A stretch of DNA of 62,608 nucleotides from an uncultured Hyphomicrobiaceae bacterium (GTDB lineage: Bacteria; Pseudomonadota; Alphaproteobacteria; Rhizobiales; CALHAX01), in NCBI GenBank assembly GCA_937931785.1, contig CALHAX010000044.1, positions 1 to 62,608 on the forward strand, given 5' to 3'. The position numbers and the translations under genes were made by a program. Of the stretch, positions 1 to 62,608 are shown in pieces (the first letter of the stretch is position 1; each line of letters starts with the position of its first letter). Under the pieces are notes generated by a model, which was not told the origin of the DNA, ran no database searches, and saw nothing but the letters and a program-made list of their open reading frames with translations.

Positions 1-126
1 ATTGATTGTCACGACGCGACGGCGGTTCACACCCCACGGCACCTCGTGTTCGTTTTTGCATGCTGTGACACAGGCGTTGCATTCGATGCAGCGCTCGGCG
101 TCACAAAGGAACTTCATGCGAGCCAT
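1..126 (-). CDS. fdhB: Formate dehydrogenase iron-sulfur subunit (5' part only)
   Basis: Only the first 42 residues are in the window; the gene runs off the left edge. They carry a ferredoxin-type cluster motif (Cys13-x2-Cys16-x2-Cys19-x3-Cys23, reading CIECNACVTAC), typical of the N-terminus of the four-cluster electron-transfer subunit of formate dehydrogenases (FdhB/Fdh3B). It follows fdhA by 12 bases in the same direction, as expected for the alpha-beta pair; it would pass electrons from the molybdenum subunit to a membrane partner or other acceptor. The start is the ATG at 126; a second ATG three codons on is possible. Confidence 0.85.
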   Translation of the reverse strand, partial: MARMKFLCDAERCIECNACVTACKNEHEVPWGVNRRRVVTIN

Positions 127-138
127 TTCTGTATCTCC

Positions 139-3072
139 TTAAGCTGTCGTAATCTTGCAGAGCGTCACTTTGGACTCCTGCATGTTGGTGACGGAGTCAT
201 AACCGTAGGTCATGGCCGTGTTCGCACCTTCGCCGAGCACGTATGGGTCAGCCCCTTCAGGATATTTATCCCTCAGGTCCTTGCCCTGATACACACCCCC
301 GAAGTGGAACGGCATGAACGCAACGCCAGGTGCAACCCGTTCGGTCACCATGGCCATAACTTTCACACGTGCCTTTTCAGGACCTTCGACCCAGACCATC
401 TTCCCGTCGCGAACACCAAGGCTGTTTGCGTCGTTCGTATTGATCTCGACAAACATGTCCTGCTGCAGTTCTGCAAGCCATGGGTTCGACCGACTTTCAT
501 CACCACCACCCTCGTATTCCACGAGGCGACCCGTTGTCAGGATCATCGGATAGTCTTTCGAGAAATCCTGTTCCTGAATCGAGGCGTAACGGGTCGGCAG
601 ACGATACATCTGACGATCCTTGTACGTGGCATACTTGTCGAGAAGATCCCGACGGTTGGTGTAGAGCGGCTCACGGTGCGTTGGAACCGGATCCGGGAAC
701 GGCCACACGACGGTACGCGCCTTTGCGTTACCGAATGGTGCCGCACCATGCTTGATCGCCACCCGCTGGATGCCGCCCGAAAGGTCGGTCTTCCAGTTGG
801 TTTTTTCTCCGGCAACCTTCGCAATGGCTTCCTTTTCACCATCGGTGAGATCAGCGTCCCAACCAAGCTTGGTGAGCATAGCCATCGTGAATTCCGGATG
901 ACCGCCCTTGAGCTCGTTGCCAACCGGATACGAGGAACCTTCCACGTCGCCTTCTGCCAACAAGTTTGCTCCACCCCATTCGTCAGGTGCTTTCACACCG
1001 AAACGTGCACGGAAATTGAGGCCACCTTCAGCCACGGGCTTCGATGGATCATACAGGTTTGGAGTCCCTGGATGCTTCATCTCTGCTGTGCCCCAGCAAG
1101 GCCACGGCAGACCGTAGTATTCGCCGTCGAGCGGCCCACCTTTGGCCTGCAACGTCGTCTTGTCGAAGGTGTGCTGGTACTTCATGTGCTCCTTGATACG
1201 ATCCGGTGACTGACCGGTGTATCCGATGGTCCACATGCCCTTGTTGAACTCGAGGGTGATATCCTCGACGACAGGGTCGGCAACTGTCATGTTCTTGTTG
1301 TTGGACTTGATGGTCTTGTCTTCAAGTTTGATGTTCTTGAAGAACTCCTTGTCGAAGCCGAACTTCTTGGCGAACATCGACATGATCGTGTGATCGGGAA
1401 GCGACTCGAAGAGCGGGTCGACAACCTTGTCACGCCACTGCAGTGACCGATTGGATGCAGTCACCGAACCGTAGGTCTCGAACTGCGTACACGCCGGCAG
1501 AAGGTAAACACCATCAGTACGGTCGTGGTACACGGCAGAAACCGTTGGATACGGATCGACGACAACGAGGAGGTCGAGTTTTTCGAACGCCTTCTTCATC
1601 TCGATGCCGCGAGTTTGCGAATTTGGTGCGTGGCCCCAGAACACCATGGCACGGAGGTTATCCGTCTGATCCATGTTGCCCTTGTCTTCAAGCACACCAT
1701 CCACCCAGCGCGAAACCGGGATACCCTTCGATTCCATCATTTTCTGGGATTCGAAACGGCCTTTGATATACTCGTAATCCACGTCCCAAACGCGGCTCCA
1801 GTGCTTCCAGGATCCAGCTTTCAGGCCGTAGTAACCTGGCAACGAGTGCGAGAGAACGCACATGTCCGTCGCGCCCTGAACGTTGTCGTGGCCGCGGAAA
1901 ATATTCGCGCCGCCACCGGCTTTACCGATGTTACCGAGTGCAAGCTGCAGGACGCAGTACGCGCGGGTGTTATTGTTCCCGTTGGTGTGCTGCGTGCCGC
2001 CCATGCACCAGACAATCGTGCCTGGTTTGTTGGTGGCCATGGTGCGGGCAACTCGGCGCATTTGTGACCCAGGAATTCCGGTGACTTTTTCAGTCTCTTC
2101 CGGATTCCATTTCTTCACCTCTTCCCGAATATACTCAAGCCCCCAGACACGCTGGTTGATGTACTGCTTGTCTTCCCAGCCATTCTCGAAGATGTGCCAG
2201 AGCAGACCCCAGATCACCGCAACGTCGGTCCCGGGGCGCATGCGCATGAATTCCGTCGCATGTGCCGCGGTACGCGTGAACCGCGGATCACAGACGATCA
2301 GTGCCGCATTGTTCTGCTCCTTGGCCTTCATGATGTGCTGGAGCGCAACCGGGTGGGCTTCAGACGGGTTCGAACCGATCAGGAACATCGATTTCGAATT
2401 GTGCATGTCGTTGTACGAGTTCGTCATCGCACCATAGCCCCAGGTGTTCGCAACACCTGCAACTGTAGTTGAGTGACAGATACGCGCCTGGTGGTCGCCG
2501 TTATTGGAACCCCAGAAGGCGTAGAACTTGCGAAATAGATAAGCCTGCTCGTTGTTGAACTTCGCAGAACCGAGCCAATAGACAGAATCCGGGCCGCTCG
2601 ACTTGCGGATCTCCATCATCTTGTCGCCGACTTCGTTGATCGCCTGATCCCAGGAAATGCGTTTCCATTTCCCGCCTTCAAGCTTGGTCGGGTACTTCAG
2701 GCGGCGTTCGCCATGCGCGTGCTCGCGGACCGAAGCGCCTTTGGCGCAGTGCGCACCAAGGTTGAACGGACTGTCGAAGCCAGGCTCCTGGCCGACCCAG
2801 ACACCGTCCTGCACTTCGGCAACAACGGTACAACCGACCGAACAATGCGTGCAGACGGATTTGATAAGTTCAATTTTACCACCAGCAGCCGATGCGGCTT
2901 CAACTGGTGCAACACGTCCGGTCGCTGCAGTTCCGACAGCCGCAAGGCCGCCGATCGCGAGACCAGAGTTTTTCAGGAACGTACGGCGATCAACCGTTTT
3001 TCCTGAAAGCTCGCCAAGAGCGGACGAGAGACGGGGGCCATTCGCAACCCCGTTCGTCTTCTTTCTGAGCAT
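139..3072 (-). CDS. fdhA: Formate dehydrogenase, molybdopterin catalytic subunit
   Basis: Oxidises formate to CO2 at a bis-MGD molybdenum or tungsten centre. The product is 977 residues. A twin-arginine signal (Arg29-Arg30-Thr-Phe-Leu-Lys followed by a hydrophobic stretch) marks it for folded export. Cys74, Cys77, Cys81 and Cys109 form the N-terminal [4Fe-4S] site, and Cys199-His200 (in RICHST) is the expected metal-ligand and proton-transfer pair, so this is a cysteine, not a selenocysteine, enzyme. The start at 3072 is chosen because AGGAGG lies just upstream; an in-frame start 39 bases earlier has no such site. Neighbours are the small Tat protein and TorD chaperone upstream and fdhB downstream, as in Fdh3-type loci. 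Confidence 0.95.
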   Translation of the reverse strand: MLRKKTNGVANGPRLSSALGELSGKTVDRRTFLKNSGLAIGGLAAVGTAATGRVAPVEAASAAGGKIELIKSVCTHCSVGCTVVAEVQDGVWVGQEPGFDSPFNLGAHCAKGASVREHAHGERRLKYPTKLEGGKWKRISWDQAINEVGDKMMEIRKSSGPDSVYWLGSAKFNNEQAYLFRKFYAFWGSNNGDHQARICHSTTVAGVANTWGYGAMTNSYNDMHNSKSMFLIGSNPSEAHPVALQHIMKAKEQNNAALIVCDPRFTRTAAHATEFMRMRPGTDVAVIWGLLWHIFENGWEDKQYINQRVWGLEYIREEVKKWNPEETEKVTGIPGSQMRRVARTMATNKPGTIVWCMGGTQHTNGNNNTRAYCVLQLALGNIGKAGGGANIFRGHDNVQGATDMCVLSHSLPGYYGLKAGSWKHWSRVWDVDYEYIKGRFESQKMMESKGIPVSRWVDGVLEDKGNMDQTDNLRAMVFWGHAPNSQTRGIEMKKAFEKLDLLVVVDPYPTVSAVYHDRTDGVYLLPACTQFETYGSVTASNRSLQWRDKVVDPLFESLPDHTIMSMFAKKFGFDKEFFKNIKLEDKTIKSNNKNMTVADPVVEDITLEFNKGMWTIGYTGQSPDRIKEHMKYQHTFDKTTLQAKGGPLDGEYYGLPWPCWGTAEMKHPGTPNLYDPSKPVAEGGLNFRARFGVKAPDEWGGANLLAEGDVEGSSYPVGNELKGGHPEFTMAMLTKLGWDADLTDGEKEAIAKVAGEKTNWKTDLSGGIQRVAIKHGAAPFGNAKARTVVWPFPDPVPTHREPLYTNRRDLLDKYATYKDRQMYRLPTRYASIQEQDFSKDYPMILTTGRLVEYEGGGDESRSNPWLAELQQDMFVEINTNDANSLGVRDGKMVWVEGPEKARVKVMAMVTERVAPGVAFMPFHFGGVYQGKDLRDKYPEGADPYVLGEGANTAMTYGYDSVTNMQESKVTLCKITTA

Positions 3073-3160
3073 GGTTTCCTCCTCAGATTTGGAAATGACC
3101 CTACGGCACAACCGCGAGGGCCGATAACGTCACCCGGGCTCGAACACCCGGACAGGAATA

Positions 3161-3361
3161 CTAGAAGCGGGACAACTCATAAACGCGGCGGACATGATCC
3201 GTTTCGCGATAGAGTCTGGTATCCTGACCTTCAGCAACTTCCGATGCTTCAGTCGGCGTTCCACCGCTTGCGATCGCAGCACCACCAGCGACGGCACTTG
3301 CTCCCGCGAGCGAAAGAAAATTTCTCCTCCCGGCATCCACTTTCTTGTCAGACGGCTTCAT
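3161..3361 (-). CDS. Small formate-dehydrogenase-associated Tat-signal protein
   Basis: A 66-residue protein with a twin-arginine motif (Arg12-Arg13-Asn-Phe-Leu-Ser) and an Ala/Gly-rich hydrophobic stretch near residues 17-35, then a short polar tail. It matches the small family regularly encoded beside fdhA (formate dehydrogenase region Tat target). GGAG stands seven bases before the ATG. Its role is not established; it may help maturation or assembly. It lies between the TorD-like chaperone gene and fdhA, all on one strand. Confidence 0.75.
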   Translation of the reverse strand: MKPSDKKVDAGRRNFLSLAGASAVAGGAAIASGGTPTEASEVAEGQDTRLYRETDHVRRVYELSRF

Positions 3362-3418
3362 GCAGTCTCTCCTTCTCTCAGTTCACACGGGGCCTTAACG
3401 CAACCCGTATGTCTTCAG

Positions 3419-4042
3419 CTATGCAGCGGACACCATTGAAAAAGCCGTGTCCTCAATTTCGAGAAAGACACGGCCAATGGAGCCCAGACCTGCATAGAGA
3501 ACCGATGATTTCGCACCTTCGAGATCCCGGAAAAAATAGGGAGCCCAGGATTTGATATGCGTGTCATAGAATTTTTGTTGCTCGTCGAGCGAAACCGCTT
3601 CATCGAACCGGCCATCAATCAAACCCGCCATGATATCGAACACCGAAGCGATGTGATCCTCGGGTTCGCTCGCGTTTTCATCTCGCGTAACGCCGAGCGC
3701 ATCCATGTCGTTGCGCAACTTGGCGAGAGGTTTTTCGTTCAGAAAACCGGTTAGATAATAGGACGCGTAAGGCAGAAGCTCACCACGTGCGACACCAATG
3801 AAAAGGTCATGATATTCTTGGGAAGCCGCTTCTGCATTCGATCGTTCACACAAATGGGCAAACGTTCCTACAGCCTTGCCAAGCGGCGTTTCATCGCCTT
3901 TGAGGCCCGCACCGATTTTCAGTAACTTTGTCGAGGGAGACGCAGAAAGGAAATTTGCAACAAGACCGTAAACTTGCGCACGCAAGATGTCTTCGCTGGA
4001 CACACCAGCATTTTCACGCGGATTGCCACCCTGTTCGGGCAT
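3419..4042 (-). CDS. TorD/DmsD-family molybdoenzyme chaperone
   Basis: A 207-residue, largely helical cytoplasmic protein. The stretch around residues 93-130 (EYHDLFIGVARGELLPYASY, then a TGFL element) is the hallmark of the TorD/DmsD/NarJ superfamily, where chaperones bind the Tat signal of a molybdoenzyme and protect the apoprotein while the cofactor is inserted. The obvious client is the FdhA encoded downstream. A GGAGG sequence precedes the ATG. It follows the polyferredoxin gene and precedes the small Tat protein. Confidence 0.85.
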   Translation of the reverse strand: MPEQGGNPRENAGVSSEDILRAQVYGLVANFLSASPSTKLLKIGAGLKGDETPLGKAVGTFAHLCERSNAEAASQEYHDLFIGVARGELLPYASYYLTGFLNEKPLAKLRNDMDALGVTRDENASEPEDHIASVFDIMAGLIDGRFDEAVSLDEQQKFYDTHIKSWAPYFFRDLEGAKSSVLYAGLGSIGRVFLEIEDTAFSMVSAA

Positions 4043-4228
4043 TATGGTCGCTTCCTCCCAGCATTAACTGCTGCTTAGATAACAATGTAACCGGAATCCG
4101 GGGCTTGGCAAGCGTTGGCATACCAGCAGACCAGTTAATTTCGGGCTTGATCAACAGGCAGGCCCATCAGCTTGCATTATAGTTCACGAATTCAGGCCCA
4201 CCATATGCCCGTATTATGCAATCCGGCA

Positions 4229-6277
4229 CTACACTTTCTTCGATTCAGCGTCTTCCATCAGGTAATCCTCAGTCGTGCGCACACGCGGACGCTCAGTCGA
4301 CGCCATAGGATTCTTGTGTTCGTTCATCGCTATGACACGGCAATTGTCGCACATCTGGATGATTTTGGCCTGGTCGGAACTGGCAAACATCGCGTGCTTG
4401 CCACTCAGTGCAGCCACAACGTGCTCAACAGAACTTTTCGTCCCAAACGGCGTGTCGCAGATGATGCAGTTGAATGGCTCTTCCTCATTCAGCACTGTCG
4501 GTGAGAGGATCGAGGACGAAAAGTTGTAGCGCGGCTCCAACGTGATCACGCTTTCCGGGCACGTCTTGCTGCAGAGCCCACACTGAACGCAGGCGGCTTC
4601 TGTGAACGCCAGCTGTGGGCGGTCCGGATTGTCGGCAAGTGCGTTCACCGGGCATGCCGAGACGCAAGCGAGACACAGCGTGCAACCGTCCGTGTCGATG
4701 TTGATCCGCCCGTATGGGGCGTTTTCAGGCAGTGCAATAACTTCCGGCGCATCCGGCAGGCTTCGGTGCAACTGCGCAAGTGCCAGACGTGCAGTTTCAC
4801 GTTTCTGCGGCGAGGCCACGAATGTCGCTGGCGCAACACCCTTGATCTGCGGCAGGCCGTACAGCGCCTCCGCAACCACATCCGGATCATCTTCGACGAG
4901 CAGTTGCACGCGCGTTTCCACGCCACCCAGCGCAGTCATGATCGCATTTGTCAGATCTACTTCAGCTTGCAGCACCGCCAGCTCATCCCGCCGCGTATTC
5001 GGGGCGAGGATAACGACATGTTCCGCCCCGCTCGCAAGCGCACCGGCCATGAGATCGTGGCCGATCTGCGTGGATGTGTAGACCGAAAGCGGCAACACAT
5101 TCACCGGAAGACCGCGCCCGTATCGCGCCATCGCCGCGATCAGTGGGCCACCATGCCCGGCATCGTGGAACAGGATGACCGGATTTCGCCCCCCTGCCTC
5201 GCTGTAAGTTCCGATCAGCCGCTGCGTCCGAGACAACAGGTCATCGCGTGACGGAAATGCGTAACTGACCGCCCCGGTCGGGCAGGACGCACTGCAGTTT
5301 CCGCACCCGCCGCATACCGCATGATCAATCTCAACCGTATCACCCGCCGAACTGATCGCCGACATCGGGCAAGCATCGATACAGTTGCTGCAACCCACCT
5401 TGCCGGATCGCCCATGCGCGCAGATCCCCGGATCGTAACGGACATAAAGCGGCTTTTCGAATTCACCCACCAGATCCGACGCATCGAACAACGCATCCGA
5501 AATAGCACCCGGTTTCGATGGATCGACATGAAAATATCCATCCGCCCGGTCTGCCTCGGCAATCAGTGGCGGATTGCCTGACATGTCGATGATGATATCG
5601 CACTTTGATGCCGCGCCATCGCGCGCCATCATGAACGCCAACTCATCCTTGGACGAGGGCACAACAGGCGCGTACCCGTTCACGATGACTTCAAAGCTGC
5701 CAAGCGTTCCAGAAGCCCTGGCGATCGTCCCTGTATAAATAGGCGTATCTGCCGTCCCAACGGGCACCGCATCACCGACATCGCTCAACAAGACCGTCAC
5801 GCTTAATCGACCGGCCAGCCGGTTCGCTGCATCAAGTGTCGCCTGCCCGGCGCCATAAATCAGACAGACGCCCTCGGATGTCAGCGTCATCAGTTCTGCC
5901 GGTGCACTGTCATAGGTTGCATCCATCAGCAACGCCGCCATCTTGGCCGTTGCCCCGGATTTCGCCTCGCACCATCCAGCCCGTTCACGAATGTTGGTAA
6001 ACATCGGCGCAACAGCGCCGCGTTCGCCGGCAACCTCGGTAAAGAGCGGCGCCTCCTGAGTACAGGCCACAATGAGCGGGCGGCCTTCATCCAGTGCAGC
6101 CTCAAATCCCGAAATCTGACTTCGACACAACTGACGGAACACCGGCAACGCAGCATCGCTCCCCGTCAGACCTGCCAACGACTTGCCGAGTACAGCCCCG
6201 TCGATCTCCATCGTCTCGTCGCAACTGCAGACAAGAACTTGTGGCGCGGATGCCGTTTGGGTTTGGTCGTCACTCAT
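4229..6277 (-). CDS. Large 4Fe-4S polyferredoxin of the formate dehydrogenase locus
   Basis: 682 residues with no signal peptide, so probably cytoplasmic. Two pairs of ferredoxin motifs are visible: Cys286/296/299/303 with Cys322/325/328/332, and Cys532/535/538/542 with Cys563/566/569/573. Two further CxxC pairs stand at 604/607 and 643/646, and a CSC at 17-19. The stretch between the two ferredoxin domains (about 350-500) is alpha/beta and lacks cysteines. Genes of this type are common beside fdhA and TorD-like genes in alphaproteobacteria; a role in electron transfer or in sulfur/cofactor delivery to the dehydrogenase is inferred only. It is first in the minus-strand series and is divergent from the DUF3305 gene. 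Confidence 0.75.
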   Translation of the reverse strand: MSDDQTQTASAPQVLVCSCDETMEIDGAVLGKSLAGLTGSDAALPVFRQLCRSQISGFEAALDEGRPLIVACTQEAPLFTEVAGERGAVAPMFTNIRERAGWCEAKSGATAKMAALLMDATYDSAPAELMTLTSEGVCLIYGAGQATLDAANRLAGRLSVTVLLSDVGDAVPVGTADTPIYTGTIARASGTLGSFEVIVNGYAPVVPSSKDELAFMMARDGAASKCDIIIDMSGNPPLIAEADRADGYFHVDPSKPGAISDALFDASDLVGEFEKPLYVRYDPGICAHGRSGKVGCSNCIDACPMSAISSAGDTVEIDHAVCGGCGNCSASCPTGAVSYAFPSRDDLLSRTQRLIGTYSEAGGRNPVILFHDAGHGGPLIAAMARYGRGLPVNVLPLSVYTSTQIGHDLMAGALASGAEHVVILAPNTRRDELAVLQAEVDLTNAIMTALGGVETRVQLLVEDDPDVVAEALYGLPQIKGVAPATFVASPQKRETARLALAQLHRSLPDAPEVIALPENAPYGRINIDTDGCTLCLACVSACPVNALADNPDRPQLAFTEAACVQCGLCSKTCPESVITLEPRYNFSSSILSPTVLNEEEPFNCIICDTPFGTKSSVEHVVAALSGKHAMFASSDQAKIIQMCDNCRVIAMNEHKNPMASTERPRVRTTEDYLMEDAESKKV

Positions 6278-6409
6278 GGGCTGTGGGTCTCTGGATCTTG
6301 GGGGCGCTGCACATTCATCTATAGCCTATTTACGGCTCACAACTTCCCACGCCTAGAGGAATGTGACATCTTTCAAAAAATTCACGGCTAGGGAAAGCAG
6401 AGTTTTCGG

Positions 6410-6949
6410 ATGGAACGTCGTCTTTCGATACCGGTCGGCGTCATTGTCGCGCGCGAAGACGCAGACAATCCGTGGCAAGATTTCGTCTGGCGTGCGGTTG
6501 GCATCGTAATCGGTGGCGAACCGGATGATGGCTGGCGCGAACTCGACCGCGAGCCAGGCGTTGTCCGCTATTTCGCCGGCACTCATGAAATCGAAGTTTT
6601 TCGCAAGGAGACGGAAGCCTATCAGGTCAATCTTGAGAACAAGGTTCCTGTTGTATACGTCGTGATGCGGGAAGCGGACGATATAGACGCACCACAACCG
6701 ATCGAGGTACATCTCGTCACCGTATCCGCTTACGAGTCGCAGGATTATCTCGATTCCGGAGAAGAAATCGTCGACAGTGTCCCGATGCCGGACAGCCTCA
6801 TTGCATGGGTCCATCGGTTCGTGGACAGAAATCACGTAGAAGAAAAATTCATCAAACGAAAGCGTAACGAAGTACGCGTGGAAGATCATAAGTTTGGTCA
6901 AGAGCCCATTTTCGTGCGCGCAGCCCGTAACAAGGAGCGCGATCACTGA
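6410..6949 (+). CDS. DUF3305 family protein
   Basis: 179 residues, soluble and without signal peptide. The N-terminal pattern (RRLSIPVGVIVAREDADNPW) and the later WRELDREPGVVRYFAG stretch match DUF3305, a family found with formate dehydrogenase genes. Function unknown. Its stop overlaps the start of the DUF3306 gene (TGATG), so the two are translationally coupled. It is transcribed away from the polyferredoxin gene; the 132-base gap would hold both promoters. Confidence 0.8.
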   Translation: MERRLSIPVGVIVAREDADNPWQDFVWRAVGIVIGGEPDDGWRELDREPGVVRYFAGTHEIEVFRKETEAYQVNLENKVPVVYVVMREADDIDAPQPIEVHLVTVSAYESQDYLDSGEEIVDSVPMPDSLIAWVHRFVDRNHVEEKFIKRKRNEVRVEDHKFGQEPIFVRAARNKERDH

Positions 6950-7707
6950 TGGCGACAGATGATGACGGCTTTATTGGCCGCTGGGCACGGCGCAAGGCGG
7001 AAAACAACGCGCCGGGCGGACTCCAGAAAAAGGCACCTGAGGTTGCCGCGCCAGTCCGTGGACGCATGATCACAGAACCGTTGCCGGTCAAGACTCCCGA
7101 TGACGAAAAAGCAAAAGAGCTCGAAGTTGCAAGTGTGTCATCCGGATCCCCCTTGGTGGAATCGGAACCACAAGACCCAGCCATCAAAACCGACGAAGTT
7201 GAAGAGCTGGATCTCGAAGAACTCGAAAATATTGATATCGAAGCGCTGGACTACGACGCCGATTTCACCAAGTTCATGCAGGCCGGAGTTCCTGAACGGC
7301 TACGTCAACGCGCACTCCGGCGTCTTTGGGGCAGCAATCCTATCCTTGCCAACGTGGATGGATTGAACGACTACGATGAGGACTACACCGACGCAGCACT
7401 GGCCGTCGACGTGCTCAAGACCGCATGGAAAGTTGGTCAAGGCTACCTTACCGACGAGGAAGTTGCTGAACGTGACGCGGAACGCCTGGAGGAGGACAGG
7501 AAAGCAAGAGAGGAAAATCCGGCCGCCCCCTCCATCGCCGCAGAGGATGCGCAGGGCGGTGCTCTTGACAATCCCCCTCCCGAAGCAGTCGCAATTACCA
7601 GTCATTCCCCTGTTGACGAGGACCTTATCCAGGCATCGAATACATCAGCGGAGCTTCAAACAACCGATCAGGACGAAGACACCGATCTGGAAACCGACGA
7701 AGCCTGA
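6949..7707 (+). CDS. DUF3306 family protein
   Basis: 252 residues, very acidic. It opens with FIGRWARRKAE, the usual DUF3306 N-terminus. A middle element near residues 103-150 (DFTKFMQAGVPERLRQRALR, then LWGSNP) is the conserved core; the ends are low-complexity Asp/Glu/Ala-rich and probably disordered. Function unknown; always considered with DUF3305 as a formate-dehydrogenase accessory pair. It ends immediately before the convergent DUF3144-like gene, whose stop begins at the next base. Confidence 0.8.
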   Translation: MATDDDGFIGRWARRKAENNAPGGLQKKAPEVAAPVRGRMITEPLPVKTPDDEKAKELEVASVSSGSPLVESEPQDPAIKTDEVEELDLEELENIDIEALDYDADFTKFMQAGVPERLRQRALRRLWGSNPILANVDGLNDYDEDYTDAALAVDVLKTAWKVGQGYLTDEEVAERDAERLEEDRKAREENPAAPSIAAEDAQGGALDNPPPEAVAITSHSPVDEDLIQASNTSAELQTTDQDEDTDLETDEA

Positions 7708-8019
7708 CTAACCGTGCGCCTGTGAATCAGGATCCAGCGCATCATCTGCCAGGTGTTGCCGCAGCATCTCCTGATACTGCGTCGTCATGTGCTCGACGAA
7801 TTTTTCATGTTCATCCACGTTTTGCACCATTTTGGCGACATGTGCGCTGTAACGGGCAGACGCAAATAAAAACGCCATGTGCAACTCGGTTGCGAGAACG
7901 CGCTGGTTTTCCCGATTTGCAACATCGATAAACTTGTCAGCCGTCTTAAGGAACGCAGTTGTATCCAGTTTTCCGTCCTTGCGTGCGGCCCGACGTTCGG
8001 ACCTGTTTTGTTCAGACAT
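7708..8019 (-). CDS. DUF3144-like small protein
   Basis: 103 residues, soluble, helical. The pattern FLKTADKFIDVANRENQ ... FLFASARYSAHVAKM ... EHMTTQYQEMLRQHL resembles DUF3144 proteins, whose function is unknown. The ATG at 8019 is preferred over one 36 bases further upstream because the N-terminus then reads MSEQNRSERRAARK and a weak GGGAAAA lies ahead. It is convergent with DUF3306 with no gap between the two stop codons, so no room exists for a separate terminator. Confidence 0.6.
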   Translation of the reverse strand: MSEQNRSERRAARKDGKLDTTAFLKTADKFIDVANRENQRVLATELHMAFLFASARYSAHVAKMVQNVDEHEKFVEHMTTQYQEMLRQHLADDALDPDSQAHG

Positions 8020-8174
8020 CTTCAATTTTCCCTGCCGACGACCGAATTGATACAATGCTCATAGCCCGACAATGGACAGCCTGTCATGCAGCACGACGTT
8101 CGCACACTGATTCAGGTTTGATCACGCCTTGGTCGATCATTGCCGGTTGCGCACGGATTTTTGAGTAAATCCGC

Positions 8175-8202
8175 TGATCCGCAGCGGTTGTCACCGCGTA
8201 AC
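8175..8202 (+). promoter_or_regulatory. Candidate RpoE (ECF11)-type promoter
   Basis: TGATCC at 8175-8180 and GTAAC near 8198-8202 are separated by about 16-17 bases. TGATCC is the -35 signature described for RpoE of the RpoE-ChrR system in Rhodobacter, which controls its own operon. The element lies upstream of the rpoE-like gene and would give a leader of about 100 bases to the chosen start. Inferred from pattern only. Confidence 0.4.
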
Positions 8203-8316
8203 GCTGCCATGACCATTGATCAGGCAACACATTTGGACGATCATCAAACGACGGCGCACCCGTTTCCCTTTGTGCAAGCCGTCGCTCGGAAATTCGGCGT
8301 GGCGCCACGGAGAAAC

Positions 8317-8925
8317 ATGTCAGAACAGTCCCCGCCAGACAGGACAAAATCGTCCAATCGCCTGTCTGACCCTGTTGTTTCACGTCAGATGGTCAATCAC
8401 ATCATCGCTGTGGCATCAGAACGTGACAGTGCGGCATTTGAAAAAATCTTCAGATATTTTGGCCCACGGGTCAAAGCGTACATGCTCAAGCTTGGAACTG
8501 ACGGCGCGTTGGCGGAAGAATTGATGCAGGAAACCATGGTTTCCATCTGGCGCAAGGCGGACAAGTTCGATCCCGCAAAGGCAGCGCCTTCGACATGGAT
8601 TTTTACGATAGCACGCAATCTCCGCATCGATGCGTACCGCAAGGCGTCACGCGCGGAACCAGATCCACACGACCCCGCATTCAGGCCTGACGCGGACGCC
8701 CCCGCAGACGATGTCATGATGCAAACTGAAATCGCAGAGCGCCTGCGCAAAATTATTGCCACACTGCCCGAAGAACAGAGAACGATGCTGCAACTTTCCT
8801 ATTTCCAGGACAAATCACACAACGAGATTTCCCAGGATTTCGGCATTCCCCTCGGCACGGTAAAGTCACGTCTGCGTCTTGCCATGCAAAAGGTACGTCA
8901 CGCGCTTGGAGACGAGACGCCATGA
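8317..8925 (+). CDS. rpoE: ECF sigma factor, RpoE/ECF11 type
   Basis: 202 residues from the ATG at 8317, which has GGAGA just ahead; the open frame extends upstream to 8140 but that part is not sigma-like. Region 2 (FEKIFRYFGPRVKAYM ... ELMQETMVSIWRKADKFD, then STWIFTIARNLRIDAYRK) and region 4 (LPEEQRTMLQLSYFQDKSHN, then IPLGTVKSRLRLAMQKVR) are both complete. It overlaps the downstream anti-sigma gene by four bases (ATGA). The pair corresponds to RpoE-ChrR, which answers to singlet oxygen in Rhodobacter. The assignment to group ECF11 follows from the ChrR partner. Confidence 0.9.
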   Translation: MSEQSPPDRTKSSNRLSDPVVSRQMVNHIIAVASERDSAAFEKIFRYFGPRVKAYMLKLGTDGALAEELMQETMVSIWRKADKFDPAKAAPSTWIFTIARNLRIDAYRKASRAEPDPHDPAFRPDADAPADDVMMQTEIAERLRKIIATLPEEQRTMLQLSYFQDKSHNEISQDFGIPLGTVKSRLRLAMQKVRHALGDETP

Positions 8926-9590
8926 TGCATCATGTCTCCGATGAAATGCTTGAAGATTACGTAAGCGGGCAACTTTCTGCCGGATGGTCTCTCGGTGTTG
9001 CAACCCATCTCGCGCTTTGTCCGGCCTGCCGCAAACGTGTCCAGGTGCTTGAAGCTGTGGGGGGCGTCTTGCTCGAAAATATCGAACCTGTGCCAACAGC
9101 AAGCACATCATTGCAGGACATCATGTCCCGGATCGCGGAGCCACGCGATGAGATTATCGCTGTGACGCCCACGTCCCCTACTCGACCAAGAGGCGGAAAT
9201 CTCACCCCCATTCTTCCGGAACCGTTGCGGCAAATGGTCGGCGGTGACGTGGCGCATCTCAAGTGGCGCAGGCTCAATGGCGACGTATCACAGGTCATTT
9301 TCGAAACAGGCGATCAGACAACGTCCTGTCGGTTACTACGGGTGAAGGCCGGACGACCTGTTGCAGAACACAGTCACGGCGGGAATGAATTCACGCTGGT
9401 TCTTGCGGGTTCGTTTTCGGACAAGCTGGGTACCTTTGCGCGTGGCGATGTGGAACTCACCGACGAACATGTTGAACATCAACCAATCGCTGGACCTGAC
9501 GAAGACTGCATCTGCCTTGCCGTGACCGATGCACCACTTCGCTTCCGTAACCCGATCGTACGGCTGTTCCAGCCATTGTTCAAAATTTGA
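8922..9590 (+). CDS. chrR: ChrR-type zinc anti-sigma factor with cupin domain
   Basis: 222 residues. The N-terminal anti-sigma domain has the zinc pattern His29-x3-Cys33-x2-Cys36 (HLALCPAC). The C-terminal half is a ChrR cupin with HSHGGNEF (two His and a Glu) and a later His in DEHVEHQP. In Rhodobacter ChrR holds RpoE inactive and releases it on singlet oxygen, with both zinc sites contributing. All visible ligands are kept here, so the protein is probably functional. The overlap with the sigma gene indicates translational coupling. Confidence 0.9.
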   Translation: MMHHVSDEMLEDYVSGQLSAGWSLGVATHLALCPACRKRVQVLEAVGGVLLENIEPVPTASTSLQDIMSRIAEPRDEIIAVTPTSPTRPRGGNLTPILPEPLRQMVGGDVAHLKWRRLNGDVSQVIFETGDQTTSCRLLRVKAGRPVAEHSHGGNEFTLVLAGSFSDKLGTFARGDVELTDEHVEHQPIAGPDEDCICLAVTDAPLRFRNPIVRLFQPLFKI

Positions 9591-10501
9591 CCCCCCGGAT
9601 GCCACGCCGAACTGTCGTCACGTTTGCGATTTCCGGCATCATATTGTTCACCTTGGCAGGCATGATCCAACCGTCCTATTTCTTCGCGAACCCATCGCGC
9701 TATTCCCTCTTCAGTGCAATCGTTGCGGATCGTGGCGTTGACGTACAGCGCGGTATCGCGTTCGGAGATCATCCACGGCTCAAGATCGATATTTATTCCC
9801 CCGAGACGCAACGGGGTGGCAGCAATGCGCCTATCGTGCTTTTCCTCTATGGCGGCACCTGGAAGGAGGGTGATCGCGCCATCTACGGGTTTGTCGGCGC
9901 GGCGCTTGCTGCACGCGGGATCACCACGCTCATTCCTGATTATCGGTTGTTTCCCGATGTCATGTTCCCGGCTTTCATCGAAGATGCGGCTCAAGCGTAC
10001 GTCTGGACCCAACGCCGGTTTGCGGACACGTCACAACCTATCATTGTTATGGGCCATTCCGCGGGCGCTCATATGGCGGCCATGCTCGCCCTGAATCCAT
10101 CCTACATACGCAATTTGGATGCAGAAACCCCGCTTCCAGCAGGTTTGGTGGGTCTGGCAGGCCCCTACGCATTCGATCTGACCGACTATCCGACAACCCA
10201 CGACCTGTTCGCTGCAAATCAGTCCGCAGCAGCAACAATACCGTCAAACTTTGCCACCGAGGACGCACCGCCAGCCCTGCTGATCCACGGAAGCTCCGAC
10301 AAGACCGTCAAATTATGGAACCAGGAAACACTCGCCACGAAACTGCGCGCGTTGAATGTGCCGGTCGAAACGCACGTCGCAGAGGGCGTCGATCATGTCG
10401 GAATTATCCGTAACCTGGCCTGGCCGTTTCGCAATCATAGCCCGGCGATCGATCTGATTGTCCATTTCGTGCAGAAACGTGGGCAAAGCAGCACAGAGTG
10501 A
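9587..10501 (+). CDS. Membrane-anchored or secreted alpha/beta-hydrolase (esterase/lipase type)
   Basis: About 300 residues. An N-terminal hydrophobic helix (residues 9-30) may be an anchor or signal. The oxyanion motif LYGGTWKEGD, the nucleophile elbow GHSAGAH, a late acid in HGSSDKTV and a His in GVDHVGI make up a full hydrolase triad of the carboxylesterase (BD-FAE/HSL-like) group. Substrate unknown. The TTG at 9587 overlaps the chrR stop; an ATG at 9599 is an equally possible start, and neither has a clear ribosome site. Placement behind chrR suggests co-transcription with the sigma operon. Confidence 0.8.
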   Translation: MTPRMPRRTVVTFAISGIILFTLAGMIQPSYFFANPSRYSLFSAIVADRGVDVQRGIAFGDHPRLKIDIYSPETQRGGSNAPIVLFLYGGTWKEGDRAIYGFVGAALAARGITTLIPDYRLFPDVMFPAFIEDAAQAYVWTQRRFADTSQPIIVMGHSAGAHMAAMLALNPSYIRNLDAETPLPAGLVGLAGPYAFDLTDYPTTHDLFAANQSAAATIPSNFATEDAPPALLIHGSSDKTVKLWNQETLATKLRALNVPVETHVAEGVDHVGIIRNLAWPFRNHSPAIDLIVHFVQKRGQSSTE

Positions 10502-10549
10502 CCAACAGTCATTGCGCCACCCACACCCTGAGGGTATGCAGCGCACACC

Positions 10550-12385
10550 ATGGCCCCACCCCTTTTGCAACTGCGCGACGTCCAGCTGAGTTTTGGCGGA
10601 ACCCCTCTCCTTGAAGGCACCGATCTGGCTGTCTTCGAGAAGGATCGTATTTGCCTTGTCGGGCGGAACGGTTGCGGCAAATCCACTTTGCTCAAGGTCG
10701 CCGCCGGACAGCTCGCAATGGATGACGGCGAACGGTTCGTCCAACCCGGTACGACCATGCGTTACCTCCCGCAGGAGCCGGATCTGTCTGCCTGGTCGAC
10801 CGTTCTCGAATACGTGGAAGAAGGTTTGACCGACGGCGACGATCCTTATCGTGCGAGCTATTTGCTCGGCAGCCTGGGCGTCTCCGGCGACGCAGATCCA
10901 AAAACACTCTCCGGCGGAGAGACCCGCCGCGCCGCCATCGCGCGCGTTATGGCGCCGGAACCGGACATCATACTTCTGGACGAGCCGACCAACCATCTGG
11001 ACCTTCCGGCAATCGAATGGCTCGAATCCGAACTGGCAAAACTATCGTCCGCGCTGGTGATTATTTCGCATGACAGACGCTTTCTCGAGCGCCTCTCCCG
11101 CAAGACCGTATGGATTGATCGCGGCAAGTCCCGTGAACTCGGTAAAGGGTTTTCAGGCTTCGAAGCCTGGCGCGACGAAACGCTGGCCCAGGAAGAACTC
11201 GAACAACACAAACTCAAACGCAAGATCGTGCGCGAGGAACACTGGCTGACCTACGGTGTGACGGCACGGCGCAAACGCAACCAGAAACGCCTCGGCGACC
11301 TGCATGACCTGCGCCGCCAGCACAAGGAACACCGCAAGGCGCAAGGCAACGTGTCCTTGCAGGCCGCTGAAGGTGGCACCGCAGGCAAACTCGTTCTGGA
11401 AGCACGTGAACTCCGCAAGGCGTTTGACGACACGATCATTGTCGACAACCTGTCTCTCCGTATGCAGCGCGGCGACCGGCTCGGTCTGGTAGGCCCGAAC
11501 GGTGCAGGCAAGACCACGCTCATCAAGATGCTGACCGGCGAACTGGCACCTGACACCGGCACCGTTCGCCTCGGCACCAATCTGCAGATCGTGACACTCG
11601 ACCAGCGCCGGGAAAGCCTTGACCCGGAAACCACACTGGGAGACGCCCTGACCGGTGGGCGTGGCGACATGGTGATGGTCGGCGACACGCAACGCCATGT
11701 CATCGCTTATATGAAAGAATTCCTGTTCCAGCCGGAACAGGTTCGCTCACCTCTTCGCGTGCTCTCCGGTGGCGAACGCGGGCGACTGATGCTGGCGCGC
11801 GCACTGGCGCAACCGTCCAACTTCCTCATCCTTGACGAACCGACCAACGACCTCGACCTGCAAACTCTCGATCTGCTGCAGGAACTGCTGGCGGACTACA
11901 AGGGCACCGTGCTGCTCGTCAGCCACGATCGCGACTTCCTCGACCGTATCGTCACCTCGACTCTGGTCTGGGAAGGCGCTGATCTGCCGGACGCACGTCC
12001 GGGGCTCTGGCGCGAATACGCCGGCGGTTACTCCGATATGCTCGCACAACGAAAAGTTGCGGCGAGAGAGACGGCAGAGGTCGCCCGTACAGCCGGTCGT
12101 AATGGTTTAGCTTCAGGGCTGTCGTCATCGACCGCAAGGCCATCGTCGAAAAAACTCTCATTCAAGGACAAACACGCCCTTGAAACATTACCTGACGAAA
12201 TCGCCCGACTTGAGACCGAGATCAAGACGTTGCAAGACCTGCTCGCCACCCCTGATCTTTACACCAAAGATCAATCGAAGTTTGCCGCAACAGCCGCCAA
12301 ACTCGAAGCCAGCCAAGGTGCCCTCGCCGCAGCAGAAGAGCAATGGATCGAGCTGGAGATGAAGCGCGAAGAGCTTGGAGCCTGA
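10550..12385 (+). CDS. uup: ABC-F family ATPase (Uup-like)
   Basis: 611 residues without membrane segments. Two ATP-binding cassettes are present: Walker A GRNGCGKST with signature LSGGE and LLDEPTNHLDL in the first half, and GPNGAGKTT, LSGGE and LILDEPTNDLDL in the second. The linker between them (about residues 205-280) is basic and helical. The C-terminal 80 residues form a predicted coiled coil (KHALETLPDEIARLETEIKT ...), the feature that separates Uup from other ABC-F proteins. Members act on ribosomes or on branched DNA; which applies here cannot be told. Confidence 0.85.
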   Translation: MAPPLLQLRDVQLSFGGTPLLEGTDLAVFEKDRICLVGRNGCGKSTLLKVAAGQLAMDDGERFVQPGTTMRYLPQEPDLSAWSTVLEYVEEGLTDGDDPYRASYLLGSLGVSGDADPKTLSGGETRRAAIARVMAPEPDIILLDEPTNHLDLPAIEWLESELAKLSSALVIISHDRRFLERLSRKTVWIDRGKSRELGKGFSGFEAWRDETLAQEELEQHKLKRKIVREEHWLTYGVTARRKRNQKRLGDLHDLRRQHKEHRKAQGNVSLQAAEGGTAGKLVLEARELRKAFDDTIIVDNLSLRMQRGDRLGLVGPNGAGKTTLIKMLTGELAPDTGTVRLGTNLQIVTLDQRRESLDPETTLGDALTGGRGDMVMVGDTQRHVIAYMKEFLFQPEQVRSPLRVLSGGERGRLMLARALAQPSNFLILDEPTNDLDLQTLDLLQELLADYKGTVLLVSHDRDFLDRIVTSTLVWEGADLPDARPGLWREYAGGYSDMLAQRKVAARETAEVARTAGRNGLASGLSSSTARPSSKKLSFKDKHALETLPDEIARLETEIKTLQDLLATPDLYTKDQSKFAATAAKLEASQGALAAAEEQWIELEMKREELGA

Positions 12386-12470
12386 CAATCTGCATTTTGA
12401 TTGGCCCATCCCGTTGAAACATCGCAATCATTGCTTGTCAGACCCTCCTCAGACGTAGGATAAGGGCGGC

Positions 12471-12565
12471 GAGAGGCTGGCGCGGACGAACTCCTCGCCA
12501 ACCGGGTCAGATCCGGAAGGAAGCAGCCCTAACGAGTTTCGGTTCGGGTCGCTGTCCAGTCTCTC
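12471..12565 (+). ncRNA. ffs: Small bacterial signal recognition particle RNA (4.5S)
   Basis: The invariant tetraloop and internal-loop core GTCAGATCCGGAAGGAAGCA is present at 12506-12525. The outer arms pair: GAGAGGCTGG at 12471 with CCAGTCTCTC ending at 12565, closing a single long hairpin of about 95 bases. This is the small SRP RNA that binds Ffh. It lies just upstream of dnaX, its usual place in many alphaproteobacteria. A short T-run follows at 12568. Exact ends are estimated from the pairing. Confidence 0.9.
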
Positions 12566-12694
12566 ACTTTAGCTTCGGTCTGCGTTCAACGACCACGCCG
12601 CTTGGCGGCACACGCGGCCTGCGCGCCTGTTCGGCGCTGGTCCTCGCTTCGCTCACCCATTCGGGTCGATGTGCAGGAATGTCGGGTACAACAC

Positions 12695-14392
12695 ATGGCC
12701 AAGTCCAAATCCACAACGTCAGACAAGGCAGGAAACGGTGACGAGCCGTATCTTGTGCTCGCGCGAAAATATCGCCCGCAAAACTTCAATGATCTGATCG
12801 GCCAGGAAGCAATGGTGAAAACCCTCGCCAATGCCTTCAAGACCGGCCGGATTGCACAGGCCTATATGCTCACCGGCGTGCGCGGCGTCGGCAAGACCAC
12901 GACAGCGCGCATTCTGGCACGTGCCCTGAACTATGAAAAAGAAGACGGTTCCGGTGGACCGACAATCGATCTTTCAGAGTTGGGGACTCACTGCGAATCC
13001 ATCATGGCATCGCGCCATCCAGACGTCATCGAGATGGACGCAGCCTCAAACACCGGCATAGACAACGTGCGCGAGATTATCGAGAACGCACGCTACAAAC
13101 CGGTTTCGGCGCGCACCAAGGTGTTTATCATCGATGAGGTGCACATGCTCTCACGTGGCGCGTTCAACGCGCTGCTGAAGACGCTTGAAGAGCCGCCAGA
13201 GCACGTCAAATTCATCTTCGCAACAACGGAAATTCGTAAGGTTCCCGTAACGGTTTTGTCCCGCTGTCAGCGCTTTGATCTCCGTCGCGTCGATGCACCA
13301 ACACTTGTGGCGCACTTTGGCGGCATCGCCAAGGCGGAAGGATCCGAAGCCGACACCGATGCCTTGGCCCTGATCGCCCGCGCCTCCGAAGGCTCGGTCC
13401 GCGACGGACTTTCCATCCTCGATCAGGCTCTCGCCGTTGCCTCCAGCAAGGTCACCGCTGACGTCGTACGCGATATGCTCGGCCTCGCAGATCGCAGTCG
13501 GATTTTCGATCTCCTCGAAACATTGCTCAAGGGCGAGGCCGCACTGGCACTTGACGCCTTTGCCGGTCTGGCACGAGATGGCGCAGATCCCGTTCAGGTT
13601 TTGTCAGATCTTGCCGAGTCCGCTCACGTTGTAACCCGTGCCAAGATTGCAGGCGCAGATGGAGCAGGCGACACGCTCTCAAAGGAAGAGCAGTCACGCG
13701 CCGCTGCGCTGGCCGATAAACTCTCCATTCCATTGCTGTCGCGCGCCTGGCAAATGCTTGTCAAAGGCTATGAAGAAGTGGGCCGCGCACCTGACGCTTT
13801 CGCCGCAGCCGAAATGGTTCTCATCCGCATGGCATACACGGCGGACCTGCCAACACCCGATGATCTCATCAAACACGGTGTTCCTGCACCAACTGCAAGC
13901 GATGGCACCACAAGCACACCTGCGGGCACCAACACGCCCATGCCTCCTCATCCACAGGCGTCAAATGATGCGGAGCCGATACTGCAAAGCTTCCAGGAAG
14001 TCGTGGATTACGTCGGCAGGAAGCGTGACGTAAATCTCAAGATCGAACTAGAGGAACAGGTCCGCCTTGTTCGCTTCGAACCGGGCGTGATCGAGCTTCA
14101 ACTGGAGCCAAAGGCGCGCGCAGGCATCGTCGGCGACCTCAAACGTAAACTCGACAAATGGACGGAAATGGCCTGGAACATCGCAGTTGTGCGCGAAGGA
14201 GGCCGTTCAACCCTCAGAGAAGACGAGGATGCCCACAAAGCCGCCGAACTGGCATTGATCAGCGACGCACCTCTTCTGAAAGCGACGCTCGAAGCATTCC
14301 CCGGAGCTGAGATCCTGAAGATCGAACCGCTCGTCGATGACGGTGAATCCTCAGGCACTGCAGACACCAAGAGCCGCGATGGCGCAGCTTGA
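12695..14392 (+). CDS. dnaX: DNA polymerase III subunits gamma/tau
   Basis: 565 residues from the ATG at 12695, which gives the standard N-terminus leading to VLARKYRPQNFNDLIGQE. Walker A is GVRGVGKTTTARIL, Walker B IIDEVHML, sensor 1 ATTE, and SRC is the arginine-finger region. It is the motor of the clamp loader. The four-cysteine zinc module known from the E. coli protein is reduced to one Cys (LGTHCESI), a change seen in many alphaproteobacteria. Domain III and the tau tail (from about 380) are Ala/Pro-rich, then helical. The gene is followed 19 bases later by ybaB and then recR, the usual cluster. No slippery heptamer was identified. Confidence 0.95.
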   Translation: MAKSKSTTSDKAGNGDEPYLVLARKYRPQNFNDLIGQEAMVKTLANAFKTGRIAQAYMLTGVRGVGKTTTARILARALNYEKEDGSGGPTIDLSELGTHCESIMASRHPDVIEMDAASNTGIDNVREIIENARYKPVSARTKVFIIDEVHMLSRGAFNALLKTLEEPPEHVKFIFATTEIRKVPVTVLSRCQRFDLRRVDAPTLVAHFGGIAKAEGSEADTDALALIARASEGSVRDGLSILDQALAVASSKVTADVVRDMLGLADRSRIFDLLETLLKGEAALALDAFAGLARDGADPVQVLSDLAESAHVVTRAKIAGADGAGDTLSKEEQSRAAALADKLSIPLLSRAWQMLVKGYEEVGRAPDAFAAAEMVLIRMAYTADLPTPDDLIKHGVPAPTASDGTTSTPAGTNTPMPPHPQASNDAEPILQSFQEVVDYVGRKRDVNLKIELEEQVRLVRFEPGVIELQLEPKARAGIVGDLKRKLDKWTEMAWNIAVVREGGRSTLREDEDAHKAAELALISDAPLLKATLEAFPGAEILKIEPLVDDGESSGTADTKSRDGAA

Positions 14393-14411
14393 AACGACGG
14401 AGAACAATATA

Positions 14412-14729
14412 ATGGACCTCAAAGGCATGATGGGTCAGCTGCAAGGCATGCAGCAGAAAATGCAGGATATGCAGGAAACCCTCGCCAACACGGAGGTCGA
14501 GGGCACATCCGGTGGCGGTCTCGTTTCCGTAGCGATGGATGGCAAGGGCACACTCAAGGGCGTGAAAATCGATCCGTCACTGCTCAAGCCCGAGGAGGCT
14601 GAGATTGTCGAGGACCTGATCGTAGCCGCCGCCAGCGACGCTCGTTCGAAAACAGAAACGCTCATGCAGGAAAAAATGAAAGAGGTCACGGGCGGGCTGC
14701 CACTACCGCCAGGAATGAACCTTTTTTAA
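14412..14729 (+). CDS. ybaB: YbaB/EbfC nucleoid-associated protein
   Basis: 105 residues: MDLKGMMGQLQGMQQKMQDM (a Met/Gln-rich helix), then a small beta sheet (GGGLVSVAMDGKGTLKGVKI) and a C-terminal helix. This is the YbaB/EbfC fold, a DNA-binding dimer. GGAG stands about ten bases before the ATG at 14412. It sits between dnaX and recR as in most bacteria, apart from a VOC gene inserted before recR. Confidence 0.93.
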   Translation: MDLKGMMGQLQGMQQKMQDMQETLANTEVEGTSGGGLVSVAMDGKGTLKGVKIDPSLLKPEEAEIVEDLIVAAASDARSKTETLMQEKMKEVTGGLPLPPGMNLF

Positions 14730-14746
14730 AAGGAGAGATCAATCGC

Positions 14747-15166
14747 ATGGACGATAACCCGAGCACCATCTCTCATGTCTCAATCGGAACGAACGATTTC
14801 GCACGTGCCATCACCTTCTACGACAGCGTGCTTGCAACACTTGAAATCAAGCGTGTGATGGAACATCCGGACGCTGTTGCTTATGGAAAAGTCTGGCCGG
14901 AATTCTGGGTCGTCGTACCAATTAACGACAGTCCCGCATCAACAGGTAACGGAACCCACTTCGGTTTCATCGCGACGAGCAAGGCAGCCGTCGATGCCTT
15001 TCATGCGGCAGCCTTGCAAGCTGGCGCTACAAATGACGGACCACCCGGTCCACGCTCAGAATATGGAGCGCCCTACTACGGATGTTTTGTTCACGACCTC
15101 GACGGCCACAAGATCGAGGCTGCGTTCTGGGATACGGAACTTGCGGCCAAGATCGCAGCCACGTAG
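14747..15166 (+). CDS. VOC (glyoxalase/bleomycin-resistance fold) family protein
   Basis: 139 residues with two beta-alpha-beta-beta-beta repeats. ISHVSIGTNDFARAITFYDS opens the first; HFGFIATSKAAVDAFHAAAL and CFVHDLDGHKIEAAFW form the second. Possible metal ligands are His10 and the Glu near the end. The substrate is unknown; many paralogues exist. AGGAGAG stands ahead of the start. It is inserted between ybaB and recR, likely in the same transcript. Confidence 0.85.
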   Translation: MDDNPSTISHVSIGTNDFARAITFYDSVLATLEIKRVMEHPDAVAYGKVWPEFWVVVPINDSPASTGNGTHFGFIATSKAAVDAFHAAALQAGATNDGPPGPRSEYGAPYYGCFVHDLDGHKIEAAFWDTELAAKIAAT

Positions 15167-15267
15167 CTATCACCCATCTTACGGGGCGAAAAATTGCCGA
15201 TACCTGTGTCGCGCGAGGGTGAATCGTCTACGAGTAGAAATCGAGCCGCCACAAAGAGACACCCAGA

Positions 15268-15873
15268 ATGAACAAGAAGGTTGCAGGACCAGAGATCGAA
15301 CGCCTGATTCAGTATCTGGCACGCATGCCGGGCCTAGGCTCACGCTCGGCGCGCAAGGCGGCACTTCATCTGATCAAGAAGCGCGAAGAACTGCTTTTGC
15401 CATTGGCCGATGCGCTCAACGAGGCGGCGGAAAAGATCGTCATCTGCGACAACTGCGGCAACATCGACACGATCTCACCGTGCACCATCTGCGCCGATCC
15501 GCGACGTGATCCAGGTATGATTGTCGTCGTGGAGGAAGTGGGGGATCTTTGGGCACTGGAACGCGCAGGAGTCGTAAGTGGCCGGTTTCATGTTCTTGGC
15601 GGGCACTTGTCTCCGCTCGATGGCATTGGCCCCGACGATCTGCGGATCGGCACACTTGTAGAGCGGGCCCAGGCGGGCGAAGTGGACGAAGTGCTGCTCG
15701 CCCTGAACGCCACAGTGGAAGGGCAATCGACCGCACACTACGTCACCGAACAACTTGAGTCCTGCGGCGTCAAGGTGTCCCGTCTCGCACATGGCGTGCC
15801 CATTGGGGGCGAACTTGATTACCTGGATGAGGGCACCCTCGCCGCTGCCGTCAAGTCGCGCAGGGAAATGTAG
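15268..15873 (+). CDS. recR: Recombination mediator RecR
   Basis: 201 residues. The helix-hairpin-helix [15 protein letters not shown] is followed by a zinc finger with Cys60, Cys63, Cys72 and Cys75, then a Toprim domain ([16 protein letters not shown] ... [19 protein letters not shown]) and the Walker-like C-terminus ending in [13 protein letters not shown]. It works with RecF/RecO to load RecA at gaps. Length and order match the family. Confidence 0.97.
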
Positions 15874-15967
15874 GCCCCCAACGCGTTGACCCTCCCGGTG
15901 CCATCACCTATCTGACAGGAAGAGCCTGTCTGACGGCATATCCCGTTTCCGGAGTTACAAGCACATC

Positions 15968-16489
15968 ATGGCGTTGATGGATATCATCACCATTCCCGAT
16001 CCGATCCTGCGCAAGGAAAGTGCACCGATCGAACGCGTAGACGGCGACCTTGAGCGTCTGATCGATGACATGTTCGAGACGATGTATGACGCACCAGGCA
16101 TCGGACTTGCGGCAATCCAGGTCGGTATACCACGCCGGTTACTGGTGATCGATGCAACACGGGACGAACACGCAGCCCCCAATCCGATCACGATGATCAA
16201 TCCCGAAATTCTGACACTCAGCGATGAGGTCAACACCTACGATGAAGGCTGCCTCTCGATTCCGGAAGTATTCGCCGAGGTTGAACGTCCGGCAGAAGTC
16301 CGCGTGCGCTACACGGATCGTGCAGGCAACCTCCAGGAACTTGACTGCGACGGATTGCTGGCAACGGTCGTCCAGCACGAGATCGACCACCTCGACGGCA
16401 AGTTGTTCATCGATTTTCTCTCTCGCTTGCGCCGGGACCGGATTGTGAAGAAATTCGTGAAGGCCGCACGAAACCCGGTTGTGGGTTAG
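15968..16489 (+). CDS. def: Peptide deformylase
   Basis: 173 residues. All three motifs of the family are present: [10 protein letters not shown] at 44-53, EGCLSIP with Cys95, and HEIDH with His137, Glu138 and His141, which bind the catalytic metal. It removes the formyl group from nascent N-terminal methionine. It is followed after five bases by fmt, which performs the opposite modification on initiator tRNA, the usual operon. Confidence 0.97.
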
Positions 16490-16494
16490 CCACC

Positions 16495-17433
16495 ATGCTC
16501 CGCGTCATATTCATGGGTGCACCAACCTTCGCCGTTCCCGCACTGACGGAAATCGTCGGCGCCGGTCACGATGTTGTGGCCGTTTACTCGCAACCCCCGC
16601 GCCCCGCTGGACGACGTGGCCTTGAGCTCCGCAAAACACCTGTGCACGAGCAGGCCGACACATTCGGGCTGCCCGTTTGGACGCCGAACAGCCTGAAAAC
16701 AGACGAAGCTCAGGACACATTTCGCACGCACGAGGCTGACGTTGCCGTTGTGGTTGCCTATGGTCTTCTACTGCCGCAACCGATTCTTGATGCACCAGTT
16801 CACGGTTGCCTGAATTTCCATCCATCCGACTTGCCACGCTGGCGTGGTGCCGCACCACTTCAACGCACCATCATGGCGGGTGATACCGCAACGGCAGCCT
16901 GCGTGATGCGAATGGAAGCCGGACTGGACACAGGCCCCGTTTGTCTGCGCGAACCCGTATCTGTGCCCACCAACATGACGGCCGGTGCACTCCACGACCA
17001 TATGGCAACACTCGGGGGCGACATGCTGGTGCGTGCCCTCGGCGCACTGGAACGCGGCTCACTTGAATGCACACCTCAGCCGCAGGAGGGCGTGACGTAC
17101 GCTGCAAAAATCGACAAAAGCGAAGCACGCATCGACTGGTCGAAACAGGCATCGGAGGTACACAATCAGATACGCGGGCTTTCGCCATTTCCGGGGGCAT
17201 GGTTCGAATTGGAGACTTCCGGCAAGTCGGAACGCGTGAAGGTTCTGAAGTGTGAAATCGCAGGTGCAACAAACGCTTCACCGGGCACGATCCTGAACGA
17301 CATCACGACAATCGCATGCGGTAATAGTTCTGGTATTCGTCTCGTCGAAGTCCAACGGGCTGGAAAGAGGGCGGTTCCCGCCGACGAGTTTGCGCGCGGT
17401 GCACGACTGGCGACTGGGCAGCACGTTCTCTAA
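16495..17433 (+). CDS. fmt: Methionyl-tRNA formyltransferase
   Basis: 312 residues. The N-terminal Rossmann-like formyltransferase domain has the hallmark [15 protein letters not shown] (Asn108, His110) and the [11 protein letters not shown] loop that contacts tRNA; the C-terminal half is the OB-fold domain (residues about 205-312). It formylates Met-tRNA for initiation using 10-formyl-THF. It is co-transcribed with def. Confidence 0.97.
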
Positions 17434-17538
17434 ATTCGGCTCCTCGCCCGTTAACCAAACAAGACAAACAACGCAGCATAACGAGTTGTACGCGCTAGTC
17501 TCCGAAACATTCGAGTTTCAGTGACAGGAGTTAAAGTG

Positions 17539-17919
17539 ATGCGCGTTCACATTCTGGCCGGAGTTGCGCTCGCAACCTCAGTCCTGATTATGACACCAGC
17601 CTTGGCAGGGTCATCAAAGACAGGACATGGCGTTCGCATCCACAAGCTCATGGAACCTCAGGAACAGGAGCCTGAAACCGCACCAACTGCATCTCACATT
17701 GATAATGCGGTTGCCCCTCACAAGCACCGCATCGTACTGCGTCGTGGGCAGCGCGTGGTCGTCCGTATCTTCGACGGTTTTGGCCGATCGAAATATCGCA
17801 AGCAACATCCAGGCGTGAACCGACCCTGGCAGGATCGTCGTTACGGCTCCAACAACCGCCGCTACCTGAACCCCAAAGGGTTGTACACGAGTAAACTCTA
17901 CCGTCGTGGATACAATTGA
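17539..17919 (+). CDS. Secreted basic protein of unknown function
   Basis: 126 residues starting at the ATG at 17539, which has AGGAG nine bases ahead. A clear signal peptide (MRVHILAGVALATSVLIMTP, cleavage near ALAGS) is followed by a polar, strongly basic mature part rich in Arg, Lys, His, Tyr and Asn, ending YTSKLYRRGYN. No domain is recognised. The high positive charge suggests binding to cell-wall or nucleic-acid polymers, but this is a guess. It lies between fmt and truA with its own 105-base upstream gap. Confidence 0.65.
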   Translation: MRVHILAGVALATSVLIMTPALAGSSKTGHGVRIHKLMEPQEQEPETAPTASHIDNAVAPHKHRIVLRRGQRVVVRIFDGFGRSKYRKQHPGVNRPWQDRRYGSNNRRYLNPKGLYTSKLYRRGYN

Positions 17920-18060
17920 CCCGGCCACACATGTTGAGCCGGTAAACCTTGCGTCGCCTTTTGGTGAACGCTACAGGACCTGACTGGATCGTTCGCTGCG
18001 GGACGAGCACTCCGGTCGGGTCCATTGGCCCTCTGCTCGCGCAAAGCTGGGCCAGCACAC

Positions 18061-18819
18061 ATGCCAAGATACAAACTCACGATCGAATACGACGGCACCC
18101 CATACTGGGGCTGGCAAGCCCAGAAGGACGGCCCTTCCGTACAGGAACGCCTGCAACGTGCTATAAAAACCTTCACCGGCGAAGATTATGTGCCACGCGG
18201 CGCAGGACGTACCGACAGAGGTGTTCACGCCACCGGGCAAGTTGCACACATCGACCTCGCAACGGCCCGCGATCCTCGCGTTATCCGGAACGCCTTGAAC
18301 GCACATCTTGTCCCTGATCCAATTGCGATCATTGGCGTGGAGGAGGTTGGCGACGATTTCGACGCCCGTTTCTCAGGCGTGCAACGTCACTACCTGTACC
18401 GCATTGTGAACCGCCGGGAGTTTCTCGTGCTGGACCGGATGCGCGCCTGGCACGTCAGTCTGCCCCTTGATGTTGATGCGATGCACGCCGCAGGACAAAT
18501 TCTGGTCGGTCGACATGACTTCACAACATTTCGTTCCATCCGCTGTCAGGCGAAATCACCTGTCAAACGGATCACCGAACTCAAGCTTTGGCGCGAAGGC
18601 GATCACATCCAGATGACCGTTCGCGCGCCGTCGTTCATGCACAATCAGGTGCGATCGATCATCGGAAGCCTGAAGCTTGTCGGACAGGGAAAATGGACGG
18701 TAGACGATGTTCGGTCCGCTCTTGAAGCGTGCGACCGCAAGTCATGCGGTCCCGTCGCTCCCCCCGAAGGCCTTTATCTCACCCGCGTTGATTACGATCC
18801 GTCGTGTGTTGAAAAATAG
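18061..18819 (+). CDS. truA: tRNA pseudouridine(38-40) synthase
   Basis: 252 residues from the ATG at 18061. The catalytic Asp52 is in GAGRTDRGVHATGQV, and the second-half motif MHNQVRSIIGSLKLVGQGKW is present. It modifies the anticodon arm of many tRNAs. The last 28 bases overlap the end of the convergent dapE gene, so the two stop codons lie inside each other's coding sequence. Confidence 0.96.
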   Translation: MPRYKLTIEYDGTPYWGWQAQKDGPSVQERLQRAIKTFTGEDYVPRGAGRTDRGVHATGQVAHIDLATARDPRVIRNALNAHLVPDPIAIIGVEEVGDDFDARFSGVQRHYLYRIVNRREFLVLDRMRAWHVSLPLDVDAMHAAGQILVGRHDFTTFRSIRCQAKSPVKRITELKLWREGDHIQMTVRAPSFMHNQVRSIIGSLKLVGQGKWTVDDVRSALEACDRKSCGPVAPPEGLYLTRVDYDPSCVEK

Positions 18820-19985
18820 CGATCGATGAAACCTTCGTAGACATCGGTGAGTGTATGCAGGTGTTCAACGGCCATATGCTCGTCGACCTGATGCATCGTC
18901 AGGTTCAAAAGACCGAACTCGAAAACCGGACAGTAATTCTTGATGAAACGCGCATCGGAGGTTCCGCCACCAGTGGAGAGTTCCGGCTTGATACCCGTCT
19001 TCTCGGTAATTGCACCGGCAATCGCTTCAATGAACGGCCCCGGCTCCGTCATGAACGCATCCGCATTGGAAAAGCGGAACTGCAAGTCCACCGAAAGACG
19101 ATCATCCATGCCAAGCTCCTCGACAGCACGCGTCACACGGTCTGTCAGCAGCTCACGCAGGCTCTCCTGCGAATGCAGATCGTTAAAACGGACGTTGAAC
19201 GTCGCCCGAACCTTCGCGGGAATAATATTATCCGCCGCATTCCCCGTATCGACCGTGATGACTTCGAGGTTGGATGGTTGAAAATGATTGGTGCCGTAGT
19301 CCAGGGGATCGCGCGTCAATCCACCAAGCGCTGCAACCATCGCCGGCATCGGGTTGCAGGAGAGATGCGGATACGCAACATGGCCCTGCTTTCCGGAAAT
19401 CACAAGATCGCCTGTCAGGCTGCCACGACGTCCGATCTTGACCTGATCGCCGATATTCTCCGGATTGGTCGGCTCTCCTACGATGCAGTGGTCGGGAACG
19501 TGGCCGTGCTCCGCCATCCACGCAAGGACCTTGTTGGTCCCGTTGATTGCGACAGCTTCCTCATCCCCGGTGATCAGAAAACTGATACTGCCAGGTGCCA
19601 CGCCGTTGTGCTTGTCGAGATAACGCAGCGCCGCTGCCATGAAACAGGCAACCCCGCCTTTCATGTCAGCAGTGCCACGCCCGTAAAGAACACCGTCTAC
19701 GATTTCTCCACCGAAGGGGGGATGCGTCCACGCCGCTACATCGCCAACCGGCACCACATCCGTGTGCCCGGCAAAACAGATGTGCGGCGCACCCGTGCCA
19801 ATCCGCGCAAACAGATTGTCGACATCCGGAATACCCTCATCACAGAACACCAGACGATGGCAATCAAACCCCGCCCCCTCAAGCACACCCTGCATATAGG
19901 TGAGCGCGCCGCCTTCTTCCGGCGTCACACTCGGGCAACGAACAAGAGCCTGCGTGTGGGCAACGGGATCCAGAATGTCAGTCAT
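18792..19985 (-). CDS. dapE: Succinyl-diaminopimelate desuccinylase
   Basis: 397 residues of the M20 metallopeptidase family. Zinc ligands and catalytic residues are visible: FAGHTDVVPVGD, GRGTADMKGG, the TGDEEA pair of acidic residues, and the late His in LLNLTMHQVDEHM. It acts in the succinylase branch of lysine/diaminopimelate synthesis; dapD, which makes the preceding acylated intermediate, lies 1.8 kb upstream on the same strand, with DUF805 and other membrane-protein genes between. It overlaps truA tail to tail by 28 bases. Confidence 0.96.
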   Translation of the reverse strand: MTDILDPVAHTQALVRCPSVTPEEGGALTYMQGVLEGAGFDCHRLVFCDEGIPDVDNLFARIGTGAPHICFAGHTDVVPVGDVAAWTHPPFGGEIVDGVLYGRGTADMKGGVACFMAAALRYLDKHNGVAPGSISFLITGDEEAVAINGTNKVLAWMAEHGHVPDHCIVGEPTNPENIGDQVKIGRRGSLTGDLVISGKQGHVAYPHLSCNPMPAMVAALGGLTRDPLDYGTNHFQPSNLEVITVDTGNAADNIIPAKVRATFNVRFNDLHSQESLRELLTDRVTRAVEELGMDDRLSVDLQFRFSNADAFMTEPGPFIEAIAGAITEKTGIKPELSTGGGTSDARFIKNYCPVFEFGLLNLTMHQVDEHMAVEHLHTLTDVYEGFIDRYFSTHDGS

Positions 19986-20003
19986 ATGATGTTACGCCTG
20001 ATG

Positions 20004-20510
20004 CTATACGGTGGTGTCGGAACCTTTATGGGCCAGTGGATCCTCACCATACTGGTTCGGACCGACCGTACCTTTCAACATACCGTTGTCGATCAGGAGG
20101 AAGAGGAAAACAACCCCACTGATGATGGAGAACGGAACACTCTTGGCTTGAAAGTCCGCGATATCAGTCGCGCCCTGAAGCATGAAATACTGCGCAATCT
20201 GCGTGCCGATATAAATGACAGCAATCAGCATTCCGACCCAGGCTGGCCAATTGCGATCATTCAGCCGCTTGAAGATGACGGCCAGGATAAAAACCGCAAA
20301 AATCAGTCCAACCACAAGTTGACCGATCGTCGGTTTGATCAGGTCGATGTTGTTCAGTGTCGCTTCCGGATTTGAAAAGGCCTGCATGGCGGCAGGATTG
20401 ACCGCGATGGATGCAACCGATCCAAGCACGCCTGCTACAATGACACCAATCCACCACTTGGCGCGATTGATACGTCCAGAAAAACTCGTAAACAGACTGA
20501 TAGGGTTCAT
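20004..20510 (-). CDS. DUF805 family membrane protein
   Basis: 168 residues from the ATG at 20510, which has GAGGAGGA ten bases upstream. The N-terminal ISLFTSFSGRINRAKWWIG and the pair RLNDRNWPAW and QYGEDPL near the end are DUF805 hallmarks; four membrane helices are likely. Function unknown. A second DUF805 protein is encoded at 21271-21804, so the stretch between dapE and dapD carries two paralogues. Confidence 0.8.
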   Translation of the reverse strand: MNPISLFTSFSGRINRAKWWIGVIVAGVLGSVASIAVNPAAMQAFSNPEATLNNIDLIKPTIGQLVVGLIFAVFILAVIFKRLNDRNWPAWVGMLIAVIYIGTQIAQYFMLQGATDIADFQAKSVPFSIISGVVFLFLLIDNGMLKGTVGPNQYGEDPLAHKGSDTTV

Positions 20511-20651
20511 GACGGATTCCTCCTCGCTGCGAATCCCGTTTGATTCGAACTGAGAGACTAGACCCGACGCATGCGACAATGAAGCATTGATCGAAAAGCA
20601 ATCCGTCGAACACCACCGCGCGTAATCTTCCGATCAGACAGGTATGAGGCC

Positions 20652-20745
20652 TATAGCGCGTCTGATTCAAATGGAATCATGACGCGACGCCCCAGGTAGC
20701 TCCACAGACATCCCGGTGTCTCCATTTAAGTCGGACACACCCTAG
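20652..20745 (+). repeat. Hairpin-bearing dispersed repeat, copy 1
   Basis: Reads TAGCGCGTCTGATTCAAATG ... and ends TTTAAGTCGGACACACCCTAG. The left end folds as a hairpin (CGCGTC, GATTC / GAATC, GACGCG). The right end is an imperfect inverted copy of the left. Nearly the same sequence is found at 40312-40419 and 58237-58329, and in opposite orientation at 48252-48346 and, diverged, near 31480-31573. The terminal CTAG supplies the stop codon of the gene at 20742-21194. Confidence 0.9.
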
Positions 20746-21194
20746 CGCGCTGAAATTGTTACTGTTTCACGTGACGCCCGCCACTCGACAATCAACCAAG
20801 CACTCAGTCCCATGAAAAGGATCGTCGGCATGAGGTTCGCAACGACAGACTCCGAAGCCAGGCCAAATGGCTTGCCGAAGTATGCTTCCATCAGAACGAA
20901 CACAGAGACCGCATGCATCGCCGCACCCCAGCAGCACCATTTACGGCGGGCATAAAGTCCTTTGACCGTCAGGGCCATCGTCGGCCAGACCAGCAATGTC
21001 AGGGCCATTACGTTGATGATCACAACTTCTCGCGCACCGGAGGTGAAAGAATCCACCGACAATCCGGCAATCGCACTTGTTGCTCCGAGTAGTCCGGTAT
21101 TCACGACCGTCAGAGCTGCCACGGCGACCCAGTAATGCTTCGATACGCGCGAAGCGAACGCACTAATTTTATCTGTTAACGGAGTGGTCGTCAT
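20742..21194 (-). CDS. Membrane protein of unknown function
   Basis: 150 residues, start at ATG 21194 (another ATG lies six bases upstream). Four hydrophobic segments are visible (about residues 23-45, 55-80, 95-112 and 120-138), with a CC pair at the third. No family recognised. Its last codons are read at the edge of dispersed repeat copy 1, whose terminal CTAG provides the TAG stop, so the C-terminus may have been trimmed or reset by the repeat. It lies between two DUF805 genes. Confidence 0.6.
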   Translation of the reverse strand: MTTTPLTDKISAFASRVSKHYWVAVAALTVVNTGLLGATSAIAGLSVDSFTSGAREVVIINVMALTLLVWPTMALTVKGLYARRKWCCWGAAMHAVSVFVLMEAYFGKPFGLASESVVANLMPTILFMGLSAWLIVEWRASRETVTISAR

Positions 21195-21270
21195 ACACAT
21201 ACCCTGCCATTTCATGCCTTGCCCGTCACACAAGCTAGGCAAAGTTCGTTAAATTAACGATAGCAGAGCG

Positions 21271-21804
21271 TTAACGCGGCGTTACAGATACAACAGGATC
21301 CGGACCGTATTTGTTGGCGCCACGTTCCCCACGAAAAACGCCAAGGTCCAGAACCATCCACAGTGCCGGTGCAGAGAGAAATGCCAAACCTGTCAACCAT
21401 GCAATCGCTGTCCATTTTGCACTTTCGAGTGCCGCCTGAATCTCGCTTGGCTGCAGCTTGCGCAACAGAAGCGGAGTCGAGCCCCGCGTCGCTTCAGATG
21501 CAAGAATGTAGTCCCAGGAAAACCATGCCGCATAGATCAAAGGAACAATGAGCCAGAACATGGACCGTCCCCGATCATGAAACCGTCTGATGGTCGCCGC
21601 AGCCGCAATCCACGCGGTAACAGCAAACAGACCCAGCACCCAGTTCCGTGGAATTGCGTCAAGCCGTCCAGCGCCTGATACAATTGCCAGATCGTTGATC
21701 AGCGCAATCGCAACCCAAGGCAACGCTGCAATCAGCGCAAGCTTCCAGAACGACAACCGTCCGACCCGTCCGGAGAACGAAAACGGATAGAAAATACTGC
21801 TCAT
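21271..21804 (-). CDS. DUF805 family membrane protein
   Basis: 177 residues. FYPFSFSGRVGRLSFWKLAL at the start, RRFHDRGRSMFW in the middle and GERGANKYGPDP near the end are the three conserved blocks of DUF805. Four membrane helices are predicted by eye. Function unknown. It is the second such protein in the dapE-dapD interval and follows dapD on the same strand after 27 bases, so probably shares its transcript. Confidence 0.82.
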   Translation of the reverse strand: MSSIFYPFSFSGRVGRLSFWKLALIAALPWVAIALINDLAIVSGAGRLDAIPRNWVLGLFAVTAWIAAAATIRRFHDRGRSMFWLIVPLIYAAWFSWDYILASEATRGSTPLLLRKLQPSEIQAALESAKWTAIAWLTGLAFLSAPALWMVLDLGVFRGERGANKYGPDPVVSVTPR

Positions 21805-21831
21805 GCGCCCCTCCCCAATAGGGTCGTTCGA

Positions 21832-22674
21832 TCAATCCCGAAGCAGATCATTGATGCTGGTCTTGGATCGGGTTTGCTCGTCCACGGTTTTCACAATCAC
21901 AGCACAGTAAAGGCTCGGTCCCGGCGTGCCATCGGGCAACGGCTTGCCCGGCAGGTTCCCGGAGACCACAACGGAATACGGGGGGACGTACCCCACATGC
22001 ACTTCACCAGTTGTGCGGTCGACGACCTTGGTGGAAGCCGTAATGAACACGCCCATCGCAATCACCGATCCTTCGCCAATGCGCACGCCTTCCACAACCT
22101 CGGATCGCGCGCCGATAAAGCAATTGTCCTCGATGATCACCGGCCCGGCCTGCAGCGGCTCAAGAACGCCACCAATGCCGACACCGCCCGACAGATGCAC
22201 GTTTTTGCCGATCTGTGCGCAGGACCCGACAGTTACCCACGTATCAACCATTGTACCTTCATCGACATAAGCACCCAGATTCACAAAGCTCGGCATGAGG
22301 ATGACGCTCGGCGCGATGTAGGCAGACTTGCGAACAACGCAATTGGGAACAGCGCGAAAGCCGGCTTGGCGGAAATCGGCTTCTCCCCAGCCCAGGAATT
22401 TGGAATCGATCTTGTCCCACCAGGACGATCCACCGGGACCACCGCTGATCATTGCCATGTCGTTCAGCCGAAACGACAGAAGCACAGCCTTCTTCAACCA
22501 CTGGTTGACCACCCACGCGCCGGATGACTTGTCGGCAACCCGCGCTTCGCCCTTATCCATCAGGTTCAGGGCGGTGTTCACCGCATCGCGAACTTCGCCT
22601 TTCGTGTCTGTGTTGATGGAATCGCGATCGTCAAAGGCCTTCTCAATCGTGGCCTGAAGCGCAGCGTGGGTCAT
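21832..22674 (-). CDS. dapD: Tetrahydrodipicolinate N-succinyltransferase
   Basis: 280 residues. The N-terminal helical part is followed by a left-handed beta-helix of hexapeptide repeats (from [20 protein letters not shown] to [20 protein letters not shown]) and a C-terminal SINDLLRD. It transfers a succinyl group to tetrahydrodipicolinate in diaminopimelate synthesis, one branch with dapE. Length is typical for the family. Confidence 0.97.
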
Positions 22675-22787
22675 GGTTGTCTGTCCGATGGTCTGGATGA
22701 AGCAATTGGCGAGAGTGATGGACCGCCCGCGGCCCAGCGGTCAAGGCCGACGTGCCTCATGCCGTGGCATGTCCTGCGGCTTCAACC

Positions 22788-23708
22788 TCAACCATGCTCC
22801 ATCGCCCAGCGCTCTTCCCTCACGCGAATATCTGAGAGAATGCGGTCGATCAGAAGGCAGGTGCGCCGGAACAGGTCGGAGCCGGGGCGATAGTCCGCCT
22901 CGGCAAAGAAATCGACCCGCGACGCTTCATAGAGCATGCGGCATTTCTGGTCTGTCTCGTTCGGCGAATACACGGCAACAGCAGCACCACCATTCTGGCG
23001 CGTGACAGCCATGGAGGGCACATCCGTATCACCATCACCGAAGTAGATCATGTTGGAGAAGGGCACGGGCCGCTGATCCTCCGGCATGTGCTCGTTGATC
23101 GAAACGCCCAGGTCTTCGATCCCCTTGTTGATCCGGAACAGGTACTGCGTCTTGTTGGTATCCGTGACGACCCGTTTCGGGAACGGTGTTTCGTAGGGTT
23201 CGAAAAAATATTCCGAGGCAAACACGTTACTGAATTTCGAATAGATGGATGTGCCCTGAACAATCTCCGTCAGCCCGGACGAGATCAGATAGTGCTTCAC
23301 CGTGACGTCCGTCTCGGCGCGCAATTTCACATAGTCTTCAATCTCATCGAACCAGGCTTCGACGCCCTCGAACAACTCAACATCGGCTCCCAGGGCAACC
23401 AATTCATTCCGGTTGATCTCAATGCCCTTTTCGCGTGCCTTGCGGTACATCAGCAACATGTAGACGATCATGCCGTCCGCACCTTCGGTCCGCGCCTTGT
23501 CGTTCACTTCCTTCCAGAAGTCAGCCGGCGCTTCACCGATTTTGGGCAGGAAACCATACTCCTGCATGGGTTTCGGCGACAGTGTTCCATCAAAATCGTA
23601 GACCAGCGCGATGGTTTTCTTTTTGTAGGCGCCAGGCTGCACGGGAACTTTTGACGTCGCGCCGGATCGTGGTGCCCGCTTGGCACTTGTCTTCTTGCTG
23701 CTTGCCAT
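22788..23708 (-). CDS. HAD-superfamily hydrolase
   Basis: 306 residues. A basic, Ser/Lys-rich N-terminal tail (1-30) precedes HAD motif I (Asp38-x-Asp40 in VYDFDGTLS), motif II (LISSG), a Lys-containing region, and motif IV (FGDGDTDVPS). The cap is inserted after motif I, making it a C1-type enzyme related to phosphoserine phosphatase-like proteins. Substrate unknown. It precedes dapD on the same strand with a 113-base gap. Confidence 0.8.
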   Translation of the reverse strand: MASSKKTSAKRAPRSGATSKVPVQPGAYKKKTIALVYDFDGTLSPKPMQEYGFLPKIGEAPADFWKEVNDKARTEGADGMIVYMLLMYRKAREKGIEINRNELVALGADVELFEGVEAWFDEIEDYVKLRAETDVTVKHYLISSGLTEIVQGTSIYSKFSNVFASEYFFEPYETPFPKRVVTDTNKTQYLFRINKGIEDLGVSINEHMPEDQRPVPFSNMIYFGDGDTDVPSMAVTRQNGGAAVAVYSPNETDQKCRMLYEASRVDFFAEADYRPGSDLFRRTCLLIDRILSDIRVREERWAMEHG

Positions 23709-23974
23709 CTCTCACACCAACCTGACGCCATTGAAACCTGCTCCTGTTATGCCGCAGGATTCGCCATGAGGCACCATGAACCATCCATAGTCGCCTCATC
23801 AGCTTCACAACCATTTGAATTGTAGGCGCAATTCCGCCACGCTTCCCGGCGTAATGTTTCGCAAAACATCTCTCAACGTTGATAAATTGTACGGATTTTC
23901 CTGATAGTTCCAACACACTTATATGTCCTGCACCGTTCCGACAGGGCCTTGTCATTGTTTGTATGGAGTCCTTG

Positions 23975-24427
23975 ATGAAAACGACGCGCAATCTTTTCCT
24001 CGCCGCCACAATCGCAGTGTCTGCATTTTTCACATCCGGGTTGACCGCGCCATCAACGGCAGAAGCCGCAAAGATTGTTGCCAAGGTCGACGTGTCGTCG
24101 CAGCGCATGAAAGTGTATGTGAACGGAAGACTGAGACACAGCTGGAAAGTGTCCACGGGCCGTGGCCGCTATCGCACACCACGCGGCGCATGGACGGCAA
24201 AGTGGCTCTCCCGCCACCACAGGTCGCGCAAGTACAACAACGCACCAATGCCATATGCAATTTTCTTCCGCGGCGGCTATGCCGTTCACGCGACCAACCA
24301 CATCAGTGCCCTTGGACGTCCTGCATCCCACGGCTGCGTTCGTCTGCATCCACGTCACGCCAGCACACTGTTCTCACTCGTGCGTCGTAACGGTTTGCGT
24401 AACGCACGCGTTGTGATCAAGAACTAG
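23975..24427 (+). CDS. L,D-transpeptidase (YkuD family)
   Basis: 150 residues. The start is ATG 23975, with GGAG eight bases upstream. A signal peptide (about 1-31) is followed directly by the catalytic YkuD domain. The active-site motif has His105, then SHGCVRL with His119 and Cys121. It would cross-link peptidoglycan or attach wall proteins in the periplasm. Mature protein is very basic. A second one of similar plan is encoded at 27868-28335; the two share RMKVYVNG/RMRVYVNG and the STG...G pattern, so are probably paralogues. Confidence 0.9.
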   Translation: MKTTRNLFLAATIAVSAFFTSGLTAPSTAEAAKIVAKVDVSSQRMKVYVNGRLRHSWKVSTGRGRYRTPRGAWTAKWLSRHHRSRKYNNAPMPYAIFFRGGYAVHATNHISALGRPASHGCVRLHPRHASTLFSLVRRNGLRNARVVIKN

Positions 24428-24464
24428 AGCGCATAACGCACAACAATTTGCGGACCCGTGCTTC

Positions 24465-24908
24465 TCAGAAATGCGGGTTCGCCCTGCCGCTGCAATTGAT
24501 GACCAAATAGCCATCATCGCTCAGGGGCAACGCCATCTCGGTTGAAGCCCACGGTGTGACGTTTTCGAACGCACCAACCGCGCACACCGGAACAATCACC
24601 ACATCCTCGCACGTGCTGTTTCGAAGTTCTGGTGTCAGAAGCCCGGCGGCAGCAATCCGACACACTGTCTGCCCCTGACAGAGTCGCGCGATCCTGGCAT
24701 GAAACGTCCGCTCGATCGGTCCGGGATTGAGCGTCGGGATTGGAGTGCTGGGCATGGAGCTGCTTTGAGCCTGCGCAGTGCAGGTCAGGATAACATCCTC
24801 GATCAGGATCGTGGGTGCCTCGTCAGCGGCTGCGTTCAGTTCAACCAAGGTCATTGCAGCAATGGTCGCAGCAATGATCCGCTTACCCAAGAACGTTGCA
24901 TGTTTCAT
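24465..24908 (-). CDS. Secreted cysteine-containing protein of unknown function
   Basis: 147 residues starting at ATG 24908. A signal peptide (about 1-25, ending ELNAAADE) is followed by a mature part with six cysteines (TCTAQ, LCQGQTVC, STCEDV, PVCAV, INCSG), likely paired in disulfides in the periplasm. The LCQGQTVCRIAA element and NSTCEDV recall small extracellular lectin-like or SUEL-type modules, but this is weak. The frame is open further upstream without a better start. Confidence 0.55.
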   Translation of the reverse strand: MKHATFLGKRIIAATIAAMTLVELNAAADEAPTILIEDVILTCTAQAQSSSMPSTPIPTLNPGPIERTFHARIARLCQGQTVCRIAAAGLLTPELRNSTCEDVVIVPVCAVGAFENVTPWASTEMALPLSDDGYLVINCSGRANPHF

Positions 24909-25023
24909 CACGAAACACTGCACAACGCAGAGCGTGGACGCAAGCACTGCAACCCGTTGACGGAACCGCACGGATCAGGCCCTATCGGTCACAAGAGCGT
25001 AACGCAACGGGGAGGCGCGCTGC

Positions 25024-26277
25024 ATGGAACGCAATCTGCAGCTCTATCCCTGGTATCAGGGAGCCCGCAATCTGCTGTTCTGGCAGGGTGTCTGGTTTCT
25101 CTATTTCGAGCAGGTGCTCACCGCAGAACAAGCCATCACGCTCGCAGCACTCTACGAGATCGCCAATGTCTTTCTCGAAGTGCCGTCTGGATATTTCTCT
25201 GACAGGATTGGCCGACGCGTCACACTGATCATCAGTGCCGTTGCAAACGTAACCGCTTGTCTTCTGTTTTTCCTGGCCGCCCATCAAAATGGCTTCGCAA
25301 TGCTGCTTGCCGGTCAGATCCTTCTTGCGGTCCACATGGCCTTCAATTCCGGAACGGACAGCGCACTCCTTTACGACAGCCTCAAGGCAGCCGGTCAGAC
25401 CAAAAACATCGCCGAGGCGGAAGCGCGCGCCTGGCGGTTTTCATACACTGCGCTTGCAATCTCTGCTGCTCTTGGCGGTCTCATGGCATCAGGGTGGATG
25501 GGTGACAGCTACGCCCTTACCTACCTGGCGACTTCGGTCGCCGCAGCTGCTGCCCTCGTCATCACAGTCCTGTTCAAGGAGCCACCGCATGCCACGGATC
25601 AATTCGCGGAAGCGCCTCTAGATCAGTTTGTGACCGTTCTCGGGCGACTGCGCGACCCCGTATTAGCCTGGATGTGCGTGTTCTTTGGCGGATTATATAT
25701 CCTGAGTCACATACCATTCGTGTTCGTACAGCCATATCTGCGAGAGATGCTGACAACCCTGGACCTCACAGCGGAAACGCCAATGATCATTGGTCTCGTG
25801 ATTGCTGTGATGATGGCCGTGTCAGCAACCCTCGCATGGTTCGTCGTACCGCTGCGCAATCGTATCGGAACGAAAGCGATGTTCGGGATCGCGCTTGCGC
25901 TGCAAACCGCAGTCATTGCCGCAATGGCCTGGATCATTCACCCGCTCGTGGTCGCCCTGCTCGTCTTGCGGATGGTGCCAGGAACGCTTACGCGACCGTT
26001 CTTGCTCGAAGCCATCCAGCCGCGCCTGCAGAGCAGCTACCGCGCAACATATCTCTCTGTGCAGAGCTTGGCGGCGCGGTTGGCATTTTCAGGAACGTTG
26101 TTCCTGGCTGCATATGCCGTAACAGGCACCAATACGTTAGATCGTGTAGGGTTGGCACAGGTGCTTCCCTGGTGTGCTCTTGGCGGTTTTATATTGACGA
26201 TAACCCTGTGGTGGACGTGGCCACGCGAACGTGACGACGAAACGAATACAACTGAGAATCAGAGTTCCGAAACCTGA
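25024..26277 (+). CDS. Major facilitator superfamily transporter
   Basis: 417 residues with about 12 hydrophobic segments. EVPSGYFSDRIGRRVTLIIS after the second helix is the MFS loop 2-3 signature. Substrate unknown; the wide open N-terminus (LYPWYQGARNLLFWQGVWFL) resembles drug/sugar exporters of the YjhB/TetA-like groups. GGGGAGG stands ahead of the ATG. The last 19 bases overlap the convergent enolase-superfamily gene. Confidence 0.85.
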   Translation: MERNLQLYPWYQGARNLLFWQGVWFLYFEQVLTAEQAITLAALYEIANVFLEVPSGYFSDRIGRRVTLIISAVANVTACLLFFLAAHQNGFAMLLAGQILLAVHMAFNSGTDSALLYDSLKAAGQTKNIAEAEARAWRFSYTALAISAALGGLMASGWMGDSYALTYLATSVAAAAALVITVLFKEPPHATDQFAEAPLDQFVTVLGRLRDPVLAWMCVFFGGLYILSHIPFVFVQPYLREMLTTLDLTAETPMIIGLVIAVMMAVSATLAWFVVPLRNRIGTKAMFGIALALQTAVIAAMAWIIHPLVVALLVLRMVPGTLTRPFLLEAIQPRLQSSYRATYLSVQSLAARLAFSGTLFLAAYAVTGTNTLDRVGLAQVLPWCALGGFILTITLWWTWPRERDDETNTTENQSSET

Positions 26278-27359
26278 TATGTAGCTTTATCCAACCAGGT
26301 TGGATTGATCTCCACACCCCACCCCGGCGTGTCCGTAACCATTGCCTTGCCATCTACGATTTCATATGGATCCTCGACAAAAATATCATACTGCCACGGA
26401 TAATAATCTGCCCCCTCAATCGAGAACTCGAGATACTTTCCGGCATTCGGAATCGCGCGCAGAAGATGCATCGTACAAAGCGTGACGAGGGAAAGGTTCG
26501 CGCAGTGCGGTGTGCAGGGCAACCCCGCTTCTTCGCCCATTTTCGCAACGCGCAATGTGCGGCTTAGTCCGCCCATGTACATGACGTCCGGTTGAATAAT
26601 GTCCACCGCCCGCATATCAATCATGTGCCGCCACGTCGCCAGATCGCAATCCTGCTCACCACCTGTTACGTCAATGCGCAGCGCATCCGTCACCTGCTTC
26701 GTTTGCTCCAACTCCCAATAGGGGCAAGGCTCTTCGAAGTGGGACACGCCCTCTGTTTCCAGCAATCCACCAACTTCAATCGCCCGTTCAGGAGAAAAAC
26801 CCGAGTTCCCATCGACCAGTTTGATAATACCGTCGCCCAACGCACGAGCAACAGTGGGAACGATCTCCTCCGTTCGTCCTGGCCATTCGTCAATATCGCG
26901 ACCGCATTCCGCTCCAACCCGAAACTTGAAGGCATCGAAACCTTTTTCGTCCCTAAGTCGACAGAGGCGATCCGCTTCGTCCGCCGCGCTGATCTCCCGT
27001 TTCATCGATGACGCATAGGCCCGCAAGGGCCCCGCGCTCCCCCCAATCAGCGCTGCAACCGGTTTTCCGGCAATACGACCGCGCATATCCCAGATCGCGG
27101 TATCCAGTCCGGCCATGGCGCGCCGCAGGTAGGAGCCAGGAAACTTGTGCTCGCGTTCCGTAATCCGGTCCAGCAGATCATCAAGGTCGTCAGGATCGGC
27201 ACCAAGCGACCAGGGCGCAATCTGACGATGAAAAACCTGACACGTGATGTCAGAGTGGTAGGTCGACACCTGTCCCCAGCCGAAATCTCCTGTGTCTGCT
27301 GTAACCTTCACAAAGCCAACGAAAGCATTGGTAAATGTCTCCAGCTTCACCAGTTTCAT
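26259..27359 (-). CDS. Enolase-superfamily enzyme (mandelate racemase/muconate lactonizing type)
   Basis: 366 residues. The capping domain (1-120) is followed by the barrel: FKFRVG with the first general base Lys, metal ligands in LVDGNSG (Asp), HFEEP (Glu) and GGEQD (Glu), and a C-terminal PHCANLS with His. The arrangement is that of acid-sugar dehydratases or racemases of the MR group. Substrate cannot be read from sequence. GGAGG lies eight bases before the ATG. It is convergent with the MFS gene, overlapping by 19 bases. Confidence 0.85.
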   Translation of the reverse strand: MKLVKLETFTNAFVGFVKVTADTGDFGWGQVSTYHSDITCQVFHRQIAPWSLGADPDDLDDLLDRITEREHKFPGSYLRRAMAGLDTAIWDMRGRIAGKPVAALIGGSAGPLRAYASSMKREISAADEADRLCRLRDEKGFDAFKFRVGAECGRDIDEWPGRTEEIVPTVARALGDGIIKLVDGNSGFSPERAIEVGGLLETEGVSHFEEPCPYWELEQTKQVTDALRIDVTGGEQDCDLATWRHMIDMRAVDIIQPDVMYMGGLSRTLRVAKMGEEAGLPCTPHCANLSLVTLCTMHLLRAIPNAGKYLEFSIEGADYYPWQYDIFVEDPYEIVDGKAMVTDTPGWGVEINPTWLDKATYQVSEL

Positions 27360-27412
27360 TTTTCACCTCCGTTAATCGAACGATTACGATATCCCACCTC
27401 TTCACAAGACAT

Positions 27413-27451
27413 AAAAAAACCTCTGCCAACCCTTGAGGGTCAACAGAGGTT
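27413..27451 (-). terminator. Rho-independent terminator
   Basis: Read on the minus strand, AACCTCTG and CAGAGGTT pair around an inner ACCC/GGGT stem, followed by a run of seven T. It lies just downstream of the small lipoprotein gene. Confidence 0.88.
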
Positions 27452-27494
27452 AAATCTTGCGATAACGCAGATAAGGATCTGCGATAGCGTCAGA

Positions 27495-27626
27495 TTACTG
27501 AGCGACCTGAGTCTGCGCAGTAGGAGCACCAAAGCCGTTGATTGGTGCTTCGCGACGGCAAGCGCTGACAGCGATTGCTGTGACGAGAAGAGCCGTAACG
27601 ACCAGTGTTGTTTTTGTACCCTGCAT
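27495..27626 (-). CDS. Small lipoprotein
   Basis: 43 residues from ATG 27626, with GGAGAGA seven bases ahead. A hydrophobic signal (TTLVVTALLVTAIAVSAC) ends in a lipobox-like VSAC at Cys23, followed by a short polar tail RREAPINGFG and APTAQTQVAQ. A terminator lies 45 bases downstream, and the start region carries a good ribosome site, so it is a stand-alone gene. Function unknown; it is comparable in size to entericidin-type lipoproteins but is not clearly one. Confidence 0.65.
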   Translation of the reverse strand: MQGTKTTLVVTALLVTAIAVSACRREAPINGFGAPTAQTQVAQ

Positions 27627-27867
27627 GATTCTCTCCAAGAGTGTCTGATCCAAACAAGAATCAGTATATCGCATGCCAGACCGATTTTTCATCCAACGAA
27701 GCAGCCGGGGAACATATGTTTCCACAGTTTAAGATGCAAAAATATCACGCTGCGTCTTTGAGCGTTGCCCAATCACACGAAGTTACCTTTATCCGCAGCG
27801 CGAATTGAACGAATTAACTGGTATGACTGCGTTGGCTTTCAACACCTTACGACATTGAAGGAGATCC

Positions 27868-28335
27868 GTGCCCATGGCGAGATGTTTGCGATATGTTCTG
27901 CTAACCGGAGCACTGTTTGCCACGCTTACTGCGGCGACCACACTGGGAGGTGTGTCTGCATCAGCATCCACTGTGAAAGCTGTCATTGACCTCTCGGAAC
28001 AGCGCATGCGTGTCTATGTGAACGGCAAACAGAAGTACAAATGGGCCGTTTCAACAGGTACGGGCAAGTGGCCGACACGGCTCGGCGCCTTCACACCGTT
28101 CGGACGGGAACGGATTCACGTATCCAAGAAATGGAACATGACACTCCCTCATGTGGTGAAGTTCGATCAAACGGCCACAGGCATCAACGCCATTCACGGA
28201 ACAAACCGGACAAACAGACTTGGCCGCAGAGCATCACACGGATGCGTGCGTCTCGCCCCCCGGAACGCCGCGATTTTCTACAATCTTGTTGGCCAGCACG
28301 GCTTGTGGAGCACACAAGTCGTCGTCAAACGATAG
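27868..28335 (+). CDS. L,D-transpeptidase (YkuD family)
   Basis: 155 residues. A signal peptide (1-33) precedes the YkuD domain with His110, then SHGCVRL containing His124 and Cys126. AAGGAG lies ahead; the GTG at 27868 and the ATG at 27874 are both possible starts. It is similar in layout and in the RVYVNG, STGTG and ASHGCVRL blocks to the protein at 23975-24427. It would act on peptidoglycan in the periplasm. A strong terminator follows. Confidence 0.9.
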   Translation: MPMARCLRYVLLTGALFATLTAATTLGGVSASASTVKAVIDLSEQRMRVYVNGKQKYKWAVSTGTGKWPTRLGAFTPFGRERIHVSKKWNMTLPHVVKFDQTATGINAIHGTNRTNRLGRRASHGCVRLAPRNAAIFYNLVGQHGLWSTQVVVKR

Positions 28336-28364
28336 TCCATCCTGGCGCTTTCGAATGTTGATAC

Positions 28365-28397
28365 AGCCCGGTAGCTTGAAGCTACCGGGCTTTTTTT
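28365..28397 (+). terminator. Rho-independent terminator
   Basis: AGCCCGGTAGC and GCTACCGGGCT form a perfect 11-base stem with a short loop, followed by seven T. It ends the L,D-transpeptidase transcript. Confidence 0.93.
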
Positions 28398-28436
28398 GCA
28401 TACCACATTACACGGACAAGTGGTCGGGAGCGCTTC

Positions 28437-29108
28437 CTACTCTGCGGCTTCCATAGCAGATGCCGCAGGTGCCGGAACTGGGCAACTCACCCCGGTTCCC
28501 CGCAATCCGCAATAGCCCGCAGGGTTCTTTGCAAGATACTGCTGGTGATACTCTTCCGCAAAATAAAACGTTGGAGCATCAAGGACTTCCGTCATGACTG
28601 GGCCGAAACCCTTCGCACCAAGAGCCATCTCATAGGCACGCTTTGATTCCAGCACCGTTGCGTGCTGACTGGAGGTCGTGGTGTAGATACCTGAACGATA
28701 TTGCGTTCCAACGTCATTCCCCTGCCTCATGTGCTGGGTCGGATCATGGCTTTCCCAGAAGACCTTGAGCAAGGTTTCAAGCGCCACGGTGTTCGGATCA
28801 TACACCACCATCACAACCTCGTTGTGCCCCGTTTGCCCACTGCATACTTCCTGGTACGTCGGGTTTGGCGTCAAACCGCTCTGATAGCCGACTGCCGTGA
28901 CGTGAACACCTTCGATGGACCAGAACCTGCGTTCTGCACCCCAAAAGCACCCAAGCCCAAAATAAATTGTCTCATATCCGGCAGGATAAGGCCCCTGCAG
29001 CTGTGCATGGTTGGTGTAGTGCCGGGTAGCCGTTGGAATTGGCGTGTCTCGTCCCGGAAGGGCCGTTTCGGCAGTTGGCAACTCGGCCGACTTGCGTTTG
29101 AAAAACAT
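28437..29108 (-). CDS. msrA: Peptide-methionine (S)-S-oxide reductase
   Basis: 223 residues. The catalytic Cys54 is in [12 protein letters not shown], and [20 protein letters not shown] and [12 protein letters not shown] follow as in all MsrA proteins. Resolving cysteines are available in the tail ([13 protein letters not shown]). It repairs S-sulfoxides in oxidised proteins. GGGAG stands ahead of the ATG. The N-terminal 40 residues are longer than in minimal MsrA but have no clear signal. Confidence 0.95.
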
Positions 29109-29362
29109 CTCTTACTCCCTTCGGTATGGCTGGCAAAAGCAGTTCGGATACAGGTTCGTCTGATTACTCTACTCACTGATATAGGGTCACAGCCCCCCAT
29201 CACCAAATAAACTCATTCACACGAGAACGTTGAGTCCTGACCATGGGACGACTCTGCCAGCGGAAGCCTTGCATTGGCTGCGGGCAATCGGCATGCTTGC
29301 GATCCCCAAACCTTAGAGGCGCCTCACCTTATTGCGGGCCACAAGATGTCAGAGCACCCCTC

Positions 29363-30127
29363 ATGACGAAAGACACAGCAAAAACGGATACCGTGAAACA
29401 CGTTTATGAAGCCGGTGAAGGTCGCAAGACCATACTTGCTTTCGTTTTCATCGTTCTTCTCCCATTCCTCGCCAGCTTGCCTGTCATGATTTTTATGCGT
29501 GGGTTCAATGGGTTATGGCGTGATGCAGCATCGGCCATCGTACTCGCCATTCTGTTTGGCGTCTGGATGCTGTTTCTGCTGGTCAACGTCATGTCGTCCT
29601 TCCGAACACGGGTTGTCATCGACGATGAGAAGGTCAAGTTTTCGGTGCCGCGCTGGCGTGGCCCGAGCCCGGACGTGCGGTACATCAAGGACACCGTTGA
29701 ATTGAAGGATATCGAAGCAGTCGAGACACGGGGCGAAATCTACCAGGCGGTGAACGTGCCAGTTATGATGCGTGCAACGGTCCTGAAACTGAAGGACGGC
29801 CGTCAGCACTTGCTGGGATACGTCAATGAGAACTCGCCGGATCCGGCCTTGCCCTACCCTGAAATCGGCCGCGTGATTGCGGATCGTGCAGGCGTACCAT
29901 TCGTCGACAAGGGGCGTGTCGATGCCGGGCATCATGCACGGGCTATGTTGAAAGGTCCACCGGACTGGGACGCACGTCCGCTTTCCGAAGGCGCCTACCA
30001 CGACTATCAGCGCGACAATCAGTGGGCGATGCTTGGCTTGGCGTTTCTACTGTTTGGACTTGCGGGTGTCGGTCTGTTCGCAGACCTGTACCGCTCAGGT
30101 TGGTTCAGCTCCGTCGTTCCCGGTTGA
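29363..30127 (+). CDS. Membrane protein with PH-like domain
   Basis: 254 residues from ATG 29363; the frame upstream is not protein-like. Two helices (about 20-75) are followed by a beta-rich domain (TRVVIDDEKVKFSVPRW ... ATVLKLKDGRQHLLGYV) like those of bacterial PH/DUF304 proteins, then a soluble linker and a third helix near the C-terminus. Function unknown. No strong ribosome site is seen. It is convergent with the next small membrane protein gene. Confidence 0.65.
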   Translation: MTKDTAKTDTVKHVYEAGEGRKTILAFVFIVLLPFLASLPVMIFMRGFNGLWRDAASAIVLAILFGVWMLFLLVNVMSSFRTRVVIDDEKVKFSVPRWRGPSPDVRYIKDTVELKDIEAVETRGEIYQAVNVPVMMRATVLKLKDGRQHLLGYVNENSPDPALPYPEIGRVIADRAGVPFVDKGRVDAGHHARAMLKGPPDWDARPLSEGAYHDYQRDNQWAMLGLAFLLFGLAGVGLFADLYRSGWFSSVVPG

Positions 30128-30142
30128 CGACCTGCCAAACCA

Positions 30143-30457
30143 TCAATTCGCGAAAATGTTGGTCCGCCGCCTTTTGCGTCCCAGCCAATAAAGAAGTCCT
30201 GCAAGAACAAAAAACACGATCCACGTCGGCGATTGCAGGATGGCAATCACCACCGGATCCCATAGCCATCCGGCCACATAACGCTCAATGCCAGCCTGAA
30301 ACGCATTGAGACTGCTCGGTTCCAGATCGAACCAGTGCTTCCCGAGAGCGGTCATCACGAACCCTCCCTCATTGGCAATCGACTTGATCCCGTCATGAAC
30401 CAACGCAATGATCCCGACCACCAGGAACCAGCTCGCTATAAATCGCAATACAAACAT
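30143..30457 (-). CDS. Small membrane protein of unknown function
   Basis: 104 residues from ATG 30457. Two hydrophobic segments, about 5-22 and 75-93, flank a soluble loop (KSIANEGGFVMTALGKHWFD ...), and the tail GRKRRRTNIFAN is basic. No domain with known function is recognised, though the LQSPTWIVFFVLAGLLYWLG end is typical of a conserved alphaproteobacterial group. Confidence 0.6.
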   Translation of the reverse strand: MFVLRFIASWFLVVGIIALVHDGIKSIANEGGFVMTALGKHWFDLEPSSLNAFQAGIERYVAGWLWDPVVIAILQSPTWIVFFVLAGLLYWLGRKRRRTNIFAN

Positions 30458-30699
30458 AGGTATCAATCCTGCAGGTCGATCTTCGACGCTCAGCACATCA
30501 CAATCGCACGGTTATTTCGCGCTCCGGTGGTGATTTCAAGGTAAACAACGCACTTTGCACGACATCCGCAAGCCCCTCTCATCTGTCGAAGAATGACGGC
30601 ACAACCGGGCACCTTTCGCAATCTCTGCACACGCAAGCAGATTTACCACCGCATGCCCTTGTTTTATCCCGGCAGGGCCGTTATCCCCGTGGATCGAAC

Positions 30700-30789
30700 G
30701 GAGAGGTGGCCGAGTGGTCGAAGGCGCACGCCTGGAAAGTGTGTAGGCAGGCAACTGTCTCGAGGGTTCGAATCCCTCTCTCTCCGCCA
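30700..30789 (+). tRNA. tRNA-Ser (anticodon GGA)
   Basis: A full class II tRNA. GGAGAGG pairs with the 3' CTCTCC, the anticodon loop is CTGGAAA with anticodon GGA, there is a long variable arm (TGTGTAGGCAGGCAACTGTC), and GGTTCGAATCCC is the T arm. The 3' CCA is encoded. The reverse strand yields the common false protein [10 protein letters not shown], which is not a gene. Confidence 0.97.
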
Positions 30790-31113
30790 TCACTTCATAT
30801 GACACGTACAGACAGCCAATGAAGAGTTCTGCCATCTGGCGCCGAACCTGCTGTTTTTTCTGGAAAATTTGATCTCGCCTCGACAGGCTTGTCGTCCAAG
30901 CAACGACGAGTAGCGTCAACTCTTGCCACCCAATGACCGATCAATTGGGGGATGAATTAGGTGACGCGTTCGGGAGGTATCAGTGACAGCACGCGTTCGC
31001 AACAGCACGCTCAACCAGCGCTACTCACTGGGTGTTTGACAGAGGCAAACGCACCGTATCGCCTCTTGCAACGCAACCATTTGGCGTCATGATCCCGTCT
31101 CACGTGACATGAC
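30790..31113 (+). other. Gap between tRNA-Ser and RHS remnant
   Basis: No coding region, RNA or clear repeat is seen in these 324 bases. No second copy of the tRNA 3' end that would mark an attachment site was noticed nearby. Confidence 0.5.
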
Positions 31114-31740
31114 GTAGATCACCCAATCGGATGGCATCGACGATCCATTGGCGTTGACGGAATGGGACGGCACGGCGGGGCCGGCCACCGCATCGCACTA
31201 CTACACCACCGACCACCTTGCGACCGTCCGGGCGCTGCACGATGACACGGGCGCCATCACGGCGGAATACACGCATTCGGCGTACTGCAAGCCGGAAACA
31301 CGAGTTGAAACCGTCAGCCAGCCGCTCGGCTTCAACGCCCGCTACTACGACGCAGCCACCGGGCTCTATCACTATCACTTCCGGGACTACGATCCGGACA
31401 CGGGCACGTTCATCCAGGAAGACCCAATCTTCTTTGCAGCATCCGACCTGAACACGCGGCGCTACGTCTGGAACAACCCTGTCAGGGGTTTTCATCGTAG
31501 ATGGAAACACCGCGATGGTTTTGGTACTTCGAATTTTGGCGCGTCATGATTCAAGGTAAATCAGACGCACTCTTGAACTGGCGCGATCCGTCGGGACTGG
31601 TGGCGGCGATCGAATACGCTTGCCTGCTTGATTTCGGGTTCCATACGGGCACGACAATTGGCACCAATGGCGCATTGGGGATCGCCGGTGTGTTTGCCTC
31701 CGTCGTCCAAGCAACTCGGTGCGCAGGGTGTGGATGAAAA
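31114..31740 (+). pseudogene. Decayed 3' end of an RHS-repeat gene, split by repeat copy 4
   Basis: The reading frame SDGIDDPLALTEWDGTAG ... leads into the RHS core (LGFNARYYDAATGLYHYHFR, then DYDPDTGTFIQEDP) and stops being RHS-like at RYVWNNP. After 92 foreign bases the frame resumes as NWRDPSGLVAAIEYACLLDF. An in-frame TAG lies just before 31114 and no upstream RHS coding part is left. RHS proteins carry a polymorphic C-terminal toxin beyond DPxGL; here only a short Gly/Ala-rich stretch follows before a TGA at 31735. The gene is dead: 5' truncated and interrupted. Confidence 0.85.
31480..31573 (-). repeat. Hairpin-bearing dispersed repeat, copy 4 (diverged, inside RHS remnant)
   Basis: Reverse orientation. 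CGCGTCATGATTC and AATCAGACGC at 31540-31568 match the hairpin end of the other copies, and AGATGGAAACACCGCGATG at 31498-31516 matches their TGGAGACRCYGCGATG part. It interrupts the RHS frame. Junctions are uncertain by a few bases (31480-31571 or 31482-31573), but either removal is 92 bases. Confidence 0.75.
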
Positions 31741-32172
31741 ACTGCAGAAACTGCAACGGCGGATGATGCTGATTGCCATCTCTGCCGCCGCCAAACCGTC
31801 GACCTGTGGCAAGAACACGTCACCCAAACGCACCAGGACCTGCAAGGCCATGTACCGACCGTCAGCATCAACCGGTTTCGGATCTAACCTTCCGAAGGTC
31901 CAGTTGAGCAAGCAAGATCAACAACACCTGGGTCACCGGTCCGGACGGTCTCCAATGTACCCGTACCGTGAACCGGTTCCACCGCAATAATCTTGGCAGC
32001 TTCGCTGCATTCCCTGTCGCTCTGTGCGCCCCACGGCTCTTGCAATACGACCACGGATGAGAGCGACACACATCCGCATCACATATCAGTCGACGGGCAG
32101 ATAATTGATGTCCGTTTGCGGGGTTTTTCAATCCTTCATTACGGTCGTTTATTGAGGTATCGCAGTGCGCGT
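31741..32172 (+). other. Gap between RHS remnant and MBL gene
   Basis: 432 bases with no convincing gene. A frame-shifted stretch at 31710-31800 (QGVDEKLQKLQRR) could be further RHS debris, but stop codons and shifts make it unreadable. No terminator was recognised behind the MBL gene. Confidence 0.45.
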
Positions 32173-33099
32173 CTACGCTGCCACATACCGAAAACTCGCC
32201 CCTTGACGCTCCACCCGCCCAATGCCGGGGAACGGCATGTGATAGCCAATCATCTGCATCTTTTCCGATGCGAGTTGGTCGAGCAGCATTGCTCTCGTCT
32301 TTGCGCCGAGCTCTTTGTCCTGATCGGAGGCGAGCAACCAGTCCGGTTTCTCGAGCGCCACGTGATGGTTGTTGATGGCATCACCGACGATCATGAGACT
32401 TTCTGTACCAGCGCGCACCTCGAACGCCATATGTCCCGGTGTATGACCGTAGGTGCCTCTTGCAAGGATACCTGGCAGGATTTCCTCTCCTGCCTTGAAG
32501 AACGACACGTTGCTCTCAATCGCTTTCAGATTCCGTGCCGCACCGACTGCAAATGACTGTCGGTTTGCATCGATCGCGTTGATCGTCGTGGGGTTGATCC
32601 AGTAGTCCCACTCGGCCTTGCCGATCATGTAACTCGCATTCGGCAACAACGGTTCGTCAAACTCGTCCAGCAAACCCCAAATGTGATCCGGATGCGCATG
32701 GGTGAACACGACATGGGTGACGCTTTCGCGAGCGATCCCTCTCGCGTCCATCGCTTCGCTGACTTTTCCAGCGGAAGACTGGAAATTCGGTCCTGCACCG
32801 ACGTCAAAGAGGATGGTGTTTTTACCATCGCGCACCAGCGTGAGATTGCAGGGTGGCATGATCTGATCGCCGGTTATTCCTGCCTTCTTCAGAATGGCCG
32901 TGAGCTGTTTCGGCGGCAGACCTTCGAACATAAGAGTTTGCGGCAGAACCAAATGCCCATCGCTGAGGACATCAATGGTGAAGTGTCCCAGCTTGACCGT
33001 TGAGGATGCCCAACTTGTTGTGGCCGTGAAACTGGTGAGTGCCCCACCTGCAGCAGCTATGACGCCATATTTGAGAATTGTCCGCCGAGTAACACTCAT
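32173..33099 (-). CDS. Exported MBL-fold metallo-hydrolase
   Basis: 308 residues starting at ATG 33099. A twin-arginine signal (TRRTILKYG then Ala/Gly-rich stretch) is followed by the beta-lactamase fold with THAHPDHIWG (HxHxDH), a downstream GHTPGH and a final IGYHMPF, all ligands for two metals. The sequence is closest in type to quorum-quenching lactonase or arylsulfatase-like MBL enzymes; the substrate is not known. It follows lbpA, whose last bases lie 3 bases away on the same strand, at the end of the sHdr transcript, so it may act in the same sulfur system. Confidence 0.8.
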   Translation of the reverse strand: MSVTRRTILKYGVIAAAGGALTSFTATTSWASSTVKLGHFTIDVLSDGHLVLPQTLMFEGLPPKQLTAILKKAGITGDQIMPPCNLTLVRDGKNTILFDVGAGPNFQSSAGKVSEAMDARGIARESVTHVVFTHAHPDHIWGLLDEFDEPLLPNASYMIGKAEWDYWINPTTINAIDANRQSFAVGAARNLKAIESNVSFFKAGEEILPGILARGTYGHTPGHMAFEVRAGTESLMIVGDAINNHHVALEKPDWLLASDQDKELGAKTRAMLLDQLASEKMQMIGYHMPFPGIGRVERQGASFRYVAA

Positions 33100-33101
33100 G
33101 A

Positions 33102-33539
33102 TCAGCCGCAACCCTCAAAACCATCCGCCGCCATCTTTGCTTCGTACGGTGCTGTGACGTCCGCCCCCGGCGTGAGCGTCGCTTTGATCTCGTCCCAGTT
33201 TTCGGGTTTGAGGACCACCATCCATGCGGCATACGGATCATCGTTCGCAAGCGCGGGATTGCTTTTCAGATCTTCGTTGACTTCGATGACTTCACCACCC
33301 GCTGCGGATTTTGCCGGACCCACCCATTTACCGGATTCAACCGTGGCACAGGAGCGTCCGGCTTTCACGGAGCGCCCCGTCTTCTTCGGTGTAAAAGCGA
33401 CCAGTTGACCGGCCATTGCCGTAGCGACCGCCGTCATGCCAATCCGCACGTTTCCGTCACCGACTTCCGTAAACCAGATGTGGTTCTCGACATCGTAGAG
33501 AAGATCATCTGGCATATGGCAACCGCGTACATCAGGCAT
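33102..33539 (-). CDS. lbpA: Lipoate-binding protein LbpA of the sHdr system (GcvH-like)
   Basis: 145 residues with the GcvH fold (VENHIWFTEVGDGNVRIGM; AGQLVAFTPKKTGRSVKAGR). The candidate lipoyl lysine is Lys71 in ATVESGKWVGP, where glycine-cleavage proteins have ESVKA, a change known in LbpA proteins. Single cysteines are at 7, 64 and 144. LbpA carries the sulfur intermediate in sHdr-dependent oxidation and is not part of glycine cleavage. It follows sHdrB2 and a small Cys-rich protein, and the lipoyl-making genes lie 7 kb upstream on the same strand. GGAG precedes the ATG. Confidence 0.92.
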   Translation of the reverse strand: MPDVRGCHMPDDLLYDVENHIWFTEVGDGNVRIGMTAVATAMAGQLVAFTPKKTGRSVKAGRSCATVESGKWVGPAKSAAGGEVIEVNEDLKSNPALANDDPYAAWMVVLKPENWDEIKATLTPGADVTAPYEAKMAADGFEGCG

Positions 33540-33564
33540 ATCAGTCTCCGTTTGGTTCTATTCT

Positions 33565-34005
33565 TCAACCACCGTTTGCGCGTATCGGACGGGAAGAACA
33601 ACAAAATTCACCGAGTTCGGCAACTTGCATTTTTCCACCCACGAACAAGCAAAGATGCTTTGCAACCATGCCCGCCATAGTGAGACGCTTATAGACGTCG
33701 GGATGGTCTGGATCGTTGGTGATCAGATTGTGGTGGTACGCCAATTCGCGACAGGTTTCGCGACAGGCATTGAACGAAGGATCGCCCTTGCACCCTTGTC
33801 GATGCAGGGCGATGAGGCGAAAGCCCTCTTTTGTTTCCGTTGTTGGTTCCTGATCGTGCGCCACGAGCCAGGCGGACATGATTTGCTCGCCAATCGAAAT
33901 GAGGTGCTGGGATCGGTTGACCACGTCTCCGACACTATCGCGCGCGGACACCGAGTCGATGCGGGCTTCAATTGTATCGAATGAGAACTCTGCGGTGGTT
34001 TCCAT
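33565..34005 (-). CDS. Cys-rich protein of the sHdr operon, unknown function
   Basis: 146 residues, helical, without signal or membrane segments. Conserved-looking Cys/His cluster in two patches: Cys72, Cys81, Cys85 with His91-His92, and Cys119 with Cys135-Cys136. This looks like a metal or Fe-S site, but no motif is standard. It follows sHdrB2 by one base and precedes LbpA, so it belongs to the sHdr transcript. A part in the sHdr complex or LbpA maturation is inferred from place only. Confidence 0.65.
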   Translation of the reverse strand: METTAEFSFDTIEARIDSVSARDSVGDVVNRSQHLISIGEQIMSAWLVAHDQEPTTETKEGFRLIALHRQGCKGDPSFNACRETCRELAYHHNLITNDPDHPDVYKRLTMAGMVAKHLCLFVGGKMQVAELGEFCCSSRPIRANGG

Positions 34006-34006
34006 G

Positions 34007-34960
34007 TTACGTCGCCCACAACAGGCGTTTGTCGATCATCAGATCTGTCGCGTCCGAAACATTCTCATGGATGCCGAGTTTGCGAGGTGCAACGCCGAGT
34101 GCCAGCCCCAGAAGCTGGGTGAAGTACATAATCACCACGTTCGTCTTTCGGCCCAGAACTTTTTCCGCGCGTATTTGGTGCATCTCAAGCCCGCTGTGAC
34201 ACGTCGGGCATTCGGTCGCGATCACTTCTGCACCAGCGGCTTCGGCGGCCTCTATGATGTTGAGAACGAGCTTGGTCGAAGTGTCACTGTCGGACAGGGT
34301 GTGGGCTCCGCCGCAACATGCCGTTTTCAACGGGAAGTCCACGTTCACCGCTCCGGCAGTAGCCAGAAGATCATCCATGAAGTGCGGTTCTGACGTTGAT
34401 TCCGAGCCTGGTCCCTGATCCTTCTCGGGGAAGATATGTCGGGGGCGCGTATACATGCAGCCGTAGTAGTTCGCGACCTTGAGCCCCTTGAGTGAGTGCT
34501 TTACGCGGCGCGAAAGTTCTTCTTCACCAATGGCATCCTTGATCCAGTCGAGTGCATGGATGGTTTCGGCTTGACCGGCCTCGTAGGTTTTGTGACCTGC
34601 TTTGGTGGAGAGGCGGTCGACAACCTCCTTGGTTGCAGGATCATTTTCGAGGTCATATTCTGCTTTTTTGAGGTTGTGATAGCAACCGTTGCACGGGGCC
34701 ATGACAACGTCATGCTTGTTCTTGTTCACCGCATTCGAGAGTACGCGCGACGAAAGGTAAGTTTGTATCTTCGGATCGATGTTTTTCACTTCCATCGCGC
34801 CGCAGCAGTTCCAGTTTTTCACCTCGTCCAGTTTCAAACCGAGTTGCTTGCCGACCGCCCTGGTGGACGTGTCGTAAGCTTTGCCCGTGCCTTCGAGGGC
34901 GCACCCCGGATAGTAGGCCACGCGTTTGTATTTTTTGTCTTTGCTCAAGAGTTTTGTCAT
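34007..34960 (-). CDS. shdrB2: sHdrB2, heterodisulfide reductase subunit B-like
   Basis: 317 residues with two CCG domains (NWNCCGAMEV with CNGCYHNLKK, and TACCGGAHTL with CPTCHSGLEMHQ) that in HdrB hold noncubane 4Fe-4S clusters. The N-terminus YYPGCALEGTGKAYD is the first conserved block. It forms the sHdr complex with the other subunits and is the likely partner of sHdrC2, encoded just upstream (gap of five bases). GGAG stands ahead of the ATG. Confidence 0.9.
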   Translation of the reverse strand: MTKLLSKDKKYKRVAYYPGCALEGTGKAYDTSTRAVGKQLGLKLDEVKNWNCCGAMEVKNIDPKIQTYLSSRVLSNAVNKNKHDVVMAPCNGCYHNLKKAEYDLENDPATKEVVDRLSTKAGHKTYEAGQAETIHALDWIKDAIGEEELSRRVKHSLKGLKVANYYGCMYTRPRHIFPEKDQGPGSESTSEPHFMDDLLATAGAVNVDFPLKTACCGGAHTLSDSDTSTKLVLNIIEAAEAAGAEVIATECPTCHSGLEMHQIRAEKVLGRKTNVVIMYFTQLLGLALGVAPRKLGIHENVSDATDLMIDKRLLWAT

Positions 34961-34965
34961 GCTGC

Positions 34966-35766
34966 TTACTCCGCCGCCTCGACCAGTGTCGATGTTGCAT
35001 TGTCATTAGACGCTTGCGGCGTCGGTGATGTTGGTTTGTCCAGACCCAGCAGTTTACGATGCTTGGTATCCTGTTCGATGATATAGTCTTCAATGGCGAG
35101 TTGCGATTTACGCCAGCCCTTCGTTTTGGGGCGAAAGATCGTTGACTTCGCCATGTGGAACATCATTCCAAAAGGCAATTTCTTGAACAATCTGAAGGCC
35201 ATTGTTGTCAGCCAGTTTTGCATCAACGGCTGACCGGTTTTCTTGAAGAAGCCGCGTATGATACCGCTCTCTTCGATCTTGCCGCGCTTGATAACCTGCT
35301 CGGAAAACACTTCATCAAATAGCGTCGAGGGCGACTTGGGTGTGTGACCCATTAATTCCAACCAATGCGCTGTTGCCTTCATCACCCCCTCGGGCGCCAC
35401 CTCACGCGGGCAGACATACGTACATTTGTTGCAGGACACGCATTGCCAGATGATGTCCTTGTCGCGCAGCAGCTCAGACTCCATACCCGTGCGAATGAGA
35501 TAGATCCAGTAGCGTGGATTGAAGTCCGCGTTCAGCGCGTTCACGGTGCACGAGTTGGTGCAAGACCCGCATTGCCAACACCGGTGTATGTTCTCGCCAC
35601 CTGGCAGACCAGCGATCTGATCTTCGAGATCTTCGTTGTAATCGGTCACGACGCGGGATTCGATGAATGTCGACCAATGTCCCGACACATCCACACCGTC
35701 GATGACCAGATCATCGCGTGTGCGGATGTTCTCCTCTCTGATCAGTGATTTTTCATGAATGGGCAT
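34966..35766 (-). CDS. shdrC2: sHdrC2, heterodisulfide reductase subunit C-like ferredoxin
   Basis: 266 residues. Two [4Fe-4S] motifs: Cys63/66/69/73 (CWQCGSCTNSC) and Cys109/112/115/119 (CVSCNKCTYVC). The rest is helical, with a basic middle and an Ala/Thr-rich tail. It links the flavin subunit and the CCG subunit in sHdr. Order C2-B2 downstream of sHdrA-Hyp is the one known for sHdr loci. Confidence 0.9.
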   Translation of the reverse strand: MPIHEKSLIREENIRTRDDLVIDGVDVSGHWSTFIESRVVTDYNEDLEDQIAGLPGGENIHRCWQCGSCTNSCTVNALNADFNPRYWIYLIRTGMESELLRDKDIIWQCVSCNKCTYVCPREVAPEGVMKATAHWLELMGHTPKSPSTLFDEVFSEQVIKRGKIEESGIIRGFFKKTGQPLMQNWLTTMAFRLFKKLPFGMMFHMAKSTIFRPKTKGWRKSQLAIEDYIIEQDTKHRKLLGLDKPTSPTPQASNDNATSTLVEAAE

Positions 35767-35789
35767 GGTTCAAACTTTCTTGCTGACCG

Positions 35790-36650
35790 TCAGGACAGGT
35801 ACTTCGTTTCAGGAACAACACTGGCGCTGCCGTCAATCGTTTTGAATTTCGTGCGCCCGGTACGCGAGGACACGCCGTCGAGCCCAAGGATGCGGCGACT
35901 ATGTTCGAGCGGGTCACCTTCGGTCGCGAAGTCCGTGCGGAGATATGTGCCGCCCTGCGCGTTGATATAGTCCGCGTAGATTTGTGCTTGCAGGAGATCG
36001 ATGTATTGCAGCATGTCCCGGAACACACCGTTTTCGGAAAGGAACTGCGAAAGCTCTTCTCGAAGCACGACAAACATGACGTAGGTGTCCGGCGCGTCGA
36101 TGACCATGTGATCGACGTTATCCCCGTGCCAAATTTCCCGAATGACACCGGTATTCGCTTTTGCATCCCACACCCACTTGGTCATGAGGGGGTAGCGTTC
36201 AGGATTCATGGCATGGAGAATTTCAGCGCCCAGGTCACGTGCCCAGCGGAATGACTTGTCGGCAGGAAAAACAGCGACGAATGTAGCCAACCGCTGATCG
36301 GCGGTTGTAGTATCCTGCGCGCCATCCAGGAGTGCGACGATTGCGTTGCGGATTTTATCGTATCCAACCTGTTCGATACCCTTTGCAATGCGTCGTCGAA
36401 CGGTCGCCATGAAGGCACACAGTTCTTCGAAGTCCGCCTGGGGTAGCGTTGCGATTTTACCTTCACCCAGCATGTCATGGAAGAGCGCACATTTGAGGCG
36501 TACGGCATCGCAATATTTTTCAATCCCACCGACCCCATCACTCGCAATGATCAGGCGCTCCAACGCTGCCTTCAAGATCGGGCCGCTCAGGTCCAGGACT
36601 GGGCGATCCTGCTCGGGGGCTGATGGTTGCTTGGCGGACAGAAAACCCAT
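35790..36650 (-). CDS. Conserved sHdr-locus hypothetical protein (Hyp)
   Basis: 286 residues, soluble, no signal. No catalytic motif recognised; helical blocks include LKAALERLIIASDGVGGIEK and YPLMTKWVWDAKANTGVIRE. A gene for a protein of this kind stands between shdrA and shdrC2 in the known clusters, so its place is the best evidence. Some literature places it in the complex itself. Function unknown. Confidence 0.8.
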   Translation of the reverse strand: MGFLSAKQPSAPEQDRPVLDLSGPILKAALERLIIASDGVGGIEKYCDAVRLKCALFHDMLGEGKIATLPQADFEELCAFMATVRRRIAKGIEQVGYDKIRNAIVALLDGAQDTTTADQRLATFVAVFPADKSFRWARDLGAEILHAMNPERYPLMTKWVWDAKANTGVIREIWHGDNVDHMVIDAPDTYVMFVVLREELSQFLSENGVFRDMLQYIDLLQAQIYADYINAQGGTYLRTDFATEGDPLEHSRRILGLDGVSSRTGRTKFKTIDGSASVVPETKYLS

Positions 36651-36665
36651 GGATCAACGCAACGC

Positions 36666-37718
36666 CTACTCTGCCGCCACGGCTGATTGTGAATTCATCG
36701 ACGCGATGGCCGACATTGCTGCGGCGTTGGCTTGAGCGATGGAATCGTCGATTGTTTCCGGCGCGATTGCGGATCCGGCGACGAAGACACCGGGTCGTGA
36801 GGTTGCCCCCATGACGCCATAGCTGTCCTGACGTGCAATAAATCCTTGCTTGTGAAGGTCAACACCGAACACTGCAGAAATCGTCATGTTATCGACGTTG
36901 GGATCCATGCCGATGGCGTGTACGACCATGTCGAAAGGAATTGTGATCGGGCGTTTCACCAAAGTGTCTTCACCTTTGACGATAAGTTTATCTCCGTCAG
37001 AGGTCACTTCCGCGATCCGTGCCTTGATGTATTTGACTTTGAATTCTTCCTGGGACTTCCAGTAGTAGTCTGTCTCGTACAGACCGAAGGTCCGGATATC
37101 CATGTAGTAGATGTAGACATGACAGTCTGGAAGCTCTTCACGGATCTCCATCGCCATGTTGGCCGACACGGTGCAGCAGATTTTCGAGCACCACTCCCGG
37201 CCGATCTGTCGATCGCGTGAACCGACGCAAAGAAGGATCGCGACTCGTTTCGGCTTGCGTCCGTCGGACGGACATTTCACGCCTTGTCCCGATGAGATCA
37301 TTTGTTCGACCTGTGTCGTGGTAACGACGTCCTCGAACGTACCAAAACCCCATTCCGGTTTATTGACGGAATCGAAGTGCGTGAATCCAGTTGTCAGGAT
37401 GGCTGCTCCTGCATCAACAGTCGTTCCATCCGACAACTCGGCAGAGAAGTTGCCAGGGTCGCCTGAGAAGGATTTGACGATTGCGTTGGTGCGAACATCA
37501 ACATGTTCGTTTTTCTCAACGCGCGAGACCATGCCACCGATCGCATCCTTTGCCCACTGTCCTGAGGGAACAAGTTTGGCATATCCCGAGTGGATTGGTG
37601 CACCGCCGAGTATTTCCGTTTTCTCAACAAGCACAGCCTTTTGACCGACCGTTGCCAGCGCGTGAGCTGCGGCAAGACCGGCGGGGCCACCGCCGACAAT
37701 AAGAACCGGTTTTGTCAT
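36666..37718 (-). CDS. shdrA: sHdrA, flavoprotein subunit
   Basis: 350 residues. VLIVGGGPAGLAAAHAL is the FAD-binding fold. A cysteine group in LLCVGSRDRQIGREWCSKIC (with the next Cys) matches the HdrA Fe-S binding site, and the C-terminal half has VVHAIGMDPNVDN and GVFVAGSAIAPETI. It lacks the extra ferredoxin insertions of methanogen HdrA, as expected for the sulfur-oxidising type. It overlaps shdrB1 by four bases (ATGA). Confidence 0.93.
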   Translation of the reverse strand: MTKPVLIVGGGPAGLAAAHALATVGQKAVLVEKTEILGGAPIHSGYAKLVPSGQWAKDAIGGMVSRVEKNEHVDVRTNAIVKSFSGDPGNFSAELSDGTTVDAGAAILTTGFTHFDSVNKPEWGFGTFEDVVTTTQVEQMISSGQGVKCPSDGRKPKRVAILLCVGSRDRQIGREWCSKICCTVSANMAMEIREELPDCHVYIYYMDIRTFGLYETDYYWKSQEEFKVKYIKARIAEVTSDGDKLIVKGEDTLVKRPITIPFDMVVHAIGMDPNVDNMTISAVFGVDLHKQGFIARQDSYGVMGATSRPGVFVAGSAIAPETIDDSIAQANAAAMSAIASMNSQSAVAAE

Positions 37719-39082
37719 GATCGTGCATCAATCAGTTTATAGCCAGGGCCTGAGGTAATCATGCGGCGGGGGTCATAGAGCTGATCCTGCTTACCCGCTT
37801 CAACCTCCTTGAGGTACTCTTCGAACTCTTCTTTCTTCGCGCGCCAATCAATACCGAGTTTCTCCATCAGCATTTCCGTTGGCGAGGCATGCCAGTGTGT
37901 CTGTACGATTTTATATGGATGTGCTCCGCAAACGAGCGCAGCGAACTGAACGTCAGCAAGGATGGGAAGTTCGAAGTTTTTTCCGTCCGCTTTGCCGATC
38001 CATTGGTTCTTGTCGAGCGTCGTGATGCATCCCGTGTCGTGACCGACCATAACGTCGGATTGCGCTTCTTCGACAGCGACTTTGATTTTGCGATCTATTG
38101 CGAACGAGCGCGTGAACTCTCGTTCCGAGATAATGTGTCTGAAGCCGAAGCCACAGCAGTCATACCAGGTCTTGTAGTCGATGACCTGGGCGCCTAGCGC
38201 TTCGATCAGGCCGGTTGAGACGGCGACACGGTTACCTTCGAGGATATCGTCGTCGTAAATCGCATCTTCCGGTACCATCTTGTAGACGTGACAGGCGGGG
38301 TGGATGGTTGCGCGGATTTGCGAGGCGTCAATCTCCTGACGGTTGGCGATTTCACCGCGCATCACGTGCGCCCATTCGGAATAGTGCACGACTTCTTCCG
38401 GTATCAGCAATTTACCGTCAACGAGCCGATCCAGTTTGCCGAGGATCTTCTTGACGCGCTCACGGAGTTCGGCTGAGTGCATCAGGTAACCCCGCACTTC
38501 CTTGTAGTTTCCGAACGAGGTTCCGCAATGAACGAGCGGATAGTAATGTCCCGCTTCTTTCCCTTCGGCCAAGCCGGAAACATAGGCCTGATGGAAGTTG
38601 CGGAGGAATACAGCGGCAAGACTTTCAATGTTGCCGATGCCCGAGCCGTGGTAGTTCCAGGCGGTGCAGGATGTCTGATCGGTTTCATCGAGGTATTCGA
38701 TGCCGAGTTCGTTCTGTAGCCAGAGCAGGGAGACTGGATATCCGGGAATGTTCCCGCACTGGCCACATGACTTGTGATGCCAGAGCTGCGTCGTGGGAAT
38801 GCGTTTGTCCCAACCGTACAGGGTTTTGACTGTTTTGGCCTTGTGTTCATCCTTGATGCGGTGAACAACAATCTCTCCATCCTTTTCAAGTTGCCACATG
38901 ATATCGCGCACGTCCTTGACGCGATCCTTGTTCGTGAGCATTGAGCGCTTGTCGATTTTCTGCTCGACCCACGCCGTGGCAACTTTGGCCTCATGTGACG
39001 TCAGGTTGGAGTCGGTCCATTCGGAACCGTGCCCTGTGAAGCGTTCGTTGTCTGAACCGCCATTGTCATTCGTACCCGTCAT
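37715..39082 (-). CDS. shdrB1: sHdrB1, heterodisulfide reductase subunit B-like
   Basis: 455 residues from ATG 39082, which has AAAGG nine bases upstream; a TTG 24 bases earlier overlaps shdrC1 and is the alternative. It has the CCG pattern (HPACHVYK with WYDCCGFGFRH, and GHDTGCITTLD) and an extra N-terminal half with SCGQCGNIPGYP and HYYPLVHCGTSFGNY. It sits between shdrC1 and shdrA. As in other sHdr systems, B1 is longer than B2 (317 residues). Confidence 0.9.
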   Translation of the reverse strand: MTGTNDNGGSDNERFTGHGSEWTDSNLTSHEAKVATAWVEQKIDKRSMLTNKDRVKDVRDIMWQLEKDGEIVVHRIKDEHKAKTVKTLYGWDKRIPTTQLWHHKSCGQCGNIPGYPVSLLWLQNELGIEYLDETDQTSCTAWNYHGSGIGNIESLAAVFLRNFHQAYVSGLAEGKEAGHYYPLVHCGTSFGNYKEVRGYLMHSAELRERVKKILGKLDRLVDGKLLIPEEVVHYSEWAHVMRGEIANRQEIDASQIRATIHPACHVYKMVPEDAIYDDDILEGNRVAVSTGLIEALGAQVIDYKTWYDCCGFGFRHIISEREFTRSFAIDRKIKVAVEEAQSDVMVGHDTGCITTLDKNQWIGKADGKNFELPILADVQFAALVCGAHPYKIVQTHWHASPTEMLMEKLGIDWRAKKEEFEEYLKEVEAGKQDQLYDPRRMITSGPGYKLIDARS

Positions 39083-39102
39083 CGGTGCGTACCTTTCAGG
39101 CT

Positions 39103-39849
39103 TCAATCGTCATCGTCGTCTTGCTCGTCCTGGAAGTCTTCCCAGTCCTCGCGTTTTTCATCCATGATGTCAGTGATGACATCGAACAGGTTTTCATCGA
39201 TCGTCTCAAGTTGATCGAGAACGCCAGTCATTTCCCAGATCGTATAGAGTTCAACCGATGTCTTGAGGTTCACTTCCCAAGCTGTCTCAGTGGTGTTCAG
39301 TGTTGCCATTGGAATGGCCTTGCGCAGCAGCTTGAGCGGCGCTTCGACCTTTGTGAGGTTTGGCCCCCAATCTGCGAAATGATCCGGGTTGATCATGTCC
39401 GGGGAAAGCTGGTTTCCGGTCGAGATGAGTTTCAGCATGACGCGTGAGAAGGGACGTAGAACGTCCTTGGCGGATTGCATGCCGTGTTTGATGGCGACTT
39501 CTCGCATCAACATGACGAGCCCCCCCGGTGAATTACCAAATGGACAGCGTGCGGCACAGGTATAGCATTGGGCGCAGGACCATATTTTCTCCTGCATGGC
39601 ATCGTATATGCCCTCGAGATTTTCCGTCCAGAGCAATTGAACGATCTCGCGTGGGGAAAAGTCATAGTAGTGCGCGGCCGGACATGTCGCGGTACAGATG
39701 CCGCAATTCAAACATCCGTTGAGCTCGTGATCGAAACGCAGATCAGCCTGAATGTCCTGGAACACCTCTTCCAGATCATCGCGCGAGATCGGAGGTGAAT
39801 CCGAAACCGGATCGCCAATAAAGTCCTGAACGCGTGTCGAATGATCCAT
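39103..39849 (-). CDS. shdrC1: sHdrC1, heterodisulfide reductase subunit C-like ferredoxin
   Basis: 248 residues from ATG 39849. Two [4Fe-4S] motifs: Cys46/49/52/56 (CLNCGICTATC) and Cys92/95/98/102 (CAQCYTCAARC). The C-terminus is strongly acidic (DEQDDDDD). It starts the core sHdr run C1-B1-A-Hyp-C2-B2. Upstream lies the DsrE3 gene, 36 bases away on the same strand. Confidence 0.92.
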   Translation of the reverse strand: MDHSTRVQDFIGDPVSDSPPISRDDLEEVFQDIQADLRFDHELNGCLNCGICTATCPAAHYYDFSPREIVQLLWTENLEGIYDAMQEKIWSCAQCYTCAARCPFGNSPGGLVMLMREVAIKHGMQSAKDVLRPFSRVMLKLISTGNQLSPDMINPDHFADWGPNLTKVEAPLKLLRKAIPMATLNTTETAWEVNLKTSVELYTIWEMTGVLDQLETIDENLFDVITDIMDEKREDWEDFQDEQDDDDD

Positions 39850-39884
39850 GGTGTATTGCCTTGCGCTGCAAAGAGTCGTCTGAC

Positions 39885-40262
39885 CTAGTAGGTCAAGACC
39901 TTGCAATCACCTTCCATGATTTCCTCGATCATGTGTGCGCCGCCGACGATCCCCGAACATTCGGGAATAAGATCGTCTTCCGACATATTGAAAAGATCGA
40001 GGTTCGGAGAGCAGCAGTAGAATTTTACACCGGCTTCATGGGCGTCCTTGATGAAATCGTAGACTGATTTCGGCGAACCTTCCTTGACGACCAGCTTTTC
40101 TGCTTCGCCCTTTTTCATCAAACGTCCAGAGGTAGCGGTACAAATGACCTCGACTTCGTATTCCATGGCAGCGGCAACGCTGGCCTGAAAGATTGGTGCG
40201 CCCAATTCCTCGCCGTTGCGCGGATCGGTATTCGCCATCACAATCAGAAGTTTTTCAGCCAT
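39885..40262 (-). CDS. dsrE3: DsrE3-type sulfurtransferase
   Basis: 125 residues from ATG 40262, with GGAGG ten bases ahead. The DsrE fold is seen in LLIVMANTDPRNGEELGAPI and HEAGVKFYCCSPNLDLF. Cys83-Cys84 in YCCSP is at the expected sulfur-binding position for DsrE3; further Cys at 41, 102 and 120. It would pass persulfide sulfur with TusA to sHdr/LbpA. First gene of the core sHdr transcript; a 24-bp operator-like site and repeat copy 2 lie in its leader. Confidence 0.88.
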   Translation of the reverse strand: MAEKLLIVMANTDPRNGEELGAPIFQASVAAAMEYEVEVICTATSGRLMKKGEAEKLVVKEGSPKSVYDFIKDAHEAGVKFYCCSPNLDLFNMSEDDLIPECSGIVGGAHMIEEIMEGDCKVLTY

Positions 40263-40311
40263 GAACCAAACGTCCTCCCAAACCGGCACAGTGTTGCTTT
40301 TTCGCGGACTA

Positions 40312-40419
40312 TAGCGCGTCTGATTCAAAGGGAATCGTAACGCGACGGCCCAAGTCGCCCCACTGGCATCCCGGTATCTCCGTTTAAGTCGGACGCACCT
40401 CAAGTCGGTCACACCCTAG
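40312..40419 (+). repeat. Hairpin-bearing dispersed repeat, copy 2
   Basis: TAGCGCGTCTGATTCAAAGG at the left, CACACCCTAG at the right. It is longer than the other copies by an internal tandem duplication near the right end (AAGTCGGACGCACC followed by AAGTCGGTCACACC). It lies in the leader of the dsrE3-shdr transcript, between the operator-like site at 40444 and the start codon at 40262. Confidence 0.9.
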
Positions 40420-40443
40420 TCGGTTCCTTAAGGGATCACAACA

Positions 40444-40467
40444 ACATATTCGTATTTTACAATATGT
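40444..40467. promoter_or_regulatory. Sulfur-island inverted repeat, site A
   Basis: ACATATT-N10-AATATGT, a perfect 7-base inverted repeat. It is upstream of dsrE3-shdr and behind the gat gene. The same motif is found at four other places (sites B-E) in the sulfur island. In related bacteria ArsR-type repressors (SoxR, sHdrR) control these genes; no such regulator is in the window. Confidence 0.7.
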
Positions 40468-40482
40468 TTGAAGCGTGCCGTC

Positions 40483-41184
40483 TCAGGCGTCTTGTTTCAT
40501 CCATCCCGTGGCCTGAATCAGCCCCGTCATAATGGGAACAAGCGCATCTTCAATTTCGAGCTTGAGAGCTCGCAGCTCATTGAGTTGCTCACCAATGTTC
40601 TCAGGTGCGTCTTCAAATTCCATGATCAGATCTTCGATCATCGCGAGCTTGATCCCGGGGTGTCCTGCAAAGCCAAAGGCATTTGTCCCAATCTGGAAGA
40701 GGAGGGGGCGTCCGTCCGGTGCTTCTGCGATGGTCGTCGCATATGCAGGTGGAGTGAAGGTATCCCGCATATAGGAAACGGAAGGGAAGGATATGGGTGC
40801 AAAGCCGCCAAGTGCACCGCCATGAACAGTCGCCGCGTGTTCCACACGGAATGTAAGCGGGGCAGATTCTGTGGTGCCATCGGCTGCAAGCGCAAGGATT
40901 TGCGCACCGAGGCCTATTCCGATGATAGGTTTTTCCAGCATCAGGCACGTTCGCGCAAGACTGATTTCTTTGTCCAGAGTCGGCAACAGTGGCGCACTGG
41001 CGGTGCCCCATTGTCCGCCACCGATCAGGATCAAACCGTCACCAAGTACATCTGGATCGGGCAGACTGCCCCCTGACGTGAAGGGTCGAAAATAACTGAA
41101 GCGTATGCGACGTCCTTCAAGGTGATCCTCAAGAAGCCCGAGCCATTCGGACTGTGTGTGCTGAACGACGGAGACGTGTTTCAC
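40483..41184 (-). CDS. Class I glutamine-amidotransferase-like protein of the lipoate-assembly cluster
   Basis: 233 residues with the class I GATase fold (LILIGGGQWGT, KPIIGIGLGAQILALAADG). The catalytic cysteine is missing: the elbow that usually reads GxCxGxQ is GIGLGAQ here. The late His-Glu pair (HPE) is also changed, reading GHPGI. So glutamine hydrolysis in the usual way is not expected. Related genes are linked to lipoate ligase in other sHdr loci. It overlaps the ligase gene by four bases (ATGA). Confidence 0.75.
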   Translation of the reverse strand: MKHVSVVQHTQSEWLGLLEDHLEGRRIRFSYFRPFTSGGSLPDPDVLGDGLILIGGGQWGTASAPLLPTLDKEISLARTCLMLEKPIIGIGLGAQILALAADGTTESAPLTFRVEHAATVHGGALGGFAPISFPSVSYMRDTFTPPAYATTIAEAPDGRPLLFQIGTNAFGFAGHPGIKLAMIEDLIMEFEDAPENIGEQLNELRALKLEIEDALVPIMTGLIQATGWMKQDA

Positions 41185-42251
41185 GCGCTCACTCCCACGA
41201 CATCCTCAATCACGCCGCGAAAGTCGGCAGCAGAAATACTGAGCATACCCACCTCTGCCGTTTCGAAGAACCTGGTGGCGGCTTCTCCTGCTTGGGTAAT
41301 CTCGACACCGCGAAGTGCGGCCTCAAGATCGAGCACAGTGCGGGGAGGCGTTATGAAAAAATCGCCGGTCAGCAACAGCTCGCGAATACGGCGCGCACCA
41401 TCCGGCCCATCGAGGCGGGTAAACGCAGTCACGGTTCCGCCAGGCGTTGTCCGGGTTGCGGAACGTAAATCCGGTGCGTCTGGTGTATCGATGCTGTAGA
41501 CGAAATCGTCGGTTCCAATCTCGTCTCGGTATACCTCAATCGTGCGCTCTTCCTCGTCGGCGCTAATTTCTCCGGGTGCGCATTCAATGCCGAGGTGTTC
41601 GCGAAGCCCCGTGATCACCGCGTTATGGACCTGTCCCACGGTGGGTGCGTCACCCAGCAACGCCTGCAATGTCGTGACCCGATGTTCGGCCTTGTCGAGA
41701 TCGTGTTTCTTCAGTTTGGCTTCCGGCACATTCAGGCACGCCATCATGGCTGTCGGATTGACGTCGACGAGCACGGTTCCCTGATAGATCAGCGTGTTGC
41801 CATCGAAGAACCCTCCTGTACCGCATATTTTTTGTCCGCCAACTTCAATGTCGTTGCGCGGGCGAAACTGGGCATCAATCCCGAAGGCGTTCGAAAGTCC
41901 GCCTGCAACGGCCTCACAGATGGCTTTGGTATACGATCCAAGGTCATTCATCGGCAAATTGCGACGGTCAAAGACCAGTTCCCAACCCACTTGCTTTTCA
42001 TCGAGATAGATTGCGCCACCGCCGGTGATGCGGCGCACAATTCCAATGCCATTGTTGCGACAGTGATCAACCTTGACCTCGTTGGACAAGACTTGATGTC
42101 GGCCAATCAGAACGGTTGGAGGAAACCTGAGGAAACGAAGCGTGTCGGGAACCTGGCCATCGTTGTGCAGTTCGACCAACGCCTGATCATAGGCAATCTG
42201 TTGCCGACCCTCGGCCACGCCAGAGTCAACGATACGGAAGGGGACTGTCAT
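41181..42251 (-). CDS. Lipoate-protein ligase of the sHdr system, sLpl(AB)
   Basis: 356 residues. The ligase core is seen in RRITGGGAIY (lipoyl-AMP site) and GGQKICGTGGFFDG with the catalytic Lys. The C-terminal domain from about 245 on resembles the accessory LplB-like domain, so the protein is of the fused sLpl(AB) type. It loads octanoate or lipoate on LbpA. It follows a radical SAM gene by nine bases and overlaps the GATase-like gene. Confidence 0.88.
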   Translation of the reverse strand: MTVPFRIVDSGVAEGRQQIAYDQALVELHNDGQVPDTLRFLRFPPTVLIGRHQVLSNEVKVDHCRNNGIGIVRRITGGGAIYLDEKQVGWELVFDRRNLPMNDLGSYTKAICEAVAGGLSNAFGIDAQFRPRNDIEVGGQKICGTGGFFDGNTLIYQGTVLVDVNPTAMMACLNVPEAKLKKHDLDKAEHRVTTLQALLGDAPTVGQVHNAVITGLREHLGIECAPGEISADEEERTIEVYRDEIGTDDFVYSIDTPDAPDLRSATRTTPGGTVTAFTRLDGPDGARRIRELLLTGDFFITPPRTVLDLEAALRGVEITQAGEAATRFFETAEVGMLSISAADFRGVIEDVVGVSA

Positions 42252-42260
42252 GATTGGTGC

Positions 42261-43550
42261 CTAGATGAATTCCAGTTCTTCACCATCCTCATATGGTTCG
42301 CCCGGTTTTTCCATGTCGAGTTGATAACGGATACGACGCAGGTCGACCGCTTCTGGCTGGAACGGATAGCTTGCAATGTCTGATGGCGGTGAGTCGCCGT
42401 AGGGTCGGTCACAGGCGGAGATGTCATCGGCAAATTTACCCGGGCAGCCCGACGTGCGGAATGCGATGCCGGCATCGATGATGGCATCCAGTTCGCCCTG
42501 AGGCATGCCGAAATCCACAACACGTCCGTGCTCATCGAACTTCATGTTCGAGACGCGTTGACCGCAATAGTCGATGAGGTAACGACCAAGCTGCACGCGT
42601 CGCCACTGGTCCCGCGGGGTAGCGGGTAGGTGATCCATCAGTGAACCCTTTTCCGGGAAGAAGCAGAACATGTGGCTGTGCCCCCCCATGTCGACAAGTT
42701 CCTGCACCAGGGTCAGAGTGTCGAACTCGGTTTCGCCCATACCGACAATAATATGCGCCCCAAATTTCTGGGGACCAAAAATGTCACGCGCGTCCAGAAG
42801 AATTTCCCAATACTTTTTCCACGTGTGGGGGCTTTGCACGCCTTTCCCCCGCGTGCGGTCAAAGAGTTCCGGTGTTGCTGCGTCAAGCGACACCGTAAAG
42901 ATGTCCGAACCCATTTCATGGAGCTTCTGAACGTCGGCGCGTTGCATCGTTGTCGGGTTGGACAAAATGGAAACAGGCACCGTGTCCGGATCAATTTTGT
43001 CTGTCCACTTCTTGAGAACCGCAAACGTATCGTCTTCGGAGCGCGGGTGCGTGATCATCGAAATACACATGCGGTGGAACGGTGTATGCTCACCCTTTTC
43101 CGCAACAATATCAACGATCTGTTCCATTGGAACAGCAGGCCAGTCTACCCGGATGAAATTGCGATCTGCGTAGTCCCGATCCGCTTCTCGATGCCGTGCC
43201 AAACCGCAATAGGCGCAATTCGCCCTGCACCCTTCCGGGTAGGTGAGGAGAAGGTTGAGGCACCGGGTACAGGAGCAGCGATACATCTTGGCCGACATGA
43301 TGCCGAGCGTGATCGCCGCCGCAGTCGAGATCTGCACGTAGTCCGGGGACTGCATATTTGGCGTCATATAATTGTCGTTCGGCAGGTAAACACCGGTCGG
43401 GGTAACATCAGCCGATTTCACGCGGCCACCGTTCTTGGCGTCTTTTGGAATCACCTGTGGAACACGTGGTTCCATGACCTCGGCCGGATTGAAGTCCAGG
43501 CCATTCGGGCCATTCGGGCTCATGGTGCCTTCTGATTTTACGCAACCCAT
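42261..43550 (-). CDS. Radical SAM protein, LipS1/LipS2-type lipoyl assembly (member 1)
   Basis: 429 residues. The radical SAM cluster motif is CRANCAYC (CxxxCxxC), with further cysteines just ahead (CSCTRC). A partner enzyme is encoded next door. Such pairs insert the two sulfur atoms into octanoyl-LbpA in place of LipA. Which member is LipS1 and which LipS2 cannot be settled here. It follows member 2 by 28 bases. GGGAGAG precedes the ATG. Confidence 0.85.
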   Translation of the reverse strand: MGCVKSEGTMSPNGPNGLDFNPAEVMEPRVPQVIPKDAKNGGRVKSADVTPTGVYLPNDNYMTPNMQSPDYVQISTAAAITLGIMSAKMYRCSCTRCLNLLLTYPEGCRANCAYCGLARHREADRDYADRNFIRVDWPAVPMEQIVDIVAEKGEHTPFHRMCISMITHPRSEDDTFAVLKKWTDKIDPDTVPVSILSNPTTMQRADVQKLHEMGSDIFTVSLDAATPELFDRTRGKGVQSPHTWKKYWEILLDARDIFGPQKFGAHIIVGMGETEFDTLTLVQELVDMGGHSHMFCFFPEKGSLMDHLPATPRDQWRRVQLGRYLIDYCGQRVSNMKFDEHGRVVDFGMPQGELDAIIDAGIAFRTSGCPGKFADDISACDRPYGDSPPSDIASYPFQPEAVDLRRIRYQLDMEKPGEPYEDGEELEFI

Positions 43551-43578
43551 GATGTCTCTCCCGCTTGATTATGTGTCG

Positions 43579-44616
43579 TCATGCTGCGCACGCCGAACGG
43601 ACACGTGTTTGAGCGTTCCCACCCAGTTTGATGGAACAACAGGCATGCTCCTGGTGCGACGGTCGTCCGATCGCTTCAGCAACGGCAACCGCGCCATCGG
43701 CCGGAAACGCAATGCCATCCAACCCAGCCATGACGGCGTAAGCATCTGTGATCCTTTTATGCATACCGGGTGGACGCGCGCACCCAAGCAAAACCTGACG
43801 ATCAGGAATACGTTGTCGGGCTTCGAGGAAGATACGTCCCACATCGCGTGTCTCCGGTGTAATGAACGTGCCGGACTTCGCGTAGAATGGCATGATCACG
43901 ACGAGCACCAACGAATGAATGCCGTGCCGGGACACAATATCGAATGCATTGGACTCACCAAGTATCTGTCCGTAGTGCAAGCCAACGACGATGTGCGGCA
44001 CAACTTCCATTGATGTTGTGCAAAGGGCTGCGAGTGTGGCCTCAAAATCTTCGACGGGCCGATCCAGATGATACACATCGCGGATCGTGTCCTGGGATCC
44101 AATGACGTCCATCATGGCGGTATCAACGCCCGCACTTTCCATCATTCGTGCGCGCGGTTCGTCGAGAAGAGCTGAGTGTATCGCGATCTTCAGATCCGGG
44201 AAGTCGTGCTTCAGGCGCTCTATGACAGGATAGTATTTCTCATACTTGATTTCGTTGCGGCGGTTCGATCCGCCGGAGAGCAGAAAGCCCTGCAGGTTCT
44301 GAAGGACGATCAGGTCGCGCACCTTTTGTTCCAGCATTTCCGGTGTGGTCGCCGGGATCATGGGTTCCAGGATCTTGGCCTGACAGTGATCACACATCAG
44401 TGCGCAGGCACCGGCTGTTATAGAGAACGCAGGGAATGAGTTCTTGCCACAACCTTGCAACTCATCGCTTGAGTATTCCTTGAACGTCGGCGTGGAGAAA
44501 CGGATCGGTCGACCGGAATGATTGGGGGCAACGTGTTCGAGATCTCGCACCAAGGTGGCATCGAACTCGGCATCTTCGAGGGGTTCAATATCCCCCATCG
44601 CGTTCAACCAGTCCAT
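43579..44616 (-). CDS. Radical SAM protein, LipS1/LipS2-type lipoyl assembly (member 2)
   Basis: 345 residues. The cluster motif is CALMCDHC (CxxxCxxC) in an N-terminal third, followed by a TIM-barrel-like pattern (LLSGGSNRRNEIKYEKYYPV; PHIVVGLHYG). It works with the other radical SAM protein in making the lipoyl group of LbpA. It is the first gene of the lipS-lpl-gat run and is divergent from the YeeE/SoxT gene across the operator-like site C. Confidence 0.85.
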   Translation of the reverse strand: MDWLNAMGDIEPLEDAEFDATLVRDLEHVAPNHSGRPIRFSTPTFKEYSSDELQGCGKNSFPAFSITAGACALMCDHCQAKILEPMIPATTPEMLEQKVRDLIVLQNLQGFLLSGGSNRRNEIKYEKYYPVIERLKHDFPDLKIAIHSALLDEPRARMMESAGVDTAMMDVIGSQDTIRDVYHLDRPVEDFEATLAALCTTSMEVVPHIVVGLHYGQILGESNAFDIVSRHGIHSLVLVVIMPFYAKSGTFITPETRDVGRIFLEARQRIPDRQVLLGCARPPGMHKRITDAYAVMAGLDGIAFPADGAVAVAEAIGRPSHQEHACCSIKLGGNAQTRVRSACAA

Positions 44617-44670
44617 TGTACCCCCGACTGTAATCGTATCTGAATACGCCGCATATCGGGCGCCCAGATT

Positions 44671-44694
44671 TCATATTCAAAAGATCGAATGTAT
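44671..44694. promoter_or_regulatory. Sulfur-island inverted repeat, site C
   Basis: TCATATT-N10-AATGTAT. It lies in the 130-base divergent gap between a lipS gene (minus) and the YeeE/SoxT gene (plus), so may control both directions. Spacing is the same as in sites A, B, D and E. Confidence 0.6.
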
Positions 44695-44746
44695 CTGTTA
44701 GAGGAAACCAACACCCAGTGCAACGCTCGCAATTCAGGACATCACC

Positions 44747-45820
44747 ATGGAAGAAATGTCGATAGCGACTTTGGCCGGACTTTCCGGTCTCGTCATCGGA
44801 GCTGGTTTCGGGGCTCTGACGCAGACGACCAATTTTTGCACGATGGGTGCAGTAGCCGACGCGGTTTCTTTTAGTGACTACAAGCGTGCACGGGCCTGGT
44901 TGCTTGCAGTCGCAGTCGCCATCGTTGGGGCCCAGGCAATGCAGTATGCAGGCATGATCGACCTTACACAGTCCATCTATCTTAGTTCTTCTTTCAACTG
45001 GTTCGGCAGCATTGTCGGTGGTTTGATCTTCGGGTTTGGAATGGTGCTGGCGAGTGGTTGTCCAGGGCGGAATCTTGCGCGAGTAGGTGGCGGTGACCTC
45101 AAGGCGCTGGTCGTATTGATCCTGATTGCGTTTTTTGGGTACGCGACTTTGCGTGGAATCACTGGGGTGCTTCGGGTGCAGATGGAAGCGCTGACATCAG
45201 TGAATACGGAATCAGTTGGATTGGACAACCACGGACTCGGGACGATCGTCTCCGGCGTCACGGGACTCGGTATATCCAGCGCAACGTTGTTGGTCGCCGC
45301 CTTGTTCGTCGCAGCTATTCTTTGGTTTTGCTTCAAGGACGCCTCGTTTCGCGCCTCGAAGAGAGACTTGATTGCAGGGTTCGGGCTTGGCGGACTCATC
45401 ATTTCTGGATGGTGGGCCACAGGCGTTTTGCTTGCGGATGACTTCGATCCTCAACCGCTTGCATCGTTGACCTTCGTTGCTCCAGCCGGGAACACACTTC
45501 AGTATCTGATGACCTTCACCGGCGCATCGATCAATTTTGGGATTGCGACAGTATTTGGGGCCATTCTTGGTGCCTTCGTCGCGTCGCTGGTGCGCGGTCG
45601 TTTCGCAATCACAAGCTTTTCGGACAAGGCGGATACGCTACGTCATTTCGCCGGTGCGGCCATGATGGGGGTTGGCGGTGTGGTGGCACTCGGTTGCACG
45701 ATCGGACAATGCATCACCGGGATGTCGACACTGGCGCTCGGCTCCGCTTTGACGTTCGCCGCAATTGTCATCGGCGGTATATTCGGGATGAAACATCTGG
45801 AACGTGCGCTTGGGATCTAG
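44747..45820 (+). CDS. soxT: YeeE/YedE-family sulfur transporter (SoxT-like)
   Basis: 357 residues, about ten hydrophobic segments. Cysteines at conserved places are in TTNFCTMGAV, LASGCPGRNL and GCTIGQCITG; YeeE proteins move thiosulfate or sulfane sulfur through a cysteine path. SoxT members in related sulfur oxidisers are linked to sox and shdr genes, as here. It would bring the sulfur left on SoxYZ into the cytoplasm. Its end overlaps the convergent histone-deacetylase-like gene by four bases. Confidence 0.85.
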   Translation: MEEMSIATLAGLSGLVIGAGFGALTQTTNFCTMGAVADAVSFSDYKRARAWLLAVAVAIVGAQAMQYAGMIDLTQSIYLSSSFNWFGSIVGGLIFGFGMVLASGCPGRNLARVGGGDLKALVVLILIAFFGYATLRGITGVLRVQMEALTSVNTESVGLDNHGLGTIVSGVTGLGISSATLLVAALFVAAILWFCFKDASFRASKRDLIAGFGLGGLIISGWWATGVLLADDFDPQPLASLTFVAPAGNTLQYLMTFTGASINFGIATVFGAILGAFVASLVRGRFAITSFSDKADTLRHFAGAAMMGVGGVVALGCTIGQCITGMSTLALGSALTFAAIVIGGIFGMKHLERALGI

Positions 45821-46938
45821 GTCGACGCACGAAGTTTATAAGCGCGTGCCAACTCCGTTACGTGATCGCTAATTGGGCCGTGGTTTGGTGTATCAAGAAG
45901 CGTGGTATTCCAATTCGGAAGCACGTCTTCTTCATCAACGAGATCGCAGTCCAGAGCGTTCAATCTACAGACAGCGGTTTGGGGCAGTTGATCCGGTATT
46001 TCAAACCCGGCGAGCATGCCCCAGAGTGATGTCCAGCAGCGCGCCAACGTCCATGGATTATACCCGCCGCCACCGAGAACTACGGCGGAGGGATATGTGC
46101 GAACCAGTGTCATGACTGCGCTGCACAATCCGACATTACTGAGATCCAATTTTGACAATGGATCCCCCGAGAGGGCGTCTGCTCCTGTTGTGATGACAAG
46201 GGCGTCGGGACTGGCGACCTCAAGAAACGGCAGTATCGTTTCGATCATCAGGAACTGAAGTTCGCTATCATTGAACCCGGCTGGCACGGGCAAATTTAAA
46301 GATCGACCGCCGCCATTATCGTCCCTCAAACCGGTATAGGGCCAGCGTCCCGCCTCGTGGGTCGAAACAGTCCATACGCGATCATTGTCGTTGAATGCAT
46401 CTTGTACGCCATCGCCATGATGGGCGTCGAGATCGATATACGCCACCCGTGACACTCCGCGATCCAACAACGTCAGTACGGCGAAAACCGGGTCGTTGAA
46501 ATAGCAGAACCCACTGGCATGATCCGGTCGACCGTGATGCGTTCCGCCCGACGGGTGATAGGCTACGCGTCCTGTCGCCGCAATTTCAGCGGCCCGAATG
46601 GATCCCCCAACGCTCAACGATGCGCGGTCAAAGACACCGGGAAAGTATGGGTTCTCCATCGTACCGAAGCAGTATTTTTCGCGATGTCCAGAGGACACAG
46701 AGCCCACGACATCGGCTTCTGCCAGCGCTTCTACGTAATCCCGCGCATGGAAGCGTATGAGATCATCAACTGTTGCCGTCGGACTTTGCTCAAAGCGATC
46801 CGCCGGCAACCAGTCGAGCATTTTGCTAAGGTCATAAACCGTCTCAACGCGCGAAATTGCCAAAGGGTGATTTTGTCCGAAGGCAGCCTTCCGATAGCCG
46901 TCACTTCCCACAAAAACGGCTTTGGATAATTCACTCAC
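45817..46938 (-). CDS. Histone deacetylase-like (AcuC/class II HDAC) family protein
   Basis: 373 residues. The zinc site and the His-His dyad are intact: HPSGGTHHGRPDHASGFCYF, IDLDAHHGDGVQDAF and TTGADALSGDPLSKL. Bacterial members deacetylate acetyl-CoA synthetase, polyamines or other small molecules. Its place, in opposite orientation between soxT and tusA, is odd; no link to sulfur oxidation is known to me. The start at 46938 leaves 124 bases to tusA, which hold site D. Confidence 0.88.
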   Translation of the reverse strand: MSELSKAVFVGSDGYRKAAFGQNHPLAISRVETVYDLSKMLDWLPADRFEQSPTATVDDLIRFHARDYVEALAEADVVGSVSSGHREKYCFGTMENPYFPGVFDRASLSVGGSIRAAEIAATGRVAYHPSGGTHHGRPDHASGFCYFNDPVFAVLTLLDRGVSRVAYIDLDAHHGDGVQDAFNDNDRVWTVSTHEAGRWPYTGLRDDNGGGRSLNLPVPAGFNDSELQFLMIETILPFLEVASPDALVITTGADALSGDPLSKLDLSNVGLCSAVMTLVRTYPSAVVLGGGGYNPWTLARCWTSLWGMLAGFEIPDQLPQTAVCRLNALDCDLVDEEDVLPNWNTTLLDTPNHGPISDHVTELARAYKLRAST

Positions 46939-47006
46939 GATGTTGTCCGGATATTCGGGGCGAGCGTCGCGCTCGACATGGCTTGTATGAAAGCCGGATA
47001 CACCTT

Positions 47007-47030
47007 ACACATGCAAATGTCTGTATATGT
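47007..47030. promoter_or_regulatory. Sulfur-island inverted repeat, site D
   Basis: ACACATG-N10-TATATGT, 33 bases upstream of tusA. Less symmetric than sites A and B but of the same spacing and half-site pattern. It could also serve the divergent histone-deacetylase-like gene. Confidence 0.5.
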
Positions 47031-47062
47031 TTTCAATCAACGCGACACTATGAGGGGATAAC

Positions 47063-47287
47063 ATGGCCGAGATTCTGGACACCAAAGGATTGAACTGTCC
47101 GCTGCCAATCTTGAAAGCAAAGAAAGCACTAGCGGACGTTCCCGCCGGTGAAAGTCTTGAAATTCACGCGACGGATCCTGGCGCAGTGGCCGATTTCGAA
47201 GCGTTTTGTCGCTCAACAGGAAATGAACTTGTGGAGTCGAGCCAGGACGGCGACGTGTACAAATTTATTATCAAGAACGCAGCCTGA
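47063..47287 (+). CDS. tusA: TusA sulfurtransferase
   Basis: 74 residues. The sulfur-carrier Cys12 is in the family hallmark GLNCPLPILKAKKAL. It takes persulfide sulfur and gives it to DsrE3 and sHdr/LbpA. It stands just upstream of soxY, on the same strand but behind its own operator-like site (D); site B follows it. AGGGG lies ahead of the ATG. Confidence 0.95.
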   Translation: MAEILDTKGLNCPLPILKAKKALADVPAGESLEIHATDPGAVADFEAFCRSTGNELVESSQDGDVYKFIIKNAA

Positions 47288-47311
47288 TGATCGATTAAAA
47301 TTCACAATCAC

Positions 47312-47335
47312 ACATATTCGCACTTGATAATGTGT
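47312..47335. promoter_or_regulatory. Sulfur-island inverted repeat, site B
   Basis: ACATATT-N10-AATGTGT, one mismatch from a perfect inverted repeat. It lies 57 bases upstream of the soxY start. Spacer and halves are closest to site A, including CGYAYTTKAY in the spacer. Confidence 0.7.
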
Positions 47336-47392
47336 CGGTTATTGACAATGCTGTGAAGCATGACGCACGCGGCGACATGGGGAGAGGAAACA

Positions 47393-47866
47393 ATGACGAA
47401 CAAGATGCAGATTGCAGTTGTTGACCGACGCGACTTCGTGCTCGGCGCTACGGCAGCAGGGCTCATTACAGCGTTGTCGGTTGGGGCCGCACATGCGGAG
47501 GTCATTCCGACACTTGAAGAGGCCATGAAAACTGCGGTTGGCGATGCGAAACCATCTGAAGGCAAGGTGACTTTGAAGTTGCCAGAGATTGCTGAAAACG
47601 GGAATACGGTACCATTTTCTGTCAGTGTCGAGAGCCCGATGACGGCGGACAATTACGTCAAGGCCGTCCACATTTTCGCAAAAGGCAATCCTCGTCCGGA
47701 CGTTGCGAGCTTCATGTTCACGCCGGCGAGCGGCAAAGCGGAAGTCACGAGCCGTATGCGGCTAGGCCAGACACAAGACGTGATCGCCTTGGCAGAGATG
47801 AGCGACGGCAAGGTGTACATGGGCAAACGGACCGTGAAGGTCACAATTGGCGGCTGCGGCGGCTGA
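47393..47866 (+). CDS. soxY: SoxY, thiosulfate-carrier subunit
   Basis: 157 residues from ATG 47393 (GGAGAGGA upstream). The twin-arginine signal (Arg12-Arg13-Asp-Phe-Val-Leu) is followed by the carrier domain, and the C-terminus ends in GGCGG, where the Cys is the swinging sulfur carrier. It forms the SoxYZ pair with the next gene. SoxYZ without SoxCD leaves a sulfane sulfur on this Cys, which must be removed by another path. Confidence 0.97.
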   Translation: MTNKMQIAVVDRRDFVLGATAAGLITALSVGAAHAEVIPTLEEAMKTAVGDAKPSEGKVTLKLPEIAENGNTVPFSVSVESPMTADNYVKAVHIFAKGNPRPDVASFMFTPASGKAEVTSRMRLGQTQDVIALAEMSDGKVYMGKRTVKVTIGGCGG

Positions 47867-47884
47867 TCGGGAGGAGAGGCGAAA

Positions 47885-48208
47885 ATGGCAAAACCACGCG
47901 TTAAAGTGCCGAAGACGGCCAAAGCGGGCGACATCGTTCTGATAAAGACGCTGATCACCCACAAGATGGACACAGGTCTTCTGAAAGACAAGAAAACCGG
48001 TGAAATCATACCTCAGCATATCATCAATTCGTTTCAGGCAACCTACAACGGTGCGACCGTCTTCTCTGCAACACCACATGCAGCCATATCGGCGAACCCT
48101 TACATCGCCTTCAACGTGAAGGTGGACAAGACGGGTGACCTGGAAATGGTCTGGAAGGACAACAAAGGTAAAACCTGGTCAGCGAAGAAAACAATCACAG
48201 TCAATTAA
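47885..48208 (+). CDS. soxZ: SoxZ, carrier partner subunit
   Basis: 107 residues; KAGDIVLIKTLITHKMDTGL at the start and NPYIAFNVKVDKTGDLEMVW in the second half mark the SoxZ fold. It has no signal of its own and is exported with SoxY. It follows soxY by 18 bases. A terminator-like hairpin lies right behind it. Confidence 0.97.
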   Translation: MAKPRVKVPKTAKAGDIVLIKTLITHKMDTGLLKDKKTGEIIPQHIINSFQATYNGATVFSATPHAAISANPYIAFNVKVDKTGDLEMVWKDNKGKTWSAKKTITVN

Positions 48209-48214
48209 GTAATG

Positions 48215-48242
48215 GGTCGCGTCGACGGACGCGGCCTTTTTT
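48215..48242 (+). terminator. Rho-independent terminator behind soxZ
   Basis: GGTCGCGTC and GACGCGGCC pair around GACG (one G-T pair), then six T. It lies inside the sox run and would lower transcription from soxYZ into soxXA. Confidence 0.8.
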
Positions 48243-48251
48243 GTCTGTATC

Positions 48252-48346
48252 CCAGGGTGTGTTCGACGGAGTTGGAGACACCGAGATACGAGAAGATTAG
48301 CTCAGGACGACGCGTCATGATCACATTCGGATCAGACGCGATACAG
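48252..48346 (-). repeat. Hairpin-bearing dispersed repeat, copy 5 (soxX leader)
   Basis: Reverse orientation: CAGGGTGTGTTCGAC ... TTGGAGACACCGAGAT ... CGCGTCATGATCACATTCGG and ATCAGACGCGATACAG. It fits copy 1 read in reverse over the whole length. The hairpin is kept by paired changes (GATC with GATC in place of GATTC with GAATC). It fills the space between the soxZ terminator and the soxX ribosome site. Confidence 0.8.
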
Positions 48347-48361
48347 GGAGGGGTTCGAGAC

Positions 48362-48907
48362 ATGTGGAGAAATGCAATAAGCCTTGCGGTAGCGTTGGCG
48401 TTTGCTCTGACAACAACCAGCGCATTCGCTCAAGCGAAGAAGAAGGAACGGTGCAAGGACGGCGAGTCCGAAAAGGTTGCGAACTACACACCCGTCAAAG
48501 GTGTCAACCTCGACTGGATGATCAAGGAATCCCTGACTGGCAAGGACGGCGATCCGAAAGCCGGATTGAAGTGGATGACACACCGGCGTTTGGGCAATTG
48601 CATTGCCTGTCACGCCGTGACCAAGATTCAGGCGCTTGCGAAGCCCGGCGACTCGAAAAGCCTCAAGGCATACGGTTTTCCAGGCGAGATTGCGCCGACG
48701 CTTGACGGCGTGGCGGACCGCTACACCATCGGTGAACTGCGAATGCTTGTTGTAGATCCAAAGAAAATTTTTCCGGATACGATCATGCCGGCATTTCACA
48801 AGAACACCGGCTTCAACCGTGTGATTGGAGATTGCAAAGGTCTGGCAATTCTGTCGCCCGAGCGCGTTGAAGACGTGGTCGCGTATCTGAAAACCTTGAA
48901 GCAATAG
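48362..48907 (+). CDS. soxX: SoxX, monohaem cytochrome c
   Basis: 181 residues from ATG 48362, preceded by AGGGAGGGG. A Sec signal (about 1-24, AFAQA) is followed by one haem motif, Cys80-x2-Cys83-His84 (CIACH), with Met142 (TIMPAFH) as the likely axial ligand. With SoxA it oxidatively joins thiosulfate to SoxYZ. The upstream open frame to 48212 crosses repeat copy 5 and is not the gene. Confidence 0.95.
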   Translation: MWRNAISLAVALAFALTTTSAFAQAKKKERCKDGESEKVANYTPVKGVNLDWMIKESLTGKDGDPKAGLKWMTHRRLGNCIACHAVTKIQALAKPGDSKSLKAYGFPGEIAPTLDGVADRYTIGELRMLVVDPKKIFPDTIMPAFHKNTGFNRVIGDCKGLAILSPERVEDVVAYLKTLKQ

Positions 48908-48944
48908 GTCGGCGCTCTTTGGCCCGAACGTTAGGGAGGACAAT

Positions 48945-49778
48945 ATGAATTTCACCAAAGTCCTATGCGGCACGACCATTGCGATGGCATTGGGGTACGC
49001 TGGCATCTCCGTTGCGGCGAGTGGCGCCGACGGTGTGACGACACCAATCAAACCGGCGGCAAAAGATCATCCGCTTGAAGAGGTCTGGTCAGGCTACAAA
49101 TATGCAGCCACCGACACTCAGGCCATGCAAGATGATGAGTTTTCCAATCCCGGAATGGCCTGGCACGACACAGGTCAGGAACTCTGGTCAAAGGTTGAAG
49201 GCGACGCCGGCAAGTCGTGCGCGTCCTGTCACGGTGATGACGCGTCATCAATGAAAGGGGTTGGTGCGCGATATCCGATCCTGGACGAAAAACGTGGCAA
49301 ATTGGTCAACATCGAAAATCGCATCAACATGTGTCGTACTGAAAACATGAAGGCGAAGCCGTGGAAGTACGACTCAAGTCAGTCCCTTGGCATGTCGATC
49401 TTTGTGAAAGCGCAATCACAGGGGATGCCTGTCAACGTCAAGGTTGATGGCGCCGCCAAACCTTTCTTCGATAAAGGGAAAGAGTTTTATTACGAACGCC
49501 GTGGCCAGTTGGACATGGCATGTGCCACGTGTCACGAGGGCTATTTCGGTCAGCGCGTTCGCATGAACACCCTGAGCCAGGGGCAATCAAACGGTTTCCC
49601 AACCTACCGTCTGAAATGGCAGAAGCCAGGCTCATTGCATCGTCGCTTTTCAGGTTGCAACAAGCAGGTCCGTGCGAAGCCTTTCAAGAAGGGGTCGGAC
49701 GAGTACCTTGCGCTTGAGTTGTACCTTGCATGGCGCGGTGCTGGCCTACCGGTTGAGACACCTTCAGTCAGGAACTGA
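48945..49778 (+). CDS. soxA: SoxA, dihaem cytochrome c
   Basis: 277 residues. A Sec signal (about 1-25) and two haem motifs: Cys92-x2-Cys95-His96 (CASCH) and Cys193-x2-Cys196-His197 (CATCH). The active-site Cys238 is in FSGCNKQVRAKPF, which takes a persulfide as haem ligand. The first haem is kept, so this is the dihaem form. GGGAGG precedes the start. Confidence 0.97.
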   Translation: MNFTKVLCGTTIAMALGYAGISVAASGADGVTTPIKPAAKDHPLEEVWSGYKYAATDTQAMQDDEFSNPGMAWHDTGQELWSKVEGDAGKSCASCHGDDASSMKGVGARYPILDEKRGKLVNIENRINMCRTENMKAKPWKYDSSQSLGMSIFVKAQSQGMPVNVKVDGAAKPFFDKGKEFYYERRGQLDMACATCHEGYFGQRVRMNTLSQGQSNGFPTYRLKWQKPGSLHRRFSGCNKQVRAKPFKKGSDEYLALELYLAWRGAGLPVETPSVRN

Positions 49779-49802
49779 GGCGAGCCCACTACCAGAACAA
49801 TC

Positions 49803-49838
49803 AAGGGCGACATCGCTGAATGGTGTCGCCCTTTTTTT
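49803..49838 (+). terminator. Rho-independent terminator behind soxA
   Basis: GGGCGACA and TGTCGCCC form a perfect 8-base stem, followed by seven T. soxB starts 32 bases later, so soxB transcription needs read-through or its own promoter. Confidence 0.9.
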
Positions 49839-49869
49839 ATCTCGCAGCAAGCACGGGTAGAGACTCACT

Positions 49870-51579
49870 ATGGTAACGCGACGCGATTTTATCGCCATGG
49901 CTGCGGCAACCGGTGCAATCACCGGACTGGGCAGTACGTTCGGCGCAAGAGCCGCGCAACAGAAAATCACGCAGGACGATCTGTTACGCTTCCCGTCCAA
50001 GGGGCAGGTCACCCTGATTCATAGTACCGACTGGCACGGACAGTTGATGCCAACACACTTCCGTGAACCGTCGATCAATATCGGGGTGGGCGACGTTGCT
50101 GGAAAACCACCGCACCTGACCGGTAAAGATTTCCTGAAACGCTTTGGCATCGCGCCCGACTCTCTCAACGCACATGTCCTCACAGATCAGAATTTCACCG
50201 CGTTGGCGCGGGAGTACGGAAAGATTGGCGGTGTCGACCGGATTGCGACTCTGATCAAGGCGATCCGTGCGGAACGGGGGCACGACAAAGTTCTCTACCT
50301 TGATGGCGGTGACACGCTGCAAGGTTCCTACACGTCGATGGTGTCTGACGGCGCGGATATGGTTTCAGTACTTAACCAACTCGGCGCGGATGCAACCACG
50401 GGACACTGGGAGTTTACGTACGGCGCTGATCGCGTGACGGAGGCGTTCGGTACGAAGGATGAGGCCGGTCAGTTCAAGGGAGAATTTCTCGCGGGCAATG
50501 TCTTCGACACGGAATGGGAAGAACCGGTTTTCAAGAGTACCCGTATCTTCGAGAAAAACGGTGTACGGATCGGTGTCATCGGGCAGGCTTTTCCCTACAC
50601 ACCGATTGCAAATCCCCGTTGGAAAATCCCGACGTGGTCGTTCGGAATCCGTGATGAAGTCATTCAACAGCACGTCGACGCGGTCCGGGCGGACGGTGCT
50701 GACATTGTCGTTTGCCTCTCGCACAACGGTTTCGATGTGGACCGCAAGATGGCGTCCCGTGTGAAAGGGATCGATATCATACTGGTCGGGCATACGCATG
50801 ATATCGTGCCCGAGGCCATAAAGGTTGGCGACACGCTCCTGATTTCGACGGGCTGCAACGGCAAGTGCATTTCGCGCATCGATGTCGAAGTGAGCGGTGG
50901 TCGCATGGTCGATTATTCGTTCCAGCTCATACCGGTCCTGTCAGACGCGATTACACCTGATCCCGAGATGGCGGGGCTTATTCACGACATCCGCAAACCG
51001 CACGCAGCGATGCTCAACACGGAACTCGCGATGTCGGAATCGTTGCTCTATCGGCGTGGTAACTTCAATGGCACCTTCGACGACGTGATCTGCGATGCCA
51101 TGCTTGAGGAGCGTGATGCCGAGATTTGTTTCTCACCCGGTGTGCGTTGGGGAGCTTCGATCCTACCCGGTACGCCAATCACGTGGGACGACGTCTACAA
51201 CATGACGGCGATCACCTATCCAAACTGCTACCGCATCAAGATGACCGGTGAGCAAATCAAGGCCGTTCTGGAAGATGTTTGTGACAATCTGTTCAACCCA
51301 GATCCATATTTCCAGCAAGGCGGCGACATGGTGCGCGTCGGAGGCCTGGCTTACACGTGCCGTGTCGATCGTAAAATTGGTGAGCGGATCTCGAACATGA
51401 CGTCGCGACGCTCAGGAAAACCAATTGATGCAAAACGTGAATATGTTGTCGCAGGATGGGCATCCGTGAATGAGGGAACGGAAGGGCCTCCCATTTGGGA
51501 TGTGATTGCCAACCACCTGAAGCGCAAGAAGACTATTCGTGTCGAACAGAACACGAGCATTGAAGTGGTTCGAGGCTAG
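49870..51579 (+). CDS. soxB: SoxB, thiosulfohydrolase
   Basis: 569 residues. A Tat signal (Arg4-Arg5-Asp-Phe) is followed by the 5'-nucleotidase-like metal domain: HSTDWHGQL, YLDGGDTLQG, the SoxB-specific GHWEFTYG, and VGHTHD. The C-terminal substrate domain contains MTAITYPNCYRIKMTGEQIK. It has the dimanganese site that splits sulfate from SoxYZ-bound thiosulfate. Length typical. Confidence 0.97.
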   Translation: MVTRRDFIAMAAATGAITGLGSTFGARAAQQKITQDDLLRFPSKGQVTLIHSTDWHGQLMPTHFREPSINIGVGDVAGKPPHLTGKDFLKRFGIAPDSLNAHVLTDQNFTALAREYGKIGGVDRIATLIKAIRAERGHDKVLYLDGGDTLQGSYTSMVSDGADMVSVLNQLGADATTGHWEFTYGADRVTEAFGTKDEAGQFKGEFLAGNVFDTEWEEPVFKSTRIFEKNGVRIGVIGQAFPYTPIANPRWKIPTWSFGIRDEVIQQHVDAVRADGADIVVCLSHNGFDVDRKMASRVKGIDIILVGHTHDIVPEAIKVGDTLLISTGCNGKCISRIDVEVSGGRMVDYSFQLIPVLSDAITPDPEMAGLIHDIRKPHAAMLNTELAMSESLLYRRGNFNGTFDDVICDAMLEERDAEICFSPGVRWGASILPGTPITWDDVYNMTAITYPNCYRIKMTGEQIKAVLEDVCDNLFNPDPYFQQGGDMVRVGGLAYTCRVDRKIGERISNMTSRRSGKPIDAKREYVVAGWASVNEGTEGPPIWDVIANHLKRKKTIRVEQNTSIEVVRG

Positions 51580-51611
51580 AACTTCACCACGCAGCGGCTT
51601 GGGACATTCAA

Positions 51612-52421
51612 ATGCTCGCAGACGCATACATCTATTTCGGAGTCGGGCTCGCCGGACTAATGAGTTTTCTCAGTCCGTGCGTGTTGCCTCTTGTGCCGCC
51701 GTACCTGTGTTATCTGGGAGGTACGTCTCTGGATCAGATGACGAGCGATCAGCAGACATTGGACCGTGATGTTTATCGGAAAACCGTTATTGCTTCAGTG
51801 TGTTTCGTTCTCGGCTTCACGACGGTGTTTATCGGACTTGGGGCCGGTGCATCGGTTTTTGGTCAATTCATCCAGCAGTATAAATCTGAACTCGGGATTG
51901 CGGCTGGGGTCGTCATTATCCTTTTCGGGTTGCACTTCCTTGGTCTTTTAAAAATCTCATTGCTCTACCGTGAGGCGCGTTATCAAGGTGAGGTTAAAGC
52001 GACCAGTTTGTTAGGCGCCTATCTTCTCGGCCTCGCCTTCGCATTCGGATGGACCCCGTGCGTCGGACCGATCCTAGCTGTCGTTCTGACACTCGCTGCG
52101 AATGAAGCCAGTCTGGGCATGGGAGTTACTCTACTGCTCGCCTATTCCCTGGGGCTGGGAATCCCGTTCCTGCTAGCCGCGATTGCCATTCGTCCTTTTC
52201 TCGGGTTCATGGGGCGTTTCAAGCGTCACCTCGGCACCATTGAAAAGATCATGGGCATTCTGCTTGTCGTGACGGGCGTCCTCATACTTACCGGCTCGAT
52301 GAATTGGCTTGGTTTCTGGTTGCTTGAAGCATTTCCCGGTCTCGGTACAGTGGAGGAATGGCTCGTTCCAAGCGACCTGCAACGCGAGATCATGCGCAAG
52401 AGCCTGGAAGGGAGCGAATAA
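51612..52421 (+). CDS. soxV: CcdA/SoxV-type membrane thiol transporter
   Basis: 269 residues and six to seven membrane helices. The two active cysteines are in LSPCVLPLVPPY and WTPCVGPILAV, one per half, as in the CcdA/DsbD-beta family. Next to sox genes the family moves electrons to keep SoxY and haem-site thiols reduced. The next gene starts inside its stop codon (TAATG). Confidence 0.9.
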   Translation: MLADAYIYFGVGLAGLMSFLSPCVLPLVPPYLCYLGGTSLDQMTSDQQTLDRDVYRKTVIASVCFVLGFTTVFIGLGAGASVFGQFIQQYKSELGIAAGVVIILFGLHFLGLLKISLLYREARYQGEVKATSLLGAYLLGLAFAFGWTPCVGPILAVVLTLAANEASLGMGVTLLLAYSLGLGIPFLLAAIAIRPFLGFMGRFKRHLGTIEKIMGILLVVTGVLILTGSMNWLGFWLLEAFPGLGTVEEWLVPSDLQREIMRKSLEGSE

Positions 52422-53377
52422 TGACTTTGCGGAATGTCCTGTTTCTAGTTGTCGCGATGATCCTCACTGTCAATGGGGCTTCAGCAGATGAAAACATACC
52501 CGACAAGTATCCCACCTCGATTCTGTACGACAAACCGCGCGAGGTAGTCCCTGGCGTCTGGTCCGCGATCGGTGCAACGGCCCCTCCGACCTATGAGAAC
52601 GCGAGCCACAACAATAATCTCTCTTTCATCATAACGGGAAAGGGCGTCGTGGTCGTGAACGCCGGTGCGGCCTACAAACTCGCCGAAGCACTGCACGAGC
52701 ACATTCGAAAAATCACGAAGGAGCCGGTTAAGTTCGTGATTCTCGAAAACGGCCAGGGCCACGCAATGCTCGGTTCCAGGTACTGGAAAGAACAGGGTGT
52801 TCCAATTATCGCGCATAAGGACACAGCGATCGAGATTGAAGAACACGGACACAATTCACTTGACAGCATGAAGCGTCGGATCAAGGAGCAAGCTGACGGA
52901 TCGGAAGTCGTTGCGCCGGATATCACGTTCGATGAGCGACATGTCATCGAATTGGGTGATTGGCAGATTGAAGCGCTGAACCTAGGACCAGCACACAGCC
53001 CTGGTGACACGATGGTGTGGCTCCCGAAGCAAAAGGTGGTGATCGCCGGAGACATGGCGTTCCATCAACGCCTGCTACCGCTGTTCGACGATACAGATAC
53101 GGCTGGGTGGATCGAAACGTGGAAGAAGTTCGAAGGTCTTGGGGCAACGACCGTCATCCCCGGGCATGGTGATCCGACGGACTATGCGACAGTGCGACGA
53201 TGGACACGCGACTATCTCGTGTACCTACGCGGCAAGATGCGGGCGTTGATTGACGAAGGTGGTGCTTTGGAAGATTCCTACAAGGTCGATCAATCGCCAT
53301 ACAAACATCTTCACACGTTCAAGGAGTTGGCGGCGCGCAACGCAGGGCGCGTTTTTGTAGAGATGGAATTCGACTGA
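52421..53377 (+). CDS. SoxH-like MBL-fold protein with altered metal site
   Basis: 318 residues from ATG 52421 (a longer frame inside soxV is not needed). A Sec signal (about 1-23, ASADE) precedes the fold. The first metal motif HxHxDH is replaced by NGQGHA (LENGQGHAMLG), while later ligands are kept in GPAHSPGD, IAGDMAFH and IPGHGDPTD. So a standard two-zinc site is unlikely. Genes of this type end many sox operons (SoxH group, or quinoprotein-relay-like hydrolases); function not established. Confidence 0.75.
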   Translation: MTLRNVLFLVVAMILTVNGASADENIPDKYPTSILYDKPREVVPGVWSAIGATAPPTYENASHNNNLSFIITGKGVVVVNAGAAYKLAEALHEHIRKITKEPVKFVILENGQGHAMLGSRYWKEQGVPIIAHKDTAIEIEEHGHNSLDSMKRRIKEQADGSEVVAPDITFDERHVIELGDWQIEALNLGPAHSPGDTMVWLPKQKVVIAGDMAFHQRLLPLFDDTDTAGWIETWKKFEGLGATTVIPGHGDPTDYATVRRWTRDYLVYLRGKMRALIDEGGALEDSYKVDQSPYKHLHTFKELAARNAGRVFVEMEFD

Positions 53378-53389
53378 AATTGCTATGTA

Positions 53390-54355
53390 TTATTTCTTCC
53401 ACGCATTCAGATGTTTTCGCATGAATGCTGCTGACCGCATGCTGGCATCTTTACTCGCCAAATCGTCAGCAAACGTCCGCACGTTTGGTGGACGGAAATC
53501 AAAGCCTCGACCAACGCCGGGATACGTGATCAATGTTACGTCTCGGCCAGCGGTTTTCATGGACTGCACCGCCGTTTCAAGCGACCTGCGACGCTGATAT
53601 TGATCATATTCTCCTATAAACAACATCGTAGGTATCTTGAGTTTATCGGCCTCCAATGCGTAGCGGTAAACCTGCATCGGTTCTCCAAGGTTGGGGTCTT
53701 GCCAATGGGGATAGAATGACACGTAGCAGGCGACATCTTGGTCCTGACGCTTCATCACGGTAGCGACACGGAGGGTGTAGTAGCCGCCACGTGTGTGACT
53801 GAAGAAACAGATCCGTGACGTCGACACGTCAGGTTGTTTCAAGAGAAAGTTGATGCCTGCTTCCACATCTCCTTCGGTTTCCGGCAAATGTTCGATGGGA
53901 CGGATATCTATGAAACGCGCCGAGTAGACATCCGGAGCTAAAACGACAAAGCCGCGTGCTGCCACGCGCCGTGCAAGGCCCTTCACAAATTCGTCCAGAC
54001 CGCGACGCCCATGCTGAAAGAGGACGGCAGGGAACTGACCCTTGGTCTTGGGGCGAAACATGACGGCCGGCACTTCGGTTCCGTCTTTCGGGTTGTCGTA
54101 AGCGACATCCCGTTCGGTTACCTTGTGATTGACTGGCACAGCAAGCGCACCCTGATCGTACCAGTCATCATTCCACCAGAACTTCTGTGAAACGGGCCGA
54201 GTGTTAACCGGAGCTTCGAGTGTACGGCCGACGGCCGTGTCGGACGCAGACAGCTTGCCATCGTGTAGGCTTTGGCCGGACACGGAAGTCGCAAGCGCAA
54301 GGAATGCGCAAACCGTTGTCCAGCGTACGAAAGACGTCATGTTTCGCAAGATCAT
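53390..54355 (-). CDS. Dienelactone-hydrolase-like exported protein, catalytic residues replaced
   Basis: 321 residues, with an ATG at 54340 as a second possible start. A signal peptide ends near residue 28 (SVSGQS). The alpha/beta-hydrolase pattern is clear (AVLFQHGRRGLDEFVKGLAR; IPTMLFIGEYDQYQ). Where the family has GxCxGG or GxSxGG, this protein has SHTRGG, so Thr stands at the nucleophile; and the usual HGF in GAGHGF reads RGF. Only the acidic residue is kept. It is convergent with the SoxH-like gene and divergent from another hydrolase gene over site E. Confidence 0.7.
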   Translation of the reverse strand: MILRNMTSFVRWTTVCAFLALATSVSGQSLHDGKLSASDTAVGRTLEAPVNTRPVSQKFWWNDDWYDQGALAVPVNHKVTERDVAYDNPKDGTEVPAVMFRPKTKGQFPAVLFQHGRRGLDEFVKGLARRVAARGFVVLAPDVYSARFIDIRPIEHLPETEGDVEAGINFLLKQPDVSTSRICFFSHTRGGYYTLRVATVMKRQDQDVACYVSFYPHWQDPNLGEPMQVYRYALEADKLKIPTMLFIGEYDQYQRRRSLETAVQSMKTAGRDVTLITYPGVGRGFDFRPPNVRTFADDLASKDASMRSAAFMRKHLNAWKK

Positions 54356-54392
54356 TTCCTTTGGTCGCTCGTGCCTGCCACATCCGAACTTT

Positions 54393-54416
54393 ACACATTC
54401 AATAATTCAAATGTAA
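54393..54416. promoter_or_regulatory. Sulfur-island inverted repeat, site E
   Basis: ACACATT-N10-AATGTAA in the divergent gap between the two hydrolase genes at 53390-54355 and 54468-55415. It fits the spacing and half-sites of sites A-D, and suggests these two genes belong to the sulfur regulon. Confidence 0.5.
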
Positions 54417-54467
54417 CATTCTTGAGATCTGGCTTCGTGCCAATTGTACATGGCATCGGGAGAAGCA

Positions 54468-55415
54468 ATGTTGGTTCCCAGGCATCTGAGTGCGATACCT
54501 TCTTTACGCTTGCTCTGTTGTGCTTTCGCCGCACTGTGTTTTGTGTTCCTGGTGAACACTGCACGTGCCGAACCGCGTCTTGTCGAGATTTCTCACGCTG
54601 ATCGTACATTGCTCGCTAACCTTTCTGAAGTCGGTGACAAGGGCAAGGATACGCCGCTTGTTCTGATGATCCATGGCACCTTCGCCCATAAGGACATGGA
54701 ACTCATGACCGCCTTGCAGACAGCGCTCGCCGAACGTGGTGTGCACAGTCTGGCGATTTCATTGTCCTATCGCGAGGATCGCCGGAAGGGACCCCGCAAC
54801 TGCAAGTTGCCGATCATGGATACGTATGCCGACAGCCACAAAGAGATCGATGCGTGGATCGATTGGCTGTCCACGCAGGGATTTCAAAAGATCGTCTTGC
54901 TGGGACACAGTCGTGGTGGTGCACGCGTTGCCGAATATCTATCCATGAATGACGGAAAGAAGGTATTGAATGGGGCGGTGCTCCTTGCCCCTTCAACGGA
55001 AAAGCCCGGACGGTTTGAACGTGAGTACCGCGGGAGTTTTTCCACAGACGAAATCGCATCGATCAAATCGCAGTTGGTGACTGCGCGTGACGACAAGATG
55101 TTCGACTTGCCCGGGTTCCTCTATTGCCCAAAGACGCGTGCAAGCGCCGGTGCGATACGGTCTTACTACGGAGAGAAACAAATTCGAAACACGGGAGCGT
55201 TTCTGAAGACCGTTTCCAGTACCCAGGTTCTGGTTGTGGCAGCAGGGGCTGACACGGTGGTTAAGGACGTGCCGGAAGTGATGTCCTCTCTGGTCAACGG
55301 CAAGAACATTGAACTTGAAGTGATCGAAGACGCGGACCACCTGTTTCTGGATTTTTACGCAGAAGACGCCGCAGATCTGATCTCTGAATTCACGGCGAAG
55401 AACGGTGCCAATTGA
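54468..55415 (+). CDS. Exported alpha/beta-hydrolase
   Basis: 315 residues from ATG 54468, with GGGAGAA just ahead; two earlier starts lack such a site. A signal peptide ends near VNTARAEP. The hydrolase pattern is complete: LMIHGTFAHKD, nucleophile in GHSRGG, acidic residue in GADTVV and His in DADHLFLDF. Substrate unknown. It stands at the edge of the sox genes and faces site E, so it may be co-regulated. Confidence 0.75.
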   Translation: MLVPRHLSAIPSLRLLCCAFAALCFVFLVNTARAEPRLVEISHADRTLLANLSEVGDKGKDTPLVLMIHGTFAHKDMELMTALQTALAERGVHSLAISLSYREDRRKGPRNCKLPIMDTYADSHKEIDAWIDWLSTQGFQKIVLLGHSRGGARVAEYLSMNDGKKVLNGAVLLAPSTEKPGRFEREYRGSFSTDEIASIKSQLVTARDDKMFDLPGFLYCPKTRASAGAIRSYYGEKQIRNTGAFLKTVSSTQVLVVAAGADTVVKDVPEVMSSLVNGKNIELEVIEDADHLFLDFYAEDAADLISEFTAKNGAN

Positions 55416-55531
55416 ATGCGCATATCCAAGAATTACCATGGAATTCGGAACGGTCTTCAAGGATAAAGCTGGGGCAGCTTCACGCAAATGGCAACCATAG
55501 CGTTTTTATGGATTTGGCGTGACTTTATCCG

Positions 55532-57049
55532 CTAGTGCACCGCGATAAGACGATCAACAGGGGCATAGTCATCTGTGAGCTTGAAGGGCTCAAGGGCTTC
55601 CGACAACCTGACAATGTCCGCATCCGGCACGCGATTGAATGACTGTCCGGGCGTGACCTTGGAGCTCAGTCGCTCAACCGGGGTTCTCTGTTGCAATCCT
55701 GCGATCACGAACGTCGCGCGTGCCCCCGACCAGTTGGAGCGCCAAACCTCCACGACTGGAAAAATTGATTCAAGACTTTTCACGATCGACATGGCAAGCC
55801 GCGGTCTTTCCAGATGGTCGACAACATTCATCAGGTAGATACCTTGAGGTTTAAGGCGTTGACGAATAAGGGAAAAAAACTCGGTGGTCACCAGATGCTG
55901 CGGTACCGAAATGTCATGAAATGCATCACCGACAATGGCATTAAAACGGGTATTACGTTGCTCTGACAACGCGCGCCGTGCATCGGCATGCACAATCTTT
56001 AACCGGTTTGTCTCCGCAACCCACATCTGGCTTTGAGCGACACGTGTGACGCTGGGATCAACTTCAGCGACGTGTATCTGGCCGTTCGGCCAAGCTTCCA
56101 GCCATGCTCTCGGTAGAGTGTATGCTCCACCGCCAATGAAGAATGCGCGAAAGGACGCTTCAGTCTTTATATGCAACCGCGCCAGGGTGTCCTGTGCCTC
56201 GACATAAGGAGAGAGAAGCAATTCCGCCTGATCCCGTATGTTCACACCATGTTCGAGGTGATCCAGGATCATGCTTCGAGCAGGCAAGCCGAGCTGTCCC
56301 TCCAGATCGATCACGCGGATACAATAGTAGTTGCTTTCGACATCACAGTTCGAGGTGAATGCGAGCAGGCGGTTTCCGCTGGCGAGTAGAGTGCTCGCTG
56401 CAACGACGGCAACAACGCCGGGAATAACCTTTGCGCGTGCTCCACTTTCCTGCCAGGTGAGCGAGAACATCAACGCAGCCATGACAAGATAGGCCGCTGC
56501 CACCGTAAGTATCGTTCCTATTGTGCCCAACCACGCAATGAAAACGTAACCGGCTGCGAGAGTTCCGACGATACTTCCCGCGGCGCCTGCGGCGTAGAAC
56601 AGACCAAGCGTGTGGCCTAGATGTTCCTTGTTGTCCTCAATTGCCAAACGCGTCAACGCAGGCGATGGAATTCCAACGAATAAACTTGGTAGAAAAAACA
56701 GGGCAGTTGTCAGGAGAAGAATTGTTGGAACCGGACCAAGCCCGAGTGCAATGATCGGCCCGGACAAAACCCTGATCAGCACAAGACACGCTGCGGAAGA
56801 CATCGCGGCGAGCAACAGGCTCCAGCCAACGTTACGTATTGATCGAACTGGTGGTTGCTCGGCAATCCGGCCACCGATCCAGTGGCCGATCGAAAACCCG
56901 GCCAAGACGACTGCGATGATCGCCGTCCATGTGTAGAGTGACATGCCGAGGTAGGGTGCAATCATGCGTCCAGCAACAATCTCCACGACCAATCCGCACG
57001 CGGCTGACAACGCTGTTACGGCGAGGAGGAGAGCGGTTCTGAGTGACAC
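55532..57049 (-). CDS. Membrane-fused spermidine-synthase-like protein
   Basis: 505 residues starting at the GTG at 57049, two bases after the Lrp gene stop; the frame further upstream is the shadow of that gene. The N-terminal half (1-210) has seven or eight membrane helices. The C-terminal half is an aminopropyltransferase/methyltransferase fold (FFIGGGAYTLPRAWLEAWPN, VAEVDPSVTRVA, IVGDAFHDISVPQHLVT). Such fused proteins are widespread; the substrate is not known, and polyamine synthesis is not certain. It is coupled to the Lrp gene. Confidence 0.8.
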   Translation of the reverse strand: MSLRTALLLAVTALSAACGLVVEIVAGRMIAPYLGMSLYTWTAIIAVVLAGFSIGHWIGGRIAEQPPVRSIRNVGWSLLLAAMSSAACLVLIRVLSGPIIALGLGPVPTILLLTTALFFLPSLFVGIPSPALTRLAIEDNKEHLGHTLGLFYAAGAAGSIVGTLAAGYVFIAWLGTIGTILTVAAAYLVMAALMFSLTWQESGARAKVIPGVVAVVAASTLLASGNRLLAFTSNCDVESNYYCIRVIDLEGQLGLPARSMILDHLEHGVNIRDQAELLLSPYVEAQDTLARLHIKTEASFRAFFIGGGAYTLPRAWLEAWPNGQIHVAEVDPSVTRVAQSQMWVAETNRLKIVHADARRALSEQRNTRFNAIVGDAFHDISVPQHLVTTEFFSLIRQRLKPQGIYLMNVVDHLERPRLAMSIVKSLESIFPVVEVWRSNWSGARATFVIAGLQQRTPVERLSSKVTPGQSFNRVPDADIVRLSEALEPFKLTDDYAPVDRLIAVH

Positions 57050-57051
57050 GA

Positions 57052-57519
57052 TTAGTCCGCAACCCCGCCGTTCAAGGGAAGCTCGGTTGTGAACTTGATT
57101 TGTTCCATGGCGAACGTCGAACTGACATCCTTGAGATCGGTTGTTGCGATGAGTTTCTTGTAGAATGCGTCGTAACCTTCGATGTCTGGGACAACGACAC
57201 GCAGGAGGTAGTCGACTTGTCCGCTCATCCGGTAGAACTCCATGACCTCCGGGAAAGCTTCCACGGAGGCGTGGAAGGTATCCAGCCATTTCTGACTGTG
57301 CTCTGGGGTCGTAATCGCAACGAACACGGTCACACCCGCACCAGACTTGCGAGGGTCGAGCAAGGTCACACGGGACGCGATGACACCATCAGATTCGAGG
57401 TTGGCGATACGTTCCGCGCACTCCGGTTGCGCGACACCGAGCGTATCTCCAATGTCCGCGGCCGACAGCGTTGCATCGGTTTGAAGCAATTCGAGAATTT
57501 TGCGATCTGTAGGGTCCAT
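57052..57519 (-). CDS. Lrp/AsnC-family transcription regulator
   Basis: 155 residues. The N-terminal HTH (DRKILELLQTDATLSAADIG) and the C-terminal RAM domain (VFVAITTPEHSQKWLDTFHA; YRMSGQVDYLLRVVVPDIEG) are complete. Ligand and targets are not known; it is upstream of, and nearly touches, the spermidine-synthase-like gene. Confidence 0.9.
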   Translation of the reverse strand: MDPTDRKILELLQTDATLSAADIGDTLGVAQPECAERIANLESDGVIASRVTLLDPRKSGAGVTVFVAITTPEHSQKWLDTFHASVEAFPEVMEFYRMSGQVDYLLRVVVPDIEGYDAFYKKLIATTDLKDVSSTFAMEQIKFTTELPLNGGVAD

Positions 57520-57624
57520 ACTTCATACCTTCCGCGTCGTTCGTTGGCAAATCAATGCCCTGGCGCTAAGAGCATGAACCATCAGTGATAAACCTGATCG
57601 CGGTTACAACGGAATCCCGTTCGC

Positions 57625-58143
57625 ATGCTCGAAATCACGAATATAACACCTCAGTTCGCGATTGCACCGCAGATTTCTGACGGGGATTTCGAGCAAATTC
57701 TGAAGCTCGGCTTCCGATCGATCCTGAATGCGCGTCCCGATGATGAAACCGGGGATTTCATGTCATCGAATGATGCAAAGCGGATGGCAAGTGCGCATGG
57801 GCTTGGCTATGTTCACATCCCGACAGCCAATCACGCAGTGTTTGAATCCGACATCATTGATGCGTTTGAAAATGCTCTTGTTGCAGTTCCATCTCCGGTT
57901 CTTGCTCACTGCAAGAGCGGTACGCGTGCCGCGATTCTCTGGGCCATGGTTGCTGCGCGACATCGACCGGTTGCAAACGTCATTTCAACCCTGAATGATG
58001 CGGGGCAGAATCTTGCGTTTCTCGAACAGGAACTGCTTGATCAAGCGAAAGACGTGCGTGGTTCGCCGCTGCGGCTGAAGAACGATGGATTGTTGAGCTT
58101 GGGCCGCTCACCACTGCTAGGAAAGCGCACCGAGCGTCCTTAA
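57625..58143 (+). CDS. Blh/TIGR01244-type phosphatase- or rhodanese-like protein (DUF442)
   Basis: 172 residues. The active loop is HCKSGTRA, with Cys and Arg of the short CxxGxR form of this family. ISDGDFEQILKLGFRSILNA opens the fold. Blh members in other bacteria work on persulfide chemistry together with a persulfide dioxygenase, but here the domain stands alone. The tail from 148 on is polar. Possible role in sulfur metabolism is inferred from the family only. Confidence 0.8.
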   Translation: MLEITNITPQFAIAPQISDGDFEQILKLGFRSILNARPDDETGDFMSSNDAKRMASAHGLGYVHIPTANHAVFESDIIDAFENALVAVPSPVLAHCKSGTRAAILWAMVAARHRPVANVISTLNDAGQNLAFLEQELLDQAKDVRGSPLRLKNDGLLSLGRSPLLGKRTERP

Positions 58144-58236
58144 GATTGATGCACTGATCCGATGCAAAGGCACGATAAAGTTGTGAAGATTTTACGCATC
58201 CTGCTACGGAATTCGCGCGACCAACGCCTTGGCCTC

Positions 58237-58329
58237 TAGCGCGTCTGATTCAAATGGAATCATGACGCGACGGTCCAAGTCGTTCCACTGGCATCGCAGC
58301 GTCTCCATTTAAGTCGGACATAACCCTAG
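58237..58329 (+). repeat. Hairpin-bearing dispersed repeat, copy 3
   Basis: TAGCGCGTCTGATTCAAATG at the left, TTTAAGTCGGACATAACCCTAG at the right (in part). It is nearly identical to copy 1. The terminal CTAG supplies the stop codon of the ABC permease gene on the minus strand. Confidence 0.9.
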
Positions 58330-59585
58330 TTCCGCACAAGCATACCGTCGGAGAGAGACTGTCTGTATGCGCGAGCGGCGGGCAGGATGCCCGCAACAAT
58401 TCCGCCGAGAACAATTCCGCCAAGAACAAGAAATTCGCGCTGATTTGGCGGCTGTATAGGGATATAAATCCCATAGGCGGAATCAATAATATCTCGGGCG
58501 AGCCATAAGCCGACGTAAAGCGCTATCGTGCCAAGAAGAACCCCTGCGAACGTAAGCACCCCCGCTTCGGACACAAGAAGACCGAGCACAGTGCGCGGAC
58601 CGGCTCCGACCGATCGCAAAATGGCCATTTCTCTCCGCCGCTCGTTCAATGTTGTGAGGATCATAGTCATCATTCCAAGGAGTGCTGTCAGGATGACCAT
58701 ACCACTCACAACGGCAAGTGCTGTTTCAGCCTGGCCAACCAGTTGCCACAGCTCACCGAGCGCAACGCCCGGAAGGATCGCCGTAATTGGTTCTGCCTTG
58801 TACTCGTTGACAGTGCGCTGAAAGCGAAAGACCCTGAGTTTGGAATTGAGCCCAACGAGCACAGCTGTAATCGCACGCGGTTTCAGCTTCATCTGCCGCA
58901 CCTGTTCGACTGTCACGCGATTTGCTGGATTGGGCGTTCCACCCTTCCAGTCGATGTGGATGGCCTCGATCGCTTCCAGACTGACATGCACGGTTCGATC
59001 GACCGGCGTACCTGTCTTGCTCAAAATACCAACAACGCGAAACGGTTTGTCCTTGTGCTTGAGCAGTGAAACACGACCAAGCCCGTGCCCGATCACAATC
59101 GAGTCGCCCAGCTTGTAGCCCAGGCTCGTGGCCACGTCCGCACCGATGACAGTATCAAACAGGTCATCGAAACGCTTGCCCTGCGCGAAGGTGAGTTTCT
59201 GTTTGCTGCGATAGCGGTAGTGCTCAAAATAGTCGGTCGTCGTACCCAACACGCGAAAACCGCGATGGGCGTCCCCTAGAGACAGTGGCACGGTCCATTT
59301 CACATCGCGATTGCGTGCGATGTCCTGATAGGTTTTCCAGGTGATGTTGTTCGTCGCGTTGCCGATGCGGAAGACTGAGTAGAGAAGAAGCTGTATCCCG
59401 CCGGTGCGAGCGCCAACCACAATGTCAGTACCGGAAATCGTATCGGCGAAACTGGCGCGCGCGCCGTTCCTGATTTTCTCGACTCCAAGAAAAAGCATGA
59501 CGCTCAATGCGAGTGCCAGGACAGTCAACAGTGCCGGAAACCAACGGCTAGAGAGCGACTGCAGTGCAAGGCGGATAATTGTCAT
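58326..59585 (-). CDS. ABC transporter permease (FtsX/MacB type)
   Basis: 419 residues. One N-terminal helix (about 12-32), a large periplasmic domain (35-270), and three C-terminal helices (about 280-305, 330-355, 380-400). The block LNERRREMAILRSVGAGPRT is the FtsX signature. It pairs with the ATPase encoded upstream. The stop codon is formed by the end of repeat copy 3. With a DUF2796 protein and Zur nearby, a role in zinc handling is likely. Confidence 0.88.
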   Translation of the reverse strand: MTIIRLALQSLSSRWFPALLTVLALALSVMLFLGVEKIRNGARASFADTISGTDIVVGARTGGIQLLLYSVFRIGNATNNITWKTYQDIARNRDVKWTVPLSLGDAHRGFRVLGTTTDYFEHYRYRSKQKLTFAQGKRFDDLFDTVIGADVATSLGYKLGDSIVIGHGLGRVSLLKHKDKPFRVVGILSKTGTPVDRTVHVSLEAIEAIHIDWKGGTPNPANRVTVEQVRQMKLKPRAITAVLVGLNSKLRVFRFQRTVNEYKAEPITAILPGVALGELWQLVGQAETALAVVSGMVILTALLGMMTMILTTLNERRREMAILRSVGAGPRTVLGLLVSEAGVLTFAGVLLGTIALYVGLWLARDIIDSAYGIYIPIQPPNQREFLVLGGIVLGGIVAGILPAARAYRQSLSDGMLVRN

Positions 59586-59599
59586 TGTTCAGCCTGGCC

Positions 59600-60298
59600 T
59601 CAAGTCGTTGCAATATCGGACAGCACGATGGTGCGATCAAAGTGATGCGCCAAACTCTCGTCGTGTGAGACCATGATCAAGGTTGATTTCGACTGCGAAA
59701 TTTCTTCAAACAAGAGAGAGAGAAAGTCATCTCGCCGGTTGCTGTCCAATGCTGAAGTGGGTTCATCAGCCACGACAATCTCGGGGCTTCCGATCAGTGC
59801 CCGCGCTGCAGCAACGCGTTGCTGTTGTCCGACGCTCAGATCTGATGACGCGGCCTTTGCCTTCATGTCTGCGTCGATCCCCAGGCGCGACAGAAGGCGC
59901 ACGGCCTCTGTCTCGATCGGGTGCGCCTGTCTGGCCGCATCACGTCGCCTTGGTGCAAAGTTGAGTGGCAAGGTGATGTTGTCGACAACCGTGCCGTAAG
60001 GCAGCAAATTGAACATCTGAAAGATGACACCGAAATGCTCGGCCCGGAAGCGATCGCGGGCTGCGGCCGTGAGCTTCGTGAGTTCCGTGCCAAGAATATC
60101 TATGCTTCCATGTTGCGGGGAAATAATTCCACACAGGAGGCTCAGGAACGTCGATTTTCCACTGCCTGAAGGGCCAATCAGAAGAAGAGTTTCGCCATGG
60201 GACACTTCGAAATGCTTCACTTGCAACGAGAACCCTTGTGAGCGCGGCCATGAAAACCGCACATCATCGAAGGACACGACATTGTTACGAGATTGCAC
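59600..60298 (-). CDS. ABC transporter ATP-binding protein
   Basis: 232 residues. Walker A is GPSGSGKST, Q loop VIFQMFNL, signature LSVGQQQR, Walker B IVVADEPTSALD. It is of the LolD/MacB group that pairs with FtsX-like permeases. One base separates it from the DUF2796 gene; the permease follows after 14 bases. Confidence 0.93.
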   Translation of the reverse strand: MQSRNNVVSFDDVRFSWPRSQGFSLQVKHFEVSHGETLLLIGPSGSGKSTFLSLLCGIISPQHGSIDILGTELTKLTAAARDRFRAEHFGVIFQMFNLLPYGTVVDNITLPLNFAPRRRDAARQAHPIETEAVRLLSRLGIDADMKAKAASSDLSVGQQQRVAAARALIGSPEIVVADEPTSALDSNRRDDFLSLLFEEISQSKSTLIMVSHDESLAHHFDRTIVLSDIATT

Positions 60299-60299
60299 G

Positions 60300-60965
60300 T
60301 CAGGTCAGCGAGTCGAGACTGATCTTGGGCGCATCACGTTCCACCTCGAAACGACGTTGGCCTTTCTCCGAGACGACGTTCACCTCGAGTTCTTCCGCAC
60401 CTTTGAAGGTTTCGAAGAAAGTGAAGGAAAAGTCTTTCAGGGCGCCGGGATTGGTGCAGGTCAATGCGTATGTTGCGTGAAACGCGTTGTGTCCGCCTTC
60501 TTTTGCCTCGTCATGGCTATCGTGATCATCATGTTTGGCTTCGTCACCATGATCAGCGTGATCGTCGTGCTTGGCTTCTTTCTTGTGGGCGTCGTCGTGA
60601 TCATCCTCGCCGTGGGCGTCGTGACGCTCCTTCCCGCCCCCGACAAGATCAATGTTCGAGCTCACAAGTGTGCAACCAGCAGCAGCCGTTGGCTGAAACA
60701 AGCTGAGTGGGTCCGCAAGCGACTTTTTCGCAGCCGTGACCTTGGCTTTGTCGGCTTCTGTTTCCGCCACATATTCGAAGCCAACGATATCCGCACCAGG
60801 CGCTTCCAGCTCCATGCTTACCGTCTTGCCTTCGATGCCCACGTTCAACGTGCTATGGCCGTGCTCGTGTGCATCCAGTTGGCGTGTAGTCTTATCGTCT
60901 GCGGCCAGTACGGCAGTAGAGAGTGAAAAGAACACGGCGCTGGTCATTACAATCAAACGTGACAT
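60300..60965 (-). CDS. DUF2796/ZrgA-like periplasmic zinc-binding protein
   Basis: 221 residues. A Sec signal (1-21, AVLAADD), then the DUF2796 opening LDAHEHGHSTLNVGIEG, a His/Asp/Lys-rich stretch near 112-160 (DDHDDAHKKEAKHDDHADHG and on) that can hold many metal ions, and a beta-rich end. ZrgA of Vibrio is a zinc-uptake protein of this type. It is downstream of zur, with a Zur-like site between them. Confidence 0.85.
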   Translation of the reverse strand: MSRLIVMTSAVFFSLSTAVLAADDKTTRQLDAHEHGHSTLNVGIEGKTVSMELEAPGADIVGFEYVAETEADKAKVTAAKKSLADPLSLFQPTAAAGCTLVSSNIDLVGGGKERHDAHGEDDHDDAHKKEAKHDDHADHGDEAKHDDHDSHDEAKEGGHNAFHATYALTCTNPGALKDFSFTFFETFKGAEELEVNVVSEKGQRRFEVERDAPKISLDSLT

Positions 60966-61012
60966 GGCGTTGAACCTCCAGGAGAAGTGTTGTCTCGATA
61001 CGAAGCGTACAG

Positions 61013-61027
61013 GTTATAACATTACAA
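61013..61027. promoter_or_regulatory. Candidate Zur box upstream of the DUF2796 operon
   Basis: GTTATAACATTACAA. Fourteen of the 15 bases are the same as in the site at 61497. Palindromic GTTATAAC with a TTACA flank resembles known Zur sites. An inverted TTGTAATG lies 15 bases further on (61043-61050). Confidence 0.6.
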
Positions 61028-61057
61028 ACGCAACACTTTACATTGTAATGGCTGGCA

Positions 61058-61468
61058 TCAGTTGTCGGCAGAAACGCACGAGCCGCATCGACCAGACACC
61101 TCCAGGTGCAACCGATCAATCTCGAAACTTTGCTTTTTCGCTTCGGCGAGAATGCGGCGCTCGATGGCAGAACTCTCAACCTCGATTGTCTGTTTGCATG
61201 ACCCGCAAATCATGAATGTGGCGGGCGAACTGTGGGGGATATCATGGCAACAGGCTACGAAAGCGCTCATGCTTTCAAGCCGGTGCACAAGGCCCAGATC
61301 AATAAGTTTGCCGAGCGCGCGATAAATCGTAAGCGGAGCACGCAGCCCGCTTTCCCGCACATCCGGACGCTCCATGATCTCATAAGCACTCAATGGCTCA
61401 GAACTCTCTTGCAGAGCTTTCAGGACCGCGACCTGGTTTTTTGTGAGCGATTTCGTGAGCTTGTTCAT
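61058..61468 (-). CDS. zur: Zur/Fur-family metal regulator
   Basis: 136 residues. The winged-helix part (LTKNQVAVLKALQESSEPLS; LTIYRALGKLIDLGLVHRLE) is followed by the dimer domain with ACCHDIPHSS and two CxxC pairs (CGSC, CGSC) for the structural zinc. The short form with those cysteines and the nearby DUF2796 transporter point to Zur, the zinc sensor. A Zur-like box lies upstream at 61497-61511 for its own control. Confidence 0.85.
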   Translation of the reverse strand: MNKLTKSLTKNQVAVLKALQESSEPLSAYEIMERPDVRESGLRAPLTIYRALGKLIDLGLVHRLESMSAFVACCHDIPHSSPATFMICGSCKQTIEVESSAIERRILAEAKKQSFEIDRLHLEVSGRCGSCVSADN

Positions 61469-61496
61469 GACAATCCAAATAGCTTGCGATGTCGAT

Positions 61497-61511
61497 GTTA
61501 TAGCATTACAA
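61497..61511. promoter_or_regulatory. Candidate Zur box between zur and the small membrane protein gene
   Basis: GTTATAGCATTACAA. It lies 28 bases upstream of zur and 94 bases upstream of the divergent gene at 61606, so may control both. Confidence 0.6.
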
Positions 61512-61605
61512 TTCGTGTTCGTCTCTAGTCATACGCTCTGCGTGCTTACTCGTCGGCTATCCCGCAATGCTTCTTCTGCAACGTACATCGTCATCTGTCA
61601 GCCTT

Positions 61606-61956
61606 ATGGCAGAACTGTCCCACGTTTTTTGTTGTGGCCTGCCAATGCTTGCAGCGATCATGAGTGCCGGAAGCCAGGTGGGCCTTTCCGGGTCATTCGT
61701 CGCGTTCCATCACTTTACGCACGCCTACGAGGTTCCGATCCTGATTGGGTCCGGCCTCCTGCTCCTTACTGCATTTCTCCTTCAGGTGATCAGTTACCGT
61801 GTTGAATGCAATCAGGCCATTTGCCAGCACGGCGATTGCACACCCAGGAAGTTTCGGGTGAGCTGGATCTTTGTCGTGGCTCTCGCATTATTTGTTGTGA
61901 ACGTTTCCGTGTTCTACTGGTCCGGGCACGGTGTTGTCGCGCCTCGGTTCAACTAA
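61606..61956 (+). CDS. Small membrane protein, MerC-like, next to zur
   Basis: 116 residues from ATG 61606. Three hydrophobic segments are visible (about 6-25, 45-65, 86-105). A Cys pair with Pro (FCCGLPML) in the first helix and two Cys plus His in a loop (ECNQAICQHGDC) recall the MerC mercury-uptake proteins, though the match is loose. Divergent from zur across a Zur-like box, so possibly a zinc-controlled metal carrier. Inference only. Confidence 0.6.
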   Translation: MAELSHVFCCGLPMLAAIMSAGSQVGLSGSFVAFHHFTHAYEVPILIGSGLLLLTAFLLQVISYRVECNQAICQHGDCTPRKFRVSWIFVVALALFVVNVSVFYWSGHGVVAPRFN

Positions 61957-62126
61957 TTCGGCCCTTCACCAGCAATTCGGGTCGCGTTGGTTCGATGGCA
62001 GGTGTTCAGGGTTTCCATGCGGTTGCCTCAATACGTGAACAGAGACTCGCTTCAGCATGGTGACCGAAAGTTGTCGCAAAACGCGTTTATGCTTGCCGCT
62101 CTCCTCAACAAAACTGGTGTTGCCCG

Positions 62127-62608
62127 ATGCATTCGACTCTGACACGGCGCGTAGTAACAGCATTCATCGCCCTACTCCTTGGACACTTTGGATTCGTTCA
62201 ACCGTTACAGGCGGCCAAGCAGATCGAGTGGGAAACGCTGCAGCCCAAACTCGCCCCCATCGAAAGCCCAATCACGCGCCTGACCCCGGATCAACGTATC
62301 GATCTGGAAACGGTTTTCTGGGTTCACGAAATGAGCGAAGAAGAGAAGCTGAAAGACACCAATGAACAGGCGGTCGAACTCGCGCGTGACTACGAGAAAA
62401 ATCTGCAAAACGCCGGTTTGGATGTTGAACGCCTCGTCAGGGAGTTCCGGATATGGCGTAAGGCCCGCGCGGATCGTCGCAAGGTCGTCAATCAGTCACT
62501 CAACGATCAGGACATTCGAATGGCGGGCTATCTTCTGCCGTTGTCTTTCTCAGAAAAGGGAGAGACGGAATTTCTGCTCGTGCCGTATTTCGGCGCTTGC
62601 GTCCACAC
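62127..62608 (+). CDS. DUF3299 family exported protein (5' part)
   Basis: 160 complete codons are in the window; the gene runs off the right edge. A signal peptide (1-28, PLQAAKQ) is followed by a helical region (RIDLETVFWVHEMSEEEKLK) and the DUF3299 core near the end (IRMAGYLLPLSFSEKGETEF, then LLVPYFGACVH). DUF3299 genes are often neighbours of DUF2796 and ABC genes; the Cys-x-His end may bind metal. No Zur-like box was seen in its 170-base upstream gap. Confidence 0.75.
   Translation, partial: MHSTLTRRVVTAFIALLLGHFGFVQPLQAAKQIEWETLQPKLAPIESPITRLTPDQRIDLETVFWVHEMSEEEKLKDTNEQAVELARDYEKNLQNAGLDVERLVREFRIWRKARADRRKVVNQSLNDQDIRMAGYLLPLSFSEKGETEFLLVPYFGACVH

Follow-up and report, generated by a model that had tools for sequence, protein, structure and literature searches.

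Does the inverted repeat that recurs in the gaps of a sulfur gene island mark the operators of a single regulon and, if so, which protein reads it? The initial annotation of the window (the whole stretch of 62,608 nucleotides analysed here) had listed one motif, ACAYATT-N10-AATRTGT, at five places (sites A to E). All five copies are real and located where they had been placed, and they are the sole matches in the window within two mismatches.

Five motif copies in a sulfur gene island

The five sites, none of which is assigned a strand, are as follows.
40444-40467: site A, ACATATTCGTATTTTACAATATGT, in the gap that precedes dsrE3C and the shdr operon
44671-44694: site C, at the centre of the divergent lipS1/soxT gap
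47007-47030: site D, in the divergent gap between the histone-deacetylase-like gene and tusA
47312-47335: site B, upstream of soxYZXAB
54393-54416: site E, between two divergent hydrolase genes

The genes around them are the following.
33102-39906, minus strand: shdrC1-B1-A-H-C2-B2 and an LbpA-like GCV_H protein (Pfam domains)
39885-40262, minus strand: dsrE3C (DsrE-like), first gene of the shdr operon (PF02635/PF13686, homologue alignments and start codons)
40483-44616, minus strand: lipS1, lipS2, lipoate ligase-like and glutamine amidotransferase-like genes (NCBIfam matches, all under the curated cut-offs)
44747-45820, plus strand: soxT-like transporter of the YeeE/TsuA family (NCBIfam TsuA, under cut-off)
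45817-46938, minus strand: histone-deacetylase-domain protein, divergent from tusA (PF00850, 1.7e-65)
47063-47287, plus strand: tusA (NCBIfam TusA, 54.6 bits, under the cut-off of 78)
47393-51579, plus strand: soxY, soxZ, soxX, soxA and soxB, with the soxY start taken at 47393
53390-54355, minus strand: dienelactone-hydrolase-like protein (PF01738)
54444-55415, plus strand: alpha/beta hydrolase (PF12697)

The shdr genes were named after the H. denitrificans gene order; in this region no Pfam domain was detected in the ORF at the H position or in one 146-aa ORF. The lip block was identified with the NCBIfam models for LipS1, LipS2, lipoyltransferase and amidotransferase. SoxY, SoxZ and SoxX exceed their NCBIfam cut-offs, SoxA was identified by PF21342, and soxB was named from PF02872 plus its position in the cluster. 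The probable start codon of dsrE3C is Met51 of the long ORF, at 40262, since homologue alignments begin at residues 43-51 in six of seven cases and at residue 34 in the other; site A therefore lies ~180 bp upstream of dsrE3C, and it is also 15 bp beyond the stop of the preceding gene. All five sites are placed in gaps, as described initially.

Sites A and B match the motif exactly and define the consensus as written; C, D and E each depart from it at two bases. Site C contains an exact ATTC-N8-GAAT core, and the arms outside the core recur as well (ACAT...ATGT). Five matches within two mismatches contrast with a mean of 0.34 in 100 dinucleotide shuffles of the window (largest count 3; 0/100 reach five). 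At three mismatches or fewer the excess is modest (10 found versus 5.2 expected; 5/100 shuffles reach 10). The constant spacing also holds: CAYATT/AATRTG with at most one mismatch gives five matches with a 10-base spacer, against 0 to 2 with any other length from 2 to 20. Promoter-like sites in a sigma-70 scan of the region were no commoner than in shuffles (7 versus 8.0).

The sites were scored with a matrix trained on six of the top sites, which include four of the five window sites (all except D); their rank is therefore partly built in, and leave-one-out scores range from 18.3 to 26.9. Sites A, B and E score 28.4, 25.7 and 27.4 (leave-one-out 23.5, 18.3 and 23.9, respectively), and D, the weakest of the five, scores 19.1 as a site outside the training set. 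No other gap in the window holds the motif: the next-best score is 11.7, compared with 19.1 to 29.1 for the five.

Sites elsewhere in the genome and a candidate regulator

The matrix scan covered 281 kb, including the entire length of a second contig, C81; most of the 3.66 Mb was covered via pattern lists only. Within the 281 kb, the eight highest scores are those of A to E and of the first three sites on C81, at 8164 (29.4), 11127 (27.9) and 12595 (17.5); a weak fourth lies at 15112 (15.5). The first two belong to the training set and overlap ORFs if these are read in their long versions, from TTG starts; the last two lie outside the set. When 40 distinct places were scored (the one-mismatch lists of two genome-wide searches plus the known sites), the nine highest were the five window sites and the four C81 sites, and the tenth (12.6) falls inside an ORF. 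One-mismatch places outside sulfur loci score at most 12.6 and are mostly inside ORFs. Near a score of 15 the separation is lost: C110:13007 (15.7, inside a 606-aa ORF) exceeds C81:15112, and one non-sulfur gap elsewhere in the genome, C69:9132, scores 15.2. The pattern AYATTC-N8-GAATRT has only two exact matches in the genome, site C and C81:8166; allowing one mismatch adds A, B, E, C81:11129 and C81:12597, and D and C81:15112 are absent from that list. A control with backward patterns is not taken as proof, because the reversed arms differ in dinucleotides.

As noted initially, the window encodes no ArsR-type regulator (no PF01022 match). A SoxR-type ArsR gene is found outside it, at C81:10276-10611 on the minus strand; the window and C81 are separate contigs. 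Its product matches PF01022 with 51.1 bits (cut-off 22). The best match among solved structures is the PDB 6o8l group (1.5e-30), whose entries say ArsR family and which we take to be SqrR. Alignment to the 6o8l sequence shows two conserved cysteines, C35 in helix 2 and C101 near the C terminus, with C in both alignment columns. The BigR equivalog NF040642 gives 102.3 bits, below its curated cut-off of 155. The gene sits in a soxSRT/soxW/soxF-like block with a soxSRT arrangement (L027, all minus strand): an ORF at 10666-11064, the ArsR gene, and a YeeE/TsuA-like gene at 9148-10257. The soxS label is based on location and on resemblance, by tblastn, to ORFs next to soxR in two related loci (L037 and L098); the ORF itself has no NCBIfam match. 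The genome is 99.27% complete and yielded one close SoxR-type protein; the only other match at E ≤ 0.001 is a 355-aa open frame with 36% identity.

Recurrence in related genomes

Of 48 matches across 80 related shdrA loci, 42 fall in the 350 bp before the aligned start of a query gene (26 were used, mostly sulfur genes), and none of the 48 is inside the aligned part of any query gene; column-permuted matrices gave 1 to 12 matches. A match scoring at least 15 is present in only 28 of the 80 loci, partly because many use another operator form with A at base 8 (see below). The site recurs at these promoters in relatives. In L037, a MAG with the same gene order, a site scoring at least 18.8 occupies each of the four gaps bound by SoxR in H. 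denitrificans; no locus among the 80 is named as that of the H. denitrificans type strain. Relatives lend no support to site E: none of 12 hydrolase matches in other genomes (L265-L276) has an upstream site, and the single score above 15, in L266 (18.3), was rejected as support since its place is beyond the 3' end of the hydrolase gene and inside another ORF. None of the 60 relatives drawn belongs to the same family as this organism.

A proposed SoxR-type regulon and its alternatives

H. denitrificans SoxR bound fragments upstream of lipS1 and of dsrE3C and from the soxA-soxY and soxT1A-shdrR gaps (PMC10451225). The two systems share these promoters (lipS1, dsrE3C, soxY and soxT gaps), a two-cysteine ArsR repressor and the soxSRT arrangement; here, however, one regulator was found, on a contig separate from shdr-sox. 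The core ATTC-N8-GAAT found here is the deduced SqrR recognition site in the available text of PMC9774250, and is shared with SqrR of Rhodobacter capsulatus and E. coli YgaV, whose target genes are different; here the outer arms ACAT...ATGT recur too. Searched by keyword, the main texts of PMC10451225 and PMC12423496 state no operator sequence; we propose one of 24 bp.

We are thus fairly confident that a single SoxR-type, sulfane-sulfur-sensing ArsR repressor, the product of C81:10276-10611 (minus strand), uses A to E as its operators. The initial proposal of one regulon under an ArsR-type, SoxR-like repressor gains support, at the level of sequence, from the single SoxR gene, the sites on C81, the SqrR core and the relatives. 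The sites within the C81 block suggest that the regulator's own neighbourhood may be under the same control. Binding, repression and the sulfur switch would proceed as follows. Without oxidisable sulfur, a reduced SoxR dimer would occupy ACATATTC-N8-GAATATGT and block the promoters of shdr, lipS1/soxT, tusA, soxYZXAB and the hydrolase pair. Sulfane sulfur derived from thiosulfate in the cytoplasm would form a sulfur bridge between C35 and C101, the bridged dimer would come off the DNA, and both halves of the pathway, periplasmic and cytoplasmic, would be turned on at once.

It is unlikely that a second, sHdrR-like repressor missing from the assembly uses the operators, either by itself or jointly with SoxR. 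Two repressors act on the same fragments in H. denitrificans, according to the accessible part of PMC12423496, and the place after lbpA is taken by an ArsR gene in 35 of the 53 related loci readable there, with none in the window. However, neither a separate sHdrR nor a second two-cysteine ArsR gene was found in the 99.27% complete genome, where a single close match stands against control by SoxR plus sHdrR, and the lbpA-linked helix mostly goes with A at base 8 upstream of dsrE3C, whereas here the base is C in all five sites. Still less probable is recognition of the palindrome by another sulfur-responsive regulator (LysR, two-component or another family). Further families do control sulfur oxidation, e.g. 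a CsoR-family protein in Thermus to judge by the title of PMC10318464, but the core equals the SqrR site as deduced in PMC9774250 (available text) and the sites occupy places where SoxR bound in H. denitrificans (PMC10451225). In addition, the SoxR gene block carries its own copies. Finally, chance AT-rich palindromes are very unlikely, the least probable reading of all: gaps tend to be AT-richer than genes and the three-mismatch count is less striking, but no shuffle reached five at two mismatches and the placement recurs in other genomes.

A variable base in the proposed operator

The eighth base of the motif had been described as always C, which is true of all five window sites. In related genomes it looks like a specificity letter that differs by repressor type. 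Genomes with an ArsR recognition helix like SQSALSQHL have A at this base upstream of dsrE3C in 37 of 40 cases, typically as ATTAG-N6-CTAAT; those without such a helix have it in 6 of 21. These counts come from the same 68 loci from which the rule was derived, the Fisher values ignore shared ancestry, and the dialect changes about five times on the shdrA tree. ArsR matches of at least about 55 bits were taken in, from genomes that may be incomplete.

Reliance on a single residue, Gln61 versus His61 (SoxR numbering; His62 in NolR), is contradicted by three loci: L041/G004 has a C-type site although its two helices are both His helices carrying Arg at residue 54, and L063/G023 and L081/G038 (Arg54 and His61) have A-type sites upstream of dsrE3C and C-type sites upstream of lipS1. 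Residues 54 and 61 jointly, or clade, fit the data better than residue 61 alone. Among the lipS1 sites kept, 8 of 18 are hybrids of the ATTA/GAAT type, in all of which the A half is the one farther from the gene. These hybrids had pointed to a SoxR-sHdrR heterodimer. That idea is not specifically supported, because five of the eight (L046, L059, L062, L096 and L116) come from genomes that yielded no helix of the Q type or of the Hyphomicrobium sHdrR type; a second two-cysteine repressor of another helix type is present in L059 and L096, and one repressor type only in L046, L062 and L116. A heterodimer may still apply, as most of the genomes are MAGs that may be incomplete.

In a small test out of sample, 20 further genomes were taken, of which 4 had already been seen (same contig coordinates) and were dropped. 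A site at p at most 0.05 was obtained in 9 of the 16 new genomes, the other 7 having no scorable site, and 7 of the 9 agree with the rule. This agreement is weaker than it looks, because only two A/A cases (G097 and G136) are informative: the five agreeing cases with neither such a helix nor an A/A site comprise three near-identical sites from one genus (G319, G413 and G491) and two genomes in which no repressor was found (G080 and G123). The outcome slightly reduces the probability that we give to the two-dialect code proposed below. The misses are G116, with a weak A/A site and no SQSALSQHL-like helix, and G493, with a C-type site, an SQSALSQHL protein showing one cysteine and a Q-type repressor also present.

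NolR (PDB 4omy, 4omz and 4on0) is an ArsR protein with the recognition helix SQSALSQHLSKL. Its motif, published as (A/T)TTAG-N9-A(T/A) (PMC8960804, available text), resembles the A dialect of the relatives but differs in the second half-site, and NolR is described in that text as lacking cysteines and controlling nodulation; it serves to gauge the dialect and is not what regulates A to E. We tentatively propose a two-dialect code common to sulfane-sulfur ArsR repressors, which we rate as slightly more apt to fail than to hold: recognition helices of the SoxR type (RQxxxSQQL) would read ATTC-N8-GAAT, lbpA-linked repressors with the helix SQSALSQHL would read ATTAG-N6-CTAAT, and some lipS1 promoters would carry one half-site of each. 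One or two helix residues and one operator base would then decide whether the shdr and sox halves of the pathway are controlled jointly or separately.

Biological meaning

By sequence, then, the sites appear to form a real SoxR regulon of known kind, with an operator dialect. The repeats thereby become a proposed regulon whose regulator gene can be named, and this in a lineage without a same-family genome among the 60 drawn, and a 24-bp operator model is offered for SoxR control of the periplasmic sox and cytoplasmic shdr modules. The dialect bears on how two related repressors keep their targets apart, a question left open in the accessible part of PMC12423496. If the dialect is true, one could guess from its promoters which regulator type an uncultured sulfur oxidiser uses.

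Distribution of the putative operator motif in the genome

When the window was searched with the inverted repeat ACAYATT-N10-AATRTGT at up to two mismatches, exactly the five sites proposed in the initial annotation were recovered (0.34 expected; none of 100 shuffles contained five). Sites A and B match exactly, whereas C, D and E each differ at two positions; allowing three mismatches leaves a modest surplus (10 matches versus 5.2 expected). The constant spacing claimed for these sites was upheld, the ten-base spacer being the enriched one among spacers of 2 to 20 in the window. A symmetric matrix was trained on A, B, C, E and two sites of contig C81 from the same genome. It scored the five window sites at 19.1 to 29.1 and the next-best place in the window at 11.7; site D, outside the training set, is the weakest of the five.

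Sites in the window and on contig C81
A, 40444: gap between lipoate-assembly genes and dsrE3C
C, 44671: centre of the divergent lipS1/soxT gap
D, 47007: divergent gap between an HDAC-domain gene and tusA
B, 47312: upstream of soxYZXAB
E, 54393: between two divergent hydrolases
C81:8164: score 29.4, in training set; overlaps long ORF version with TTG start
C81:11127: score 27.9, in training set; overlaps long ORF version with TTG start
C81:12595: score 17.5; upstream of soxF-like gene
C81:15112: score 15.5, weak; upstream of YeeE pair

The names of the shdr genes were assigned by domain content and order, following the H. denitrificans arrangement. For dsrE3C, whose long ORF begins at 40412, translation more probably starts at the internal Met at 40262: alignments begin no earlier than residue 43–51 for six of the seven homologues and at 34 for the other one. 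The sulfur island also encodes a histone-deacetylase-domain protein (PF00850; 45817–46938); among the 44 related loci with a visible lipS1, 33 have a relative of this protein no farther than 1.6 kb from that gene.

The matrix gave no score above 10.0 in the remainder of C81. Among 40 distinct places (the one-mismatch lists of two genome-wide pattern searches plus the known sites), the top nine scores belong to the five window and four C81 sites. In the 280,980 bases of the genome that were matrix-scanned, the top eight are the window sites and the first three of C81, followed by C110:13007 (15.7, inside a 606-aa ORF), C81:15112 and C69:9132 (15.2). In this genome the matrix is thus not specific at scores around 15, since places on contigs C110 and C69 also reach that level. 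C69:9132 (L286:1483), in a gap outside any ORF of at least 50 aa and with no known sulfur genes nearby in the stretch read, could be a chance match or a further target.

Recurrence in relatives and comparison with known operators

In 80 loci around shdrA relatives (1.23 Mb), none of them used for training, 48 matches scoring at least 15 were found, spread over 28 loci, versus 1 to 12 matches when the matrix columns were permuted symmetrically (30 permutations). Of these 48, 42 are at most 350 bp upstream of the point where the alignment to one of 26 query genes begins; no match falls within an aligned query-gene stretch. Site E gained no such backing: the 12 hydrolase matches outside this genome all lack a site upstream.

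The deduced SqrR site is ATTC-N8-GAAT (PMC9774250). The extended form AYATTC-N8-GAATRT occurs exactly twice in the genome, at site C and C81:8166, and with one mismatch at A, B, E, C81:11129, C81:12597 and 24 other places. According to PMC10451225, the SoxR of H. denitrificans bound the fragments soxT1A-shdrR, lipS1 upstream, dsrE3C upstream and soxA-soxY, and a control fragment near tusA was unbound. L037, a MAG with the H. denitrificans gene order, has sites in the corresponding four gaps (24.0, 31.8, 22.2 and 19.6) and one more upstream of tusA (29.8). Locus L041 comes from a Hyphomicrobium genome; of five genomes searched in its genus, three, including the L041 genome, have lipS1; a site lies beside it in two of these loci (21.9 in the L041 genome, 16.2 in another), the third ending at a contig edge.

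Two proposed operator dialects

Among relatives, A at base 8 is common upstream of dsrE3C, typically as ATTAG-N6-CTAAT. ArsR relatives were gathered from 71 of the 80 genomes (130 sequences; matches under about 55 bits left out), and the 220 bp preceding the dsrE3C alignment were scored in 68 loci with four models differing only at bases 8 and 17. At shuffle p<=0.05, an A/A site was found in 37 of 40 genomes where the helix [SN]QS[AG][LI]SQHL is present and in 6 of 21 where it is absent (Fisher 4.2e-7, ancestry being shared); over all 68 loci the split is 42/46 versus 7/22. At this cut-off, the helix-bearing exceptions are L040, L053 and L066; those with A/A but no helix found are L058, L063, L081, L090, L102 and L115, where L063 and L081 carry an Arg variant and L058 has a partial lbpA-linked ArsR with SQSALSQHL, too short for the pattern used. 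Splitting by an ArsR gene following lbpA gave 27/30 versus 6/18. The dialect switches about five times on the shdrA tree, whose loci share ancestry. In a test set of 16 new genomes, seven of the nine scorable ones agree with the rule, only two of those being informative.

The window's genome obeys this rule: the SoxR helix RQSSVSQQLARL is the sole one found there and all its sites are C-type, which would explain why base 8 is C in each of A–E.

Two characterised proteins fit as well: SqrR, with helix RQAAVSQQLARL in the 6o8l structure and the SqrR site ATTC-N8-GAAT (PMC9774250), and NolR, with helix SQSALSQHLSKL and motif (A/T)TTAG-N9-A(T/A) (PMC8960804). RexT, also described in PMC8960804, has ATTCG-N15-CGAAT and a lysine at the position of NolR Gln56, so a C-type half can go with other residues too. 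No operator code separating SoxR from sHdrR-type regulators appeared in the titles and abstracts found, subscription journals lying largely outside the search.

The 80 loci nearest to the window's shdrA (L037–L116) are a sample rich in Woeseiaceae. The position downstream of lbpA is readable in 53 of them, and 35 of these have an ArsR gene there. Both cysteines are present in 34 of these 35 (L053 and L066, with a long tail, by eye), L058 being cut short; PMC12423496 describes two-cysteine relatives of sHdrR as seldom encoded near shdr genes. Hybrid lipS1 operators, with one ATTA-type and one GAAT-type half, occur in L046, L048, L059, L062, L065, L067, L096 and L116 (with GCAT in place of the GAAT-type half), in constant orientation relative to lipS1 in all eight. 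In three loci of one genus (L303, L304 and L305; genomes G491, G319 and G413) the ArsR helix is RQSSISQELAQL, Glu replacing Gln/His, and the dsrE3C site pairs a good C-type half with a poor one.

A candidate regulator on C81

The window contig has no PF01022 match, in agreement with the earlier statement that it encodes no ArsR-type regulator. The genome has three: a 355-aa open frame on C126, one on C57 (30 bits) and a 111-aa protein on C81. Used as a query, the C81 protein retrieved, apart from itself, the C126 frame (36% identity). Among solved structures it matches the 6o8l group (SqrR) best, at 1.5e-30, and its C35 and C101 occupy both columns where sulfane-sulfur sensors have cysteine. 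The gene order around it is soxS-soxR-soxT-like, with thioredoxin-like (soxW-like), flavoprotein (soxF-like) and YeeE-like genes nearby, the sox names being given by similarity and place.

In H. denitrificans, PMC10451225 reports higher transcription in a soxR mutant and loss of SoxR DNA binding upon polysulfide treatment. Here the sites, the regulator gene, its cysteines, its own sites and the recurrence in relatives are established; the C81 SoxR would bind sites A–E and switch the sox and shdr modules together.
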